A DNA stretch of 64,000 nt from Apium graveolens (taxonomy: Eukaryota; Streptophyta; Magnoliopsida; Apiales; Apiaceae), in assembly GCF_009905375.1 (NCBI RefSeq), contig NC_133647.1, positions 137,759,263 through 137,823,262 on the forward strand, given 5' to 3'. The position numbers and the translations under genes were made by a program. Each line of letters opens with the position of its first letter. Position 1 is the stretch's first letter. Of the stretch, positions 1-64,000 are shown piece by piece. The notes under the pieces were generated by a model. That model was not told the DNA's origin. It saw only the letters and a list, made by a program, of their open reading frames with translations, and did no database searches.

Positions 1-449
1 AGAGGAAGATAGGAAGCCAATGAATAGGAACCAGGAATAAGAGTCTTCCAAGTAGGTTCGTCAGGGGAGTGGTGTCCCAATCGGCGCGAGGCCCCGAATT
101 CAGAAAGGCCCCAAGTGAGAGTATTGGCCAGGGCGGCGGACAATCTAGGGCAATATTTCATAGCCAACCACGTGCCCCAATACCAGAATGTCAGACATGC
201 GGAAAAAGAAACCTTGGGATGTGCACCCAGGCAAGAGCCCCTCTGAAATATTACAGGTGCGACCAACCCGGACACCTTGCCAACAACTGTCCCCAATATA
301 GGAAGACATGTTTCCAATATGGGAAAGTAGGACATATGAGGAAGGATTGCCCGATAATAAAGCCCCCAGTCTCAGGTATGAGCAGAGCTGCATCCAACCG
401 ACCCCCAGCTGCTAGGACCTTCAACATGACTGTTCAGGATGCTGTTTGA
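1..449 (+). pseudogene. Gag C-terminal part of Gypsy A, degenerate zinc knuckles
   Basis: The C-terminal part of a Gypsy Gag polyprotein, the particle-forming and RNA-binding protein. Two adjacent CCHC-like knuckles are recognisable, but each has lost a cysteine. In the first the leading Cys is Tyr, leaving YRCDQPGHLANNC. In the second the second Cys is Tyr, giving CFQYGKVGHMRKDC. A TGA at 447-449 separates Gag from the protease region, which continues in the same frame from 450, so a single nonsense change split an original Gag-Pol frame. The start lies outside the window. Confidence 0.8.
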
Positions 450-3188
450 AACACTGACGTGATAGCAGGTACCCTTTTGTTAAATTCCGAGCATGCAAAT
501 GTCCTATTTGATTCTGGAGCAACCAAGTCATTTATATCTCAAGATTTTGCTAAAAAGTTAAAACTTAACATCATACCTTTACGCGAGATATTACAAGTGG
601 AAATAGCAAACAAAGAAATAATTCCTGTAAATCAAGTACACCCTAAGTGCAAGTTGAAATTAGAAGGGAAGGTCTTCGAGGTTGACCTAATCCCATTTGT
701 GTTAGAAGAATTTGATGTAATCTTAGGAATGGATTGGTTATCCAGTAACGGAGCGCAAATAGATTGTGAACGGAAGAGAGTAAAGATAAGAGTGCAGAAT
801 GAAAAAGAAGTAGTGTTTAAAGGTCAACAACAGAAACATAAATTTCTGACCATGCTACAAGCGAAAAGATTGTTAAGGAAGGGAAATGAGGCCTATTTGG
901 CTTATTTGATAGATACCAAGAAGAAGGTCCCTAATATACAGGACATGCCCGTAGTAAACGAATTTGAGGATGTATTCCCAGAGAACTTACCAGGGTTGCC
1001 ACCTGACAAGGAAATAGAATTCGCTATTAGAATTAGCACCAGGAACGACACCAGTATCCAAGGCCCCATATAGGCTAGCCCCAGTTGAGATGAAGGAACT
1101 AGCTTCTCAACTGCAAGAGTTATTAGATAATGGAATGAAAAGACCCAGTGTGTCACCATGGGGAGCACCAGTACTGTTCGTAAAGAAAAATGACGGCAGT
1201 ATGAGATTATGCATAGACTATCGAGAGCTGAATAAGCTGACTAATAAGAATAAGTACCCTCTCCCCAGGATTGATGACCTATTCGACCAACTCAAGGGAG
1301 CTGTACATTTTTCCAAAATAGATTTGAGAACAGGATATCACCAGTTAAAAATCAAACCGGAAGATATACCGAAGACTGCTTTTCACACTAGGTATGGGCA
1401 CTCCGAGTTCTTAGTCATGTCGTTTGGGTTAACCAATGCACCCGCAACCTTTATGGATTTGATGAACAGAGTGTTCAAAAATACCTGGATATATGTGTGA
1501 TAGTTTTTATAGATGATATTCTGATCTACTCAAGGACAGAGCAAGAACATGCAGAACATTTGAGGATAGTCTTACTTGAGGAATGAGAAATTATATGCCA
1601 AGTTCTCGAAGTACGAGTTTTGGTTGAGAGAAGTTCAGTTTTTAGGACATGTGGTGAGTAACAAATGAGTTTTAGTTGATCCTGCCAAAATAGAGGCGGT
1701 ATCCAATTGGGAAAGACCAACTACCCAAACAGAGGTTAGGAGTTTTATGGGTTTAGCAGGATATTACCGAAGATTCGTGCAAGACTTTGCTAAGATAGCC
1801 GGTCCACTGACAAGACTTAACCGGAAGACAGAAAAGTTTGTATGGACAGAGAAATGTGAGGAGAGTTTTCAAGAGCTGAAAAGGAGGCTGGTGTCACCAC
1901 CAGTGCTCGCTCTTCCCGATGGAAAGGGAGAGTTTGTGATATACAGCGACGCATCACTTAAAGGATTAGGATGTGTACTGATGTAGCACGGCAAAGTTAT
2001 AGCATATGCCTCTCGACAATTGAAGGAGTATGAGAGCAGATACCCGACGCATGATCTAGAACTAGCAGCCATAGTGTTTGCCCTGAAAATTTGGAGACAC
2101 TACTTATACGGTGAGAAATGCGAGATCTACACTGACCATAAAAGCCTCAAATATATTTTCACTCAGAAGGAACTGAACATGAGATACAGGAGATGGTTAG
2201 AGTTGATTAAGGACTACGACTGTGAAATTTTGTATCACCCGGGTAAAGCCAATGTGGTGGCTGACGCCCTTAGTAGGAAGGAAAGACTCAAGATGATAAT
2301 GACATCAGAGGAGTTAATTAAAGAATTTGAGAAAATGGAAATTGACGTGAGAATGACCGGTAAAGGAACAGAAGTATTATCTGAGATTCAGCTAGTGTCG
2401 AAACTGACTGAAAAGATACGAGTATGTCAGGAAAAGAAGATGAGCGAAGAAAGAGGAACATTGACCGGTGAAGAAGTGAGAAGCGAGAAGGATGAGAAAG
2501 GGATCATGAGGTATGCGTCCCGAATTTGGATTCCAAATGTGCAAGAGTTAAAGGTACGAAAATGTACCGTGACCTTAAGGAATATTATTGGTGGCCTAAC
2601 ATGAAGAGAGAAGTAGCATAGTGGGTCAGCAAGTGCTTGACATGTCAGAGAGTGAAATCGGAATATCAGCGACCTAGTGGACTATTACGGCCCCTGGAAA
2701 TTCCGGAATGGAAATGGGAGCATATAGCCATGGATTTTGTGACAGGCTTACCAAGGACAAAGACCAATCATGACGCCATATGGGTTATCATAGATAGATT
2801 GACCAAGTCTGCACACTTCCTACCAATCAACGAAAGGTACACCGTAGACAAGTTGGTGGATATTTACTTGAAGGAAATTATAGTGAGACATGGAGTTCCT
2901 GTAGCCATAGTGTCAGATAGAGACCCGAGGTTTAATTCTCGATTTTGGAGAAGCTTCCAGGAATGTGTAGGCACCAGACTAAACATGAGTACCGCTTACC
3001 ACCCCAGACTGATGGACAAAGTGAAAGGACTATTCAGACCCTAGAAGATATGCTACGAGTGTGTGCCATTGATTTCAAAGGAAATTGGGATGACCACTTA
3101 CCCCTAATCGAATTTGCTTACAACAATAGCTATCATGCTAGAATAGGAATGCCTCCGTATGAAGCTCTTTACAGAAGGAGATATCGCT
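450..3188 (+). pseudogene. Pol of Gypsy A, part 1: protease, RT, RNase H, integrase (broken)
   Basis: The aspartic protease motif DSGA is near 510-525. RT blocks run from about 1090, and the catalytic motif reads FIDD near 1510. RNase H carries [11 protein letters not shown] near 2130-2160 and VADALSRKE near 2260. The integrase has MDFVTGLPRT (first acidic residue) and SDRDPRF (second) before the element is cut at 3188. Damage seen: a frameshift near 1040, a shift before the FIDD motif near 1490, a TGA at about 1666, a TAG at 1984-1986, a TAG near 2617, and a shift in the integrase core near 3020. The frame resumes beyond element B at 28495. It cannot make a working polyprotein. Confidence 0.92.
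3184..3188. repeat. Left target-site duplication of Gypsy B (TCGCT)
   Basis: TCGCT lies directly left of the LTR of B and recurs directly right of it at 28490-28494. It is a perfect 5-bp duplication, as expected for LTR-retrotransposon integration. Confidence 0.92.
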
Positions 3189-5174
3189 TATAACACCCCC
3201 AAATCCGGGGTCGGGGATCCAGGTTGTCACGAGTTCCATTTCCCTTATCAATACTTAATCTTAACAGTCAACCAACTACTGCGTACTGTAACCCCACAAT
3301 ATACACACACACACACCACAAGTTATAGTCACAGAGATGAATACCAAAAATAACACAAGTCATTTTATTCCACAATTATAAACCATTTCACCTTAAAAAG
3401 GGTTTCTGAATAATTTACATATTCTTTGCCATTATTACAATTCATAAATATACATAAGTCTGGTACATCGAAAGTTGAAAGCCTAGCCTATTGGTAGATC
3501 CTACCTCAGCTACACGGCATCAAAGCCTACAGGAAACTGCGGAACATTTCCTATCTGCTCGCGAATTGGGAGCTTGATCCTATTCATCTTGTCTATCTGT
3601 TGTTGTGTGATGAAAGAAGAAAGCAAGGGTGAGCAACAAGCCCACCGAAATAATATGTATAATAATTAACAATATATGAGCATTCTCATAGTACTCATGA
3701 AAGTCTTGGTCAAGAAGAAATGAACCAAGTTTGATATCTTAACGCGATCAAGTCATAAAATATTCAGTATATATGTATATATATACTTTTCAAAATCTTG
3801 GAAGTCCTCTTTCATGCATAATATACACAGAGTTCCAGTTTATAACTGTATAAAAATATCATTGCAAGGTGATGTCATATATCTAACCTTGTCTCAACGT
3901 TTTTGTGAAAATCTTTGTCATGCATAAGATAATCATTAAACAGATATAAGTTGAAAAGATGAAGTTACAAGATACTCCAATATACTTATATCTTTTCCGA
4001 ATACTACTTGAACTACCACCGTTCAAGTTATAATTAGTTTCAAAAGTTCATCACATAGATGAGACTACAAGACAAGATTTGAATAGATTCAATCTTTGAA
4101 TATCATTATAAATAATGAAGTTACGAGATACTTCATTAAGTCCCGATATATATATACACCTATATATATATATACATTTCATACACTCCTTGAAAACCTC
4201 TGTTATGAAAATAATAAACAGGGTTGCAATATCCAATGAATTTGGAAAGGAGAAAACCTTGGCATAAACCTGATATCTTGCTGATCAGGCAAAGATACCA
4301 ATAAGTAACCTTTTCTACTAGTAGATGGACGAATTCCCCACCGGTCATCATCCTGGCCGCAATAGGACCTTATGCTGGACTGCCACTCAGCCACTTACGC
4401 ATTTGATGGACTCCCACTGAGCCACTTACACTTTCATGGACGCCCACTGAGCACATGTTGCTTATGCCGACTCAATAGATGGACTTACTTCCCGAATGTT
4501 GGGTAAGTAATCAATTCATTTATCAAAACAGCAACCTCGTTGCAAATATAAAATACACCAAAGAGCCGGATCCCTCAGGTTTTGAGCGAATATTTAAATC
4601 CCCTACGAAAGGAAGATCTTAAATATAAAAATGAGTTTTCGGATCCGCTCTAACTTTTAGAAAATCATTTTGAAGACTCGAAAATATTTTTAAGAATGTT
4701 TGGAGTAATGCTGATTTAATAAAATAAATCAGTCCCAATATATTTAGAAAATATCTGAATATTATATTTAAATAATATTCACATAAAGAATAATCTTTAT
4801 AAAAATAATTGAAGTAGAAGTTTTAAAACTCATACTTGGAATGAATATTAATAACCAAAGATATACTTATACGAAAGTATGATCTTTATTTGAATAATCG
4901 AAAATAAGTTTGATTATCGAAACATTATTCTTTAATAAAATAAAGAATATTATTTAATAAATAAGCGGAGTCATAAGTCCACGAATGAATATTCAAAATA
5001 ATATTCATAAAATAAACGGAGTCATAAGTCCTCGAATGAATATTCAACTAATAATATTCATCAATTAAAATAAACAGAGTCATAAGTCCTCGAATGAATA
5101 TTCAACTAATATTCATTATTTAAAATAAAGTTATCGAATAAAACTTATTCGATTAATAGTTTTGAAAACTATAT

Positions 5175-5230
<56 letters not shown>

Positions 5231-7267
5231 CTCGGGAACATCGACTCCCGGTTTTAGAAAATGTTCACCTTTGGGTCCCCTATACTAAGGGTATACGCAA
5301 CTACTGCTTATCTCTAGCATAGGTATTATGCAACTATAAGCATTTGAATCAACAATTAGATATCAAGATTATGAAACAAGCATGCATATATACCATATCA
5401 ACATGCTCCAATATATCGCAAGATTTGTTATTAACAATCATGCACTTATCACAAGATAATGCATATACATATATACATCACAACAACTGTATAACGGGTA
5501 GAAAACTTGCCTGAGCAACTAGGGGTGACAAATGGCTTGGGACGAGTCTGGTAACCTATAAACAACATATAAGTTGGAATTAAACCAAAGTCGCTTATGA
5601 ATCTATACTTTAACCAATTAGACTCTAACACTCGCTTAGCGCTCAACGATTCTCTTAAGTCGCTCGAGTACCCTCGGCTCCACCATTTTTAATAAATTAA
5701 CCATTAAGGGTTTTAAGGCGATTCTTTCGCAAGTGCCTTACCAACTGCCTAATACACTTTACATAAATGATTTATACTCCAATTATTCATTTAAGGTCTT
5801 TAACCTATGTTTCAAAGTATGGCGAGGGGTAATGGTTCATTCGCGAAACGCCGTTACTTAAAATGGTCGTTTCTCCTAAACCGTACATCGGATTCAAACG
5901 AACCACATATCAAAATGAAGCTCGTAACATGAACTATCTAATCATGGCAATGGTCAAAACCTAACAGTGAGTCCTCGGGTCCTGATTGTTAAGAACAAAA
6001 CAGTCTAAAGTAAATCGGACATTACGACGGCTATGTTTACGTGATTACCAATTTTTATCATACTCTAAATCAACCACCAATCAACCACAATTCAACCATA
6101 CAACCAAACTCCATACTTACAATGCTACAACAGCCCCAATAACTCAATATTTCCAAATTTATACTACTTCCCATCATGAACTAAAAGCTTTACTTAAGTT
6201 CTTTAACTGATCAACAAGATTTACAACTCCAAACATATCACAAAACCAACACATCTCTAAATACTCAATAATCAATCTTCTCATGAACCATACTAAACAT
6301 AAAAGCTCTAAATATACAAAAGTAGCGCTAGGGTTTGAGATTATACCTTCCTTGGTGAGTAGGAGTAACTAATTAGCTTGGAATCACCCTTGAAAGTCCT
6401 TACCCAAGCTTAATCTAAACAAAAACTCAAGAACAAAATTTTAAGTTCTTGAAAAACACTATTCACCCTCTTCTTCCATGAATTTTAGGAAGAGATTGTG
6501 AAGGAATTTGAAGCTCAAACTTGTAGGATAGCTATATCTATGCATAAGGAGTATTAGATAATTACCTCACTAATTAACAAGGCTTGGATCTTGGATTTTG
6601 GATTTTTCTTTCTTGAAAGAATGAAAGGGCCAAGAGCTCTTAGCTTGAAATGGGAAGTCAACTTGTGTTTTTGGTAAAATGATTTGTTGGTTGGTTGTTT
6701 TTGCTTTTGTTTTAATTATTTACCTTTTAATCATGGTGATTTTTGTGTGGCTTAAAATCAACCACACTTCCTTCCCTTTTGGTCATGCTTAGGACATCAA
6801 TTCTATGTCATCTTCCCATGCTTGTCCTCTTCTTATTGGTGTGATGACATCATCCTCACTAACCGCTGATCTGTTATACGGTTCGCTTAACTTTCGTTTT
6901 CGTTTATCGTTTGAGGGATCATACCCGGGATCTTATTACTTGGGTTCCCTTAACCTTTCTCAATACATTATATTCATTTTATGATCCTCTCTTATAATCC
7001 TTGAATTTAAATCCTTTTTATCTTGTTCCCTTATACTCAATTCTTTCGGTATCTGACAGATTTTCGGGAAAAAATCAAAGTGTTCGAATTTGGATTCTGA
7101 CGATCTTTACATACACTTATATCCCATATAAAGTACTAATAAGATCTCAGAATAACAATAGAAGAACCCCTACATAGTGTGGCATGGAAAGTTTTCTTAT
7201 TCAGCATAATCTGCAAAACACTATTTATAAGGGTTACTAAAATTTCAAAAATTTTGGGGTTATTACA
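3189..7267 (-). repeat. Left LTR (3' LTR) of Gypsy B, 4079 bp
   Basis: It matches 25646-28489 almost throughout, except for about 1.24 kb (roughly 3262-4508) that is missing from the right copy. It ends at 7267 in TTATTACA, followed by the polypurine tract of the minus strand. No gene is supported inside. A 65-codon minus-strand ORF at 5449-5646 recurs with the same protein in the other LTR, which LTR duplication alone explains. Confidence 0.92.
5176..5223. repeat. (AT)n microsatellite in the left LTR of B
   Basis: About 48 bp of alternating A and T. The matching tract in the right LTR, near 26382-26415, is shorter and interrupted, so it has changed length since insertion. Confidence 0.9.
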
Positions 7268-7282
7268 GTCTCCCCTCCTTAA
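7268..7282 (-). other. Polypurine tract of Gypsy B
   Basis: The minus strand reads AAGGAGGGGAGAC directly before the LTR start. This is the usual plus-strand DNA primer of an LTR retrotransposon and fixes the element's direction. Confidence 0.8.
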
Positions 7283-7289
7283 AAGGATT

Positions 7290-7937
7290 CCGTCCCAGAA
7301 TCAGGAAAAAATGAATAGGGATACTTTCTTAGCATTGCACTTTCTAACTCTCAAGTCAATCTTCCTACATTGTGGTTCTACCATCAAGCTCTGACTAGTT
7401 TGATAGCCCTTCTCCCAAGCACTTATTTCTTTTCAATCTATAACCTTTCCCGGTTGCTCCATATAGGTTACGTCTGGTTGCATGTCGATGCGCTCATATG
7501 CCCCTATTTGTCTGGCATCCGAATTATACTTCCTTAATATTGATACGTGGAACACGTTATAAATTTGCTACAGGTTCGGGGGTAGGGCTAGCTCATATGC
7601 TAACTTCCCAATACGTCTTAATACTTAAGGGTCCAACAATTCGAGGGCTTAGCTTTCCTTTCTTTTGAAACCTCATCCATTCTTTCCCAGGGAATACCTA
7701 TAACAACACTAGGTCCCCTACTTCCTAACCTTTGTCCTTTTGTGTCGAATCAACATACTTCTTATGTCCATCTCGGGCTACTACCAGCCGTCCTCTGATT
7801 AGATCTATTATATCCTTGGTCCTTTGGACCACTGCTGGTTCGAGCATCTTGCGCTCTGCAATCTTCATCCTAACATAAGGGTGATCGACATTGTCTTCCC
7901 TCAAGGATCTCATAAGGCGATACCTCGATACTGACAT
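7290..7937 (-). pseudogene. Integrase C-terminus and chromodomain remnant of Gypsy B
   Basis: The minus-strand product near 7725-7880 shows RGRLVVARDGHKKYVDSTQK, the counterpart of RKRLVAAQDRQKKYADQTRK in element A. Near 7470-7500 DMQPDVTYMEQP matches the stretch before A's chromodomain-like tail. Stops and shifts break the rest. It lies just before the polypurine tract, where the end of Pol belongs. Confidence 0.7.
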
Positions 7938-10899
7938 ACGATCAATTATCGTGAGAAAACTTAATCCGCGTTAAGTGATCATTCCAAATTCTTTCAAGTC
8001 TATTGAACCGACTCTCATCATAGCTTCTAGCATTATAGCTTTTGCTTCTCAATACCCATTCTTTTCCAGTTCGTAGTCCTTACTATCTTCCGTACATAAT
8101 ACTATACTGGTTACAATTTTGCTCGTTAGCATTCTATAACCTTTTAATAATTGCGTCAACCTTAGTATCACGAACGTGTTAGATTCGGAATACCACCGCA
8201 CTGATACTACTCCTTCCTAGCTGCTTTTATCTTTGAAAGCTTAATCCATCGTATAGAAGTAAAAGAATTTATTGAGAGATCACTATGATCATGAACACTT
8301 GTTCTATTGCATAGTTAGTACAGAAGGTGGCCAGCTTTTAGTACTTGACAAGCAATTAAACAACATGTGGTATCCTACTAGGCTTCTATCACACAGATAG
8401 GTAGTCATTCGGCAATACCTCCCCTTCTGGAAGGGTTGTTCTTCTCAGCTTATATGAAATGAAAAGGAGAGAAAAGAACGAATTGAAGAGAATTGTATAT
8501 ATAAAATATACTGCCACAAAATATCTGGCTTGGAATCTACCTCTGAACTATAGAGGTTTATCATAGGAGAACAAAACATATCCGTATATATATCAACATC
8601 AGGTATTATAGCATCATATTTCACATGCCTAAATATTTTTGATATTCTGTCCATCATTCTATGGACCCATGCTCCTGCTCGAGCATATACACAATCACCT
8701 TTGAAACTCCCTCGACATCGAAAATCGAATCTGGGATCTCATTCTACATATCACCATTACTAGAATTCTATGCTTGCACCGCAACCTTCCTCGTATAGTA
8801 ATACGACTTTCTATTGATAAGAAAGAATAAATATTCAATAGGTAAATAATCGACCTAGTTTTTCTATCAAAGATAACTTATACGTCCACACGACCCGATT
8901 AGTGGTACTCAATCTCAACATCCATTCCAATACAACTCTCATGCTTGTAATCAGCTCATTACTCGCTGAATCATTGCTGCATTACTTATGGCCCACCACT
9001 GACCTACTATCGTAATTCACTTTCCATGAAATCTTAATATCTAACCATACGGAGTCCATACATGTCGTATAGAATTCTCCTAAGGAGGTAACATAATTAC
9101 CATTCATGATTCATGAAGAACACTCTAGATCCTGAAGTACATACATGACATGAAGCAGATAAAATTGCAGAAGAGTTTCAATCAAAGCAACGATAGCAGG
9201 TTAATACCATTCTTAATCATATACCTTCAATAGAAGACTTAACTCGAAGATTCGTTTAGTCCTTTTTGAAACATGGTCCTGGATTATCCTCAAGATAGTT
9301 CCTTCTAAGATAGATAGCCCGCTCATGGCGATTATACGAATTAAACCTTTACCAAACTACTATTACGGTTGGGTATTGCACAGTCATCAGATGGAATGTC
9401 AATCTTCCACACCATAATACAACCTTCACGGCCTTAACCATTATCACTATATTCTTCTGGCACGAGCGCCTATAATTGTCCTCTTACACTTAAAGTGTCG
9501 GCCACCTCTTTGGCCTTTCTTGATAGTAATATTTCCTTATAATTAATGTCATTTTAACCATTTTCACTAAATTTTCTACCTCATTTCCAATCACTGCTTG
9601 TGTGAAGATGTTTTCCTTAAAATCTGATGAGTAAAAAAAAATATCACCATTTTTCTATAAGTTATTGCCTCAGTCTTTAGAAGTTAATCATTGTCACGAC
9701 TGACTCTCGATCATACTTAGGACATCTTTTATCTTAGGTCCTAATTGCCCTGAACAATTTCGACCTTTACTGGTTCGATCCATACTTTCTCGTGGTTTAA
9801 CACGTGCCCCACTTGGCATTATTATAATTACGTCACATTTCCTTTATCAAAATTTCTATTCTTGAGAACTTTGAATATTACCTTTCTCCTTGTTAAACCT
9901 CTAAGGTTATCCTTAAATCCTTCATCAGGTACACCCTAGGCACAGGGTATATCAAGATACCATTTACTAATACCAGAATGATTGTCTATATAGTTCTGAA
10001 AAATTTCTCCACTAATCCTTAAAGGTTGTTGTTACCTTAATCCTTTCCAATTTATACTGTCAAACTCATACTATCCTTATTAAGGGTGAAATGCCAACCT
10101 TTATGCATTCCCCTAGGATTCATTCTAAGTTACAGATTTTCTATCCTTAATTCCACCTTTAAAAAGGTACATGCATCCTTCCATGGATAAATCAAGTCAT
10201 ATGTCCTTGATAGATTATCTTATTCAATCATTCCCACCCAGATAGTCTATACCAATTTCACAATAGCATCTTTATTCAAACTGAGGTCAACCCATATGGC
10301 CTTCAAAAGATAAAAATGGTTACCCGCTTTCCTTTCCTAATTTGGTAATGAAAATAGGGATGTTCTGGAAGATATTGGTCGTGTTCAACGTGAACTTCTT
10401 CTTAATAACTCCTCATTTACTTTTGTTGTTTATCTGAACAGTCATCTCAATGTTGGGATATCCTTCATACCTGGCGTCTCCCTTTCTGGGTATCATGCCA
10501 CCGGTCTTATATATACTTCACATTCTTGAAGGTCACTTCCTTCATCCCATTTTTCTAATATCTTGTTATCCTGTCTCCTCAGTCCATCCGTGTTTTCTTA
10601 TTAGCCCATCGATCTATCTCGAAGTGTCTTCCAATACTCCCACCTTAAAGGGGATACAATATACATATCACTTATTCCTTAAACCATCAACTTTAACTCA
10701 TGGTGAATCACCCTCATCCCGACGATTACATACTTCTCTATTTCTATTTCTATGAGTCTTTAAAGTTTCCTCATACCCAACTCCCTTATCATTCCTCAAA
10801 CTTTATTGCCTTTATATTCCTTTTCACTTCAGTTCTTTTATTTTCATTTCTATTACAACCATTTCATGAACCAACACAATATAAGCATTGATTTCAAAC
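7938..10899 (-). other. Decayed internal sequence of Gypsy B
   Basis: No intact reading frame is supported. The position between a gag-like block and the integrase end suggests mutated gag-pol DNA. A weak RT-like trace on the minus strand near 9780-9820 may be the block holding PSGAPV, but it is uncertain. Short open frames here (for example 8445-8657 minus and 10450-10755 plus) match nothing recognisable. Confidence 0.5.
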
Positions 10900-11540
10900 A
10901 TCACGTCGTTCTAGAATTCTTGTCCTCCAGACGAATCTTGACAACTTTTACAACTTAGATTCATAACTCATCATACTCGTCCGCCTTTGTTCTGGCTCTA
11001 AAGCTTTTACACTATCTCTATAACCTTGGGAATTACTTTCCCGAAAACAATTGACTGAACTTTAATCAGTTTATTATAACCTCTGGCTCCGTGCCTTTCT
11101 TGGTCTTTCACCAGTGGGTGGTCTCTCTCTTAGGAGGGTAAGTGACAAAAACAGTCTTTTTCGCTTCGTCAATTATTTAGAATCTCAAATGGTTCCTATA
11201 TTTCCTTTATCCAGGCTCTTGCCTCGCTGGGTCAGTTTGTTCCTTGGAACTCTGAGAACTTAGCGACTTAAAGGTCCTGAAAAAATTTCTCACCGTATTG
11301 TTTCCTTAGGGTGGTGGTTGGGGATAATAGTCTAAGTTCTGTCTAGAAAGGTCCATAAATTATCGTATAGGAGTACCGTCTCGGGTCTCCTTTCCTTACT
11401 CGACTTCTGTTTCCTTAGTCTGAATATTCCCTCCTCCTCCCCATAATCGGGGTCATCCTACATGTTTTAAATCCTCATTTTCCACTTCATTATGTTATGG
11501 GTTCCTTCTATCTTGATGGCGACCTCCCTGACTATCACGT
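10900..11540 (-). pseudogene. Gag-like block of Gypsy B, out of normal order
   Basis: The minus-strand translation at about 11150-11270 reads, with stops, FSEFQGTN, then PSEARAWIKEI and EPFEILNN. This resembles the Gag core of Tekay-type elements, where a P-E-F-x-G-T, A-x-A-W-L-K-E-I and F-E-I-L order is usual. Upstream sequence (11400-11540) looks like an arginine/asparagine-rich Gag N-terminus. It is oddly placed after the RT/RNase H and integrase start of the same strand. Confidence 0.5.
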
Positions 11541-11579
11541 TCAGGGTTTGCCCTAAATCTTATTCCTCGAACTACGGCT

Positions 11580-12410
11580 TTCACCTAATATGTCATCTTT
11601 AAGCTCTTGAACGTTTGGAACCCAAATTCTGTAGGAATACCTCATTATTCCCTTATCCTCTTTCTCGGTATTAATCTCTTCTCTATTTGTTGGCTCTCCA
11701 CCTTCATTCATCACTTTTTCTTGGCACAATATGATCTTTCCAATAATTCGGGCTGTATTGCAATCTCAAACAGCTTTTCGGTACCGGCTCTGGTTACCTT
11801 CACTTGTATTTCCATTTTCTCAAAATCTCTTATAAACTCTCCCAAAGACATTATCATCTTGAGTCTCTCCTTTTTACTAAGGGCATCAGCCACCACATTG
11901 GCTTTCCCCGAATGATAAAGAATCTCCCAATCATAATTCTTGATTAGCTCTAACCGCCTCCTCTGGCGTATGTTGAGCTCTTTCTACGGGAAAATGTACT
12001 AGAGCACTTATGGCTTAGGTAAATCTCGCACTTCTCTCCATACAAGTAGTGCCTCCAATCTTTAGGGCAAAACTATTGCCACGAGCCCAAGCTCATGGGT
12101 GGGGATATCGAATTTTATATTCCCTTAATTTTCTTGACGCGTACGCGAGTACCTTGTTGTGCTATATAAGAGCACCCTAATTCCTTATGTGAAGCGTCAA
12201 TACAAATCACAAAATCTCCTTTTTCATCCGGCAATGCCAACATAGGGGCCATCACCAATCTTTGCTTCAGTTCTTGAAAGTTGTTCTCGCATTTCTCTGT
12301 CCATTCAAACTTCTCAGTCTTACGAGTAAGCCACATTAGAGGGCTACTATCTTTACAAACTTGAACGCACCTCCGGTAGTGACCGGCCAATCCTACCTCT
12401 GGTAGTCGCC
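11580..12410 (-). pseudogene. RT end, RNase H and integrase start of Gypsy B
   Basis: The 12115-12390 segment encodes GHYRRCVQV, then LTRKTEKFEWTEKCENNFQE and ALPDEKGDFVICIDASHKEL, closely matching the RT-RNase H junction of element A. 11711-11896 encodes the RNase H end ([15 protein letters not shown]). RIWVPNVQELK near 11605-11640 is the integrase start. Frames are broken between these pieces. Confidence 0.78.
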
Positions 12411-12439
12411 CTAACCGTAGTCATCAATTCCTCAGTAGT

Positions 12440-12780
12440 CCTTTATTCATTCTTGTCAGGATCCTCCACGGGATTCTTCTCAGCAACAATCTCTTCTAGG
12501 ACAACATCCTCAACCGCTACATCCTCAATATGAACATCATCCAGTCCTGCGTTAGGACCCTCTATCGGATCCACAATCTGATCTCCAGTAAGTAATAAAA
12601 CATCATCGCGTTGTTGCTCCTCATCCTCAGGGTTCGGAGTCCCGCTACTATATACGATAACGAACTACGCTTCTATCACGATATTTATAAGGGTTCCCAT
12701 AAGGGTTTTAACTGTCAGTACTACGTTAGGTAGCCCGACTATGAACTTGGCAAGAGTTCTTATTATCTTAGTGAACTTAT
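12440..12780 (-). pseudogene. Acidic Gag N-terminal remnant of Gypsy B
   Basis: The minus strand holds a run rich in Asp, Glu and Val (12450-12640), interrupted by stops, where the Gag start should lie after the leader. Identification rests mainly on position. It joins directly to the RT end at about 12410, so most of Gag, the protease and much of RT have been deleted at this point. Confidence 0.4.
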
Positions 12781-12810
12781 TATCTTAACGTCACATCATC
12801 TCTGAGGTTT

Positions 12811-12815
12811 ATAAC
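12811..12815. repeat. Left target-site duplication of copia C (ATAAC)
   Basis: ATAAC flanks the 5' LTR of C and recurs immediately after the 3' LTR at 25620-25624: a perfect 5-bp duplication. Confidence 0.95.
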
Positions 12816-12890
12816 TGTTAGGAATATATGTGCATTAGTTTGATGATATGTTTAACAAAACACTTAAGTAGAAATTCAGTGTCTGTAGCC

Positions 12891-13240
12891 TCAACGGATA
12901 AGACCACTTTGGCTATCCGTTGATGGTGTAGCTTTACTTAGAAATAAGTCTAGTGTTGTAGCATATTTCAGTCTCTGTATTTAAGATGTAATTCTTAGAA
13001 GTTGAGAGAAACTATGAGTCATGTTGACTACTAGAAGATATGCAGATAGGAAGGCCAATTGTAAATATTTCATGCCTTGTAATTTTGTATAAATGAAGTG
13101 GTATCAACGGATGACTTAAAGACCTTCAACGGATGAGAAGCTAAGCTTCAACGGATGTCTCTAAAGCTTCAACGGATAACATCCTTCAACGGATGAGTGC
13201 ATCAACGGATGAAAGCTTCAACGGATGTTCTGTTGATTAA
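12891..13240. repeat. TCAACGGAT motif cluster in the 5' LTR of C
   Basis: Nine exact 9-mers (eight as TCAACGGAT, one as ATCCGTTGA) plus a decayed copy ending in CCGTTGAT. Seven fall within about 130 bp (13093-13225), 12-25 bp apart. The identical array is in the 3' LTR (about 24681-25030). Confidence 0.95.
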
Positions 13241-13351
13241 CCGTTGATAAGTGGTAGTTGTACCTACAAACAGAGGCACGTGGGTGAACAGAGATAACTG
13301 AAATGTGGCAGCCTAATTTCAGGAACATCAGAAAAAGCAGCCGTTCTACTC

Positions 13352-13362
13352 TAGTATAAAGA
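13352..13362 (+). promoter_or_regulatory. Likely LTR TATA box of copia C
   Basis: TAGTATAAAGAG lies downstream of the motif cluster and about 480 bp before the LTR end, a reasonable place for the U3/R promoter of a Copia LTR. Inferred from sequence only. Confidence 0.5.
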
Positions 13363-13832
13363 GACATTAAGTCAACAAAGTACTGGAGTGAACTGGAGAA
13401 GAAACAAGTGGAGATCTTACTTTATTATATTATTATATCCTTGTCTTCACTTGTAAACTTGGTAATATATAAACCAAGTAGTAGCTAGTAATTAGATAAG
13501 AATTTTTCCAGAGCTGTTTAGAAAAATCTTGAGAGAAAAATTATCTAGTTTGTACTAGGATGCAGCTGTGATCAAATTCTTAGATCACATAATTTCTGAA
13601 ATACCATCTCTGGTGGAACAACAAATCCACCAGAAAAGTTTTTAAAGGTTTATTGTGTTCTTTACATTTGTGTTTGAATATATATCTGTCTGTATCAGCT
13701 TAAAGCAATTCACACACTTGTTCATCTTGAACACACAGTCTTTATAAACTGCTCAAAACTTGAAAAAGTTTTGAGATTTACATTCAACTCCCCTTCTGTA
13801 AATCTCATTGTTAGTTCTCTAGAAATAACAAT

Positions 13833-13844
13833 TGGTATCAGAGC
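13833..13844 (+). other. Primer-binding site of copia C (initiator-Met tRNA)
   Basis: TGGTATCAGAGC is complementary to the 3' end of plant initiator tRNA-Met, the standard primer of most plant Copia elements. It starts two bases after the LTR. Confidence 0.93.
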
Positions 13845-13891
13845 TGGCTCTTGACAAACAAAGAGTTTAAAGATCTTGGAATCTAACAAAG

Positions 13892-15997
13892 ATGAGTAAG
13901 AAGGATATTGGAGTAAAAATCCCAGTTCTTGACAGAGACAGTTATCACCACTGGAAGGTGAAAATGCACCTTCATCTACTCTCCCAAGATGAAGGTTATG
14001 TAAACTGTATTGAGAATGGTCCTCACATTCCCCACAAAGTAGCCACAGTTGCTACGGCCACAATTGCTGTTGGTCAATCCATTCCAAAACCTAGAGCAGA
14101 ATGGACAATGGAAGACACAGAAGAAGTCCACAAGGATAAGAAGGCTATGAACATTTTGTTTAATGGTCTTGACAAGGATATGTTTGATAATGTGATAAAT
14201 TGCTCAACTGCCAAAGAGGTTTGGGACACAGTTCAGCTGCTGTGTGAAGGTACAGAACAAGTAAAAGAGAACAAGATGCAGCTTCTCATTCAACAGTATG
14301 AGTATTTTCATTTTGAAGAAAATGAATCTTTAAATGACACATTTAACAGATTCCAAAAGCTGTTGAATGGATTGAAGCTGTATGGTAGAGTGTACCAGGT
14401 GAAGGATTCAAATCTTAAATTCTTAAGATCCTTGCCAAAGGAATGGAAACCCATGACTGTCTCCTTAAGAAACTCTCAGGATTATAAGGACTTCACTCTT
14501 GAAAGATTATATGGAATCTTGAAGACTTATGAACTAGAGTTGGAACAGGATGAGGTATTGGAGAAGGGGAGAAAGAAAGGAAGTTCAGTTGCATTTGTAG
14601 CTGAAAATGAGAGGGAATGCAGACAAGAAACTGTGAGATCTACATCAAACTCCAAAGATGGTACAAGATATCAGGAATCAAGCAAAGGAAAAGAGCAAGT
14701 TGCTGAGAATGAAGATGTGGAGTATGTCAACTTAGCTCTCATGTCTGATTCTGAGGAAAATGAAGTTAGTTCATCAAGCAATCAGGTAACAACTCAGGTA
14801 ATCACTACTGATGTAACACAACTTACTAAAGAAGAGTGTAATGATGCTTTTAATGACATGTCTACTGAATTGTATCATTTGCGTGTGTCTCTTAAATCTC
14901 TTGCTAAAGAAAATAGTAGGATTAAAGAGAACAATCTGTTTTTAAGTAATAGAAATGCTATGTTAGAAGATAAGTTGCTTGACCTAGAGAAAACCAAGCT
15001 GCATTGTATATCTGTTGAGAATGAACTAGCTGAATCTATTAAGAAAGTAGAAATACTTTCTAATCAATTAAAGAGAGAGCAAGAGGTGATTAAAGCCTGG
15101 AAAACATCTAGGGATGTTAGTGCTCAAATTGCCAAGGTCCAAGGAATTGAATCATTCTGTGAAACTGCCTGGGATAAAAACAAAAAGAAACTAGAATTAA
15201 TTGATGGGCTGTCAACGGATGTGGAATCAACGGATGATGAAGGTTATCCGTTGAAGGAAGAAAATGAGCATCCGTTGAAGGTTCCTCAATTAAAACAGGC
15301 AGATGTTTCTAATAGTGAAAATCTAAAGAAACTCAACAAAAAGTTTGGTTCAACTTCCAAGAACTTTGTTAAAGAAGAAGCAAGCACATCCAAAGATGTC
15401 AGTAAGGTGAATATAGGGCACATGACCTTAGAACAGTTAAATAATAGGCTCAAGATGGTTGAGGATAAAAAGGAAACTAAAAGAAAATCTAACAGAAATG
15501 GGAAGGTAGGTGTTAACAAACATAACAATTACACACCTGATAGGTATGCTCCTAGAAAAAGCTGTGTGCATTGTAGTAGTGTTAATCATCTATCTGCTAA
15601 TTGCAAATCTATTAAGAAAACCCCCATAATTGTACCCTCTTCCATGCCTAACATGTCTGCATCATCTCTACATGCTATGCCTACTATGTCTCAACAGAAT
15701 CCTTATGCACATTTTGCAAACATGCCATATTTTAACAATCCTTATCTTGCTGCATTTAGTATGCCTCAAATGCCATACAATATGCCTATGTGGAATAACA
15801 TGTATGCACAAACCATGCCTTATCATATTCCAAATGTGCTAAATGATTCTGTGACTAACCCTACACCTCAACCAACTACATCCAAGACCAAGGTTGACTC
15901 AAAGTTACCTAAGTCTAGAGATGCAGGAGGAATGAAGTCTAGGAGAAAGGCTAACAAGAATGGACCCAAGGAAACTTGGGTACCAAAATCAAATTGA
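13892..15997 (+). CDS. Gag of copia C (701 aa, intact frame)
   Basis: The Gag structural protein, which packages element RNA into particles. The frame is intact from the first ATG after the primer site. Residues 1-250 form the typical Copia Gag region, opening with a YHHWKVKM motif. Residues about 310-400 are rich in Leu, Glu and Lys and look coiled-coil. One perfect CCHC knuckle, CVHCSSVNHLSANC, spans Cys558-Cys571. A Met/Pro/Asn-rich tail follows. Four copies of the TCAACGGAT motif lie in the linker near codons 440-463 and encode Ser-Thr-Asp or Ser-Val-Glu-like residues. Seven hundred residues is large for Copia Gag but usual for Sireviruses. The frame ends in TGA, and the protease follows in another frame. 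Confidence 0.93.
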   Translation: MSKKDIGVKIPVLDRDSYHHWKVKMHLHLLSQDEGYVNCIENGPHIPHKVATVATATIAVGQSIPKPRAEWTMEDTEEVHKDKKAMNILFNGLDKDMFDNVINCSTAKEVWDTVQLLCEGTEQVKENKMQLLIQQYEYFHFEENESLNDTFNRFQKLLNGLKLYGRVYQVKDSNLKFLRSLPKEWKPMTVSLRNSQDYKDFTLERLYGILKTYELELEQDEVLEKGRKKGSSVAFVAENERECRQETVRSTSNSKDGTRYQESSKGKEQVAENEDVEYVNLALMSDSEENEVSSSSNQVTTQVITTDVTQLTKEECNDAFNDMSTELYHLRVSLKSLAKENSRIKENNLFLSNRNAMLEDKLLDLEKTKLHCISVENELAESIKKVEILSNQLKREQEVIKAWKTSRDVSAQIAKVQGIESFCETAWDKNKKKLELIDGLSTDVESTDDEGYPLKEENEHPLKVPQLKQADVSNSENLKKLNKKFGSTSKNFVKEEASTSKDVSKVNIGHMTLEQLNNRLKMVEDKKETKRKSNRNGKVGVNKHNNYTPDRYAPRKSCVHCSSVNHLSANCKSIKKTPIIVPSSMPNMSASSLHAMPTMSQQNPYAHFANMPYFNNPYLAAFSMPQMPYNMPMWNNMYAQTMPYHIPNVLNDSVTNPTPQPTTSKTKVDSKLPKSRDAGGMKSRRKANKNGPKETWVPKSN
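15212..15278. repeat. TCAACGGAT motif cluster inside gag of C
   Basis: Two forward and two complementary copies in 67 bp of coding sequence. This is a linker between the coiled-coil and the zinc knuckle. Confidence 0.93.
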
Positions 15998-16010
15998 TTG
16001 ATTTTATGGT

Positions 16011-19000
16011 GTGCAGGGAAATAGAAGAAATCTATGGTACTTGGACAGTGGCTGTTCAAGACACATGACAGGAGATTTCTCCCTGCTCACAGAGTTTAAG
16101 GAAAGAGCTGGCCCTAGCATAACCTTTGGAGATGACAGCAAAGGGTTTACTATGGGATATGGCTTGATTTCAACAAGGAATGTCATCATTGATGAAGTTG
16201 CATTAGTTGATGGTCTCAAACATAACTTACTGAGCATCAGTCAACTATGTGAAAAATGGGAATATAGTTTCCTTCAATTCTGAAGCCTGTGTTGTCACTA
16301 GTAAGAAAGACAACAAAGTGGTTCTAACTGGAGTTAGAAAAGGAAATGTGTACTTAGCTGACTTCAACTCTGCAAATGCAGAATCTATTACTTGTCTCTT
16401 CAGCAAAGCAAGTTCAGTTGAGAGTTGGCTATGGCACAAGAAGCTATCCCATTTGAATTTCAAGACAATGAATGATCTAGTCAAAAAGGACCTAGTAAGA
16501 GGAATTCCTCTTGTTGAATTCTCAAGGGATGGTTTGTGTGATGCTTGTCAGAAAGGCAAACAAAGGAAAGCATCATTCAAAAAGAAGCTTGAAACAACAA
16601 TTGATGAACCATTACAGCTGCTACATATGGATTTGTTTGGACCAGTCAATGTATTGTCAATTGCAAGAAAAAGATATTGCTTAGTGATTGTAGATGATTT
16701 CTCAAAGTTTTCATGGGTCTATTTTCTTGGATCAAAGAATGAAGCAAGTGAAATCATTATCAATCACATCAGGCAAGTCAATAATCATCCTGACCTGAAG
16801 GTTAGGAATATCAGGAGTGACAATGGAACTGAGTTCAAGAATTTATCAATGAGGTTGTTCTGTGAAGAAAATGGAATCATGCATGAGTTCTCAGCTCCAA
16901 GAACACCTCAGCAAAATGGGGTAGTTGAAAGAAAGAACAGATCTTTAATTGAGGCTGCCAGAACAATGCTTGAAGAATCAAAGTTACCAACATATTTCTG
17001 GGCTGAAGCTGTTAATTGTGCATGTTTCACTCAAAATATCTCTTTGATCAATCAAGCTAAAGGCATGACTCCTTATCAGTTGTTCAAGAGAAGAAAACCA
17101 ACTCTAAACTTTCTTCATGTCTTTGGATGTAAATGCTTTATACTAAGGAATCAATCTGACCATAAAGGGAAGTTTGATCCAAAGGCTGATGAAGGGATAT
17201 TTGTTGGTTATTCAGCTGGAAAATCTTATAGGGTCTACAATCTAAGAACCAACATTGTTATAGAATCTGTGCATGTTGTGTTTGATGATAAAAAGATTGA
17301 TGGACTAACAGATGAGGGACAATATGAGAGACTCAAATTTGACAACATTGAGATATATTGTGATGATAGTGAAGAGGAGACTGATGGAGATAACACTTCA
17401 AAAGGGATTCAAAACATGCCCTTGGATAATGCACAAAATACTGCATCTGTTGAAAGTCAGAATTCTGCATCCGTTGATAGAGGCAATGCAGTATCCGTTG
17501 AAAGACATGGTGTATCATCCGTTGAAGTACTAAATGAAGCATCCGTTGATCATAGTTTATCAACGGATAATCGATTTACATCATCAGTTGATAGAACTCC
17601 AAGTTCCCTGCAAAGGACCAACAACTCAGGGGGAGTTTCAACTAGTCAACACTCTGTCTCACATCATGACAATACTGAGGCCACCTCATCTAGAGCACAT
17701 CTTCCACTTCAAAGGAAATGGACCAAGAATCATCCCTTTGAACTGATCATTGGTGATGCATCATCTAAAGTGCAAACAAGAAGAGCTACTCAAGATGAAT
17801 GTCTGTATAGTAGTTTTCTATCTCAGGAGGAACCTAAGAAAGTGGAAGAAGCCTTATTGGATCCAGATTGGATATTAGCTATGCAGGAAGAGCTAAACCA
17901 ATTTGAGAGAAACCAAGTTTGGAAGCTGGTACCCAAACCAAAGAACAAGAGTCCTATTGACACAAAATGGGTATTCAGAAACAAGATGGATGAAAATGGC
18001 ATTATCATAAGGAATAAAGCCAGATTGGTTGCTAAAGGCTATTCTCAGCAAGAGGGAATAGATTTTGATGAGACATATGCTCCTGTTGCAAGACTTGAAG
18101 CCATCAGAATTTTTCTAGCCTATGTAGCTCATGCCAATTTCAAAGTCTATCAAATGGATGTCAAGAGTGCATTTCTAAATGGGAAATTAGAGGAAGAAGT
18201 CTATGTAAGTCAACCTCCAGGATTTGAAGATCCAAATTTTCCAGACTATGTATATTATCTGTTGAAAGCACTCTATGGACTGAAGCAAGTACCTAGAGCC
18301 TGGTATGAAACCTTATCAAAATTTCTTTTGGAGAATCACTTCACTAGAGGTACTGTTGATAAAACTCTCTTCTTTAGGAATGTTAATGGCTCTAGTATAC
18401 TTGTTCAAATTTATGTAGACGACATAATATTTGGTTCTAAAGATGATAAACTTTGTAAAAAGTTTGCTAAGCTAATGCAAAGTAATTATGAAATGAGCCT
18501 TATGGGAGAACTAACCTATTTTCTTGGTTTACAAATTAAACAAGTTAGTAATGGAATTTTCATTAGTCAAACTAAATATATTCATGATCTTTTAAAGAAG
18601 TTTGACTTAATGGAATGTTCATCTGCAAAAACTCCCATGGCCACTGCCACCAAACTTGAATTAAATAAGACTGAAAGGTCTGTGGACATTACAAGTTATA
18701 GAGGCATGGTTGGTTCACTTTTATATTTAACTGCTAGCAGACCAGATATAATGTTTGCTACATGTCTATGTGCTAGATTTCAAGCTGATCCTAGGGAGTC
18801 TCACTTAATAGCTATCAAAAGGATTTTCTGATATCTCAAGGGTACACCAAATTTAGGTATTTGGTATCCTAGAGAATCTGGCTTTGATCTAATTGGTTAT
18901 TCAGATGCAGACTATGCAGGTTGCAAAATAGACAGGAAAAGTACAACAGGCTCCTGCCAATTCCTGGGAAACAAGCTTGTATCATGGTTTAGCAAAAAGC

Positions 19001-19356
19001 AAAATTCAGTCTCTACTTCTACAGCTGAGGCTGAATATATTGCTGCTGGAAGTTGCTGCTCTCAAGTGTTATGGATGAGAAATCAACTCCTTGACTATGG
19101 ACTTCATGTTGATAGAATTCCTATCTTTTGTGACAACACAAGTGCCATAGCCATAACAGAGAATCCTGTACAGCACTCAAGAACCAAGCACATTGATATC
19201 AAGTACCACTTCATTAGGGAGCATGTCATGAATGGTATAGTGGAACTACATTTTGTTCCAAGTGAACAACAAATTGCAGACATATTTACCAAGCCACTTG
19301 ATGAATCAATATTCACAAGATTAGTAAGTGAGCTAGGTATGCTTAATTACTCTTAA
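16011..19356 (+). pseudogene. Pol of copia C: protease, integrase, RT, RNase H (two lesions)
   Basis: The protease opens with WYLDSGCSRHMTGD. The integrase has an H-H-C-C zinc site (HKKLSHL and CDACQKGK) and a DDE core at [15 protein letters not shown] and NGVVERKN. The RT has YVDD at about 18412-18423. The RNase H part keeps YSDADYAG and STAEAEYIA and ends near 19356. Two defects are visible. A single-base shift near 16270-16282 moves the protease frame to the integrase frame. A TGA at 18829-18831 lies where relatives have a basic residue (RIF[RK]YLKGT). Between integrase and RT lies a variable Ser/Val/Glu linker (17440-17590) built from the element's motif. Domain order PR-IN-RT-RH proves Ty1/Copia. 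Confidence 0.94.
17448..17590. repeat. TCAACGGAT motif cluster in the integrase-RT linker of C
   Basis: Four ATCCGTTGA copies, one TCAACGGAT and decayed versions within about 140 bp of coding DNA. Positions 17541-17568 form a hairpin with 10-bp arms and an 8-base loop. Confidence 0.93.
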
Positions 19357-19908
19357 AATTCATGTCCTTATTGCAATTTGAATTGAAGCCTGAAATATAT
19401 TAGTTGCTAGAACAAATTTGACTTTTAACAAAGTTTATACCATCAACGGATGTTTCCTATCTGTTGAAAGTCAAAATTGCTCTATCAACGGATATTCATT
19501 ATCCGTTGAAAGACAAATACATTTCTGGAATTTTTATCCGTCAACGGATAAAACTGAAGTACCTTTCAACGGAAGACAATTTGCCTTATCCGTTGAAATG
19601 TCACATCAGTTGATTCAGGTGTTTCACAGCCGTTGATTCTATTTTCTTAACCGTTAATACTCATACATACATCTGTATGTATTGGTTTTAAAGGTAGTTG
19701 TTAGAATACTTACAGTTTATTCTTAAACGGCTGAAATTCACTAACATATACTTATTGATTAATCTTTTACTAATTTTTTTTTTTTTTGAAAGCATATAAG
19801 CTCTTCTGATTTTTCATTTTTACTTTACGCTTTCTTAAAATTTCAAGCATTTACCATTTTCTCTCTGCAAAACCTTCAAGTTATTCTCTGCAATTTCTAC
19901 TCACAACA
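19357..19908 (+). other. Spacer between pol and ORF3 of C with motif hairpins and TATA-like box
   Basis: No coding evidence. Five exact and several decayed TCAACGGAT/ATCCGTTGA copies lie at 19441-19640; 19485-19509 is a perfect hairpin (10-bp arms, 5-base loop). A T-rich stretch and a TATA-like box follow, then a pyrimidine-rich leader to the ORF3 ATG. Confidence 0.85.
19794..19800 (+). promoter_or_regulatory. Possible internal promoter TATA box before ORF3 of C
   Basis: GCATATAAGC lies about 112 bp before the ORF3 ATG at 19909, after a T run and before a pyrimidine-rich leader. Elements D and E have a TATA-like box at nearly the same distance before their first post-pol ATG. Function is inferred. 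Confidence 0.5.
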
Positions 19909-22900
19909 ATGGCACCAGTCGTGAAAATTATGTCTCAATCTGGGTTCATCTATGAGAAGAACAATTTCATAGCTTTGGTAGAAAAGAATGAAGCCCATTC
20001 AGACTATCACAAAATGATGGACTTCATCAAAAACTGTAAACTTAGCTATGCAATGCTGGAAGCCCCAACGATTTACTGTGAAGTAGTTGAGGAGATTTGG
20101 ACAACTGCTGAGTTCAACTCCATAGATATGACTATCTCCTTCACTCTCAAAGGTAAAAATCACTGTATTAACTGTGATGATTTACAAGCATGTTTTAAAT
20201 TACCTGAGAACAATGCCATGACACCACACACTGATAATGATGTATCCAGCATGTTAGATTCCATAGGTTATTCTCTTAACTCTGCTAGTTTAGGGAGTAT
20301 TAGAAGAAAAGGCCTTAGGAAAGAATGGAGTTTTCTTGGGGATGCCTTTATAAAGGTTTTCTCTGGGAAAATTAGTAATTTTGATGCCATAACTTCATCT
20401 CTTGTTAATATGCTCTATATGCTTGTTTCTGATAGGTATTTTAACCTTAGCAACTATGTGATGCTAGAATTGGGTACTAGATTAGGTAACAAAGCTAATA
20501 GACCTAATAACATCTATTATGCTAGATTCTTTATGTTATTGGCTAACCATGTTGCTGAAGGTTTGGTCATAATCAATGAGAATAATAAACTCAAGTGTTG
20601 GGCACAAGAGAAAAGAGTTCTTGCAGATTTATTGAGAATGGATCTCAACAGCAGTGTGCCATTGGTATATTTACCAATCATGAATGCACCTCAGGTAGGT
20701 GAGGTAATTGCTTCTACAACTCCTACTTCTTCCAACCCCTCTATTTCTTTATCTTCTAGTGTGGCCATGAAATCTGTGACAATGCCCTAACAGATTTCTA
20801 CCAAGGTCACCAAAACTAAACTTTCAAAATCAAAGACAAAGAAAACCACCTCTGTTGTTTCTCAAAAGACAACAGTTGTAACACCAACCATTAACCCTGA
20901 GGGGAGTGAACAGGGTGTGAGTGGTGAGGGGAAGGGTGAACATCAAAGAAACCCCCAGGATAAGGAAGGAGAGTTAAGTGCTTCCCAAGCTAGCCAAGCC
21001 ACAGTTTCTCAAAAAGCTGTGGTGGTTGAAAAGGTATCTAGCACATCCCTAGTTGCATCCTCCCAAAAGGATGTTACTATTGAAAATAGTTCCCAACCAG
21101 GAACACAGAACAAACGAGGGAGGGACACTGAAGCCAAACACTCACCAACAAAAGCTTTTATTAGAAGAAAGAAGGCTAGAACCCAATCTTCTACACAGGG
21201 TGCACACACTGCACAGATACATCCATCTGTATCTATGCCTTCTCAAACTCAGTTTGATGTGGCTCCAATAAATGTGGAGTCACAGCCCCATTCTCTCACA
21301 ATAATCACACATCAATCACCAAACACTTCATCACCATCTCTGGATGTGGATATGTTATTCCCATCAATTCCTGATTCTCCCTCTTTACAACTCAGGGAGG
21401 AGCCCCACTCAAATACAGGTGATCATCATCTCTTAGATGATTTGTTGGATCACCCGCAAATTCTTTCAGATATAATTGAAGGATCTGTGTCACCACATCT
21501 CAAATCAATCTACACAGATTCAACAGTTATATCACTTTCAATTTCAACTTCTTTTCCTTCTTCAACGGATATCACTCATCCGTTGACAAGTGGTTGCTCT
21601 TCAACGGATAAGCTTAACAGCAGTTATCCGTTGATAACATCAGTTTCACCTTCAACGGATATTCCACATCCGTTGATAGTCTCTCCACACATAACTGAAT
21701 CAATTCCAAGTGTAGAAGACATGAATACTGTGCAATCACTCTTAGGATTGAGGGAAGGGAGTGAAAATTTGAGTGAGAGGCTGGGTTGCTCCCAGGCAAA
21801 AGGAGAGATTGAGAGCTAAAAAATGCATGTTATTTCTTCCAGCATGGCAAAAGTAAGTGAGAGGAGTACCACCTTAGTAGGTGAAGGTGAGGGAGTGAGT
21901 TGTGTGAGCCAGGGGGAGCCCCTGATGCAAGAAAATAGAGAAAAAGAGAGAAAGGCAGGTACAGTAGATATAAGGGTGGAACCAGCCATTGCTAGTGAGT
22001 CAATGATTGTGGATGATGCTGAAAAGGAAAGACAATTTTAGCAACATTACAAAGCTGTAATTGATAACATTTCCTTGGATGCTGACACTTTTACTCATCC
22101 TGTGTCAGCCTATCAAATGTTGGCTGCTCAGGGAAATGAGGAGGCAGAAAAGACACTACATCTAGTACACACAACAGAATCTCTTCAAAGGGATAAAGCT
22201 GCTATTAACAAGATGCCTTCTATAGCTGGTGAGCCATCTGAGGAATTTGGAGTAAATTCTGATGATGATGACTCTGTTTCTTTTGATGGAAGCATGAACT
22301 TAGGGGGAGATGAAGGCCCTAGTTCAATTCCAAATCTACCTGAATGGGCTTTGACAAAGGAGTATAGATCAGGGGAATTCAATGTCTCCTTAGTCAAACA
22401 AATCAACACTATTCAACAGGCCATTCAGAACACTTCACATGCAAGTATCAAGGCTATCCTTCAAGCTCACCTGGACTCACTGCATCTCATGAAGTTGCAG
22501 CAAGTAAAGCAGAATCTGAGTATGGATGATCTCAGGAAGGATATTACTGACTTGAAATCCTACAGTTCTGAAAAATTGGATTCAGTCATGCCCTATGGTA
22601 CATTGCAGGACTTGGTTTTGAGATTGAAAAAGGAATCAGTTACTGAGAAAAGGCTGGCCAAGTTGGAAGACAGAGTTCAAGTTATTGAAGATTCTGTGGC
22701 CACCATTCTTCACAACCAACAATCTCAAACCAGTCTCCTAATGCAGCTGGCAAAAGCACAAGGCTTGACCCCTCTTCTTGATGATAACAAAAAGGGGGAG
22801 AGTAAAAGGGAAGGGGAAGGAGAGCCATCTACAAAAATCAAAATATCTAAAGTGCTAGTTCCTGCCATCACTACTTCTCCAATCATTCAAATCAAAGGAA

Positions 22901-24456
22901 AGCCTGATGGAATTGATTTGATTCAGCTAGCAGCAGCTGAAATTCAAGTGAAAGAGCAAAGGAGGAGAATTGATGAAAGGTTGCAACTGTTGTTTGGCTC
23001 TACACAAGATAAATCAACATCTGTGAAATATAGCACAAAGATTGAATCAATCAACATGGAGCTCAAGCCAGTAGGGAGACATAAGGATGGAGAAGCTTCT
23101 TCCAAAGAACTACAAGCTATAATTCTCAAGCCCAATAAAAGATCCAACAAGGACTCTACAAAGAATCCTTTAAAAGAAGTGGACTTTCCTCCTCCAAAAG
23201 CTGATGAGAACAAGCTTTTAGGTAGGAGTATTGCTTATCTCAAAGAGACCATGGATGAGGCTGTAAGGAGAAATAGGGCTATTATCTCTAGAGAGGGAAA
23301 GAGCATATGTGTGATGCAAGGACATCCCAAATTCTCAATAGCCAAGAAGGAAGAAGTCAAGCAACTAAAGGCTGACAAAAGAGCACAAGCAAAGCTTGAA
23401 CAACAGCTAAAGTCAAGTCAAGTTGAAGAAGAGAAAGGAATTGAAGTCAGGGGTGAAGACAAGATTGCAAACCTAGATGAGGTTTTTGGGAGTATATTTG
23501 GTGAGAGTATGGAAGAAAGAGAGGAATGGCAGAAGGGAAACAGAAGAAAGGCCAAGGCACATAGAAGGAGTGAAGATAATACTGAAGTAACCAAATCTAT
23601 ATCTAAACCACTACCTTCCATACCTGAACCTCTTGTTGCTAATCCCACTATAAACATCCATGGTGAACCAATCATTCCAAAAGAGGAACCTATTGATTGG
23701 GACACCATCAAATTGCCTACCTTTCTAACCACTCTTCCACTACCAAAGAAACAGAAAAGAAAACCCAAATCTACACCTCCCATAACCTCTAAGAAATTCA
23801 CTCAAAAACAAAAGCCTAAGCCTAAGCCATCCATTTCTAAAGATGATTATGTTCACATCTGTGACATAAAAGAAATTTCAGACATTGAACTCTATCTGGA
23901 TGAGCTGGAGGATGTAAGAGGAATAGCTGCTTACAGACAGCTACCAGAGAGATTAGTGTTCAGATACAAAGGAGCTGGGGAAAGAACATGGCCTCTCCAC
24001 AGGATTCTGAATGAAGGCTACTCTACCTTGATTAGAGTCTTTTCAGCTATACAAAAGGATTCTGGCTTTACCAGAACTGCCAAGACTGAAATTCTCAACA
24101 AGATTGCCAATATAAGGAAAACTTGGAGGGAGCCCAATGCTTTACCCAGGACTTTACTCATTCAAGAAAGGGGAATTACAATTCACAAATCACCTCATTG
24201 GTTGATGGAATTTAGAGATGATAAAGGAGTCAGAAGATTTTTCAGACTTGAAGACCAACTCAAGATTGCCAGAAATTAAACTCTCAAGGAAATGCAATCT
24301 AAGTTGGATATCAGTGTTGAAGATGAAGCTGAATTCTTCAGACAACTCCAACTCCAAATTGAGGAAAATGACAAAGGGCTAGGAAAGAAAACCAGGGAAC
24401 AAAGAAGAAAAAGATGATTTGCTCAGGCTAAAGGAGTATCCTTGGAAATACTGTAA
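19909..24456 (+). pseudogene. ORF3 of copia C: about 1515-codon accessory frame with five in-frame stops
   Basis: One reading frame, without any shift, spans 4548 bp downstream of pol. It is cut only by stops at 20788 (TAA), 21817 (TAA), 22039 (TAG), 24277 (TAA) and 24415 (TGA). The N-terminal 260 residues form a globular region with LRKEWSFLGDAF, homologous to the fragment at 41868-42555 (LRREWSFLFDSI). It resembles the plant 'putative transposon protein' type of domain, though this needs a profile search. A long Ser/Thr/Pro/Lys-rich linker follows, holding six TCAACGGAT motifs (21562-21676). Then come a helical, probably coiled-coil region (about 22330-22800), charged stretches, and a compact C-terminal region (about 23840-24280). 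No signal peptide or membrane segment is visible, which argues against an envelope protein. Function is unknown. Confidence 0.8.
21562..21676. repeat. Three successive motif hairpins inside ORF3 of C
   Basis: TCAACGGAT and ATCCGTTGA alternate as three inverted pairs: 21562-21586 (9-bp arms, 7-base loop), 21601-21634 (10-bp arms, 14-base loop) and 21652-21676 (9-bp arms, 7-base loop). Confidence 0.93.
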
Positions 24457-24591
24457 ATCTTCAATTTCCTCCTAGTACATACATTTTTGCAGCATTTTCA
24501 AATTTCTACTTAGTTTCAATTCATATATTTGTTAAGTGTTTTGTTATCATCAAGTTAACCCTGAATTTATGCCTACAATTCTTATAGACAT

Positions 24592-24605
24592 AAATAGGGG
24601 GAGAT
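24592..24605 (+). other. Polypurine tract of copia C
   Basis: AATAGGGGGAGAT directly precedes the 3' LTR. The GGGGGAGAT form is typical of Sirevirus-type Copia elements. Confidence 0.9.
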
Positions 24606-25619
24606 TGTTAGGAATATATGTGCATTAGTTTGATGATATGTTTAACAAAACACTTAAGTAGAAATTCAGTGTCTGTAGCCTCAACGGATAAGACCATTTT
24701 GGCTATCCGTTGATGGTGTAGCTTTACTTAGAAATAAGTCTAGTGTTGTAGCATATTTCAGTCTCTGTATTTAAGATGTAATTCTTAGAAGTTGAGAGAA
24801 ACTATGAGTCATGTTGACTACTAGAAGATATGCAGATAGGAAGGCCAATTGTAAATATTTCATGCCTTGTAATTTTGTATAAATGAAGTGGTATCAACGG
24901 ATGACTTAAAGACCTTCAACGGATGAGAAGCTAAGCTTCAACGGATGTCTCTAAAGCTTCAACGGATAACATCCTTCAACGGATGAGTGCATCAACGGAT
25001 GAAAGCTTCAACGGATGTTCTGTTGATTAACCGTTGATAAGTGGTAGTTGTACCTACAAACAGAGGCACGTGGGTGAACAGAGATAACTGAAATGTGGCA
25101 GCCTAATTTCAGGAACATCAGAAAAAGCAGCCGTTCTACTCTAGTATAAAGAGACATTAAGTCAACAAAGTACTGGAGTGAACTGGAGAAGAAACAAGTG
25201 GAGATCTTACTTTATTATATTATTATATCCTTGTCTTCACTTGTAAACTTGGTAATATATAAACCAAGTAGTAGCTAGTAATTAGATAAGAATTTTTCCA
25301 GAGCTGTTTAGAAAAATCTTGAGAGAAAAATTATCTAGTTTGTACTAGGATGCAGCTGTGATCAAATTCTTAGATCACAGAATTTCTGAAATACCATCTC
25401 TGGTGGAACAACAAATCCACCAGAAAAGTTTTTAAAGGTTTATTGTGTTCTTTACATTTGTGTTTGAATATATATATGTCTGTATCAGCTTAAAGCAATT
25501 CACACACTTGTTCATCTTGAACACACAGTCTTTATAAACTACTCAAAACTTGAAAAAGTTTTGAGATTTACATTCAACCCCCTTCTGTAAATCTCATTGT
25601 TAGTTCTCTAGAAATAACA
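24606..25619 (+). repeat. 3' LTR of copia C, 1014 bp
   Basis: Near-identical to 12816-13830: four substitutions and one single-base length difference seen by eye. It includes the same nine-copy motif cluster. Confidence 0.96.
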
Positions 25620-25624
25620 ATAAC
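25620..25624. repeat. Right target-site duplication of copia C (ATAAC)
   Basis: Exact copy of 12811-12815. Confidence 0.95.
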
Positions 25625-25629
25625 GCTTA

Positions 25630-25641
25630 GCCCTGATATCA
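25630..25641 (-). other. Primer-binding site of Gypsy B
   Basis: The minus strand reads TGATATCAGGGC, 10 of 12 bases matching the initiator-Met site TGGTATCAGAGC. It lies four bases from the LTR end and marks the right LTR as the 5' LTR. Confidence 0.7.
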
Positions 25642-25645
25642 TTTC

Positions 25646-26380
25646 TGTAACACCCCCAAATCCGGGGTCGGGGATCCAGGTTGTCACGAGTTCCATTTCC
25701 CTTATCAATACTTAATCAATTCATTTATCAAAACAGCAACCTCGTTGCGAATATAAAATACACCAAAGAGCCGGATCCCTCAGGTTTTGAGCGAATATTT
25801 AAATCCCCTTCGAAAGGAAGATCTTAAATATAAAAATGAGTTTTGGGATCCGCTCTAACTTTTAGAAAATCATTTTGAAGACTCGAAAACATTTTTAAGA
25901 ATGTTTGGAGTAATGCTGATTTAATAAAAAAAATCAGTCCCAATATATTTAGAAAATATCTGAATATTATTATTTAAATAATATTCCCATAAAGAATAAT
26001 CTTTATAAAAATAATTGAAGTAGAAGTTTTAAAACTCATACTTGGAATGAATATTAATAACCAAAGATATACTTATACGAAAGTATGATCTTTATTTGAA
26101 TAATCGAAAATAAGTTTGATTATCGAAACATTATTCTTTAATAAAATAAAGAATATTATTTAATAAACAAGCGGAGTCATAAGTCCACGAATGAATATTC
26201 AAAATAATATTCATAAAATAAACGGAGTCATAAGTCCTCGAATGAATATTCAACTAATAATATTCATTAATTAAAATAAACAGAGTCATAAGTCCTCGAA
26301 TGAATATTCAACTAATATTCATTATTTAAAATAAAGTTATCGAATAAAACTTATTCGATTAATAGTTTTGAAAACTATAT

Positions 26381-26413
<33 letters not shown>

Positions 26414-28489
26414 ATATACTCGGAAACATCGACTCCCGGTTTTAGAAAATGTTTACCTTTGGGTCCCCTATACTAAGGGTATACGCAACTATTGCTTATC
26501 TCTAGCATATGTATTATGCAACTATAAGCATTTGAATCAACAATTAGATATCAAGATTAAGAAACATGCATGCATATATACCATATCAACATGCTCCAAT
26601 ATATCGCAAGATTTGCTAATAACAATCATGCACTTATCACAAGATAATGCATATACATATATACATCACAACAACAGTATAACGGGTAGAAAACTTGCCT
26701 GAGCAACTGGGGGTGACAAATGGCTTGGGACGAGTCTGGTAACCTATAAACAACATATAAGTTGGAATTAAACCAAAGTCGCTTATGAATCTATACTTTA
26801 ACCAATTAGACTCTAAAACTCGCTTTGCGCTCAACGATTCTCTTAAGTCGCTCGAGTACCCTCGGCTCCACCATTTTTAATAAATTAACCATTAAGGGTT
26901 TTAAGGCGATTCTTTTGCGAGTGCCTTACCAACTGCCTAATACACTTTACATAAATGGTTCATACTCCAATTAGTCCTTTAAGGTCTTTAACCTGTGTTT
27001 CAAAGTAAGGCGAGGGGTAATGGTTCGTTCGCGAAACGCCGTTACTTAAAATGGTCGTTTCTCCTAAACCGTACATCGGATTCAAACGAACCACATATCA
27101 AAACGATGCTCGTAACATGAACTATCTAATCATGGCAATGGTCAAAACCTAACAGTGAGTCCTCGGGTCCTGATTGTTAAGAACAAAACAGTCTAAAGTA
27201 AATCGGACATTATGACGGCTATGTTTACGCGATTACCAATTTTTATCCTACTCTAAATCAACCACCAATCAACCACAATTCAACCATACAACCAAACTCC
27301 ATACTTATAATGCTACAACAACCCCAAAAACGCAATATATCAAATTTATACTACTTCCCATCATGAACTAAAAGCTTTACTTAAGTTCTTTAACTAATCA
27401 ACAAGATTTACAACTCCAAACATATGACAAAACCAACACATCTCTAAATACTCAATAATCAATCTTCTCATGAACCATACTGAACACAAAAGCTCTAAAT
27501 ATACAAAAGTAGCGCTAGGGTTTGAGATTATACCTTCCTTGGTGAGTAGGAGTAACTAATTAGCTTGGAATCACCCTTGAAAGTCCTTACCCAAGCTTAA
27601 TCTAAACAAAAACTCAAGAACAAAATTTTAAGTTCTTGAAAAACACTATTCACCCTCTTCTTCCATGAATTTTAGGAAGAGATTGTGAAGGAATTTGAAG
27701 CTCAAACTTGTAGGATAGCTATATTTATGCATAAGGAGTATTAGATAATTAACTCACTAATTAACAAGGCTTGGATCTTGGATTTTGGATTTTTCTTTCT
27801 TGAAAGAATGAAAGGGCCGAGAGCTTTTAGCTTGAAATGGGAAGTCAACTTGTGTTTTTGGTGAAATGATTTGTTGGTTGGTTGTTTTTGCTTTTGTTTT
27901 AATTATTACCTTTTAACCATGGTGATTTTTGTGTGGCTTGAAATCAACCACACTTCCTTCCCTTTTGGTCATGCTTAGGTCATCAATCCTATGTCATCTT
28001 CCCATGCTTGTCCTCTTCTTATTAGTGTGATGACATCATCCTCATTAACCTCTTTGATTAGCTCGTAATTACTTGGCTAATGACCGCTGATCTGTTATAC
28101 GGTTCGCTTAACTTTCGTTTTCGTTTATCGTTTGAGGGATCATACCCGGGATCTTATTACTTGGGTTCCCTTAACCTTTCTCAATACATTATATTCCTTT
28201 TATGATCCTCTCTTATAATCCTTGAATTTAAATCCTTTTTATCTTGTTCCCTTATACTCAATTCTTTCGGTATCTGACGGATTTTCGGGAAAAAAATCAA
28301 AGTGTTCGAATTTGGATATCGATGATCTTTACATACACTTATATCCCATATAAAGTACTAATAAGTTCTCAGAATAACAATAGAAGAACCCCTACATAGT
28401 GTGGCATGGAAAGTTTTCTTATTCAGCATAATCAGCAAAACACTATTCATAAGGGTTACTAAAAGTTCAAAAAATTTGGGGTTATTACA
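25646..28489 (-). repeat. Right LTR (5' LTR) of Gypsy B, 2844 bp, internally deleted
   Basis: Matches the left LTR over its whole length except for a block of about 1235 bp. The junction is near 25715, where ...ATACTTAATC runs straight into AATTCATTTATC. In the left LTR these two points are 1.24 kb apart and both carry a TAATC-like word, so a short-repeat deletion is likely. Confidence 0.92.
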
Positions 28490-28494
28490 TCGCT
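28490..28494. repeat. Right target-site duplication of Gypsy B (TCGCT)
   Basis: Exact copy of 3184-3188; Gypsy A coding sequence resumes right after it. Confidence 0.92.
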
Positions 28495-29078
28495 CTCCCC
28501 TATGTAGGGATGAAGTTGGAGAACATAAGATATTAGGGCCAGAGTTAGTCCAACAAACCAGGGAAATGGTGAGACTCATCAGGAAAAGACTGGTAGCAGC
28601 TCAGGACAGACAAAAGAAGTACGCCGACCAGACCAGGAAGGATAGGGAATACAAAGTAGGAGATTTTGTGCTATTGAAGCTATTTCCGTGGAAAGCAGTG
28701 ATTTGGTTTGGGAAGAAAGGGAAGCTGAGTCCCAAATTCATAGAACCCTTTGAAATTTTGAGGAAAATAGGACCTCTAGCTTACGAGCTCGCCTTGCCTC
28801 CTAATCTGCAACAAGTACACAACGTGTTCCATGTGTCCATGTTAAGGAAGTACCATGCAGATGCACGACATGTAATAGAATACGAGCAGGTAGATTTACA
28901 ACCAGATATGACCTACATCGAGCAGCCAGTAAGGATAATGGACCAAAAAGAACAAGTGCTGAGAAACAAGACTGTGAAGCTGGTTAGAATCTTATGGAGA
29001 AATCAAAATGTTGAGGAATCAACTTGGGAACTTGAAGACGCAATGAGGAATAGATATCCCCACTTATTTTCTAATTGA
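28495..29078 (+). pseudogene. Pol of Gypsy A, part 2: integrase C-terminus and chromodomain-like tail
   Basis: The frame resumes with SPLCRDEVGE, the usual continuation of the integrase stretch that ends at 3188. It runs open to the TGA at 29076-29078. It carries the integrase C-terminal GDFVLLK region and HNVFHVSMLRKY. The tail (about 28930-29070) has WRNQNVEESTWELEDAM, the W-x-x-x-x-E-x-T-W-E pattern of chromoviral chromodomains thought to steer integration to heterochromatin. This half has no visible lesion, unlike the upstream half. Confidence 0.9.
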
Positions 29079-29099
29079 TTCCGGGACGGAATCCTTGTT

Positions 29100-29111
29100 A
29101 GAGGGGATGAC
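29100..29111 (+). other. Polypurine tract of Gypsy A
   Basis: AGAGGGGATGAC directly precedes the LTR start TGTAATAACTCG. Confidence 0.75.
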
Positions 29112-32100
29112 TGTAATAACTCGAATTTTTGAGACCTTGTAAAACGTTAATGAATAGTACCCCTGACAGACGGGAAAAACTTTTGAGCCCACACTATATA
29201 GTGCATGAGAAAATGAGTTTCGGAGTTGATATTATGATTATACATACCAAATGAGTGTATATAAACGCTATTAGTTTTCGAAGAAAACGAACTTTGAAAA
29301 AAGGACCGTATTTATGACTCATCGAGGATCACAGGAATCACAATAAAATTACAAGATTAAAACCCTACGGATTTATATTCAAGTATGATAATTCAAAATA
29401 TAAGGAATAAATACGAAAGGAATTACGTCGCGAACCATTTACGAGTAAGTATTACGAAAATGCTTAAGCGACCGAGCGAATGCGTAAACGATTAAATAAA
29501 CGTAACGCACTAACTAACCATGGTAAGAAAGTAACCATGGTTAATTTATCAAATAGTGAGCTAAACTTAGGATGATCAAGCAAGCTATCCAAATAGTGTG
29601 CTAAGGAAGCTAGCACATGAAGTTTAGCTTGTAAACTAGCAAGCTACTTGGATTTGTCCCCAAGATTTGCAACAAGAATAAAATCCTAGGATACAAACTA
29701 GGAGAATATCAAATCAATATAATATATCACCAATCCCATTTCCTAGAAACAACCAAGGAAGAAAGCAAAAAAACCTCTCCCCACTTGTTCCATTCGGCTA
29801 TTTCAAGAAAATGGAGGAATTCAAAATTAAAACCTCAAAATCTAGCCATGGTAAAATCATCCCATTAATTCTCAAGCTTCATAACAACCAAAATAAGGTA
29901 ATAAAATTCTTTCATCTCTTTTTATCAAGGTTTGATGGGTGAAATAAAATCAAGAAAGTTACTAGTGAATAGTATGAATAGTAACTCTTCTTTGGTTTCT
30001 TGATTTCAATGGTGCTTTTAGGTTCCAAAAATCATACCAAGCACTTCCAAGACTCCACCATCCTCAAGAACACATCTCAAGCTTTCAAGAAAGGTAAAAA
30101 TCTTTGTCCCAACTTTATTTAAGATTTATTTCAAGATCCATTTAGTATGTAGAAGTAAACCTAGTTTTAGAAGTGGCATTGTTGAAATCTTGATGTTTAG
30201 TTAAGTAGATGTGAGGTTGATTGTTGTTGCCTCAAGAACATGATGTTCTTGAGAGGATTTTGTACGTTTATGATGAGATGATGATTGTTGGTGGTTGTGT
30301 TAAGAGTTAGGGCGTAAACGAAACCCCGATCGTAAACGTAATTCCGTTAAAACGAACAAATCATAACTTTAAGTTTCTGCAGAAAGTCCCGAAGATGTAA
30401 ACTATAGTTTCTTGAAAAATAACCCTTTATTATGATAGAAAATGTTATAAAGATCGTTTAGGCGCTTGAATTGCTTGATTCCAATTTGCGGATCAAAAGT
30501 TATGACCGTTTTACTAAAAGTGATTTACGCGACAAAAACTGTAACGAATTACGAATTTTGAAAATAAAAAGGATCAACTTCAATGTGTTTATAATTCATG
30601 AAATTTTTATGTAGAGTAATATATTGAGTTTCCTAACTTCCATAAAAATTTCAAGTGAAAATAATAATTCTTAAAGTTTATAAAAATATCGGAGTCGAGA
30701 CCGCGCGAGTAGAAATCGTAGAATCCATAAATGGAGCCGACGGCGATAATGAAAATGAACCTAAGATACTTAGAGAAATGAAGCGACCATGATGTGAATA
30801 AGGACTTAAAGGAATAATAAGGGTAGTACAAGTTGAGAGGGTGCATAATAAGTAGCGCATGAATGCGAGTCGCCATAAATTAGAACGGGACCTAACGAAT
30901 TGTGTTTATGATAACCTAGAGCATCCTCCACCTCGAGATACCCAGGCAAGTTTACGAACCCAACTTCATTTACTGTTGTGTTGTGAAAGGATTGTTTTAT
31001 TATCATTGCATAAGTACCATATTTTCCATGATACGTAGTTATTGAATTTTGCATGATATAGCAATGTTGTACGATAAGTATATATCGTGAAATGTTTAAT
31101 TCCGCTATAAGCGTAACATATTATAATAAGACCGAGAGTCGGTCGGGATTTCAAGATAAAAACCCGGGAATCATTCCGGTGATATTATAGGACTATTACA
31201 AGTCCATAATAGTACGTTTTAAAGGGACTCAACGTCCACTTACGAAACATTAAAATACCTCGAACTTTTATTAAAATGACTTCCCAACGATCATATTTCC
31301 TCAACTATATTTTATTGTTCGAATACTAAATATTATATACCTATTCCTTTATTATGGGAGAAGTATACTCCAACGATTATTTATTTCAAACCTGATTAAA
31401 CATTAAAGATTATTAATTTCATAGACATAAACTATTTGAGGAATATTATTTTAAATATTCTTTTACATGAGTAAACTCATTCGAGGTTTAATTATTTATC
31501 GATTATAATTTAATTAATTATTATTTATTAAAGGGTTTATTTATGATTTGAAAATCATAGAACTAGATTTAAATTACTTTCTGATTTCGAAAATCATTCG
31601 AATAATTTCAGATCGTCGGAGAATATTATCCCGACTTATTTAATATTTTGAATATAGTTTCAAGGAGAAACTTTTCCCCCTTATTTAATTATTTGTTGAC
31701 AACGGTCAACTCACATCCTTAGTACTTCCTCCGAAAACTTTCGGAAGTACATATATATATATAAAGTAAAGCTAAGCCTATCAAAAAGCAAAACGCTTGG
31801 GGGAACTTCGATGTGGTTCGAGTTCTCGAGATATGATAGGATCTCCTAAAGGACAAGGGAGGGGTAGGATCCAAGTACTTCGTGTATTGGATAGACTACT
31901 GGTACCGTAGGAGACGGTACAATATGTACCAATGGTCCTGCGAAGTGTGTGTATACCCGAAATGAGGACACATAGCCTGTATGCGGCAAGGGTGATAATC
32001 GGGATACGAAGGTGTCGTCCTTCTACTAGTAGAAAAGGTTACTTTTATCGTAGTACGACTGATCATCGTATGCGGTGGCTCCAACGAATGTCCTAATTCT

Positions 32101-32813
32101 TCCAATTGGAATTGTGATGAAATACCGTAACCCAAACCTAGGTGCTGAGTTTAGTTTTAAGGTATTCGCAGGTTAATAAAATCCATTAAAGGATTGTTTT
32201 CATAAGAAGGTGTGTATCACCAAGGAAAACTAATTTCGAATAAAACATAACTATCATATATGATGTTTTACGTAAGTTATCATAAAATCATTTGCATACT
32301 GTACATTATTATGATGGGCATTATAGTTCACACTTGTTTTCTTAAATTGACACAACACAACAGTGAATCAAGATGTCTGCCATAAGAACCACAGCCAGGA
32401 AGCGGGTAGGAAATGGCCAGCTGTTCCGTAGATTGTTTGGTGTTGTACCACAGGTAGTCCGAATAAGCTGGATTAGTTTTCAGTTGTTTTGAGTTCGGCT
32501 TATTTATAAGTATGACTTATGCAAGGTAATAAACAAGAAATGTATATTTGTCCGACGGACTAGCCTTACTTAAAGGTTACTCCCCGGTAAGACTTAATCA
32601 CTTTTGGGTTGTAATAATTATCACTTGATGGTTGAATTACTCTAGTTATGAATGGTTCGTTTCTAAGACAATAACCTGTAAGTGTGTGTGTGTATGATAA
32701 GTGTGGGGTCGTGAAGCGTGGGTATTTATATATTGTAGTATGAGTTATGTGGTTGTAGTAGTTTAGATGGCATGGCCTCCGAGATTCCTGACCCCGGATT
32801 TTGGGGCGCCACA
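29112..32813 (+). repeat. 3' LTR of Gypsy A, 3702 bp
   Basis: It starts TGTAATAACTCGAATTTTTG after the polypurine tract. It ends in CCCCGGATTTTGGGGCGCCACA-like sequence at 32813, the counterpart of the LTR end of B. Copia D ORF3 sequence begins immediately after. No gene is supported inside. The partner LTR is outside the window, so its exact right border rests on the terminal CA and the switch to D coding sequence. Confidence 0.85.
31751..31766 (+). promoter_or_regulatory. Possible LTR promoter TATA box of Gypsy A
   Basis: ATATATATATATAAAG lies about 1.05 kb before the LTR end, in an otherwise mixed-composition region. It is a candidate U3/R promoter only. Confidence 0.4.
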
Positions 32814-33450
32814 GAAACACTGTCTTCAGAACTTGAGGAAGACTCATTATGTTGTGACAGCACAAGAGCGTGTGATGCAACTGGAGAGTCAGGAATAACA
32901 TCATCTAAATTTTGAGCATCAGAATTTATCTCCAGTATTGGTGTAGATGGTCTCTCAGCATCTAAGATTGGAGAGTTGACTTTAGATGGCTGAGCTTCTG
33001 TAGATGGAGCTTCCAGATAAAGAACATTTGGTATATTCAAATTGTGAATATCTATCTCAGAGTTTTCAGTTTGTTCTTTAGCATCATCTGTAGCTTTAAT
33101 AGGAGAGACAGGAGGTATTAACACAGTTTCCTGAGCTTGAGTAGGGAATGGCAGAGCTTCAATTACCACAGGTTCTGATGAGATCAAATATTCCTGATCC
33201 CCTTCCTTAGCTTCAGTTGAATCCTCAGATATAGGCTTGGCCTTGTACCTTTCTGCCCTCATTTTCTTTAGTCTCCTTGCCAGTGAAGGAGTTGCTTTAG
33301 CAGCTTCAGAACTTACAGATCTCCTCTTCAAAGTATCATAACTTTGAGCTGCAGTTTCTTTCTGAGAAGTAATATTCTAAGCTCCAACTGTCACAGGTTC
33401 TGATGCATGAACTTGTGCTTCAATTAAAATGTAACTTAGGAGATGTCGAT
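32814..33450 (-). pseudogene. ORF3 fragment of copia D (linker part)
   Basis: The minus strand encodes a Ser/Pro/Glu/Ala-rich stretch with a basic RRLKKMRAERYKAKP segment, like the low-complexity linker after the N-terminal domain of ORF3 in C. It is open from 33331 into the Gypsy A LTR, and similar coding extends upstream past a stop near 33378. The N-terminal domain seen at 41868-42555 is not found between here and the small ORF, so it may be deleted in D. Confidence 0.6.
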
Positions 33451-33808
33451 TCCAATTCAACATTTGTTTGTCAAATCAGAACAAATTATTAGTAACCACA
33501 ACTTTAATCAAAACATTCATCAAGAAATACAGTTTAAGTGGATGAAGTAAAGATTAATAGGTTTCAATGATAACATTCACATTCACATAATACGAGATAA
33601 ACAGAGACTAAATCTTGCAATTAAAGGAAATTTCATTAATATATCAAACGAGTACATTTCATGAAATTCATAGATTACATGCATAAATTACAAGATAGTC
33701 CTAGTCTAAGATGGTTACCATCAACAACCTTAGTCCTAGAAGAAAACCTATCGACTAGTTCCTCCTGCTGCTGACAAAGAGCACTGCAAGACGGATGATC
33801 CATTCTTG

Positions 33809-34021
33809 CTAAAGGAGAGCCTCTCTCCTTTCTTCTTCCAATCGATCAAGATGGAGCTGATAGTCCATCGAAAAGAATAAGAGGTCTGTATGAACCTCTT
33901 GTGGAACAAAGTTCCAGATCTCTTCAGGAATGGCAGTGACATGCCACTCCTGTTGCCAGTCATCACAACTCAACTCTACATTGAAATTTTCATAGTTCAT
34001 GAACAAGTTGAAAAGAACCAT
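33809..34021 (-). CDS. Small post-pol ORF of copia D (70 aa)
   Basis: The first ATG after the TATA-like box on the minus strand. It encodes an acidic, aromatic protein with EEIWNFVPQEVHTDLLFF and then DRLEEERREAL. Element E has an ORF at the corresponding place (44331-44699) with a comparable pattern (VVPDSVYDHLSWDDQLELHF, then a Glu-rich helix). Stops here after 70 residues, with further coding-like sequence beyond. Function unknown. Confidence 0.45.
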   Translation of the reverse strand: MVLFNLFMNYENFNVELSCDDWQQEWHVTAIPEEIWNFVPQEVHTDLLFFSMDYQLHLDRLEEERREALL

Positions 34022-34113
34022 TTTTGTTTATGACAAAGAAAAATGATGAGAATTAAAAGAGAGAGTGAGTTTGTGAGAAAATGGAAGATGATTTGGCTGA
34101 CATGAATTGTCGG

Positions 34114-34122
34114 TTTAAATAG
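34114..34122 (-). promoter_or_regulatory. Possible internal TATA box of copia D
   Basis: The minus strand reads GCTATTTAAACC about 95 bp before the ATG at 34021. A CT-rich leader (ACTCTCTCTTTTAATTC) lies between. Confidence 0.45.
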
Positions 34123-35485
34123 CCATCGGAATACCAAGGGACTCGAGACTATTTAACGATTAAGAGTAGAAATAATGATGCCTCGTCTCCCTAGACCGAT
34201 GTGTAATAATAACAGTCAGTAAAAAGTTAAAGCATGAGTTAATGGGAACTGGAAATAAGTAACAATTACTGTGCACGTGTAGTTTTTCAAGACAAACACG
34301 TTTACCACTAACCCTTAATGATTATGACTGTTTTTATCTCACCTAAATATTCTGATTAAATATGACCGTTCATTATTTACTACAAATAAGTCAAGTAAAT
34401 AATAATGCCACGTTAGCATCAGAGATTCCATCAGGATTTAATATCAGAACTTTAACTTATATCAAATTTTAACAGTCATCAAAATATGGCTTCTGTACTC
34501 AAAATATGAATATCTTTTTCTGTGATTCTTCATACAAATACTGACTCGATTCTTCAGAGTTTAATCATCAGAACTTGTCCTCATAATTTATGCAAATGAC
34601 ACTTAACTATTTGTCAAAAACAACTTAATCACCACAGTAATTTTCATTATTCATATGGAGTGAAAGTTTGTGCATTTAGCAGAATATCAGATAAAGATTA
34701 AAGTCTGATAAACTTCACTACATCTTAGAAATAAGGCATAACTAAGAAAAGTGCTTAAAATCTGTCATCAATCATGAAGTCTACTATAGAACAAATTTAT
34801 GCAAGAGTCCACCTCAACTGTTTGTGCTCATTTTATGCATCTTTTGAAATTCCTTTTTACAGTGGCTTCTCAGTGTAAGTAAGTCACAACTGCTTATCAG
34901 AATTGATGCTATTATCAGAGTATTTCTCCAGTAATCAGAGAATGTGAAAAGTCACCAAGAAAAAATTATTTGCTTTTCTAATGCATATTACTTAATACCA
35001 GCAATGCACTTGGGTCTTCCCTTCCACATTATTTACTCTAGATCTCAAAGGAGTACCTGACTTTTATTTTCTTTTCTTTTCTTTTGATAAGTGAGGCTTA
35101 TCAGCATTTAGTTCATCCTTAAGATTTACTGACATCAGAATTTGACAGATAAGAAGCAAGAATCTAGTTTGTGACTTAGTAATAAGACACACAAAGTAAA
35201 CTTGACTAAGCTCAACATCAGAATTTGCTTGTGTTAATGAGTTTCCACATAAACAACTAATTCAAACATGGGATTTCAAGTATGTTAAAGACTACTAGGT
35301 CAGCATCTAACACAGTTATCCTCATTGGATTGAATAGTCACAGAACATTCAAAACACTATCAGAGTATAAAGATCCGCATCAGATAATAATCAGCATTTA
35401 ATGAATTTCAATTTAAGCACAGATTATATGAAAGTAAAATAATCTGTAAACACTGATCATAAAGTCTGATGCATGAGTACAAAAA
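34123..35485 (-). other. Post-pol spacer of copia D
   Basis: No gene. The sequence is strewn with TCAGAACTT, TCAGAATTTG, TCAGAGTA and similar words in both orientations, matching the motif of this family's LTR. Confidence 0.75.
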
Positions 35486-38400
35486 CTAAGCAGATTTAGA
35501 GAAAGAACCTGAAACCATTCCAAGTTCATTTACCAGTCTTGTAAAAGTAGCTTTACCTAGTGGTTTTGTGAAGATATCTGCTAGTTGTTGATCTGTTGGA
35601 ACAAAATACAATTCCACTGTACCTTCCATCACATGTTCCCTTATGAAATGGTACCTAATGCTGATGTGCTTTGTCATTGAGTGTTGAACTGGATTACCTG
35701 TCATAGCAATAACACTTTGATTATCACAGTAAATAGGGATTTTAGAAAATTTTAACCCATAATCCAGTAACTGATTCTTCATCCAAAGAATCTGTACACA
35801 ACAGCTTCCTCCAGCAATATATTCTGTTTCTGCAGTTGATGTGGAAATTGACTTCTGTTTCTTGCTAAACCAAGAAACCAATCTGCCTCCAAGAAATTGG
35901 CAGCTTCCACTAGTGCTTTTCCTGTCTATTTTGCATCCTGCAAAATCTGCATCTGAGTAACCTATTAGATTAAAATCTGATTCTCTAGGATACCACAATC
36001 CCAGATCAGCTGTACCCTTAAGGTACTTGAAAATTCTTTTCACAACTATTAAGTGAGGTTCTCTTAGATCAGCCTGAAATCTTGCACAAAGATAGGTAAC
36101 ATACATGATATCAGATCTACTTGCAGTTAAATAGAGTAAAGAGCCAATCATACCTTTGTGGTTAGTAATATCTATTGATGAACCAGTATATTTATCTAAC
36201 TTGGTTGCAGTGTCCATGGGAGTGGATGCAGTTGAACAATCTTGAATTCCAAATTTCTTTAGTAAATTTCTGGTGTACTTGGATTGACAGATAAAAGTAC
36301 CTTCTTCATTTTGCTTGACTTGAAGTCCCAGAAAATAGCTGAGTTCTCCTATCATACTCATTTGATATCTTGACCGTATTAGCTTTGCAAACCTCTCACA
36401 GAGTCTGGCATTTGTAGAACCAAATATGATATCATCAACATATATCTGTACCAAAAGTAAGTCATTTCCATGGTTGAGGTAGAACAGTGTTTTATCAATT
36501 GTACATCTATGAAATCCACTTTCCAGAAGAAATTGAGCTAAAGTCTCATACCATGCTCTAGGAGCTTGCTTAAGGCCATAAAGTGCTTCGTCAAGCTTGT
36601 AGACATGATTTGGAAATTTTGAATCTACAAAGCCTGGAGGTTGTTCAACATAGACCTCTTCTTCCAATTCTCCATTAAGAAAAGCACTTTTCACATCCAT
36701 TTGAAAGGCTTTAAGCTTTTTGTGAGCAGCATAAGCCAAAAAGATTCTTATGGCTTCTAATCTAGCAACTGGTGCAAATATTTCATCATAATCAATACCC
36801 TCCTGTTGAGAGTAACCCTTAGCAACCAACCTTGCTTCGTTTCTTGTAATTATGCCATCACTGTCAGTTTTGTTTCTGAATACCCATTTTGTGCCAACTA
36901 CTGATCTGTTCTTTGGTCTTGGCACTAGGGTTCAGACTTTATTTCTTTCAAATTCATTTAACTCTTCCTACATTGCTTGCACCCAATCAGCTTCTTGAAG
37001 AGCTTCTTCCACTTTCTTTGGTTCAGTCTGAGATATAGAAGAATGATAGAGACATTCATTTGATGTTGCAGTTCTAGTTCTGACACCTGCTTCAGGATCT
37101 CCAATAATTAAGTCAGGTGTATGTGATTTGGTCCACTTCCTTGCAGATTGAAGTTGACTTCTAGAACTGGATCCTCCCCCATGATCCATCTTGTCTCCAT
37201 CAGCATTTTCTGATGCTCCCCCTGTAGTTATGCTCTCTGAGACTTCAGAATTTGACTTGGATCCTTCAGGATTTAAAGTATCAGAGTTTCCAGAATTATC
37301 AGAATTTGGCTCATCAGAACTAGATGAATCAGAACTTGAAGAGCTAGTGACAGGTTCTGATGCATCTTGAGAGTCTTGAGATGTGATAGGATTTCCACCT
37401 TGCCCCCCTCGACAAGTGCATTTTCCTTTGGAGTTGTTACCACAGATTCAATGACATCAGTACTTACAGGATCAGAGATTAAGTCATCAGAATTTACAGA
37501 ATCAGAATTTAAGTCTTCATTTTCAAATCTCAGCTGATCGTGATCATTGAAATCTTCAAATCTCAGCTGATCGTGATCATTGAAATCTTCAAGTCTACAA
37601 TTTAAGTCCGTATTGAAAGATACATTGATAGATTCCATGACAACCCTTGTTCTTAAATTGTAGACTCTGAAGGCTTTTGTGAAAAGTGGATATCCAACAA
37701 AAATTCCTTCATCAGCTTTTAGATCAAATTTTGACAGCTGTTTAGGATGAGTCTTAAGAACAAAACACTTACATCCAAATACATGAAAGTATTGTAGATT
37801 TGGCTTCTTTTTCTTTACCATCTCATATGGTGTTTTTCCATGCTTGTTTATGAGTGTTGTATTCTGTGTAAAACAAGCAGTCTGCACAGCTTCAGCCCAA
37901 AAGTAGGTTGGCAGTTTTGCTTCATCAAGCATAGTTCGTGCAGCTTCAATGAGAGTCCCGTTCTTTCTTTCTACAAATCCATTTTGCTGTGGAGTTCCAT
38001 GTGCAGAAAATTCCTGTTTGATTCCATGCTCTTTGCAGAACTCTTCCATGATTGAATTCTTGAACTCAGTGCCATTATCACTTCTTATAATTTTAACAGA
38101 ATCTTTGACCAACTTATCCAACTATCTGACATGATCAGTTAGAGTAGATGCAGTTTCATTCTTCTTGTTCAAGAAGTACACCCAAGTGTACCTTGTGAAC
38201 TCATCCAGTATAATCATAGCATATTTCTTCTTTGCAATAGACATGACTTTGACTGGACCAAATAGATCAACATGCAGTAGGTGATAAGGCTCAAGAATTG
38301 ATGACTCAGTTTTGCTCTTGAAAGAAGATTTTCTTTGTTTTTCCTTTTGACATGAATCACAAAGGCCATCAGGAGCAAATACTGATTTTGGTAGTCCTCT

Positions 38401-38880
38401 CACAAGATCTTTCTTTACAAGCTCATTTATGTTGTTGAAGTTTAAATAACAGAGTCTTTTGTGCCAATTCCAGCTTTCTTCAATTGATGCTCGACTCAAC
38501 AGACAGATTGCAGAACCATCAGAACTTGTTGAAAGTATGGCTTCATAAATGTTACCATGCCTGTAACCTTTCAGAACCACTTTGCATTTAGAATTGATTA
38601 CAACTTCACAATATTCTTCAAAAAAATCCACATGATAACCTCTGTCACAGATTTGACTCACACTTAGCAGATTGTGTTTGAGTCCTGAGACAAGATCTAC
38701 TGTTTCAATGATGACATTTTTAAGATTAATATTACCATATCCCAGAGTTTTTCCCATGTTGCCATCTCTATAAGAAACTCCCGGGCCAACTTTCTCCACA
38801 AAGTCTAAGAGCAGGGCTTTTTTTCAGTCATATCACTTGAATATCCACTATCCAGTACTAGGATGTTTTTCTGGTTGCCC
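35486..38880 (-). pseudogene. Pol of copia D: protease, integrase, RT, RNase H (broken)
   Basis: The degenerate protease start reads LDSGYSSDMTEK (38840-38880). The integrase has HKRLCYL and CDSCQKEK, then a DDE core with [15 protein letters not shown] and NGFVERKN. A variable Ser/Asp/Glu linker is at 37200-37530. The longest frame, 35486-36925 (479 codons), carries RT with YVDD intact and RNase H with YSDADFAG. Breaks include a TAG near 38122, a shift near 37400 and shifts between the linker and RT. It ends [13 protein letters not shown] like other Copia Pol proteins. Confidence 0.93.
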
Positions 38881-38897
38881 TGCAATCACAAAGACCA

Positions 38898-41219
38898 CTA
38901 ATGGTTAGTTTTAAGGACCCATACTTTCTTAGATCCTTTGGCCTTTTTAAGTTTGTTAGCATTTGCAGCGGATTTAATATCAGAGTTTATGCTAACATGC
39001 TGTTTATCAGAATTTATATCAGACTTTGCATCAGACTTTACACTAGAAGGAATTAAAGCAACTTTCTTCAAAGAAGGTTTTATTTGATAATAATCATAGT
39101 ACAAACTATGAGATTCCTTACAAGTATAAATGAAATGCCATAAACTACCACAATGAAAACAAGGATTTTGTGGCTTAAACCTAACAGACTAACTCTTAAC
39201 TCACTCCTGACTTAGGAGGTAAAGAGTTTATATTCTTATTCTTCCTGCAAAAAGAAGCAAGATGGTTAGAGTTTATAAGGAACAGACATATAATTATTGT
39301 TTTTATTCACACCTTCCTTTCCATTCCTATTATTCCTAGCTGCCTTTACCTTCTTGACTTTCCTTATTTCTTTCAGCTTATGCTTAAGCTGCTTCTTTGT
39401 CATTAAGCCTATGTTAACTTCAGCTGGTTTATCATGTTCTAATTTGTCAGAAGTTGACTTCTCCTTAACTTCTGTCACAGACTCTTTCATCTTTTTAGAA
39501 TCAGACTTTACAGTTTTAGCTACAAACTTAACATGATTTACCTTTGGCTTAGCAGTTTGTTTAACAACAATTGGCTCAATTTTTTCTGTTCCTTTTTCAC
39601 TTTTATCATCTCCATAACCTAAGCCCTCTTTCCAGTTTCCACTACTTAATAAATTTTGAGTTATTCTGCCAGAGTTAGTCCAAGTCCTGATAATTTCTCT
39701 TTCCTTTTCTAACTTAGTTTTTAGAGATTTATTCAATTTTAGCACTTCATCTCTAACATAAAAAGCATCATCTCTTTCTTTCTGAGTTTGATGGAACTTA
39801 ACTAACTCATTTTCTAAATAGTTATTCCTTTTCTTATAAGCAAGATTTTCAGAAGTTAATCTTTCACATGTTAAAGTTTGATCTCTGTAACTAATAAACA
39901 TGGTTTTAAGATATAATCTCAACTCAGTAATATTATCAGTATGAAAAGCATAAGTTGTTTGAGGTACCTTTAATTCAGCAGTTTCAGGACTGCCATCAGC
40001 ATTTGGCATTGAAGCATAATTCACCTCATCTTCAGAATCTGAAGAGTCTGTCCAGCTTTTCTTCTTTCTGATAAATGCCTTGCCTTTGTCACTCTTTCAT
40101 TTCTTACAGTCAGGAGATATGTGGCCTCTTTCACCACAATTGTAGCATTTGACATTTGAGTTGTCTCCTCCGTCAGACTTTGCACTTTTGCCTTCATACT
40201 TTCTGAACCCTTTCTAATCAGAACTTCCACCTTTCTTGGAAAACTTCTTTCCCCTTCTGAATTTCCTATAGGCTATCTTTGTGATACCCTTCACCATAAG
40301 TGCACACAATTCATCATCTCTTCATCAGCATATATTTAAGGTAAACTTTCAGTTTCTGAATCATCATCATCAGAACTTGATGATTCTGAATCAGACTTTA
40401 TGATGAGAGCTTTTCCTTTGCCTTTCTTTGAGACAGCCACGTTGGGGGATTCCTCCTCAGCCTTAAGAGCAATCGTCCTTGACTTTCTCCCATGTCTCTT
40501 ACTCCTTTGATCCATCTCAAGTTCATAAGTCTTGAGCATACCATAAATTTCATCAAGAGTAGTTTCATCAAGAGCATAGTTGTCTCTTATAGTAGTAGAC
40601 TTCAAATCCCAACTTTCAAGAGGAGATAAAAGGAATTTTAGATTTGAATCTTCAAGATCATATTCCTTGTCCACTAGTGACAGATCATTCAAGAGTTTGA
40701 CAAACCTGTCATATAAGTCAGTTAATACTCATCAGCTTTTGAGTCAAAGTGCTCATACTCTTGAGTGAGTATAGTCCTCCTGTTCTTCTTGATTGCATCA
40801 GTTCCCTGACATCTTGTCTCCAAAGCATCCCATATCTCCTTTGCAGTCTTGTAATGAATTACCCTGTTTGACATGAAATTATCAATGGCACTATGCAACA
40901 AATGCCTTACCTTTGCATCCTTGGCAATGGATGAGATATCTTCAGCTGTATACTCAATTTTCTCCTTTGGTATGGTCTTTGCTGGCTGATCTGCAACTAC
41001 AACAGAGAGCTTGGTTGGCTTATGTGGTCCTTCATTAATTCTGTCAAGGTATTCTGGATCTGTAGCTTCCAGAAACATAGCCATCTTCACTTTCCGTTTG
41101 GGATACTCAGAAGGTCTCAGTATGGGAACCCTAATAGTCTCATATCGACTGTGGATTTGAGTGTTTTTAGTTTCTTCAGTTTTGGTGGGCTTGGTTGGAG
41201 GTTCTGCTTCTTCAGACAT
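38898..41219 (-). pseudogene. Gag of copia D (broken, two zinc knuckles)
   Basis: Gag starts at the ATG at 41219 (MSEEAEPP), 40 bp after the primer site. The core (40336-41219) has IWDALETRCQGTDAIKKN, typical of Copia Gag. Two CCHC knuckles are visible: CYNCGERGHISPDC near 40105-40150 and CFHCGSLWHFIYTC near 39125-39165. A coiled-coil-like segment (39266-40024) lies between them. At least four frame changes and several stops break it. Confidence 0.9.
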
Positions 41220-41258
41220 GATTGTTTGGATCTTTACTGTATGTGTGTTAACCGATAA

Positions 41259-41270
41259 GCTCTGATACCA
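41259..41270 (-). other. Primer-binding site of copia D
   Basis: The minus strand reads TGGTATCAGAGC, two bases after the LTR end, exactly as in copia C. Confidence 0.92.
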
Positions 41271-41272
41271 AT

Positions 41273-41867
41273 TGTTAGGTCACACAACACTGTAGAAGGG
41301 GGTTGAATACAGTGTTTAATACAATCAAATCGATTTCGAACACAAGTAACAGTAAACAGATATATTCAATATAATAAACTCTATTACAATGGAATTGTTC
41401 TCTCTCAGTGATGAACAAATATCACGAGAGCTTCTAGGTTATAATGTATGATCTTCTCGATAATGATAACAGATATAGTGTAAACCTATGTTTGTGTTTA
41501 TATAGTACACAGTTACAAGATAACTTCTAATTGATATGGAATATAATTATGTCTCCTAAAATATATCAATTAGATATCTTATACAAGTCTTCTTATCCTC
41601 TAACTCTTTCCATGCATATCTTCTTTTGTATTAGTCTCGATCTTCTATCCTGTAAATCAGCTTCCTTCCTTAACTGTAAGTCCCCCCGTACTTAAGTTCT
41701 GATATCTATCTTCTGATATTTATCTTCTGATAACCTAAGTTCAGATATCCTTAAGTTCTGACTTCCAGTAAGTACTGATTCCAGTAAGTACTGATATTTC
41801 CTGTTTGTTAAGATATGAAAACTAAACATGAAACATATTAGACATGACATCTCAAATATATCTAACA
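41273..41867 (-). repeat. 5' LTR of copia D, 595 bp
   Basis: On the minus strand it runs TGTTAGATATATTTGAG...GTGTGACCTAACA. It holds about seven ATCAGTACTTA/TCAGAACTTA/TCAGAAGATA words within some 150 bp of its start, then a TATA box. It is similar in full length to 61451-62052. Confidence 0.92.
41497..41504 (-). promoter_or_regulatory. LTR TATA box of copia D
   Basis: The minus strand reads ACTATATAAACACA. The same box is in the sister LTRs at 60979-61450 and 61451-62052, supporting it as the promoter. Confidence 0.6.
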
Positions 41868-42555
41868 GGAACCAACAATCTTGCTTTTACAGATACAAAT
41901 CAAGCTCCTGATAGTTTCAAGAGCTTTGTGAAGTTTCTTTCTGAAACTTACTTTACAGGTGCTCTAACTGCAAATCCAGTGCTATACTTGGATGTTCTTA
42001 GGAATTTCTGGAACATAGCTTTGATAAGGACAGTGGTGCATGAGAACCAAGCTATGTCCATGGTGGTTAATTGCTCCATTCAAGGCCTACAAATAGAGTT
42101 TTCCGAAGATGATGTCAATGTGGCTTTGGGCATTCCTATTGACAATTTGGTGGACGTTCAAACACAAGATGAGCTAGCTGAGTTCATGGATTTCATCAAC
42201 TATAGTGAAAGAATCAACTTGGCTAGCCTGAACAAGAAGTACCTGAGGAGGGAATGGTCTTTCCTGTTTGATTCAATTGTGAGGGCATTCACCTGTAGGA
42301 AGACGGGATATGACAACATCTCAAGTATTGTTCAGAAGCTGGTGTTTTCTATGGCTCACAAAAACACCTCAATGTAGGACATCTGATAATGGAGGAGCTC
42401 AACATCAGGCTAACAATGCCTTTGACATCAAAAGGTAAGGAAAATTTTCTTCCTAGATTTATAATATTTGTTTTAAATCATAAAGTGCATGACATTCATA
42501 TGTTTAATGGTATAGATAGAACTAAAATAGGAAAATATAAACAAGTGTCCAAAGT
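41868..42555 (+). pseudogene. Copia ORF3 N-terminal fragment into which D inserted
   Basis: A plus-strand frame encodes a globular region with LYLDVLRNFWNIALI, FSEDDVNVALGIPI and LRREWSFLFDSIVRAF. It aligns with residues about 40-250 of ORF3 in C (ending LRKEWSFLGDAFIKVF). A shift near 42375 moves the frame, and coding-like sequence (EELNIRLTMPL) continues to about 42550, where it is joined abruptly to RT sequence. The first codons of the open frame are LTR sequence of D, not native. Confidence 0.75.
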
Positions 42556-43654
42556 TCTAAGGATTGAAGCAAGCTCCAAGGGTCTGGTATGAAACACTTG
42601 CTCTATTTCTATTAAAAAATGGTTTCACAAGAGGTACAATTGACAAAACTTTCTTTTATAAATACCATGGTAAGGACTTGTTATTAGTACATATATATGT
42701 TGCTTATATCATTTTTGGATCTACTAATGATAAACTCTATGAGAGATTTGTAAAGCTAATGCAGTCATGGTATCAAATGAGTATGATGGGAGAATTGAGT
42801 TATTTTCTGGGGTTACAAGTAAAATAAACTGATGAAGGAATCTTCATAAATCAGTCCAAATACACCAGGAATTTGCTCAAAAGATTTGGAATGCAAGACT
42901 GCTCAACTACATCAACTCCCATGGCCACTGCAACAAAGTTAGATATAAATACTGGTTCTTCAGATATATAACTAACTACAGAAGTATGATGGACTCACTC
43001 CTATATTTTACTTCTAGTACACCTGATATCATGTATGCTACCTGTCTCTGTGCAAGGTTCCAAGCTGATCCAAGGGAACCTCATATGTTAGTTGTGAAAG
43101 AATTTTTAAATATCTCAAAGGTGCCATGAATCTGGGATTATGATATCCTAGAGATTCAGGCTTTAAGCTAACTGGATATTCATATGCTGATTTTGCAGGA
43201 TGCAAAATAAACAGGAAAAGTACTTCTAGAAGCTGCCAATTTCTTGGTGGCAGATTGGTTTCTTGGTGTAGCAAGAAACAAAAGTCAATTTCCACATCAA
43301 CTGCAAAAGCTAAATATATTGATGCAGGAAGTTGTTGTGCTCAGATTCTATGGATGAAGAATCAATTATTGGATTATGGGTTAGACTATTCCGCTATTCC
43401 TATATATTGTGATAATTAAAGTGTTATTGCAGTGATAGAAAATCCAGTGCAGCATTCAATGACTAAACACATCAGCATCAAGTACCATTTCATAAGGGAA
43501 CATGTGGAAGAAGGTACAGTAGAATTGATCTTTGTTCCAAACAGATCAGCAATTAGTAGATATATTCACCAAACCTCTTTGTGAAGCTACTTTCACAAGA
43601 TTGGTGAATGAATTGGGAATGATATATGGACCTTTCTCAAACTCTGATAATTAA
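42556..43654 (+). pseudogene. RT C-terminal part and RNase H of copia E
   Basis: It starts at LKQAPRVWYETLALFLL, inside RT. The catalytic YVDD has become YVAY (HIYVAYIIFGST), so this copy could not polymerise. RNase H runs to a TAA at 43652-43654 with several stops and shifts on the way, for example near 42824, 42968 and 43141. Confidence 0.88.
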
Positions 43655-44330
43655 GAAATAACTACTGATAGTTGAAGCATGGTATCTTATTATGTGTCAG
43701 TATTTGCTAGATACTGATTAATTGTGTTAAATTCTGATTCCATGATAACATGCAATTAACTTCTATGAATCCTAGCTGATAGATGCATGTTAAACTATTG
43801 ATTATGCATATATGCTCTGATATTAGTTAAACTTGCTTTGACAAATAGATCCTGATAGTAGTTGTTAAATTCTGATATTGGTCAAACTAGTGTTGACTGA
43901 TAAATCCTGGGAGTTGTGATTAAATACTGATAATGGTCAAACTTTGATTGACTATTATATTTCATTGATTATTTTGAATTTTTTTAAAATAAATGCTTAT
44001 TCGGTATTTTTAATTAACAGTGAGTTAGTGGAAAATCTTTTAATTGCTTACTTGGGTTAACTATTATTGCAAGTATCTTTTAAATACTTGAGTACTTACA
44101 TCGGGAATAGGAATTTGAAAAGGGAAATTACTTTTTGTTTACCTAGATACGCGTAATAGTGTATGCATGCAGTGTTTGATTATTACATGGGTAATCAAGG
44201 GTCTCTTCAGTTTCTATCTTCTCTGCTATATATACAAACCCTCCACTTCCAAAGCTTCTCACTGCCTTTTCGTACACAACTCTTAATATTTTCAAAACTT
44301 TTGTTCAAAACTTCAAACATTCATTAAAAC
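43655..44330 (+). other. Post-pol spacer of copia E
   Basis: Non-coding. Repeated words such as AAATTCTGATA, ATACTGATTA and ATCCTGATAG lie at 43660-43930, the E version of the family motif. A TATA-like box (44226-44235) and a leader follow. Confidence 0.7.
44226..44235 (+). promoter_or_regulatory. Possible internal TATA box of copia E
   Basis: GCTATATATAC lies about 100 bp before the ATG at 44331, with a C/T- and A-rich leader between. Confidence 0.5.
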
Positions 44331-44699
44331 ATGGCTCAACCCCAATTCTACTCTCGCTATGGTGGATGCTACCTACCAATATTCAATCCTAGTGATGAGA
44401 AGATGTGTTTTGATTCATACGGACTAGTCCGTATTGGTGGTGATATATATCACCCAATTGTTGTTCCAGACTCAGTCTATGATCATCTCTCTTGGGATGA
44501 TCAGTTAGAACTTCATTTCTTCACCAGCGAAGTTTTTCTTAAGGAAGAACGACATGTTGAGTTGGCGGAATGCTTTTGTCAGGCAGCTCTTGAGCTTCAA
44601 GAGAATATCATTTCTCTTGGAGGCTCTATGTCTAGGATTTATCATCGTCGGGCGATGAGGGTGGAACAAGCTGCAAAAAAGCAGAAGAAGACCGAGTAG
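44331..44699 (+). CDS. Small post-pol ORF of copia E (122 aa)
   Basis: An intact ATG-to-TAG frame of 122 codons in an otherwise decayed element, placed after a TATA-like box and leader. The product has an aromatic N-terminal half (FYSRYGGCYLPIF, YHPIVVPDSVYDHLSWDD). A helix-prone middle follows (FFTSEVFLKEERHVELAECF), then a basic C-terminus (HRRAMRVEQAAKKQKKTE). No known domain is recognised. Element D has a shorter counterpart at 33809-34021. An AATAAA-like signal is not clear, but an AT-rich 3' region follows. Confidence 0.55.
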   Translation: MAQPQFYSRYGGCYLPIFNPSDEKMCFDSYGLVRIGGDIYHPIVVPDSVYDHLSWDDQLELHFFTSEVFLKEERHVELAECFCQAALELQENIISLGGSMSRIYHRRAMRVEQAAKKQKKTE

Positions 44700-45937
44700 T
44701 TTAGATTAAGTTAGGATTTTATGTTTAAAATTCTAAAAATCTTGTATTCCTCTTCTTGATAATTAATGAAATATCTTTTGCTTTATTTGATTCCTTAACT
44801 GAATGAATGTTACTTGTCTTGTTTGTGTTTAACTTCGAATAAATGTTCATATTCTAATTGGTACTGAATGCTTAATTTCAGAATTTTTTCAATAATGCAT
44901 GTGTTCAAATAATCCTTGTTTGAGTTACATGTGTTTACTTCAGTACAGATTAAGCACATCATTACAGGAAGAAAGTGATTTCACAAAAGAAATTAAGAAA
45001 AGGTTTAATTCTAAACTGAGAAGAATTATGATCTTCGAGTGTATTTATCTATCTAAAATGTCTATTCAGGACATACTTTTGAAACTTTCTTTTTTTTCTC
45101 CAAGAAAGTTGTCCACACTAAATCTCAAAATCACATATCTTATATCTTAAATTTCTTCGTACAACTGAAATATTTGAATCAATTTCTCAAATATTGCCAA
45201 AAATCAAGTGACATAATTCTTGAAATTATGCTCACCACTCGGAAACAATATTTAGTTGGTAAGAGACTACATGTTGAGGTAGATCTTTATAACACCAACA
45301 GAAATATAGGGGTTTCATCAGTTTAGACTGAAGACCCTGTGAAAGCTTTCGATAACACATTCAAGTGTCAGTTCTTTACAAGAAGAACAAGGTTTGAGAT
45401 CTTGGTACATGACAATAATTTGATCAAATCCTCTCCAATTTAAATGGAGATTCCCATAATTGGTGAACAACAACTGTCATATCCATTGTGTTAACTGTGA
45501 GTTCAATTGTGATCTTCAGATTCACAAGGTATAATTACTATTTTTACTTTATCAACATTTATTCTAAATACTGATTTGGTATTTTGAGCATTTAATTTTC
45601 ATGTTATAAAATCTGTTGGTATGATTATTTCTAGACCTTATTTAAGGACCACCTTTAGTTGTATTACCACATATCACCCTTCTTTAGCTATCTCTTATTT
45701 TTGTAGGACAAAATATATGAGCTTTTCTGTGAGTTGTGTGAAAAGATTTAGAGAAAAACAGAAATAAAGAGAGGCAGGGTCCTTCCTGGCAAAATGAGAG
45801 GTAGATGAGAGATATGATTTAGTATTCCTTGTGAGGAAATTCTGACTATTGAAAGTCATGAGCTGTGTGGTGTGAGGAGTAGTGAGACTACTTTAAAAGA
45901 ATAGAAAGATTAAGTGTTACTTGTTATATTTTTCAGG
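44700..45937 (+). other. Copia E interior between small ORF and ORF3
   Basis: AT-rich DNA without a supported gene. A frame at 44899-45150 resembles nothing recognised. It is probably a decayed 3' UTR or the start of ORF3. Confidence 0.5.
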
Positions 45938-48775
45938 TGCACAGAGTACACATGAAACAGCTGATGAATAACAGTCTGTTGACATTTTGATAAACTCTGG
46001 TGTACCAAGTGAAACTAATCTCCCTGCAGGTCTAAGTACTGATACTTTCTTGTAGTCCATTCAATCTACTATTCCACCACATGTAGAAATCCATGTTTTT
46101 ACTGAAAAACATTCCATTTAATCTACTATTCCACCACCTGAAGTAATCCATATTGTTGTTGAAGATGTAGTAGTACAACAGTCCATTCATAAAGTTTCAT
46201 CCATTACAGGGTCACCACAGTACTCTACATAAATTGAGGTTCTGGAAGTAAATTTAGAAGCTCCAGTTCATTTATCTATAATTTTTGAAGATACGAAGTT
46301 AAGTGCTGGTAGTTTTGAAGCTTCTGAAACTATTGGATGACATAATGCACCAATTTCTAATTCTATCTTACATGCTGAAACTGGTGTTGAAATTCATTAA
46401 ATAGTGTAAAATCCGGTTGTAGGGGAAGAATCTAATGATGGTGAAGAAGCTAATATTTCTAATGCCCTTACAGATCTTGAGGATGATCTTTTCTTCCCTG
46501 AAGATATGCCTACTCATGTAAGGAAACAGAAGATAAACGGAGTTAGATACAAAGAAGAAGATGGATTATTTTGATGATATCTGGAATGCTAAATGGAAAG
46601 ATGATACATATCCTATTTCCAGAACAAATGATATTGAACATCCGGAAACAACTGAACAGAGAATTCAAAATCCTAATATACTGACTCATCTCAAAGCATC
46701 TACTTTAGTTGTCAGATCCTTACATACAGCTCAAGAAGCAACTACTTCTCAAATCAATCAGATCAAAGAATGATTGATTGCTTTAAGGCTGACTACTCAT
46801 CAGGAAATTCAGAAACAAATTGCACCAATAGTTTCTAGACAAATTACTATTGAAGCTAATCAATTTAGATTGGAAGCTAAGTAAGTTCAAATGTCTGAAC
46901 AACTTACAGAGGTACATAATTCAATGTAGTTAATTTGTTCTCTACTGCTTGGTGATGATTCCAAAAAGGGGGAGAAAATTGTTCAATCTAAATGCAAGCA
47001 GCTGAAATTGACAAATACTGATGATGAAAATCCTGATGGAGGTAATAAGGGGGGACAGAAGGATAGTGCAAAGAGAAGAGGTGAAGAGCTAGTTGGAATT
47101 GGTGGTTCATCAAAAGCAATTACAAGGTCTAAATCTAGACAAGGTGGAGAAAATAAGAGAAGTGGAAGAAGAGTTAAAGAATTGACTGTGACTACAACAA
47201 CTCAGCAAACTTTACAAGTCACAAATGTTGATGAAGACCAAGATATTCTCGAGACAGAAGCTGGTATAGAAGTAAGTCAATATCTTCAAACTCTAAAAGT
47301 AAAAGGTAAAAATACAACTCTATTCTTCAAGGATCCAAAGATTCAAGTATTTGACTCTGAGGTGAGTAAAAGAATATTTGAAAGAGAAAATCCTGGAGTT
47401 GATCTAGAACAGCGAAGGCAAATGGAGGAAGAGTTCAAGAAATCCATGAAGACAGTAAATACTGATACTATTGTTATCTCTCAAGATATTTATGAAGATA
47501 ATCCTTCTAATAGACTAAACACAGATGTAGTCATAAGGGAGGAAAGTCGGGCATTTGCTGAAAGGTGTTTTAGATCTCAAGTTATCTTAATTGCTGATAG
47601 GAAGCATAAAGGGAAAGAGAAGATATGAGAGAAGTCAAAGCTTTCAAAGCCTAAATCCAAAGTTGTTGAAAAGAAGAAATCAGTATCTAAGACAACTTAA
47701 TTATAAATACTGATAGATCCAATCTATACAGTTGCTAAATCTTTTGATACGGATGAAATTACTGAAGAAGAAGAAATCAGCCAAGCTCACCAAAGAAGGA
47801 AGATTCATGGAGCTGACTGGGCTGAAAAATTGAAATTAACCTCTGACATTGTTCAAGTTAATAAAGAAGAAATTGTTATTCAACCAATCACAACCTCTGA
47901 TTCTACTCATGTTGTTGATTTTCACCCAATTCAAGCTAATTTATCAGATCCTGATTCTGAAAACATAGTCTCTGATAAGCCATAACTTACTTTTAAAGAA
48001 AAATGAAACTACTATGAAAAAGCAAGAAATCAACACCTAAAAGAGATTCTTCTGAAACATTAAAGAAGATTTACAGTGGAAGTTCTCACTCTAGACGACC
48101 TGGAATCACAAGTGGTCTTGGAAGATTAAATGTTGATCCATTTGTAGAATATGCTTTGATTTTAAGGAAGCATGCTAATTTGACAGAAATTGGAGACAAC
48201 TTGAAGACTTACAGAGGATCATATCAGTGCAAATTGTTATTGATCTTGTTTAAGAGACAATGATTTATTTTCTGGAGTCTGAGAGAAACTTAAGGTTAAC
48301 TCAAGAATAGTTAAGATACAAACCATGGCAGGAATTGGAACTAATTGTTATAATTCTCAAGGTAACTAATTTTGTAACTGCCAGATAGTCTGCATTCATA
48401 AAGAACCTGATATAGTTAAAGCAAAAATTAAAAGTCTTACAAATCTAACTACATTCTAAAGTACATTGATCAAACTAAATATGTTGTTGATATGCATATT
48501 GGAGGAGCCAAGATAGAAATGAGTCTAGGGACTAAAATTTTTAACTTTTAATCCTGATGAAAAGAAAATTGGATTTCTGAAACTGGATGATCTATCTCTT
48601 GGAAATTCAAAGTTACATTATCTCAAGGCTGACATCTATCAGAATGATGAATCAACAGATGAACTGAAAGAATATAAACAGAGGATGCAATGGTATTTGG
48701 ATGTAATGGAAGAAAATTTGCTAAGAAAGTTTCTTGAAGATTTTCCAGACTGTGTTAGAGTTCAGAAAAAAGAGT
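45938..48775 (+). pseudogene. Decayed ORF3 of copia E
   Basis: A broken plus-strand frame with many stops. The clearest part, 47008-47628 (206 codons), contains EVSKRIFERENPGVDLE, VVIREESRAFAE and DRKHKGKEKI. Element G has EISRQLFLKENPGMDFE, IVIKERTN and DPRSKGKEKV in the same order, showing a shared ORF3 core. Upstream (45938-46560) lies an acidic Ser/Thr/Pro linker. Downstream the conserved C-terminal region runs to about 48775. Confidence 0.75.
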
Positions 48776-48894
48776 AAAGTCTGATATTCACTGAAATAAG
48801 AATGAATATGTTTACTTGATTACTGCATTTAGATAGTTTTAACATCATCAATTGGAACTTGTACATATTTTCATAATGTACAAGTTGGGAAAAT

Positions 48895-49401
48895 TGTTAG
48901 ATATAATTGATGATATCTGGACAGAAACTATCATAAGTTCTTATCAGGACTTATATTAGTATTTACTGAAGAGTGACGTCATCAGTACTTATATCAGTAC
49001 TTGATGATCAGCAAATGATATCATCAGGATTTGTCACCTTAGTAAATATTCAAGGAGGAAAAGGAAAGCAGGAATTCAAGACGGTGAAGGACTATTTTAT
49101 CTCAGAAGCAATCATACATGGATAGGTTTCCTTATTGTAATATAATATGATTCTTTATTAATTGTGTAATTGTGCTCTATATAAAGCACAGATTAGGTTC
49201 ATGCTATAAACATTGCGAACATTGTTATATCATTCGCATAACCTAGCAGTTCTCAAGAATATTTGTTCATCCTTTTGAGAGAGTACGTTTGTAATAAGTT
49301 TTTATCGGTTCATATAAAAACTGTTGATTCTATTGAAGCTTTATCGAATTGGTTGCATAAACTATATTCACCCCCTTCTACAGTTAAATACGAACCTAAC
49401 A
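48895..49401 (+). repeat. 3' LTR of copia E, 507 bp
   Basis: It runs TGTTAGATATAATTGATG to CGAACCTAACA, with the Copia LTR end CACCCCCTTCTACAG. ATCAGTACTTA and ATCAGGACTTA words cluster in its first 150 bp. The preceding tract TTGGGAAAAT is a decayed polypurine tract. Confidence 0.85.
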
Positions 49402-49977
49402 CGATATGAACCTCAAGTACATAATGTAGACAAGTTAAATATTCAAGATTATCAATCAACAAATGATCTAATCACTTAGATTGAAAGTCTACAAAAGCAG
49501 CTTAAAGAGTGCAAGTTCAAAGACCAAGATTAACTGACAAGGGAAAGTTGCAGACCTACACGATTTGCAAAGATTCACTAAGCCAGAAATGGAAAGCTTT
49601 AAAGATAACTTAAAGTAGGGTTTAGTACATCTTATTGCATGTTGTGTAAACCTGCATTTACTAATCTATAAAGTAAACACTGGTCCTTTGTTTTAGTTGG
49701 AACAAATAGAACTAGAATTCCTTGTAACTCTCTCAAGATAGAAACTGAGTTCTTTACTTACAAAAGAACCCAGAAATTAGTAGTAAGACATACTTAATTT
49801 TAATACAAAGTTAAGTGAGTATTGAAAATACTGTGTTTGTTGTGTATGCTTTATTAATTATGTTAAACACAATATCTCTACAAATTAATCTGCTTTGTTC
49901 ACCATCTAAAATAGTTCGAAAAAGATTAACATATCCAAAACACATTCACCCCCCGTGTTGTATTCAATATCTAACAT
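49402..49977 (+). repeat. Remnant of another copia LTR
   Basis: The right end reads CACCCCCCGTGTTGTATTC and then ATATCTAACA, the usual 3' end of a Copia LTR. The left part is lysine-rich-coding-like or unrecognised. No intact TG start was found, so this is a fragment. Confidence 0.5.
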
Positions 49978-50333
49978 TAATTATAGTTGTTAAAAGAGTA
50001 AGTAATTGTATTAATTTTTTCATCGTCGATATGGTTTATCAACATTAGTTTTAGAGTCGTAAACATAAATATTATTTAATTCATAATAAAACTCTCTTTT
50101 TTCCGTTCATTCTTTTGTAATATTATAAAAATAATTATGTTAAAATGATAAATTAGTTAAGTTGGGCAATTATGTAAGTTCAGCGAGTACCGAGCGACTA
50201 TCAAACTTTTATTATTTCTTTTATTATAATATAATATAGATTGATATATAGTTAATCAGTATATATTAAAAAGAATTGTCCAAAATATTTGTATATATTA
50301 AAAATAATTGTCTAAAATATTTGCAGAGAAATA
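49978..50333. other. AT-rich intergenic DNA
   Basis: No gene, RNA or clear repeat is seen. Confidence 0.7.
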
Positions 50334-50604
50334 CTCCTTTCGTCCCTCCTATTTGTTTACGTTTGGGTTAAGCACGGAGGTTAAGAAAAATAATAAAATA
50401 GTGAAGGAAAGTTAAAAAATTGAGTAAAGTAATGGAACCGATTAATATTATATGTATAAAGTGGGTATAGTGGAAAGAAGTAATGGATATAGTTATTTTT
50501 TATATTTTAAAAACTTGACTATTTTTGGAATTTTTTGAAATGTAAACAATTGGAAGGAACATCTCAAAAAGAAAAGTGTAAACAAATGCGAGGGATAGAG
50601 GGAG
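50334..50604. mobile_element. Stowaway-like MITE (Tc1/mariner), 271 bp
   Basis: Inverted ends of about 30 bp: CTCCTTTCGTCCCTCC at the left, and at the right the complement beginning CTCCCTCTATCCCTCG. Both continue into ATTTGTTTAC. TA dinucleotides (50332-50333 and 50605-50606) flank it, as in Stowaway elements. It is non-coding and relies on transposase in trans. Confidence 0.78.
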
Positions 50605-50787
50605 TAGTTTTTTTAGTTGGTGGAAATAAAAAAGAAACATATTTTACTTATAAAGTTAATTGGTTATATATTAATTCAGTAAGGTTAATTGAGTAAAATA
50701 TTGAAATTTTGTAAGGAAGGGTAATTATGTAATTGAAGAAAGGACTCTATCAACCAAACTTTTAATGTTTCGTCTATTATATATAGG

Positions 50788-51215
50788 ATGATGGCAAAAA
50801 ATACCACATTTTTTGAAATTTGTGACCAAAATATCAAATTTGAGAAATGCGGTCAAAAATACCGACGAAATACGTTTTTTCAGATTGAGTATTTGAAATA
50901 CGCCATCTTAGACCGGGTATATAACAGTTTTTTTAAAAAAATTAAAATACGCTTTCGGAGACTGGGTATATGAAATCCGTCTTTTCAGATGGGGTATATG
51001 CCTGGATACCCGTTCTTAGACTCAGTATTTCAGTCAATTTTTTTTTTTTGAATTTTTTTGAGAAATGCATTTTTACACAAGAATATCTGAAAATTTATTT
51101 TTAAGATATCCAATCTGAGAACGGGTATTTGATTAGTAAAAATGGCGAAAAATATTGAAAACATGTATTTTTGTCATCTAATTTCAAAAAAAAAATTATT
51201 TTTATCATTTTTTCT
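50788..51215. mobile_element. Possible second MITE-like repeat
   Basis: The left end GATGGCAAAAAATACC and the complement of the right end AATGATAAAAATAATT are imperfect inverted repeats. The interior repeats words such as GGGTATATGAAAT, GGGTATATGCC and GAGTATTTGAAATACG four or more times in a degenerate series. Boundaries and class are uncertain. Confidence 0.35.
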
Positions 51216-51785
51216 TATATAATAATATAGATTTGTCGTTTTATAGTCTCGAATACTTCGATTGAATTCAAATTCTATTCATACTCAAAAACGAATTCGA
51301 CTTGGTTTATATCTATGTCGAATTTGAACACAATTTAAACTCATCTCGACAAAGAACATTTTTGAACTCGGTTGTTATGCATGAATTAAAAACTAATAAA
51401 TTGATGAAATTTGCATTTTGTTACCAAAACTTTTAATATAGTTTGGAATATAGGACTTCGACGGAGAATAAAAGTTTATTAAGCATTTTTGTTATATATT
51501 GGAAAGAAGGTGAAAGACAAATTTAACATATTTATTTATATAAAATTAATAAATATGATAATTTTTTGAAAAGTTGGTCATTTTTAACTGATAAAATACC
51601 CAACTGTCCGTGGAGAGATATCAAATTGTCAGTAAAATATCTAATATATGAAATACTTAACTAAAAATGAAGTATCTTATACCAAATTGGAATACCCTGA
51701 AATATTCAATAGGCTTAAAATTATCTTAAATTGATTATATTTTTCATTTTTTTAAAAAAATTGATTATTTTTGTTATTTTTTCTC

Positions 51786-51823
<38 letters not shown>

Positions 51824-52440
51824 GGCTACTCCAATAAAAACCAATTTAGAATAGAAATTAGAAACCGAATAATTTTTTTAAAAATTAATTTAAAATACAA
51901 CACATATGGTATGCAAATCGATCGGTGAGAGATGTAGAAAAGTGAAATCAGATTTCAAAAAAAACTTACGGTTTGATGGGAAAAATCAAATTAAAAACGG
52001 AGGGGAAAATCTGAAATTGGGTATGGGAGGGTGTAGGGTAATTGGACGGGGTGATTTAAGGGGGACTATTAGATTAGGTAGATCTAATGACTTAGATTAA
52101 TTTCTAATTTGTATTTTAATTTTGATTTCTATAGTGTAAAGAAGTTTACTGAAGTTTCTTCTCTCATTCAAAAAATGGAATGCAATGTTAAAACATGATT
52201 TGTCGAAAAATAAAAGACAACTAATAAGTGTTTGTTAAGAGAAAAAGAGATTGATTAGCGGCAATAATGAGCTACTAGTTTTAGGTGGTTAGTAAGTTGC
52301 AATATCCCCCGTCCAGAGATGCAAACAAGGACCATTATGGTCCCCCTAATCATTTATTAATCGTAGTTGACAACACATAATCTTGACACGTACAATAGAT
52401 CTAAATATATAAAGTTTTGACATTCAATAATTTTATCACG
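51216..52440. other. AT-rich intergenic DNA with a (TA)n tract
   Basis: No gene is supported. The short frames at 51731-51928 and 51906-52100 lie on simple sequence or lack any recognisable feature. A (TA)n run is at 51788-51822. Confidence 0.65.
51788..51822. repeat. (TA)n microsatellite
   Basis: About 35 bp of pure alternating T and A. Confidence 0.92.
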
Positions 52441-52530
52441 AAACCGTGTTTCAGTGGATAAGAGCTCAAATGATGACCATGCTACACGAAAAGCAACAGA
52501 TGTTTCAAATTCGACTCCCTAAAAGACTTC
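52441..52530 (+). repeat. Possible tRNA-derived SINE fragment
   Basis: TTTCAGTGGATAAGAGC resembles an A box region and TTCAAATTCGACTCCC a B box region of a tRNA-like pol III promoter, about 50 bp apart. No cloverleaf, tail or target duplication was established. Confidence 0.3.
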
Positions 52531-52624
52531 ATTAACTGCTAAACGTGTCTTGCTCAGACAATCTCACTGATCTTATTACAGATAAATAAGCGAAAATCAC
52601 AAGATTGAAGCCTTCTAATCAACA

Positions 52625-55207
<2,583 letters not shown>

Positions 55208-55659
55208 TTGAAAAAAACACTACAATGGTATGTGGAAAATGTGTCAAGAAAAAGAATGAAGGTTGTATCTGTTGGTTTCCGCAAGCTGCTCTCTGGTTTT
55301 CAGGTCACCGACTCCCTATTATTTTGCTCCTGATTTTGAATAGGTCAGTCACCACATGCCACCAATTCACCTTCTCTTTTTTAATTTTGAACAGAATTAA
55401 AAAACAATGTTTGATTCTGAAATCCATAAATTTGGCTACTAAAGTAACAAATTAAGGGCAAACTGTATACATGGTAAATCACAATTAACACAGGGTTTGC
55501 CATGTGGTTTAAAGCTTCAAATAACAAAATTTTCATAAAACACATTCAAGTTGAGTGGGAGAATAATATTTTATACCAATATTTATTAACAAAACAGCCA
55601 AAAATTCAACACATTTCTTCTAGACTACATTCGAGCAAACAAAACACCGTAAAATGACC
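55208..55659. other. Upstream region of cytochrome c
   Basis: No gene seen. It should hold the cytochrome c 5' UTR and promoter; no convincing TATA box was identified. Confidence 0.5.
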
Positions 55660-55668
55660 CCATACAAT

Positions 55669-56402
55669 GACTTAATTATAACTTGAACCTCAAAGTATGA
55701 TCATGTGTACACATAAACCTTAAAGAAAAAATGCATACACTTCAACCCTTTATGTATGGAATATGTATAATCTCGCCCTTGCCTCTTCAAAACCTCATGA
55801 CTTGTTGGTTATGCATATAACAGGTGAGGGTATTGTAGGCAGAAACCAGACTGATCTTTTCCCTTCAAATTAAGTTGTTTCTCCATTTCCCTCAAACGCT
55901 TTAGCCCTTCTACTATATATGCAGGTAGTATATGGTATTACATATAACACTATATATCATATAACACTATATATCAGCCATTGAAGATGAATCCTAGCTG
56001 TTAGTGTGGAAAACTTGTAGTGCTAAAAGCATCCTGGACCAACAGAAATCCAGGGAGGAGATTTTTGGAATGTTCGTTGTAAATAGTATGAACCTTAAAT
56101 TGACAATGATATTTATTTTTGTTGTCGATTCCTTAATAGTTATCAATTTATTGCAGCACGATAGGATGAACGCTGGTAACTTCCATCACTTGTTTGACCC
56201 CCCATCTGTCAAAGGTCTAAAAGCTTAATTTCCGAGATTACCCTCCTGTGTTATGTGCATAGTCAACCATTCATTTGTTTTTGAAGAGGCAAGGGTGGGA
56301 ATATACACATTCCATACATGAAGTATTGATGTGTATGTTTTTTTCTTTAAGCGTTTATGTGTACATATGATGATACTTTAAGGTCCAAGTTATAATTAAG
56401 CC
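55669..56402. mobile_element. Mutator-type MITE, 734 bp, with long terminal inverted repeats
   Basis: The left end GACTTAATTATAACTTGAACC and the complement of the right end GGCTTAATTATAACTTGGACC continue as inverted repeats for roughly 170 bp. Both arms contain TGTACACATAAAC, ATGTATGGAAT and CCCTTGCCTCTTCAAAA. The flanks carry a perfect 9-bp duplication, CCATACAAT, at 55660-55668 and 56403-56411. Long inverted ends with a 9-bp duplication are diagnostic of Mutator-like elements. There is no transposase gene inside, so it is non-autonomous. Confidence 0.88.
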
Positions 56403-56908
56403 CCATACAATTTATATATTTGACTCTCAGGATTGAGATTGAGAAACTTCACATTATGTAGTGATTAAAACATGAAATTTTTTATTTATAAGATAACATT
56501 TAATTTTCAAAAAACCTAGTACATCACAACTACATTCTACAGCCTTCTTCAAAGGAAACAATCACTGAATTAGGGAGAAGCAAGAGTGTGTTAAAAAAGT
56601 GGGGACTAGTGCTGGAGTGAACTAATTAAATTTGACAAAAGATGATGACACAAGCAAGAAAACATCAGTAAGCAGCAAAATATGAATATCAGCTCTAGAA
56701 AGTAATGCCCTGATTTGAGTCTATTTTACATGGTTTATATATATAGCAGAAGAGAAAAGATTTAATAGTACCACCCAAGAAAAAAGGTGGGTAGCAAACA
56801 AACCATTGCAAAATTAAAGCACAACACAAAAATGCAATCCTTATATTTAATAAGGCTTTACAAATCACAAAACTGAGTTTACTTCGACCTCAGCTACTTG
56901 ATCACTTT

Positions 56909-58096
56909 TTAGTGTTCTTGCAGCTGGGCAGAAGGGAGCATAGGCCATCCAATAAGTTGTGGTGAGCCCGGTGGGCTTGAATGTTGGCTAGGAGAGAAGA
57001 GGCTCAATTCCACGAATGTTCCTGAAGCTTGATCTTTATCCATAGTGCGGAAGGAAATGGAACCACGCTTAGCTGAGGTACCAGAGTTTCTCCCTGCACT
57101 AATTTCTTCAAGAGAGCTTTGGTTAGTAATCAGTGAAACAGTATCATGTTGATCATCACCACTCCTAGCCTCCATGTCTTGTACATTCCTCAAAGTTAAT
57201 GAATCAGCAATTGGAAGGTAAACCAATATGCAAACTCCCAGACTAGCACAACATAAAAGGGAGAGAAACGCTAAAAAAGAAAGGAGCTCAAACCAAACAT
57301 TTTCGGGCTTTGACAGTACAGATAAACCAAGCAAGATGATCCTAAAAGTAACAAAACTAGAGACGGACAATATTAAAGTGTATACTCTTTTATGCAATCC
57401 TTTATTGATGACCAAATACAAGATCCGCCTACCGAGCCAGAACATGTAGGTAGATAGGACAGTGTCAAATATACCGAGAAATATGGTACTCACTAAAGGA
57501 TAAGTGCATAGAGCAACGTCAGTGTCGTTCTTCCTCATAGATGGTGCGACTGTGTTTGTGAAATAATGTGGCAACTGGTGCAGATAACTCCCACGCTTGT
57601 TCAGCTTTGGTCCGACTATAACCACCATCAGCTGCAGAACAAATATGGGGAAGCAATACAGAACAATATAACCCGCAGTTTTGCAATTCCATTGGTGTCT
57701 TAGAGCCCCTGACTCTGTATTCTGTAATGACCCGCGAAGAAGGAACACGAGTGTTAGCAATAAGCAAGGTTCTGCAAACCCTAGGTTTGAAACAATGTAG
57801 CCTTTGCAAATATTTCTCTGCCATTCAAAGTTAACATTCAGTATTCTACCTTCACTCCTCAAGAGGTTCAAACGTATAATCTCACCAACTCCCCACCAAA
57901 TTGCAAGTAAAATGAATATAATTCGAATAATCCAAGGCCCATTAAAATATCTAAGCCGAACAAAAACCTGCCTACGAACGCGAGTACGAAAATAAACGGA
58001 GTACACGATGCAAAATAATCCGAAGACAACAAAAAGTGCAACTAAACAAACTGTCACCACGCCGAGTGCATCAGCATCAAATCTCTTCTGGGGCAT
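56909..58096 (-). CDS. Seven-transmembrane plant membrane protein (395 aa), family not firmly recognised
   Basis: An uninterrupted minus-strand frame from ATG at 58096 to TAA at 56909. The upstream in-frame GTG at 58108 is not a plausible plant start, and no earlier in-frame ATG occurs before a stop. Hydrophobic segments lie at about residues 11-36, 55-74, 105-120, 140-162, 200-221, 238-260 and 270-295, giving seven likely helices. A Ser-rich, polar tail of about 95 residues follows and is probably cytosolic. The layout recalls plant seven-helix proteins proposed as candidate G-protein-coupled receptors, but no signature was confirmed. Codon use and the open frame look like a real host gene. 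It lies 1.7 kb upstream of cytochrome c in the same direction. Confidence 0.85.
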   Translation of the reverse strand: MPQKRFDADALGVVTVCLVALFVVFGLFCIVYSVYFRTRVRRQVFVRLRYFNGPWIIRIIFILLAIWWGVGEIIRLNLLRSEGRILNVNFEWQRNICKGYIVSNLGFAEPCLLLTLVFLLRGSLQNTESGALRHQWNCKTAGYIVLYCFPIFVLQLMVVIVGPKLNKRGSYLHQLPHYFTNTVAPSMRKNDTDVALCTYPLVSTIFLGIFDTVLSTYMFWLGRRILYLVINKGLHKRVYTLILSVSSFVTFRIILLGLSVLSKPENVWFELLSFLAFLSLLCCASLGVCILVYLPIADSLTLRNVQDMEARSGDDQHDTVSLITNQSSLEEISAGRNSGTSAKRGSISFRTMDKDQASGTFVELSLFSPSQHSSPPGSPQLIGWPMLPSAQLQEH

Positions 58097-58136
58097 TACC
58101 CAAAACACAGATTCCGCGCATGCTCTCAGCCAGCAT
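58077..58136 (-). other. Upstream ORF overlapping the start of the seven-helix gene
   Basis: The minus strand has an ATG at 58136 opening a 19-codon frame (MLAESMRGICVLGNAPEEI) that ends in TGA at 58077. It overlaps the main ATG in another frame. If the transcript includes it, it would be expected to lower translation of the main protein. Confidence 0.5.
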
Positions 58137-59081
58137 GAATGCAGAAAGAGTCCCTAAGAGTATACCCTTCTTTTTTTGCTAAACCTTAAACAGGTAGACC
58201 AATACTCTCGGCGGAAATTTCAAAGCACAACACAGTGTCAACCAGATTTGGGCAGGCAATTCTATCCTATTAATGAGAATTCACTACCCACTCATAACAT
58301 CATATCCACTTTTAACTTATGTAAAGGGGTTCAGTATAAATAAAGCAAATCTTCAATACAGAGAAGAAACGATATCCTCACCTATCCGGAGAACCTAAAT
58401 ACATGAAAATGAATGAATCAGTAAAATAAATCAATTCCAACTTAAAGTTGCTGATCTAAAAGATACAACCATAGGCAATAGTAATAAATATACGCTAACG
58501 GCAAAAAAAAACAAACATGAAAAGATTAAAACCGAAAATGCATTAATTTAACAGCACTAAAGGAACTACTTTCTCAACAACGTCCCACTAAGTAAACAAA
58601 CTCCAGAAACCCGCCACAAACACCGTAACTCCATAACACTGAATATACTAACCAACATGTCCGGTAATTTAACCACCTTTAACATTGTAATTTTAATTTA
58701 AAAATAAAAACTTGCACCTTTTTTAGCACTAGAATTACCATTAACCACGTACCTATCTCAACAAACACACATCATTGCTTTCGCAATCAATTACAATTCC
58801 GAAACGGAAATAAAATTAAAGTTTTAAAACCAGCCTATCTCAACAAAATAGATAAACAGGGATACAAATTCATTTCACAATCAATTACAGTTCCAATTCA
58901 CAATAAATAAATAAATAATTCATTTTTTTAATTAATTACAGTTGGAATAACAAGAAAATGAAATCTTTTTCAGACCACAACTAGAAACTACACTACCTCT
59001 CAAACACATCAATAACATACTATATACACACACATTATGAATAACAAGAGCAAACATAACGACATGGTTAGAGAGCTTACG
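58137..59081 (-). other. Leader region of the seven-helix gene, possibly with a 5' UTR intron
   Basis: AT-rich, no coding evidence. A good donor-like site (CTC|GTAAGC on the minus strand) ends at 59080, but no convincing acceptor was identified before the ATG. A leader intron is therefore only a suggestion. Confidence 0.35.
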
Positions 59082-59141
59082 AGACCGATAATCCGGATCT
59101 GTTGGACTCGGGATCCGATGGAGTTAGGGAGTTTATGTTGC

Positions 59142-59167
59142 GAGAGAGAGAGAGAGGGAGAGAGAGA
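59142..59167. repeat. (GA)n tract, first
   Basis: An interrupted GA run, CT-rich on the minus (gene) strand, in the probable leader or promoter of the seven-helix gene. Confidence 0.9.
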
Positions 59168-59221
59168 ATTGTAAGGTGGGAGAAGGGGGAGAGAACGAAG
59201 AAGAGTGAGAGGCAAACAAGA

Positions 59222-59224
<3 letters not shown>

Positions 59225-59258
<34 letters not shown>
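59225..59258. repeat. (GA)n tract, second
   Basis: About 34 bp of pure GA repeats, CT on the gene strand. Such tracts are common near plant transcription starts. Confidence 0.92.
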
Positions 59259-59260
<2 letters not shown>

Positions 59261-59796
59261 CTTTGTGTTGGGTGACAGGCTGTCTCCAGCAAATTATACC
59301 ATTAATTATCCCTCCCCTGTTGCTATTTCCACCCCGCATTTTTTTCCATTTTTCCAACATTAAGCAGTTTACGGAAATAATTAAACTATATTTAATTTTT
59401 AAATCAGTTATAAACTTAAACATTTTTTTGTTTCGAAATATATTAAAATGGAACATTTTAAAATATTTTTATGAAATATATTTTTTTAATCTATATAATG
59501 GAGAATATTAGATATTCTGTTGAATTTTTTTTAAAAGATATTTTTAAAAATAAAATGATTTGTTTTCTAAAGAGAGCATTTCGTGAGGGGTGACGGGGGA
59601 TATTTGGAGTGGAAGTATAAAAATACAATTTGGGTGAAGACAGGCTGTAGACAGGTAATTTGAGGTTTGGTGGGGGTCTGTCAGGGTGACGTGGCAAAGA
59701 CCGCATTTTATTCTGAATGTAGTTGTGTTTTCGTTAACTAAATCTAACATTACTGCTGCCTCACCAAAAAAAAAAGTATAATTCATACACTTCTGA
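59259..59796. other. AT-rich intergenic DNA
   Basis: No gene or known repeat is recognised; the short frames here lack support. Confidence 0.6.
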
Positions 59797-59883
59797 GGCC
59801 CAACCTATTTCACATTTATTGTTTAGGCCCAACCTACTTCACAGTTATTGTTTAGTCTCAACCTACTTCACAGTTATTGTTTA
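59797..59883. repeat. Three 29-bp tandem repeats
   Basis: Units at 59797-59825, 59826-59854 and 59855-59883 share CCAACCTACTTCACAG and TTATTGTTTA with one to four changes. A partial fourth copy follows. Confidence 0.9.
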
Positions 59884-60606
59884 GTCCCAGCCCATTTAAA
59901 TCCGTCGCACCGGAGTTTTAAAAGGGAAGGAAAGCTAATAAGTAAAATAATTTCACTTTCATTCGTAATCGTGTTCCCGAGTTTTTAAAAAGAGTGAAAG
60001 TAAGTGTTAATAAATGTAAATTTGATAATCTTTCACTACAAAAATGGGATGCAAGTACTTTACCTCCTAAACACTTTATTCCTTCCTGTTAAAAAACTCG
60101 GAAGCGAAACCCTTAATACTCGTAGTATTCAGCAGTACAAATGCAATGATTTAAGTATACGTGAATGAACACCTCGTTTATTTTCGATGAGTATTCTAAA
60201 AATTGTTGAGTCGGCCCGTTATTCAGTTCAAGTACTTGTTTTTAATTTTTCATCTGATTTGATTTTCAAGTAATCGTGTTTAAAATTAATTTTATTAATA
60301 CTCGGTCAAAACTCAATTTTGACTCTGCGTACTTGAGGTCAAATTTGAGTTTGATTTTCTCAATTAAAAAAAAAAATTGTTCCAAAAAAAGATCAAACTC
60401 GAAATTTATATCTTTGTTTTTTATATATAAAAAAATTGACATTTATTAGAATTATACATGAAATCTTATTAAAACTTATATTTAACTATTTTGACAAATT
60501 TATCTAATATGTATAGAAAATACATCTCAAAGACACCATAAATGTCGCATTAATTACGCTTGTAATTCATGTTCAGAGCCCAATACAAATCAGGTCAGTC
60601 GAGGCT
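59884..60606. other. AT-rich intergenic DNA
   Basis: No supported feature; poly-A/T runs and scattered TCGAATTTGA-like words only. Confidence 0.6.
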
Positions 60607-60978
60607 TGTCACGGACTAAAAATGGCCTAGGACCTCAAGGTCCACGAACATAAGTTGTTCGCGGGAAATGCCCAATACGGCTGGAAGATTAGAGACATGA
60701 CGTCCAATATGGACACTAACTCCTACAAGAAAGCATCTAGAATCTGCTGCCTTGCGGGAGTCCTAATTACCATATAAGTTGAAGACTTGTCCACTAAGTC
60801 TCACAACCCAAGTCTAACCCTAAACTCGCCCCTATATAAAGGGCTCTACGCCTCAACCTAGAACTACGTTTTTTGCTTGATTCTCTATAACACAAAGATA
60901 CGAAACTCACAAATCTTAGTATTAGATACTAACGAACCCTAGTTTTTATTTCACAACATCAGGACTGCTCATAGGTTA
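60607..60978 (+). repeat. Possible solo-LTR fragment
   Basis: It starts TGTCACGG and has CCCCTATATAAAGGG (about 60831-60845) like an LTR TATA box. A leader-like stretch follows, ending near the copia LTR at 60979. The region is less AT-rich than its flanks. No target duplication or partner repeat was found. Confidence 0.4.
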
Positions 60979-61450
60979 TGTTAGATATATTTGAGATGTC
61001 ATGTCTAATATGATTTGTGTTTAGTTTTCAGAACTTAACAACAGGACAAATCAGGACTTACTGAAATCAGGACTTATTGGAAGTCAGAACTTAATATCAG
61101 AACTTACGGTCATATCAGAACTTAAGTGCGGGAAGACTTTCAAATAAGGAATGAAGCTGATTTACAGGAGAAAATCGAGACTAAAACAATAGAAGATATG
61201 CATGGAAAGAGTTAGAAGACTGGAAGACTTGTAGAAGATATCTGATTGATATATTTTAGGAGACAGAATTGTATTCCATATCAATTAGAATATATCTTGT
61301 AATTGTGTACTATATAAACACAGACTTAGGGTTTACACTAGAGGTGTTATCATTATCGAGAAGATTATACATTGTAACCTAGCAGCTCTTATTGATATTT
61401 GTTCATCACTGAGAGAGAACAACAGTTCTTATTGTAACAGAATTTATTCA
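60979..61450 (+). repeat. Copia LTR fragment F (D family), cut by element G
   Basis: A plus-strand LTR starting TGTTAGATATATTTGAG and matching the D and G LTRs, with six TCAGAACTTA/TCAGGACTTA words and the TATATAAACACA box. It stops at 61450, where G begins. The last 120 bp or so of the LTR must lie beyond G, outside the window. Confidence 0.88.
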
Positions 61451-62052
61451 TGTTAGGTCACACACACACACTGTAGAAGGGGGTTGAATACAGTGTATAG
61501 CAAAATCAAATCGAATTCAAAGAACACAAGTAACAAAAAAACAAACTTTATTAAACTCTGTTACAATGTAGAACTGTCCTCTCTCAGTGATGAACAAATA
61601 TCACGAGAGCTGCTAGGGTTACAATGAATAATATTCTCGATAATGATAATACATATAGTGTAAACCCTATGTCTGTGTTTATATATCACACAGTTACAAG
61701 ATAATCGCTAATTGATATGGAATATAATTCTGCTTCCTAAAATATATCAATCAGTTATCTTTTCTTCCAAGTATTCCATTCTTCACATAATTCATTCTTC
61801 ATGCATATCTCTTCTTATGTTTGTCTTGATCTTCTCTCCTTTCAATCAACTGCCTTCCTTATCTGAAAGTTTCCTTTAAGTCCTGATATTATCTTCTGAT
61901 AAATATCTCCTGAACCTTAAGTACTGATAACTTAAGTTCTGACTTCAGTATAAGTGCTGATTTCAGTTAAGTACTGATTTGTCCTGTTTAAGTAAGATCT
62001 GAAAACTAAACACAAATCATATTAGACATGACATTATCAAATATATCTAACA
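61451..62052 (-). repeat. 3' LTR of copia G, 602 bp
   Basis: On the minus strand it runs from TGTTAGATATATTTGATAAT to GTGTGACCTAACA, with a (CA)n run near its outer end. It carries about seven TCAG-type motif copies and a TATATAAACACA box, as in D. Confidence 0.93.
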
Positions 62053-62064
62053 ATCTCCCCCAAC
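62053..62064 (-). other. Polypurine tract of copia G
   Basis: The minus strand reads AAGTTGGGGGAGAT directly before the LTR, the same Sirevirus-type tract as in C. Confidence 0.9.
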
Positions 62065-62255
62065 TTGTAAATTAGCATAATATACAAGTTTAACAGATAT
62101 TTGATGATGTCAAAAACATGAAGTACAAATGCATGAGAATTTGACTAGATAACTACAACTTACAGTCCTTAAAGTTTTACCAACTTTAACTTCTGATAAC
62201 AACTTCAGTCTGTATACACATCAGAATTTGAGCAGTTGTAGATCTTGATTTGGCT

Positions 62256-64000
62256 TCAATTTCTGATCTCTTCGATGTCAGGAGTTGTTCTGAGATAGTT
62301 CTTTAACAAACATCTCTCAGCATATCTGAGTTCATCAATCATCCTCCTTTTAGCATCTTTGAGTTCTGCAGTATCTTCACCAGTTTGAAAGATAGCATAT
62401 CTGAGATCATTAATTTTTGCTTTTCTCAACTCCTGATCTAGTCTTATGACATAGGCTTTGCCAGACTCTAGATTGAATTCAAGTCCCTTAATACCAAGAT
62501 ATGTTCTGATCTTTGCAGTATTAGACTTCATATCAACAATATCACCCTTGTGATCTCTGGACTTTGGACAGTATGTGCTGTCAGAATTTACAGAATAAAG
62601 CATTTTCTGTCTCTGAATTTGAGTCTTCAAATAATTTGCAGCACTTTCTGTCATTCTGTCATTCACTTGAAGTAAGAATAAAACATGTTCTAGTTCCTCA
62701 AAATACTTCAGTGGTATAACATTTTCCCTTATATGGTAAACCCTACCATCTGTCATGAAATATAACAAGATGTGTTCTTTTAAGAAGGTATGGTAGACCA
62801 TCTATACAGATTCTAGTTGATTCAATCTTTCAGGAGTTGCTCCAACACCTGGTTCACTTAAGGAAGTTGGATCATTGGTTGTGTTCTGCACTCTTCTTTC
62901 ATCAGCACTACCCAATCCATATTTATCTCTTGCTTCCTTTCCAGTAACCACTCTTGCTTCAAAACCACTTGCTGCAGTCTTCGAAGGTTGAGTCTATTTG
63001 GCTTTAGTGAATCCTGGTAGGAGTAACTTTGAGGATTTAACATGAGTAATGTCAGAGGTTTCCTTTGACTTATCTTCTAATATCAAGCCAACTTGAGCTA
63101 TGTCAGAGGTTGCTTGCTTCATTGTTATATCAGAACTAACTATATCTTGACTCTGAACAACTTGAGCCATGTCAGAGGTTGTTTTAGAAATCTTCCTTGA
63201 AGTCAGAGTAAGATCAACATCTTCAACAGAAATTTCTTCATATATAGGAGGCACATAAACCTTTACAGGTTCACCAACTTTTTCTTTGCCCTTGGACCTT
63301 GGATCTATCTGCAATTGTGATTTGGCCTTGGTTGCCACATGATTTGTCCTTTCTTTTATCACAATGCCTTTAGCCGTAGGAAGTTTCTTTTTAACAACAG
63401 AAGCTTCAAATTTGGAGTTGACCTTTTCTAACTTAAGTCTAGCTTCTTCTTCCATTAGACTTTCAAAGTCCATTCCTGGATTTTCCTTCAGAAATAACTG
63501 TCTTGAAATCTCCTCATCAAGTTCCAGATGTTCATCAGAACTTATCTTTTTACCAGTATCAAAAGGTATTCTTCTCCCAGTATCAGAATTTGTTCTTTGA
63601 CTTGTAGTTCTACTTGATGAAAGACCTTTACCTTGACCACGACCTCCACCCATTCCAGAGTTTCCCGGGTCATTACCATCATCCTTTTTCTTCAGTGTCT
63701 TATCAGGTTTGCATTTGGACTTAATTACTTTCTCCCCCTTTTTGGCATCAGCAGGTAAAAGAAGAGAGACAAGCAATTCCACTGAGGATTGGATCTCATT
63801 GAGTTGATTTTGATGAGAAGCTTGATTCTTCAAAATTTTATCAATCTGAGACTGTTGCTTCTCTTGGGTTTTCTCAATGTTGGCAATTCTGTCAAAGGAA
63901 GGTTTGAAAAAGTTTTTCTTTTCAAGTTTCATAGTCATTTCTTGCTTGAGTAAAGCTTCTTGAATTTTTTGCACCTCGGCATGAGTTGTTGAGTGTTGAC
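62256..64000 (-). pseudogene. ORF3 of copia G, C-terminal half (partial, two in-frame stops)
   Basis: A single minus-strand frame, open at the window edge and ending TGA at 62256, is interrupted only by TAGs at 62994 and about 62802. From the edge inward it shows a Gln/Lys-rich coiled-coil (QKQQSQIDKILKNQ) and a Gly/Ser/Lys linker. Then come EISRQLFLKENPGMDFE and DPRSKGKEKV, shared with E, and a region with repeated TSDI/TSDM words encoded by the motif. A C-terminal region with KYFEELEHVLFLLQ follows. No membrane segment is seen. It is the counterpart of ORF3 in C and E; function unknown. Confidence 0.78.

Follow-up and report, generated by a model that had tools for sequence, protein, structure and literature searches.

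The closest described counterparts of the sequence analysed here are the RM boxes of Sireviruses. According to the accessible portion of the 2010 study by Bousios et al. (PMC2829016), in which the definition of a Sirevirus includes a polypurine tract (PPT)-AT-TG junction, the RM box is a palindromic motif found in the LTRs and beside the envelope (ENV) gene. RM boxes nearly always have a CGG-CCG core, number 8 to 32 copies per element and differ in sequence between elements; they cluster in the LTR upstream of the TATA box and, where an ENV gene is present, also upstream of ENV. That study was unable to point to any shared binding site for one factor. The same portion of the article describes extra PPTs, averaging 4 per linker, 83% of them within 0.5 kb of the 3' LTR. 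For maize Sireviruses, clustered inverted palindromic LTR motifs with strong predicted RNA structure and a link to small RNAs were described by Bousios in 2016, according to the accessible text of PMC10760457.

The 9-mer TCAACGGAT occurs in a 64-kb window of celery (Apium graveolens) DNA, the window being the whole stretch analysed, and its host is an ENV-containing Sirevirus (Ty1/copia) of 12.8 kb that lies on the forward strand at 12816-25619. The element has a 5' LTR (12816-13830) and a 3' LTR (24606-25619), which differ by 4 substitutions and 1 indel, and is flanked by the TSD ATAAC, read from the sequence at 12811-12815 and 25620-25624. Downstream of the 5' LTR lie a primer binding site (TGGTATCAGAGC, 13833-13844), a gag ORF of 701 amino acids (13892-15997; Retrotran_gag_2) and, in a different frame from gag, a pol piece with pre-integrase, integrase and RT (16249-18831), the ORF of which ends at a stop at 18831. 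ORF3, in the envelope-like position (19909-24279), comprises three open pieces in one frame with stops between them (19909-20790, 20917-21819 and 22075-24279); relatives of the third piece exist. The PPT AGGGGGAG plus AT (24596-24605) adjoins the 3' LTR, so that PPT, AT and the TG of the LTR follow one another at 24596-24607, and the order of integrase before RT, the large gag, the ORF in the ENV position and a length within 8 to 14 kb likewise agree with the Sirevirus layout. As in other Sireviruses there are extra PPT octamers besides the one at 24596, at 17628, 21911, 22302 and 22793, but they are not clustered near the 3' LTR, the nearest (22793) lying about 1.8 kb upstream of it, inside ORF3. 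At the curated Pfam cut-off, no domain was detected in the ORF3 pieces; sequence searches of the PDB gave no match for the 734-amino-acid piece and a single weak match (E 0.034) for the 293-amino-acid piece, and two AlphaFold models of ORF3 were unusable (mean pLDDT 41.2 and 32.9).

An earlier note on this DNA, which drew no link to RM boxes, had claimed 38 exact copies of TCAACGGAT. Our recount of the 64 kb gave the same number, all of them between 12891 and 25016, with zero copies in the remaining 51 kb of the window; the expected number per 64 kb is 0.15, and the largest count in 100 shuffles was 2. Within the element alone there are 25 forward and 13 reverse copies (shuffle mean 0.01). Their apportionment also proved to be as claimed, with 9 copies per LTR, 4 in gag and 6 in ORF3, and 5 each in the integrase-RT linker and the post-pol spacer. 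In the 5' LTR two of these are at 12891 (+) and 12915 (-) and the other seven form a direct array at 13104-13226, downstream of which lies TATAAA at 13355. The gag cluster (15212-15278, order + + - -) encodes STD, STD, YPL and HPL; the linker cluster (17469-17568, order - - - - +) has its first four starts 24 bases apart; the spacer cluster (19443-19596, order + + - + -) is non-coding; and the ORF3 cluster (21562-21676, order + - + - + -) encodes STD and [HY]PL alternately. The motif was said to encode Ser-Thr-Asp or Ser-Val-Glu, and both STD and SV[ED] were found; a third peptide, [YH]PL, had been missed, so that three are encoded, because reverse copies in gag and ORF3 read Tyr/His-Pro-Leu. 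Clusters are spaced at 2.0-2.3 kb and the last at 3.3 kb (P 0.004, with cluster centres chosen afterwards). Downstream of the LTR promoter region, given the inferred transcription start, 17 copies are sense and 12 antisense. The element has 11 further sites with one mismatch, in 6 of which the CpG is altered (TCAACAGAT four times, TCAACTGAT twice).

A sister motif, TCGACGGAT, was first inferred from proteins alone and then sought in the host genome; it differs from TCAACGGAT at base 3, and we refer to the form in the window as A-type and to its sister as G-type. Inverted pairs in the host genome number at least 22187 for the A-type and at least 1622 for the G-type (reversed-pattern controls gave 0), and mixed A/G pairs at least 1619 as against about 4398 expected with independent arms, all of these pair counts being lower bounds. 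The loci that we compared were taken from the top of the list of places on contig 1 by means of an inverted pair situated in ORF3 or the spacer; conservation and type are therefore partly ascertained in those two regions and not in gag or the linker. Each of the 17 A-type places fetched, a sample of the at least 22187 pairs, matches the element wholly or in part. When coding sites were aligned, 14 of 15 showed a different base 3 in the two types, with intact motif cores at 13 of the 14, and this one-base difference spans both orientations and three reading offsets. At site 15212 the G-type sequences carry G with the core broken (5/5), and at site 17560 no motif is present in any of nine G-type sequences. 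Position 3 is A at 300 of 302 motif sites in the 17 A-type loci, where position 1 is T at 301 of 302; seven further A-type LTR stretches, of which four show the PPT/LTR junction and the others were called LTR by their array, have A at 66 of 67 sites. Among the 16 loci fetched for the G-type pair, position 3 is G at 15/15 sites in gag, 29/36 in the linker, 48/50 in the spacer, 60/64 in ORF3 and 34/50 in the LTR, and position 1 is either T or C; it is in the LTR that A-type copies are most frequent, with A at 15 of 50 sites. Spacer copies, and less strictly LTR copies, follow the type difference seen at coding sites. Uniformity of type is not absolute, because three loci (L036, L039 and L040) mix both types; one locus (L023) was aligned over 1085 bases only. 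Since one main clade boundary was sampled, the type changes represent many sites and few events.

These data support the conclusion that the 9-mer is kept against change at the nucleic-acid level, synonymous sites included. With segment alignments anchored on the motif itself, which may make motif divergence come out lower, third-position divergence between clades was 0.127 in motifs and 0.542 in flanking codons, and pooled divergence between groups was lower in motif than in flank at all three codon positions. Between groups, the values at second codon positions of the linker hardly differed (0.395 and 0.421), and within the A2 subgroup the motif in gag was scarcely better kept than its flank (0.077 and 0.105). 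The internal CpG o/e is 0.09, and of the CpGs left in the 10.8-kb internal region, 20 of 34 lie within motifs. The earlier proposal of selection on nucleic acid, and not on a peptide, is supported by three separate tests, namely the third-position divergence, the one-base difference and the retention of CpG.

Back-inference from proteins gave TCAACGGAT rank 1 of 131072 9-mers when 33 of 53 gag homologs were used, the regions having been excised by pattern, which left 2 of the 21 from outside Apium wrongly trimmed to a few residues, and rank 5 of 131072 from 9 linkers. When only the 12 gag regions of Apium were used, TCGACGGAT came first and TCAACGGAT 91st; TCAACGGAT ranked 12th in 11 Heracleum gag regions and 581st in three from Daucus. 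Five of the Heracleum regions read [HY]PL, which fits the A-type, none reads [HY]PS, and six read HLL, HML or HSL; the three Daucus regions give both readings or PS. Two gag homologs counted among the non-Apium regions, P0124 and P0130, resemble Apium. Linker SV[ED] units vary in number among homologs (5 in P0001, 7 in P0002). Neighbouring Sirevirus-like stretches hold 30, 14 and 11 copies of AARKNCTGAT, a pattern drawn up from the same sequence in which it was counted, as against 0.96, 0.61 and 0.34 expected; back-inference of that motif from 14 of 70 N[SPT]D-rich linkers did not succeed, its best target ranking 86 of 131072. Three IMG/VR contigs match one inverted pair, and we take these matches to be chance because each has just one motif on either strand. 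A search for relatives of pol yielded none that could be confirmed among 85 pattern stretches in viral_contigs and 73 in genome_contigs.

Judged from the sequence, the 9-mers are probably recognition sites, or at least candidates for such, for a sequence-specific factor that reads the DNA of the element in either orientation and along its whole length. Among the roles proposed earlier, a binding site fits best; with 17 sense and 12 antisense copies downstream of the LTR promoter region, the pattern is hard to square with a simple RNA packaging signal of single orientation. Uniformity of motif type would be imposed by a trans-acting reader with different preferences in the two groups. That this reader is encoded by the element itself, as ORF3 or Gag, and keeps the element's chromatin open in the way of the VANC proteins of VANDAL transposons is a guess, and one that we hold to be rather doubtful; on that view, the spacing of the clusters at about 2 kb would enable a factor of local action to cover 12.8 kb and would account for the presence of some sites inside genes. 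By analogy, an element-encoded protein might recognise a clade-specific 9-bp word that runs through the whole element, genes included, and protect or activate only its own kind, with word and protein changing together; we think this self-address code unlikely, and, if true, it would mean that the family is split into separately addressed clades and would constitute a retrotransposon counterpart of the VANC system.

The main rival to a protein reader is long-range pairing of RNA, in which sense and antisense copies, whether of one cluster or of different ones, would form base pairs as part of hairpins, genome folding or dimerisation. Copies that pair with one another must all match and change together, so that pairing would also explain the element-wide uniformity; the arms stay complementary under the G-type change, and the presumed transcript holds both orientations (17 sense, 12 antisense). 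Predicted folds are strong in gag (z -6.23), the spacer (z -6.24) and ORF3 (z -6.67), and the inverted pair 12891/12915 has z -3.75, whereas the fold of the seven-copy LTR array does not surpass its shuffles (z -0.30) and that of the linker cluster is modest (z -2.32), the LTR array copies and four of the linker copies being direct repeats. Moreover, local hairpins alone would force no identical letters across separate hairpins, and the motif of the neighbouring elements, unlike strict pairing, has one free position besides two-fold ones. On balance we consider pairing an unlikely basis for the pattern. A point that counts against a reader with group-specific preference is that, given a reader accepting either base, decay of CpG could have turned the G-type into the A-type. 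Such a methylation purge would start from an ancestor [CT]CGACGGAT, the A group having lost the first CpG by deamination and only CNACGGAT being selected. The absence of the first CpG from A-type copies that retain the core CpG, the internal CpG o/e of 0.09, the T or C at position 1 in G loci as against T at 301/302 sites of A loci, the pairs with one CpG-decayed arm (at least 546 and at least 534) and the mixed or PS readings of the three Daucus gag regions are all in its favour. Yet the A-type may be old, because 5 of 11 Heracleum gag regions read [HY]PL and none [HY]PS, 300 A at 302 sites is purer than decay alone suggests, and a reader would still be required; we regard the purge, too, as not likely.

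Two other accounts have less to recommend them. A host transcription factor site such as the mitosis-specific activator (MSA, core AACGG) bound by MYB3R, acting as an LTR enhancer and also internally, is suggested by the AACGG within TCAACGGAT, by the variable number and orientation of MSA sites (accessible part of PMC10905365), by the position of the array upstream of TATAAA at 13355 and by the regulatory role once proposed for RM boxes (same portion of PMC2829016). However, the G-type has GACGG in place of AACGG, the neighbouring elements carry an unrelated motif, and a promoter needs no coding copies 2 to 8 kb downstream, all of which makes a host factor quite improbable. Neutral multiplication of a short repeat that has no function, through template switching or slippage during replication, could account for the varying unit number in linkers (5 and 7 SV[ED] in P0001 and P0002) and for the varying copy number of LTR arrays, but the 9-mer is kept while its flanks are unique, pooled motif divergence between groups is below that of the flanks at all three codon positions, and CpG is retained in motifs; neutral spread is already disfavoured and, in our estimation, highly improbable.

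The recognition-site reading can be set beside several known systems, insofar as the accessible text of each source describes them. The VANC21 motif of VANDAL21, YAGTATTAY (Hosaka et al. 2017, PMC5735166), is likewise nine bases long, family-specific, dense and fast co-evolving. VANDAL21, however, is another kind of transposable element, and its motif is mainly non-coding and in one orientation, with a reader protein established by tests, whereas the celery 9-mer is also found in coding sequence, occurs in both orientations and has a reader that is only proposed. The motifs of maize Sireviruses are described for the LTR cis-region (PMC10760457), and the 9-mer also lies outside the LTR. The MSA core AACGG, bound by MYB3R and found in either orientation (PMC10905365), is shared by the A-type and missing from the G-type. 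In a search of the literature on the bare 9-mer, the 20 matches listed of 3562 were unrelated papers, and among the titles and abstract starts searched, with subscription papers mostly outside that scope, we found no coding-region RM boxes. More generally, the 9-mer is a case of retrotransposon coding sequence under constraint as DNA or RNA, with consequences for the interpretation of codon conservation in such elements, and the presence in one genome of groups holding TCAACGGAT or TCGACGGAT at most shared sites provides a matched bait pair for finding the proposed reader. The closest known relative of the 9-mer is the Sirevirus RM box, which it resembles in having at least 8 copies, a location in the LTR and upstream of ENV, and a CGG core (PMC2829016). 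As described in the accessible portion of that study, RM boxes are single palindromes confined to the LTR, the linker domain and the start of ENV; the celery 9-mer, in contrast, is non-palindromic, is arranged in some places as inverted pairs and in others as direct arrays, extends to gag, the integrase-RT linker and mid-ORF3, and goes beyond the RM boxes in that the two groups differ by one and the same base at the majority of sites.

All 38 copies of TCAACGGAT in the 64-kb window lie between 12891 and 25016, within the Sirevirus element at 12816–25619, against expected numbers of 0.15 for the whole window and 0.01 for the element alone; a count over the window found none in the remaining 51 kb, and the distribution over element parts reported in an earlier note proved exact on recount. 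Between 13160 and 24950 the motif clusters are 2.0–2.3 kb apart, with the exception of a last gap of 3.3 kb (evenness of spacing, P = 0.004, with cluster centres chosen afterwards). The element encodes gag, an integrase ahead of RT and a long ORF3, and, among named proteins, the closest relatives of its products come from Apium graveolens. Its 5′ LTR (12816–13830) and 3′ LTR (24606–25619), each of about 1 kb, differ by only four substitutions and one indel, and the insertion is therefore young. The junction of PPT and 3′ LTR, AGGGGGAG-AT-TG, together with four further PPT octamers, matches published Sirevirus hallmarks, although in Sireviruses the extra octamers usually lie near the 3′ LTR and here they do not. 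Because the pol ORF stops at 18831 and stop codons interrupt ORF3, the copy in the window is, as read from its sequence, probably non-autonomous.

We searched the host genome for inverted motif pairs separated by a 7-base gap, with reversed patterns as controls. The search returned 22187 pairs of TCAACGGAT (the A type) and 1622 pairs of TCGACGGAT (the G type, a sister motif differing at position 3); the reversed controls gave 0 and 0 pairs. Mixed A/G pairs numbered 817 + 802, versus about 4398 expected under independent arms. Over aligned parts, 17 sampled A-type places were 84–99% identical to the window and 16 G-type places 70–77%, and in an RT tree limited to the 26 sequences covering the RT segment, 16 A and 10 G sequences part at the midpoint root. 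Position 3 was A in 300 of 302 sites at the A loci and, in seven A-type LTR stretches, in 66 of 67; at the G loci it was G in 15/15 sites in gag, 29/36 in the linker, 48/50 in the spacer, 60/64 in ORF3 and 34/50 in the LTR. In gag and linker, which played no part in picking the loci, the A loci gave 120 A and 0 G, and the G loci 44 G against 7 A (P = 7e-34 by Fisher test, which overstates independent events because the copies are related). Alignment in gag, the linker and ORF3 covered 15 motif sites of the window, and at 14 of them the types differ in position 3. One of the 14, at 15212, has the rest of its motif broken in 5/5 G copies; the fifteenth site, at 17560, is not a motif in 9/9. In three loci (L036, L039 and L040), which are possible intermediates, the motif type varies from cluster to cluster, A in some and G in others.

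The expectation that the motif would be better conserved than its flanking codons was borne out, with exceptions in the linker. At the eight positions other than position 3, divergence between A subgroup A1 and the G type was 0.170 in the motif and 0.485 in the flank for gag, 0.272 and 0.505 for the linker, 0.077 and 0.413 for ORF3, and 0.304 and 0.414 for the spacer (one alignable G sequence); within subgroup A2 the gag contrast was weak (0.077 and 0.105). With gag, linker and ORF3 taken together and motif position 3 excluded, third-codon-position divergence in motif and flank was 0.127 and 0.542 for A versus G (0/10000 permutations), 0.059 and 0.197 between the A subgroups (P = 0.0009), and 0.039 and 0.090 within A1 (P = 0.06). 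Linker third positions within A1 were reversed (motif 0.100, flank 0.045), and linker second positions were nearly equal between A and G (0.395 and 0.421).

Sense copies encode STD in all three genes, and the antisense reading is SV[ED] in pol and [YH]PL in both gag and ORF3; these differing peptides agree with the earlier proposal that selection acts on the nucleic acid rather than on a peptide. Comparable readings recur in gag homologs of Apium, Heracleum and Daucus. When all 131072 9-mer pairs were scored for fit to the peptides of gag homologs (33 of 53 used), TCAACGGAT ranked first; over the 21 regions left without named Apium sequences its score put it third, and it led once a contribution from each orientation was required. 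The named Apium set favoured TCGACGGAT, because HPS replaces HPL in part of that set with STD unchanged. One gag relative, P0155, is labeled Rhizophagus irregularis DAOM 197198, a fungal strain for which carrot roots are a frequent culture host, and looks like plant DNA within a fungal record.

The 10.8-kb internal region (13830–24605) holds 34 CpGs (observed/expected 0.09), 20 of them inside the motif, and the ratio is 0.04 with motifs removed; in the 5′ LTR, 9 of 12 CpGs are inside the motif. CpG loss in this young element is extreme, and GpC is near normal there (0.93). Sirevirus-like neighbour stretches are also CpG-poor (0.15–0.21), versus 0.67–0.96 in other stretches, and host-genome pairs with one CpG-decayed arm numbered 546 + 534.

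Those neighbours contain a second scattered motif, AARKNCTGAT/ATCAGNMYTT, with 30, 14 and 11 copies at 32–42.5, 42.5–50 and 61–64 kb (expected 0.96, 0.61 and 0.34), a test that is not independent, the motif having been derived from the sequence in which it was counted. By count, TCAACGGAT is absent from these stretches and AARKNCTGAT from three other window stretches; the element at 12816–25619 has 4 copies of the latter versus 1.17 expected. In the minus-strand element at 32000–42500, 23 of 30 copies lie on one strand, and the presumed LTR, at 41.7 kb, has three, all on the opposite one. Because its copies, placed with the help of ORFs and PBS, also span gag, linker, post-pol and presumed LTR, scattering looks like a group property, with the word specific to the lineage. 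A 399-aa ORF on the minus strand (56909–58108) has several hydrophobic stretches and is not obviously a mobile-element gene.

Copies in either orientation, a motif nearly uniform across 12 kb, and the same single-base difference at sites whose flanks are unique form the pattern that a trans-acting reader of sequence would impose, and we favour, with moderate confidence, the motif copies being sites for such a sequence-specific reader; the broken site at 15212 and mixed outgroup readings keep us from a firmer statement. Slippage and template switching shift repeats but would not be expected to convert lone 9-mers. A host MYB3R/MSA site is a weakened candidate, since AACGG is missing from the G-type motif. 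Base pairing in RNA remains the main rival to a reader, because predicted structure is strong in three motif clusters, although it is absent in the LTR array.

Of the known systems, the nearest to the proposed reader sites in logic is the VANC motif, and the nearest by descent is the "repeated motif" (RM) box of Sireviruses (Bousios 2010). Because two features stated there for RM boxes, a palindromic unit and a restricted location, are not shared by the motif, we file it as a variant of the RM box.
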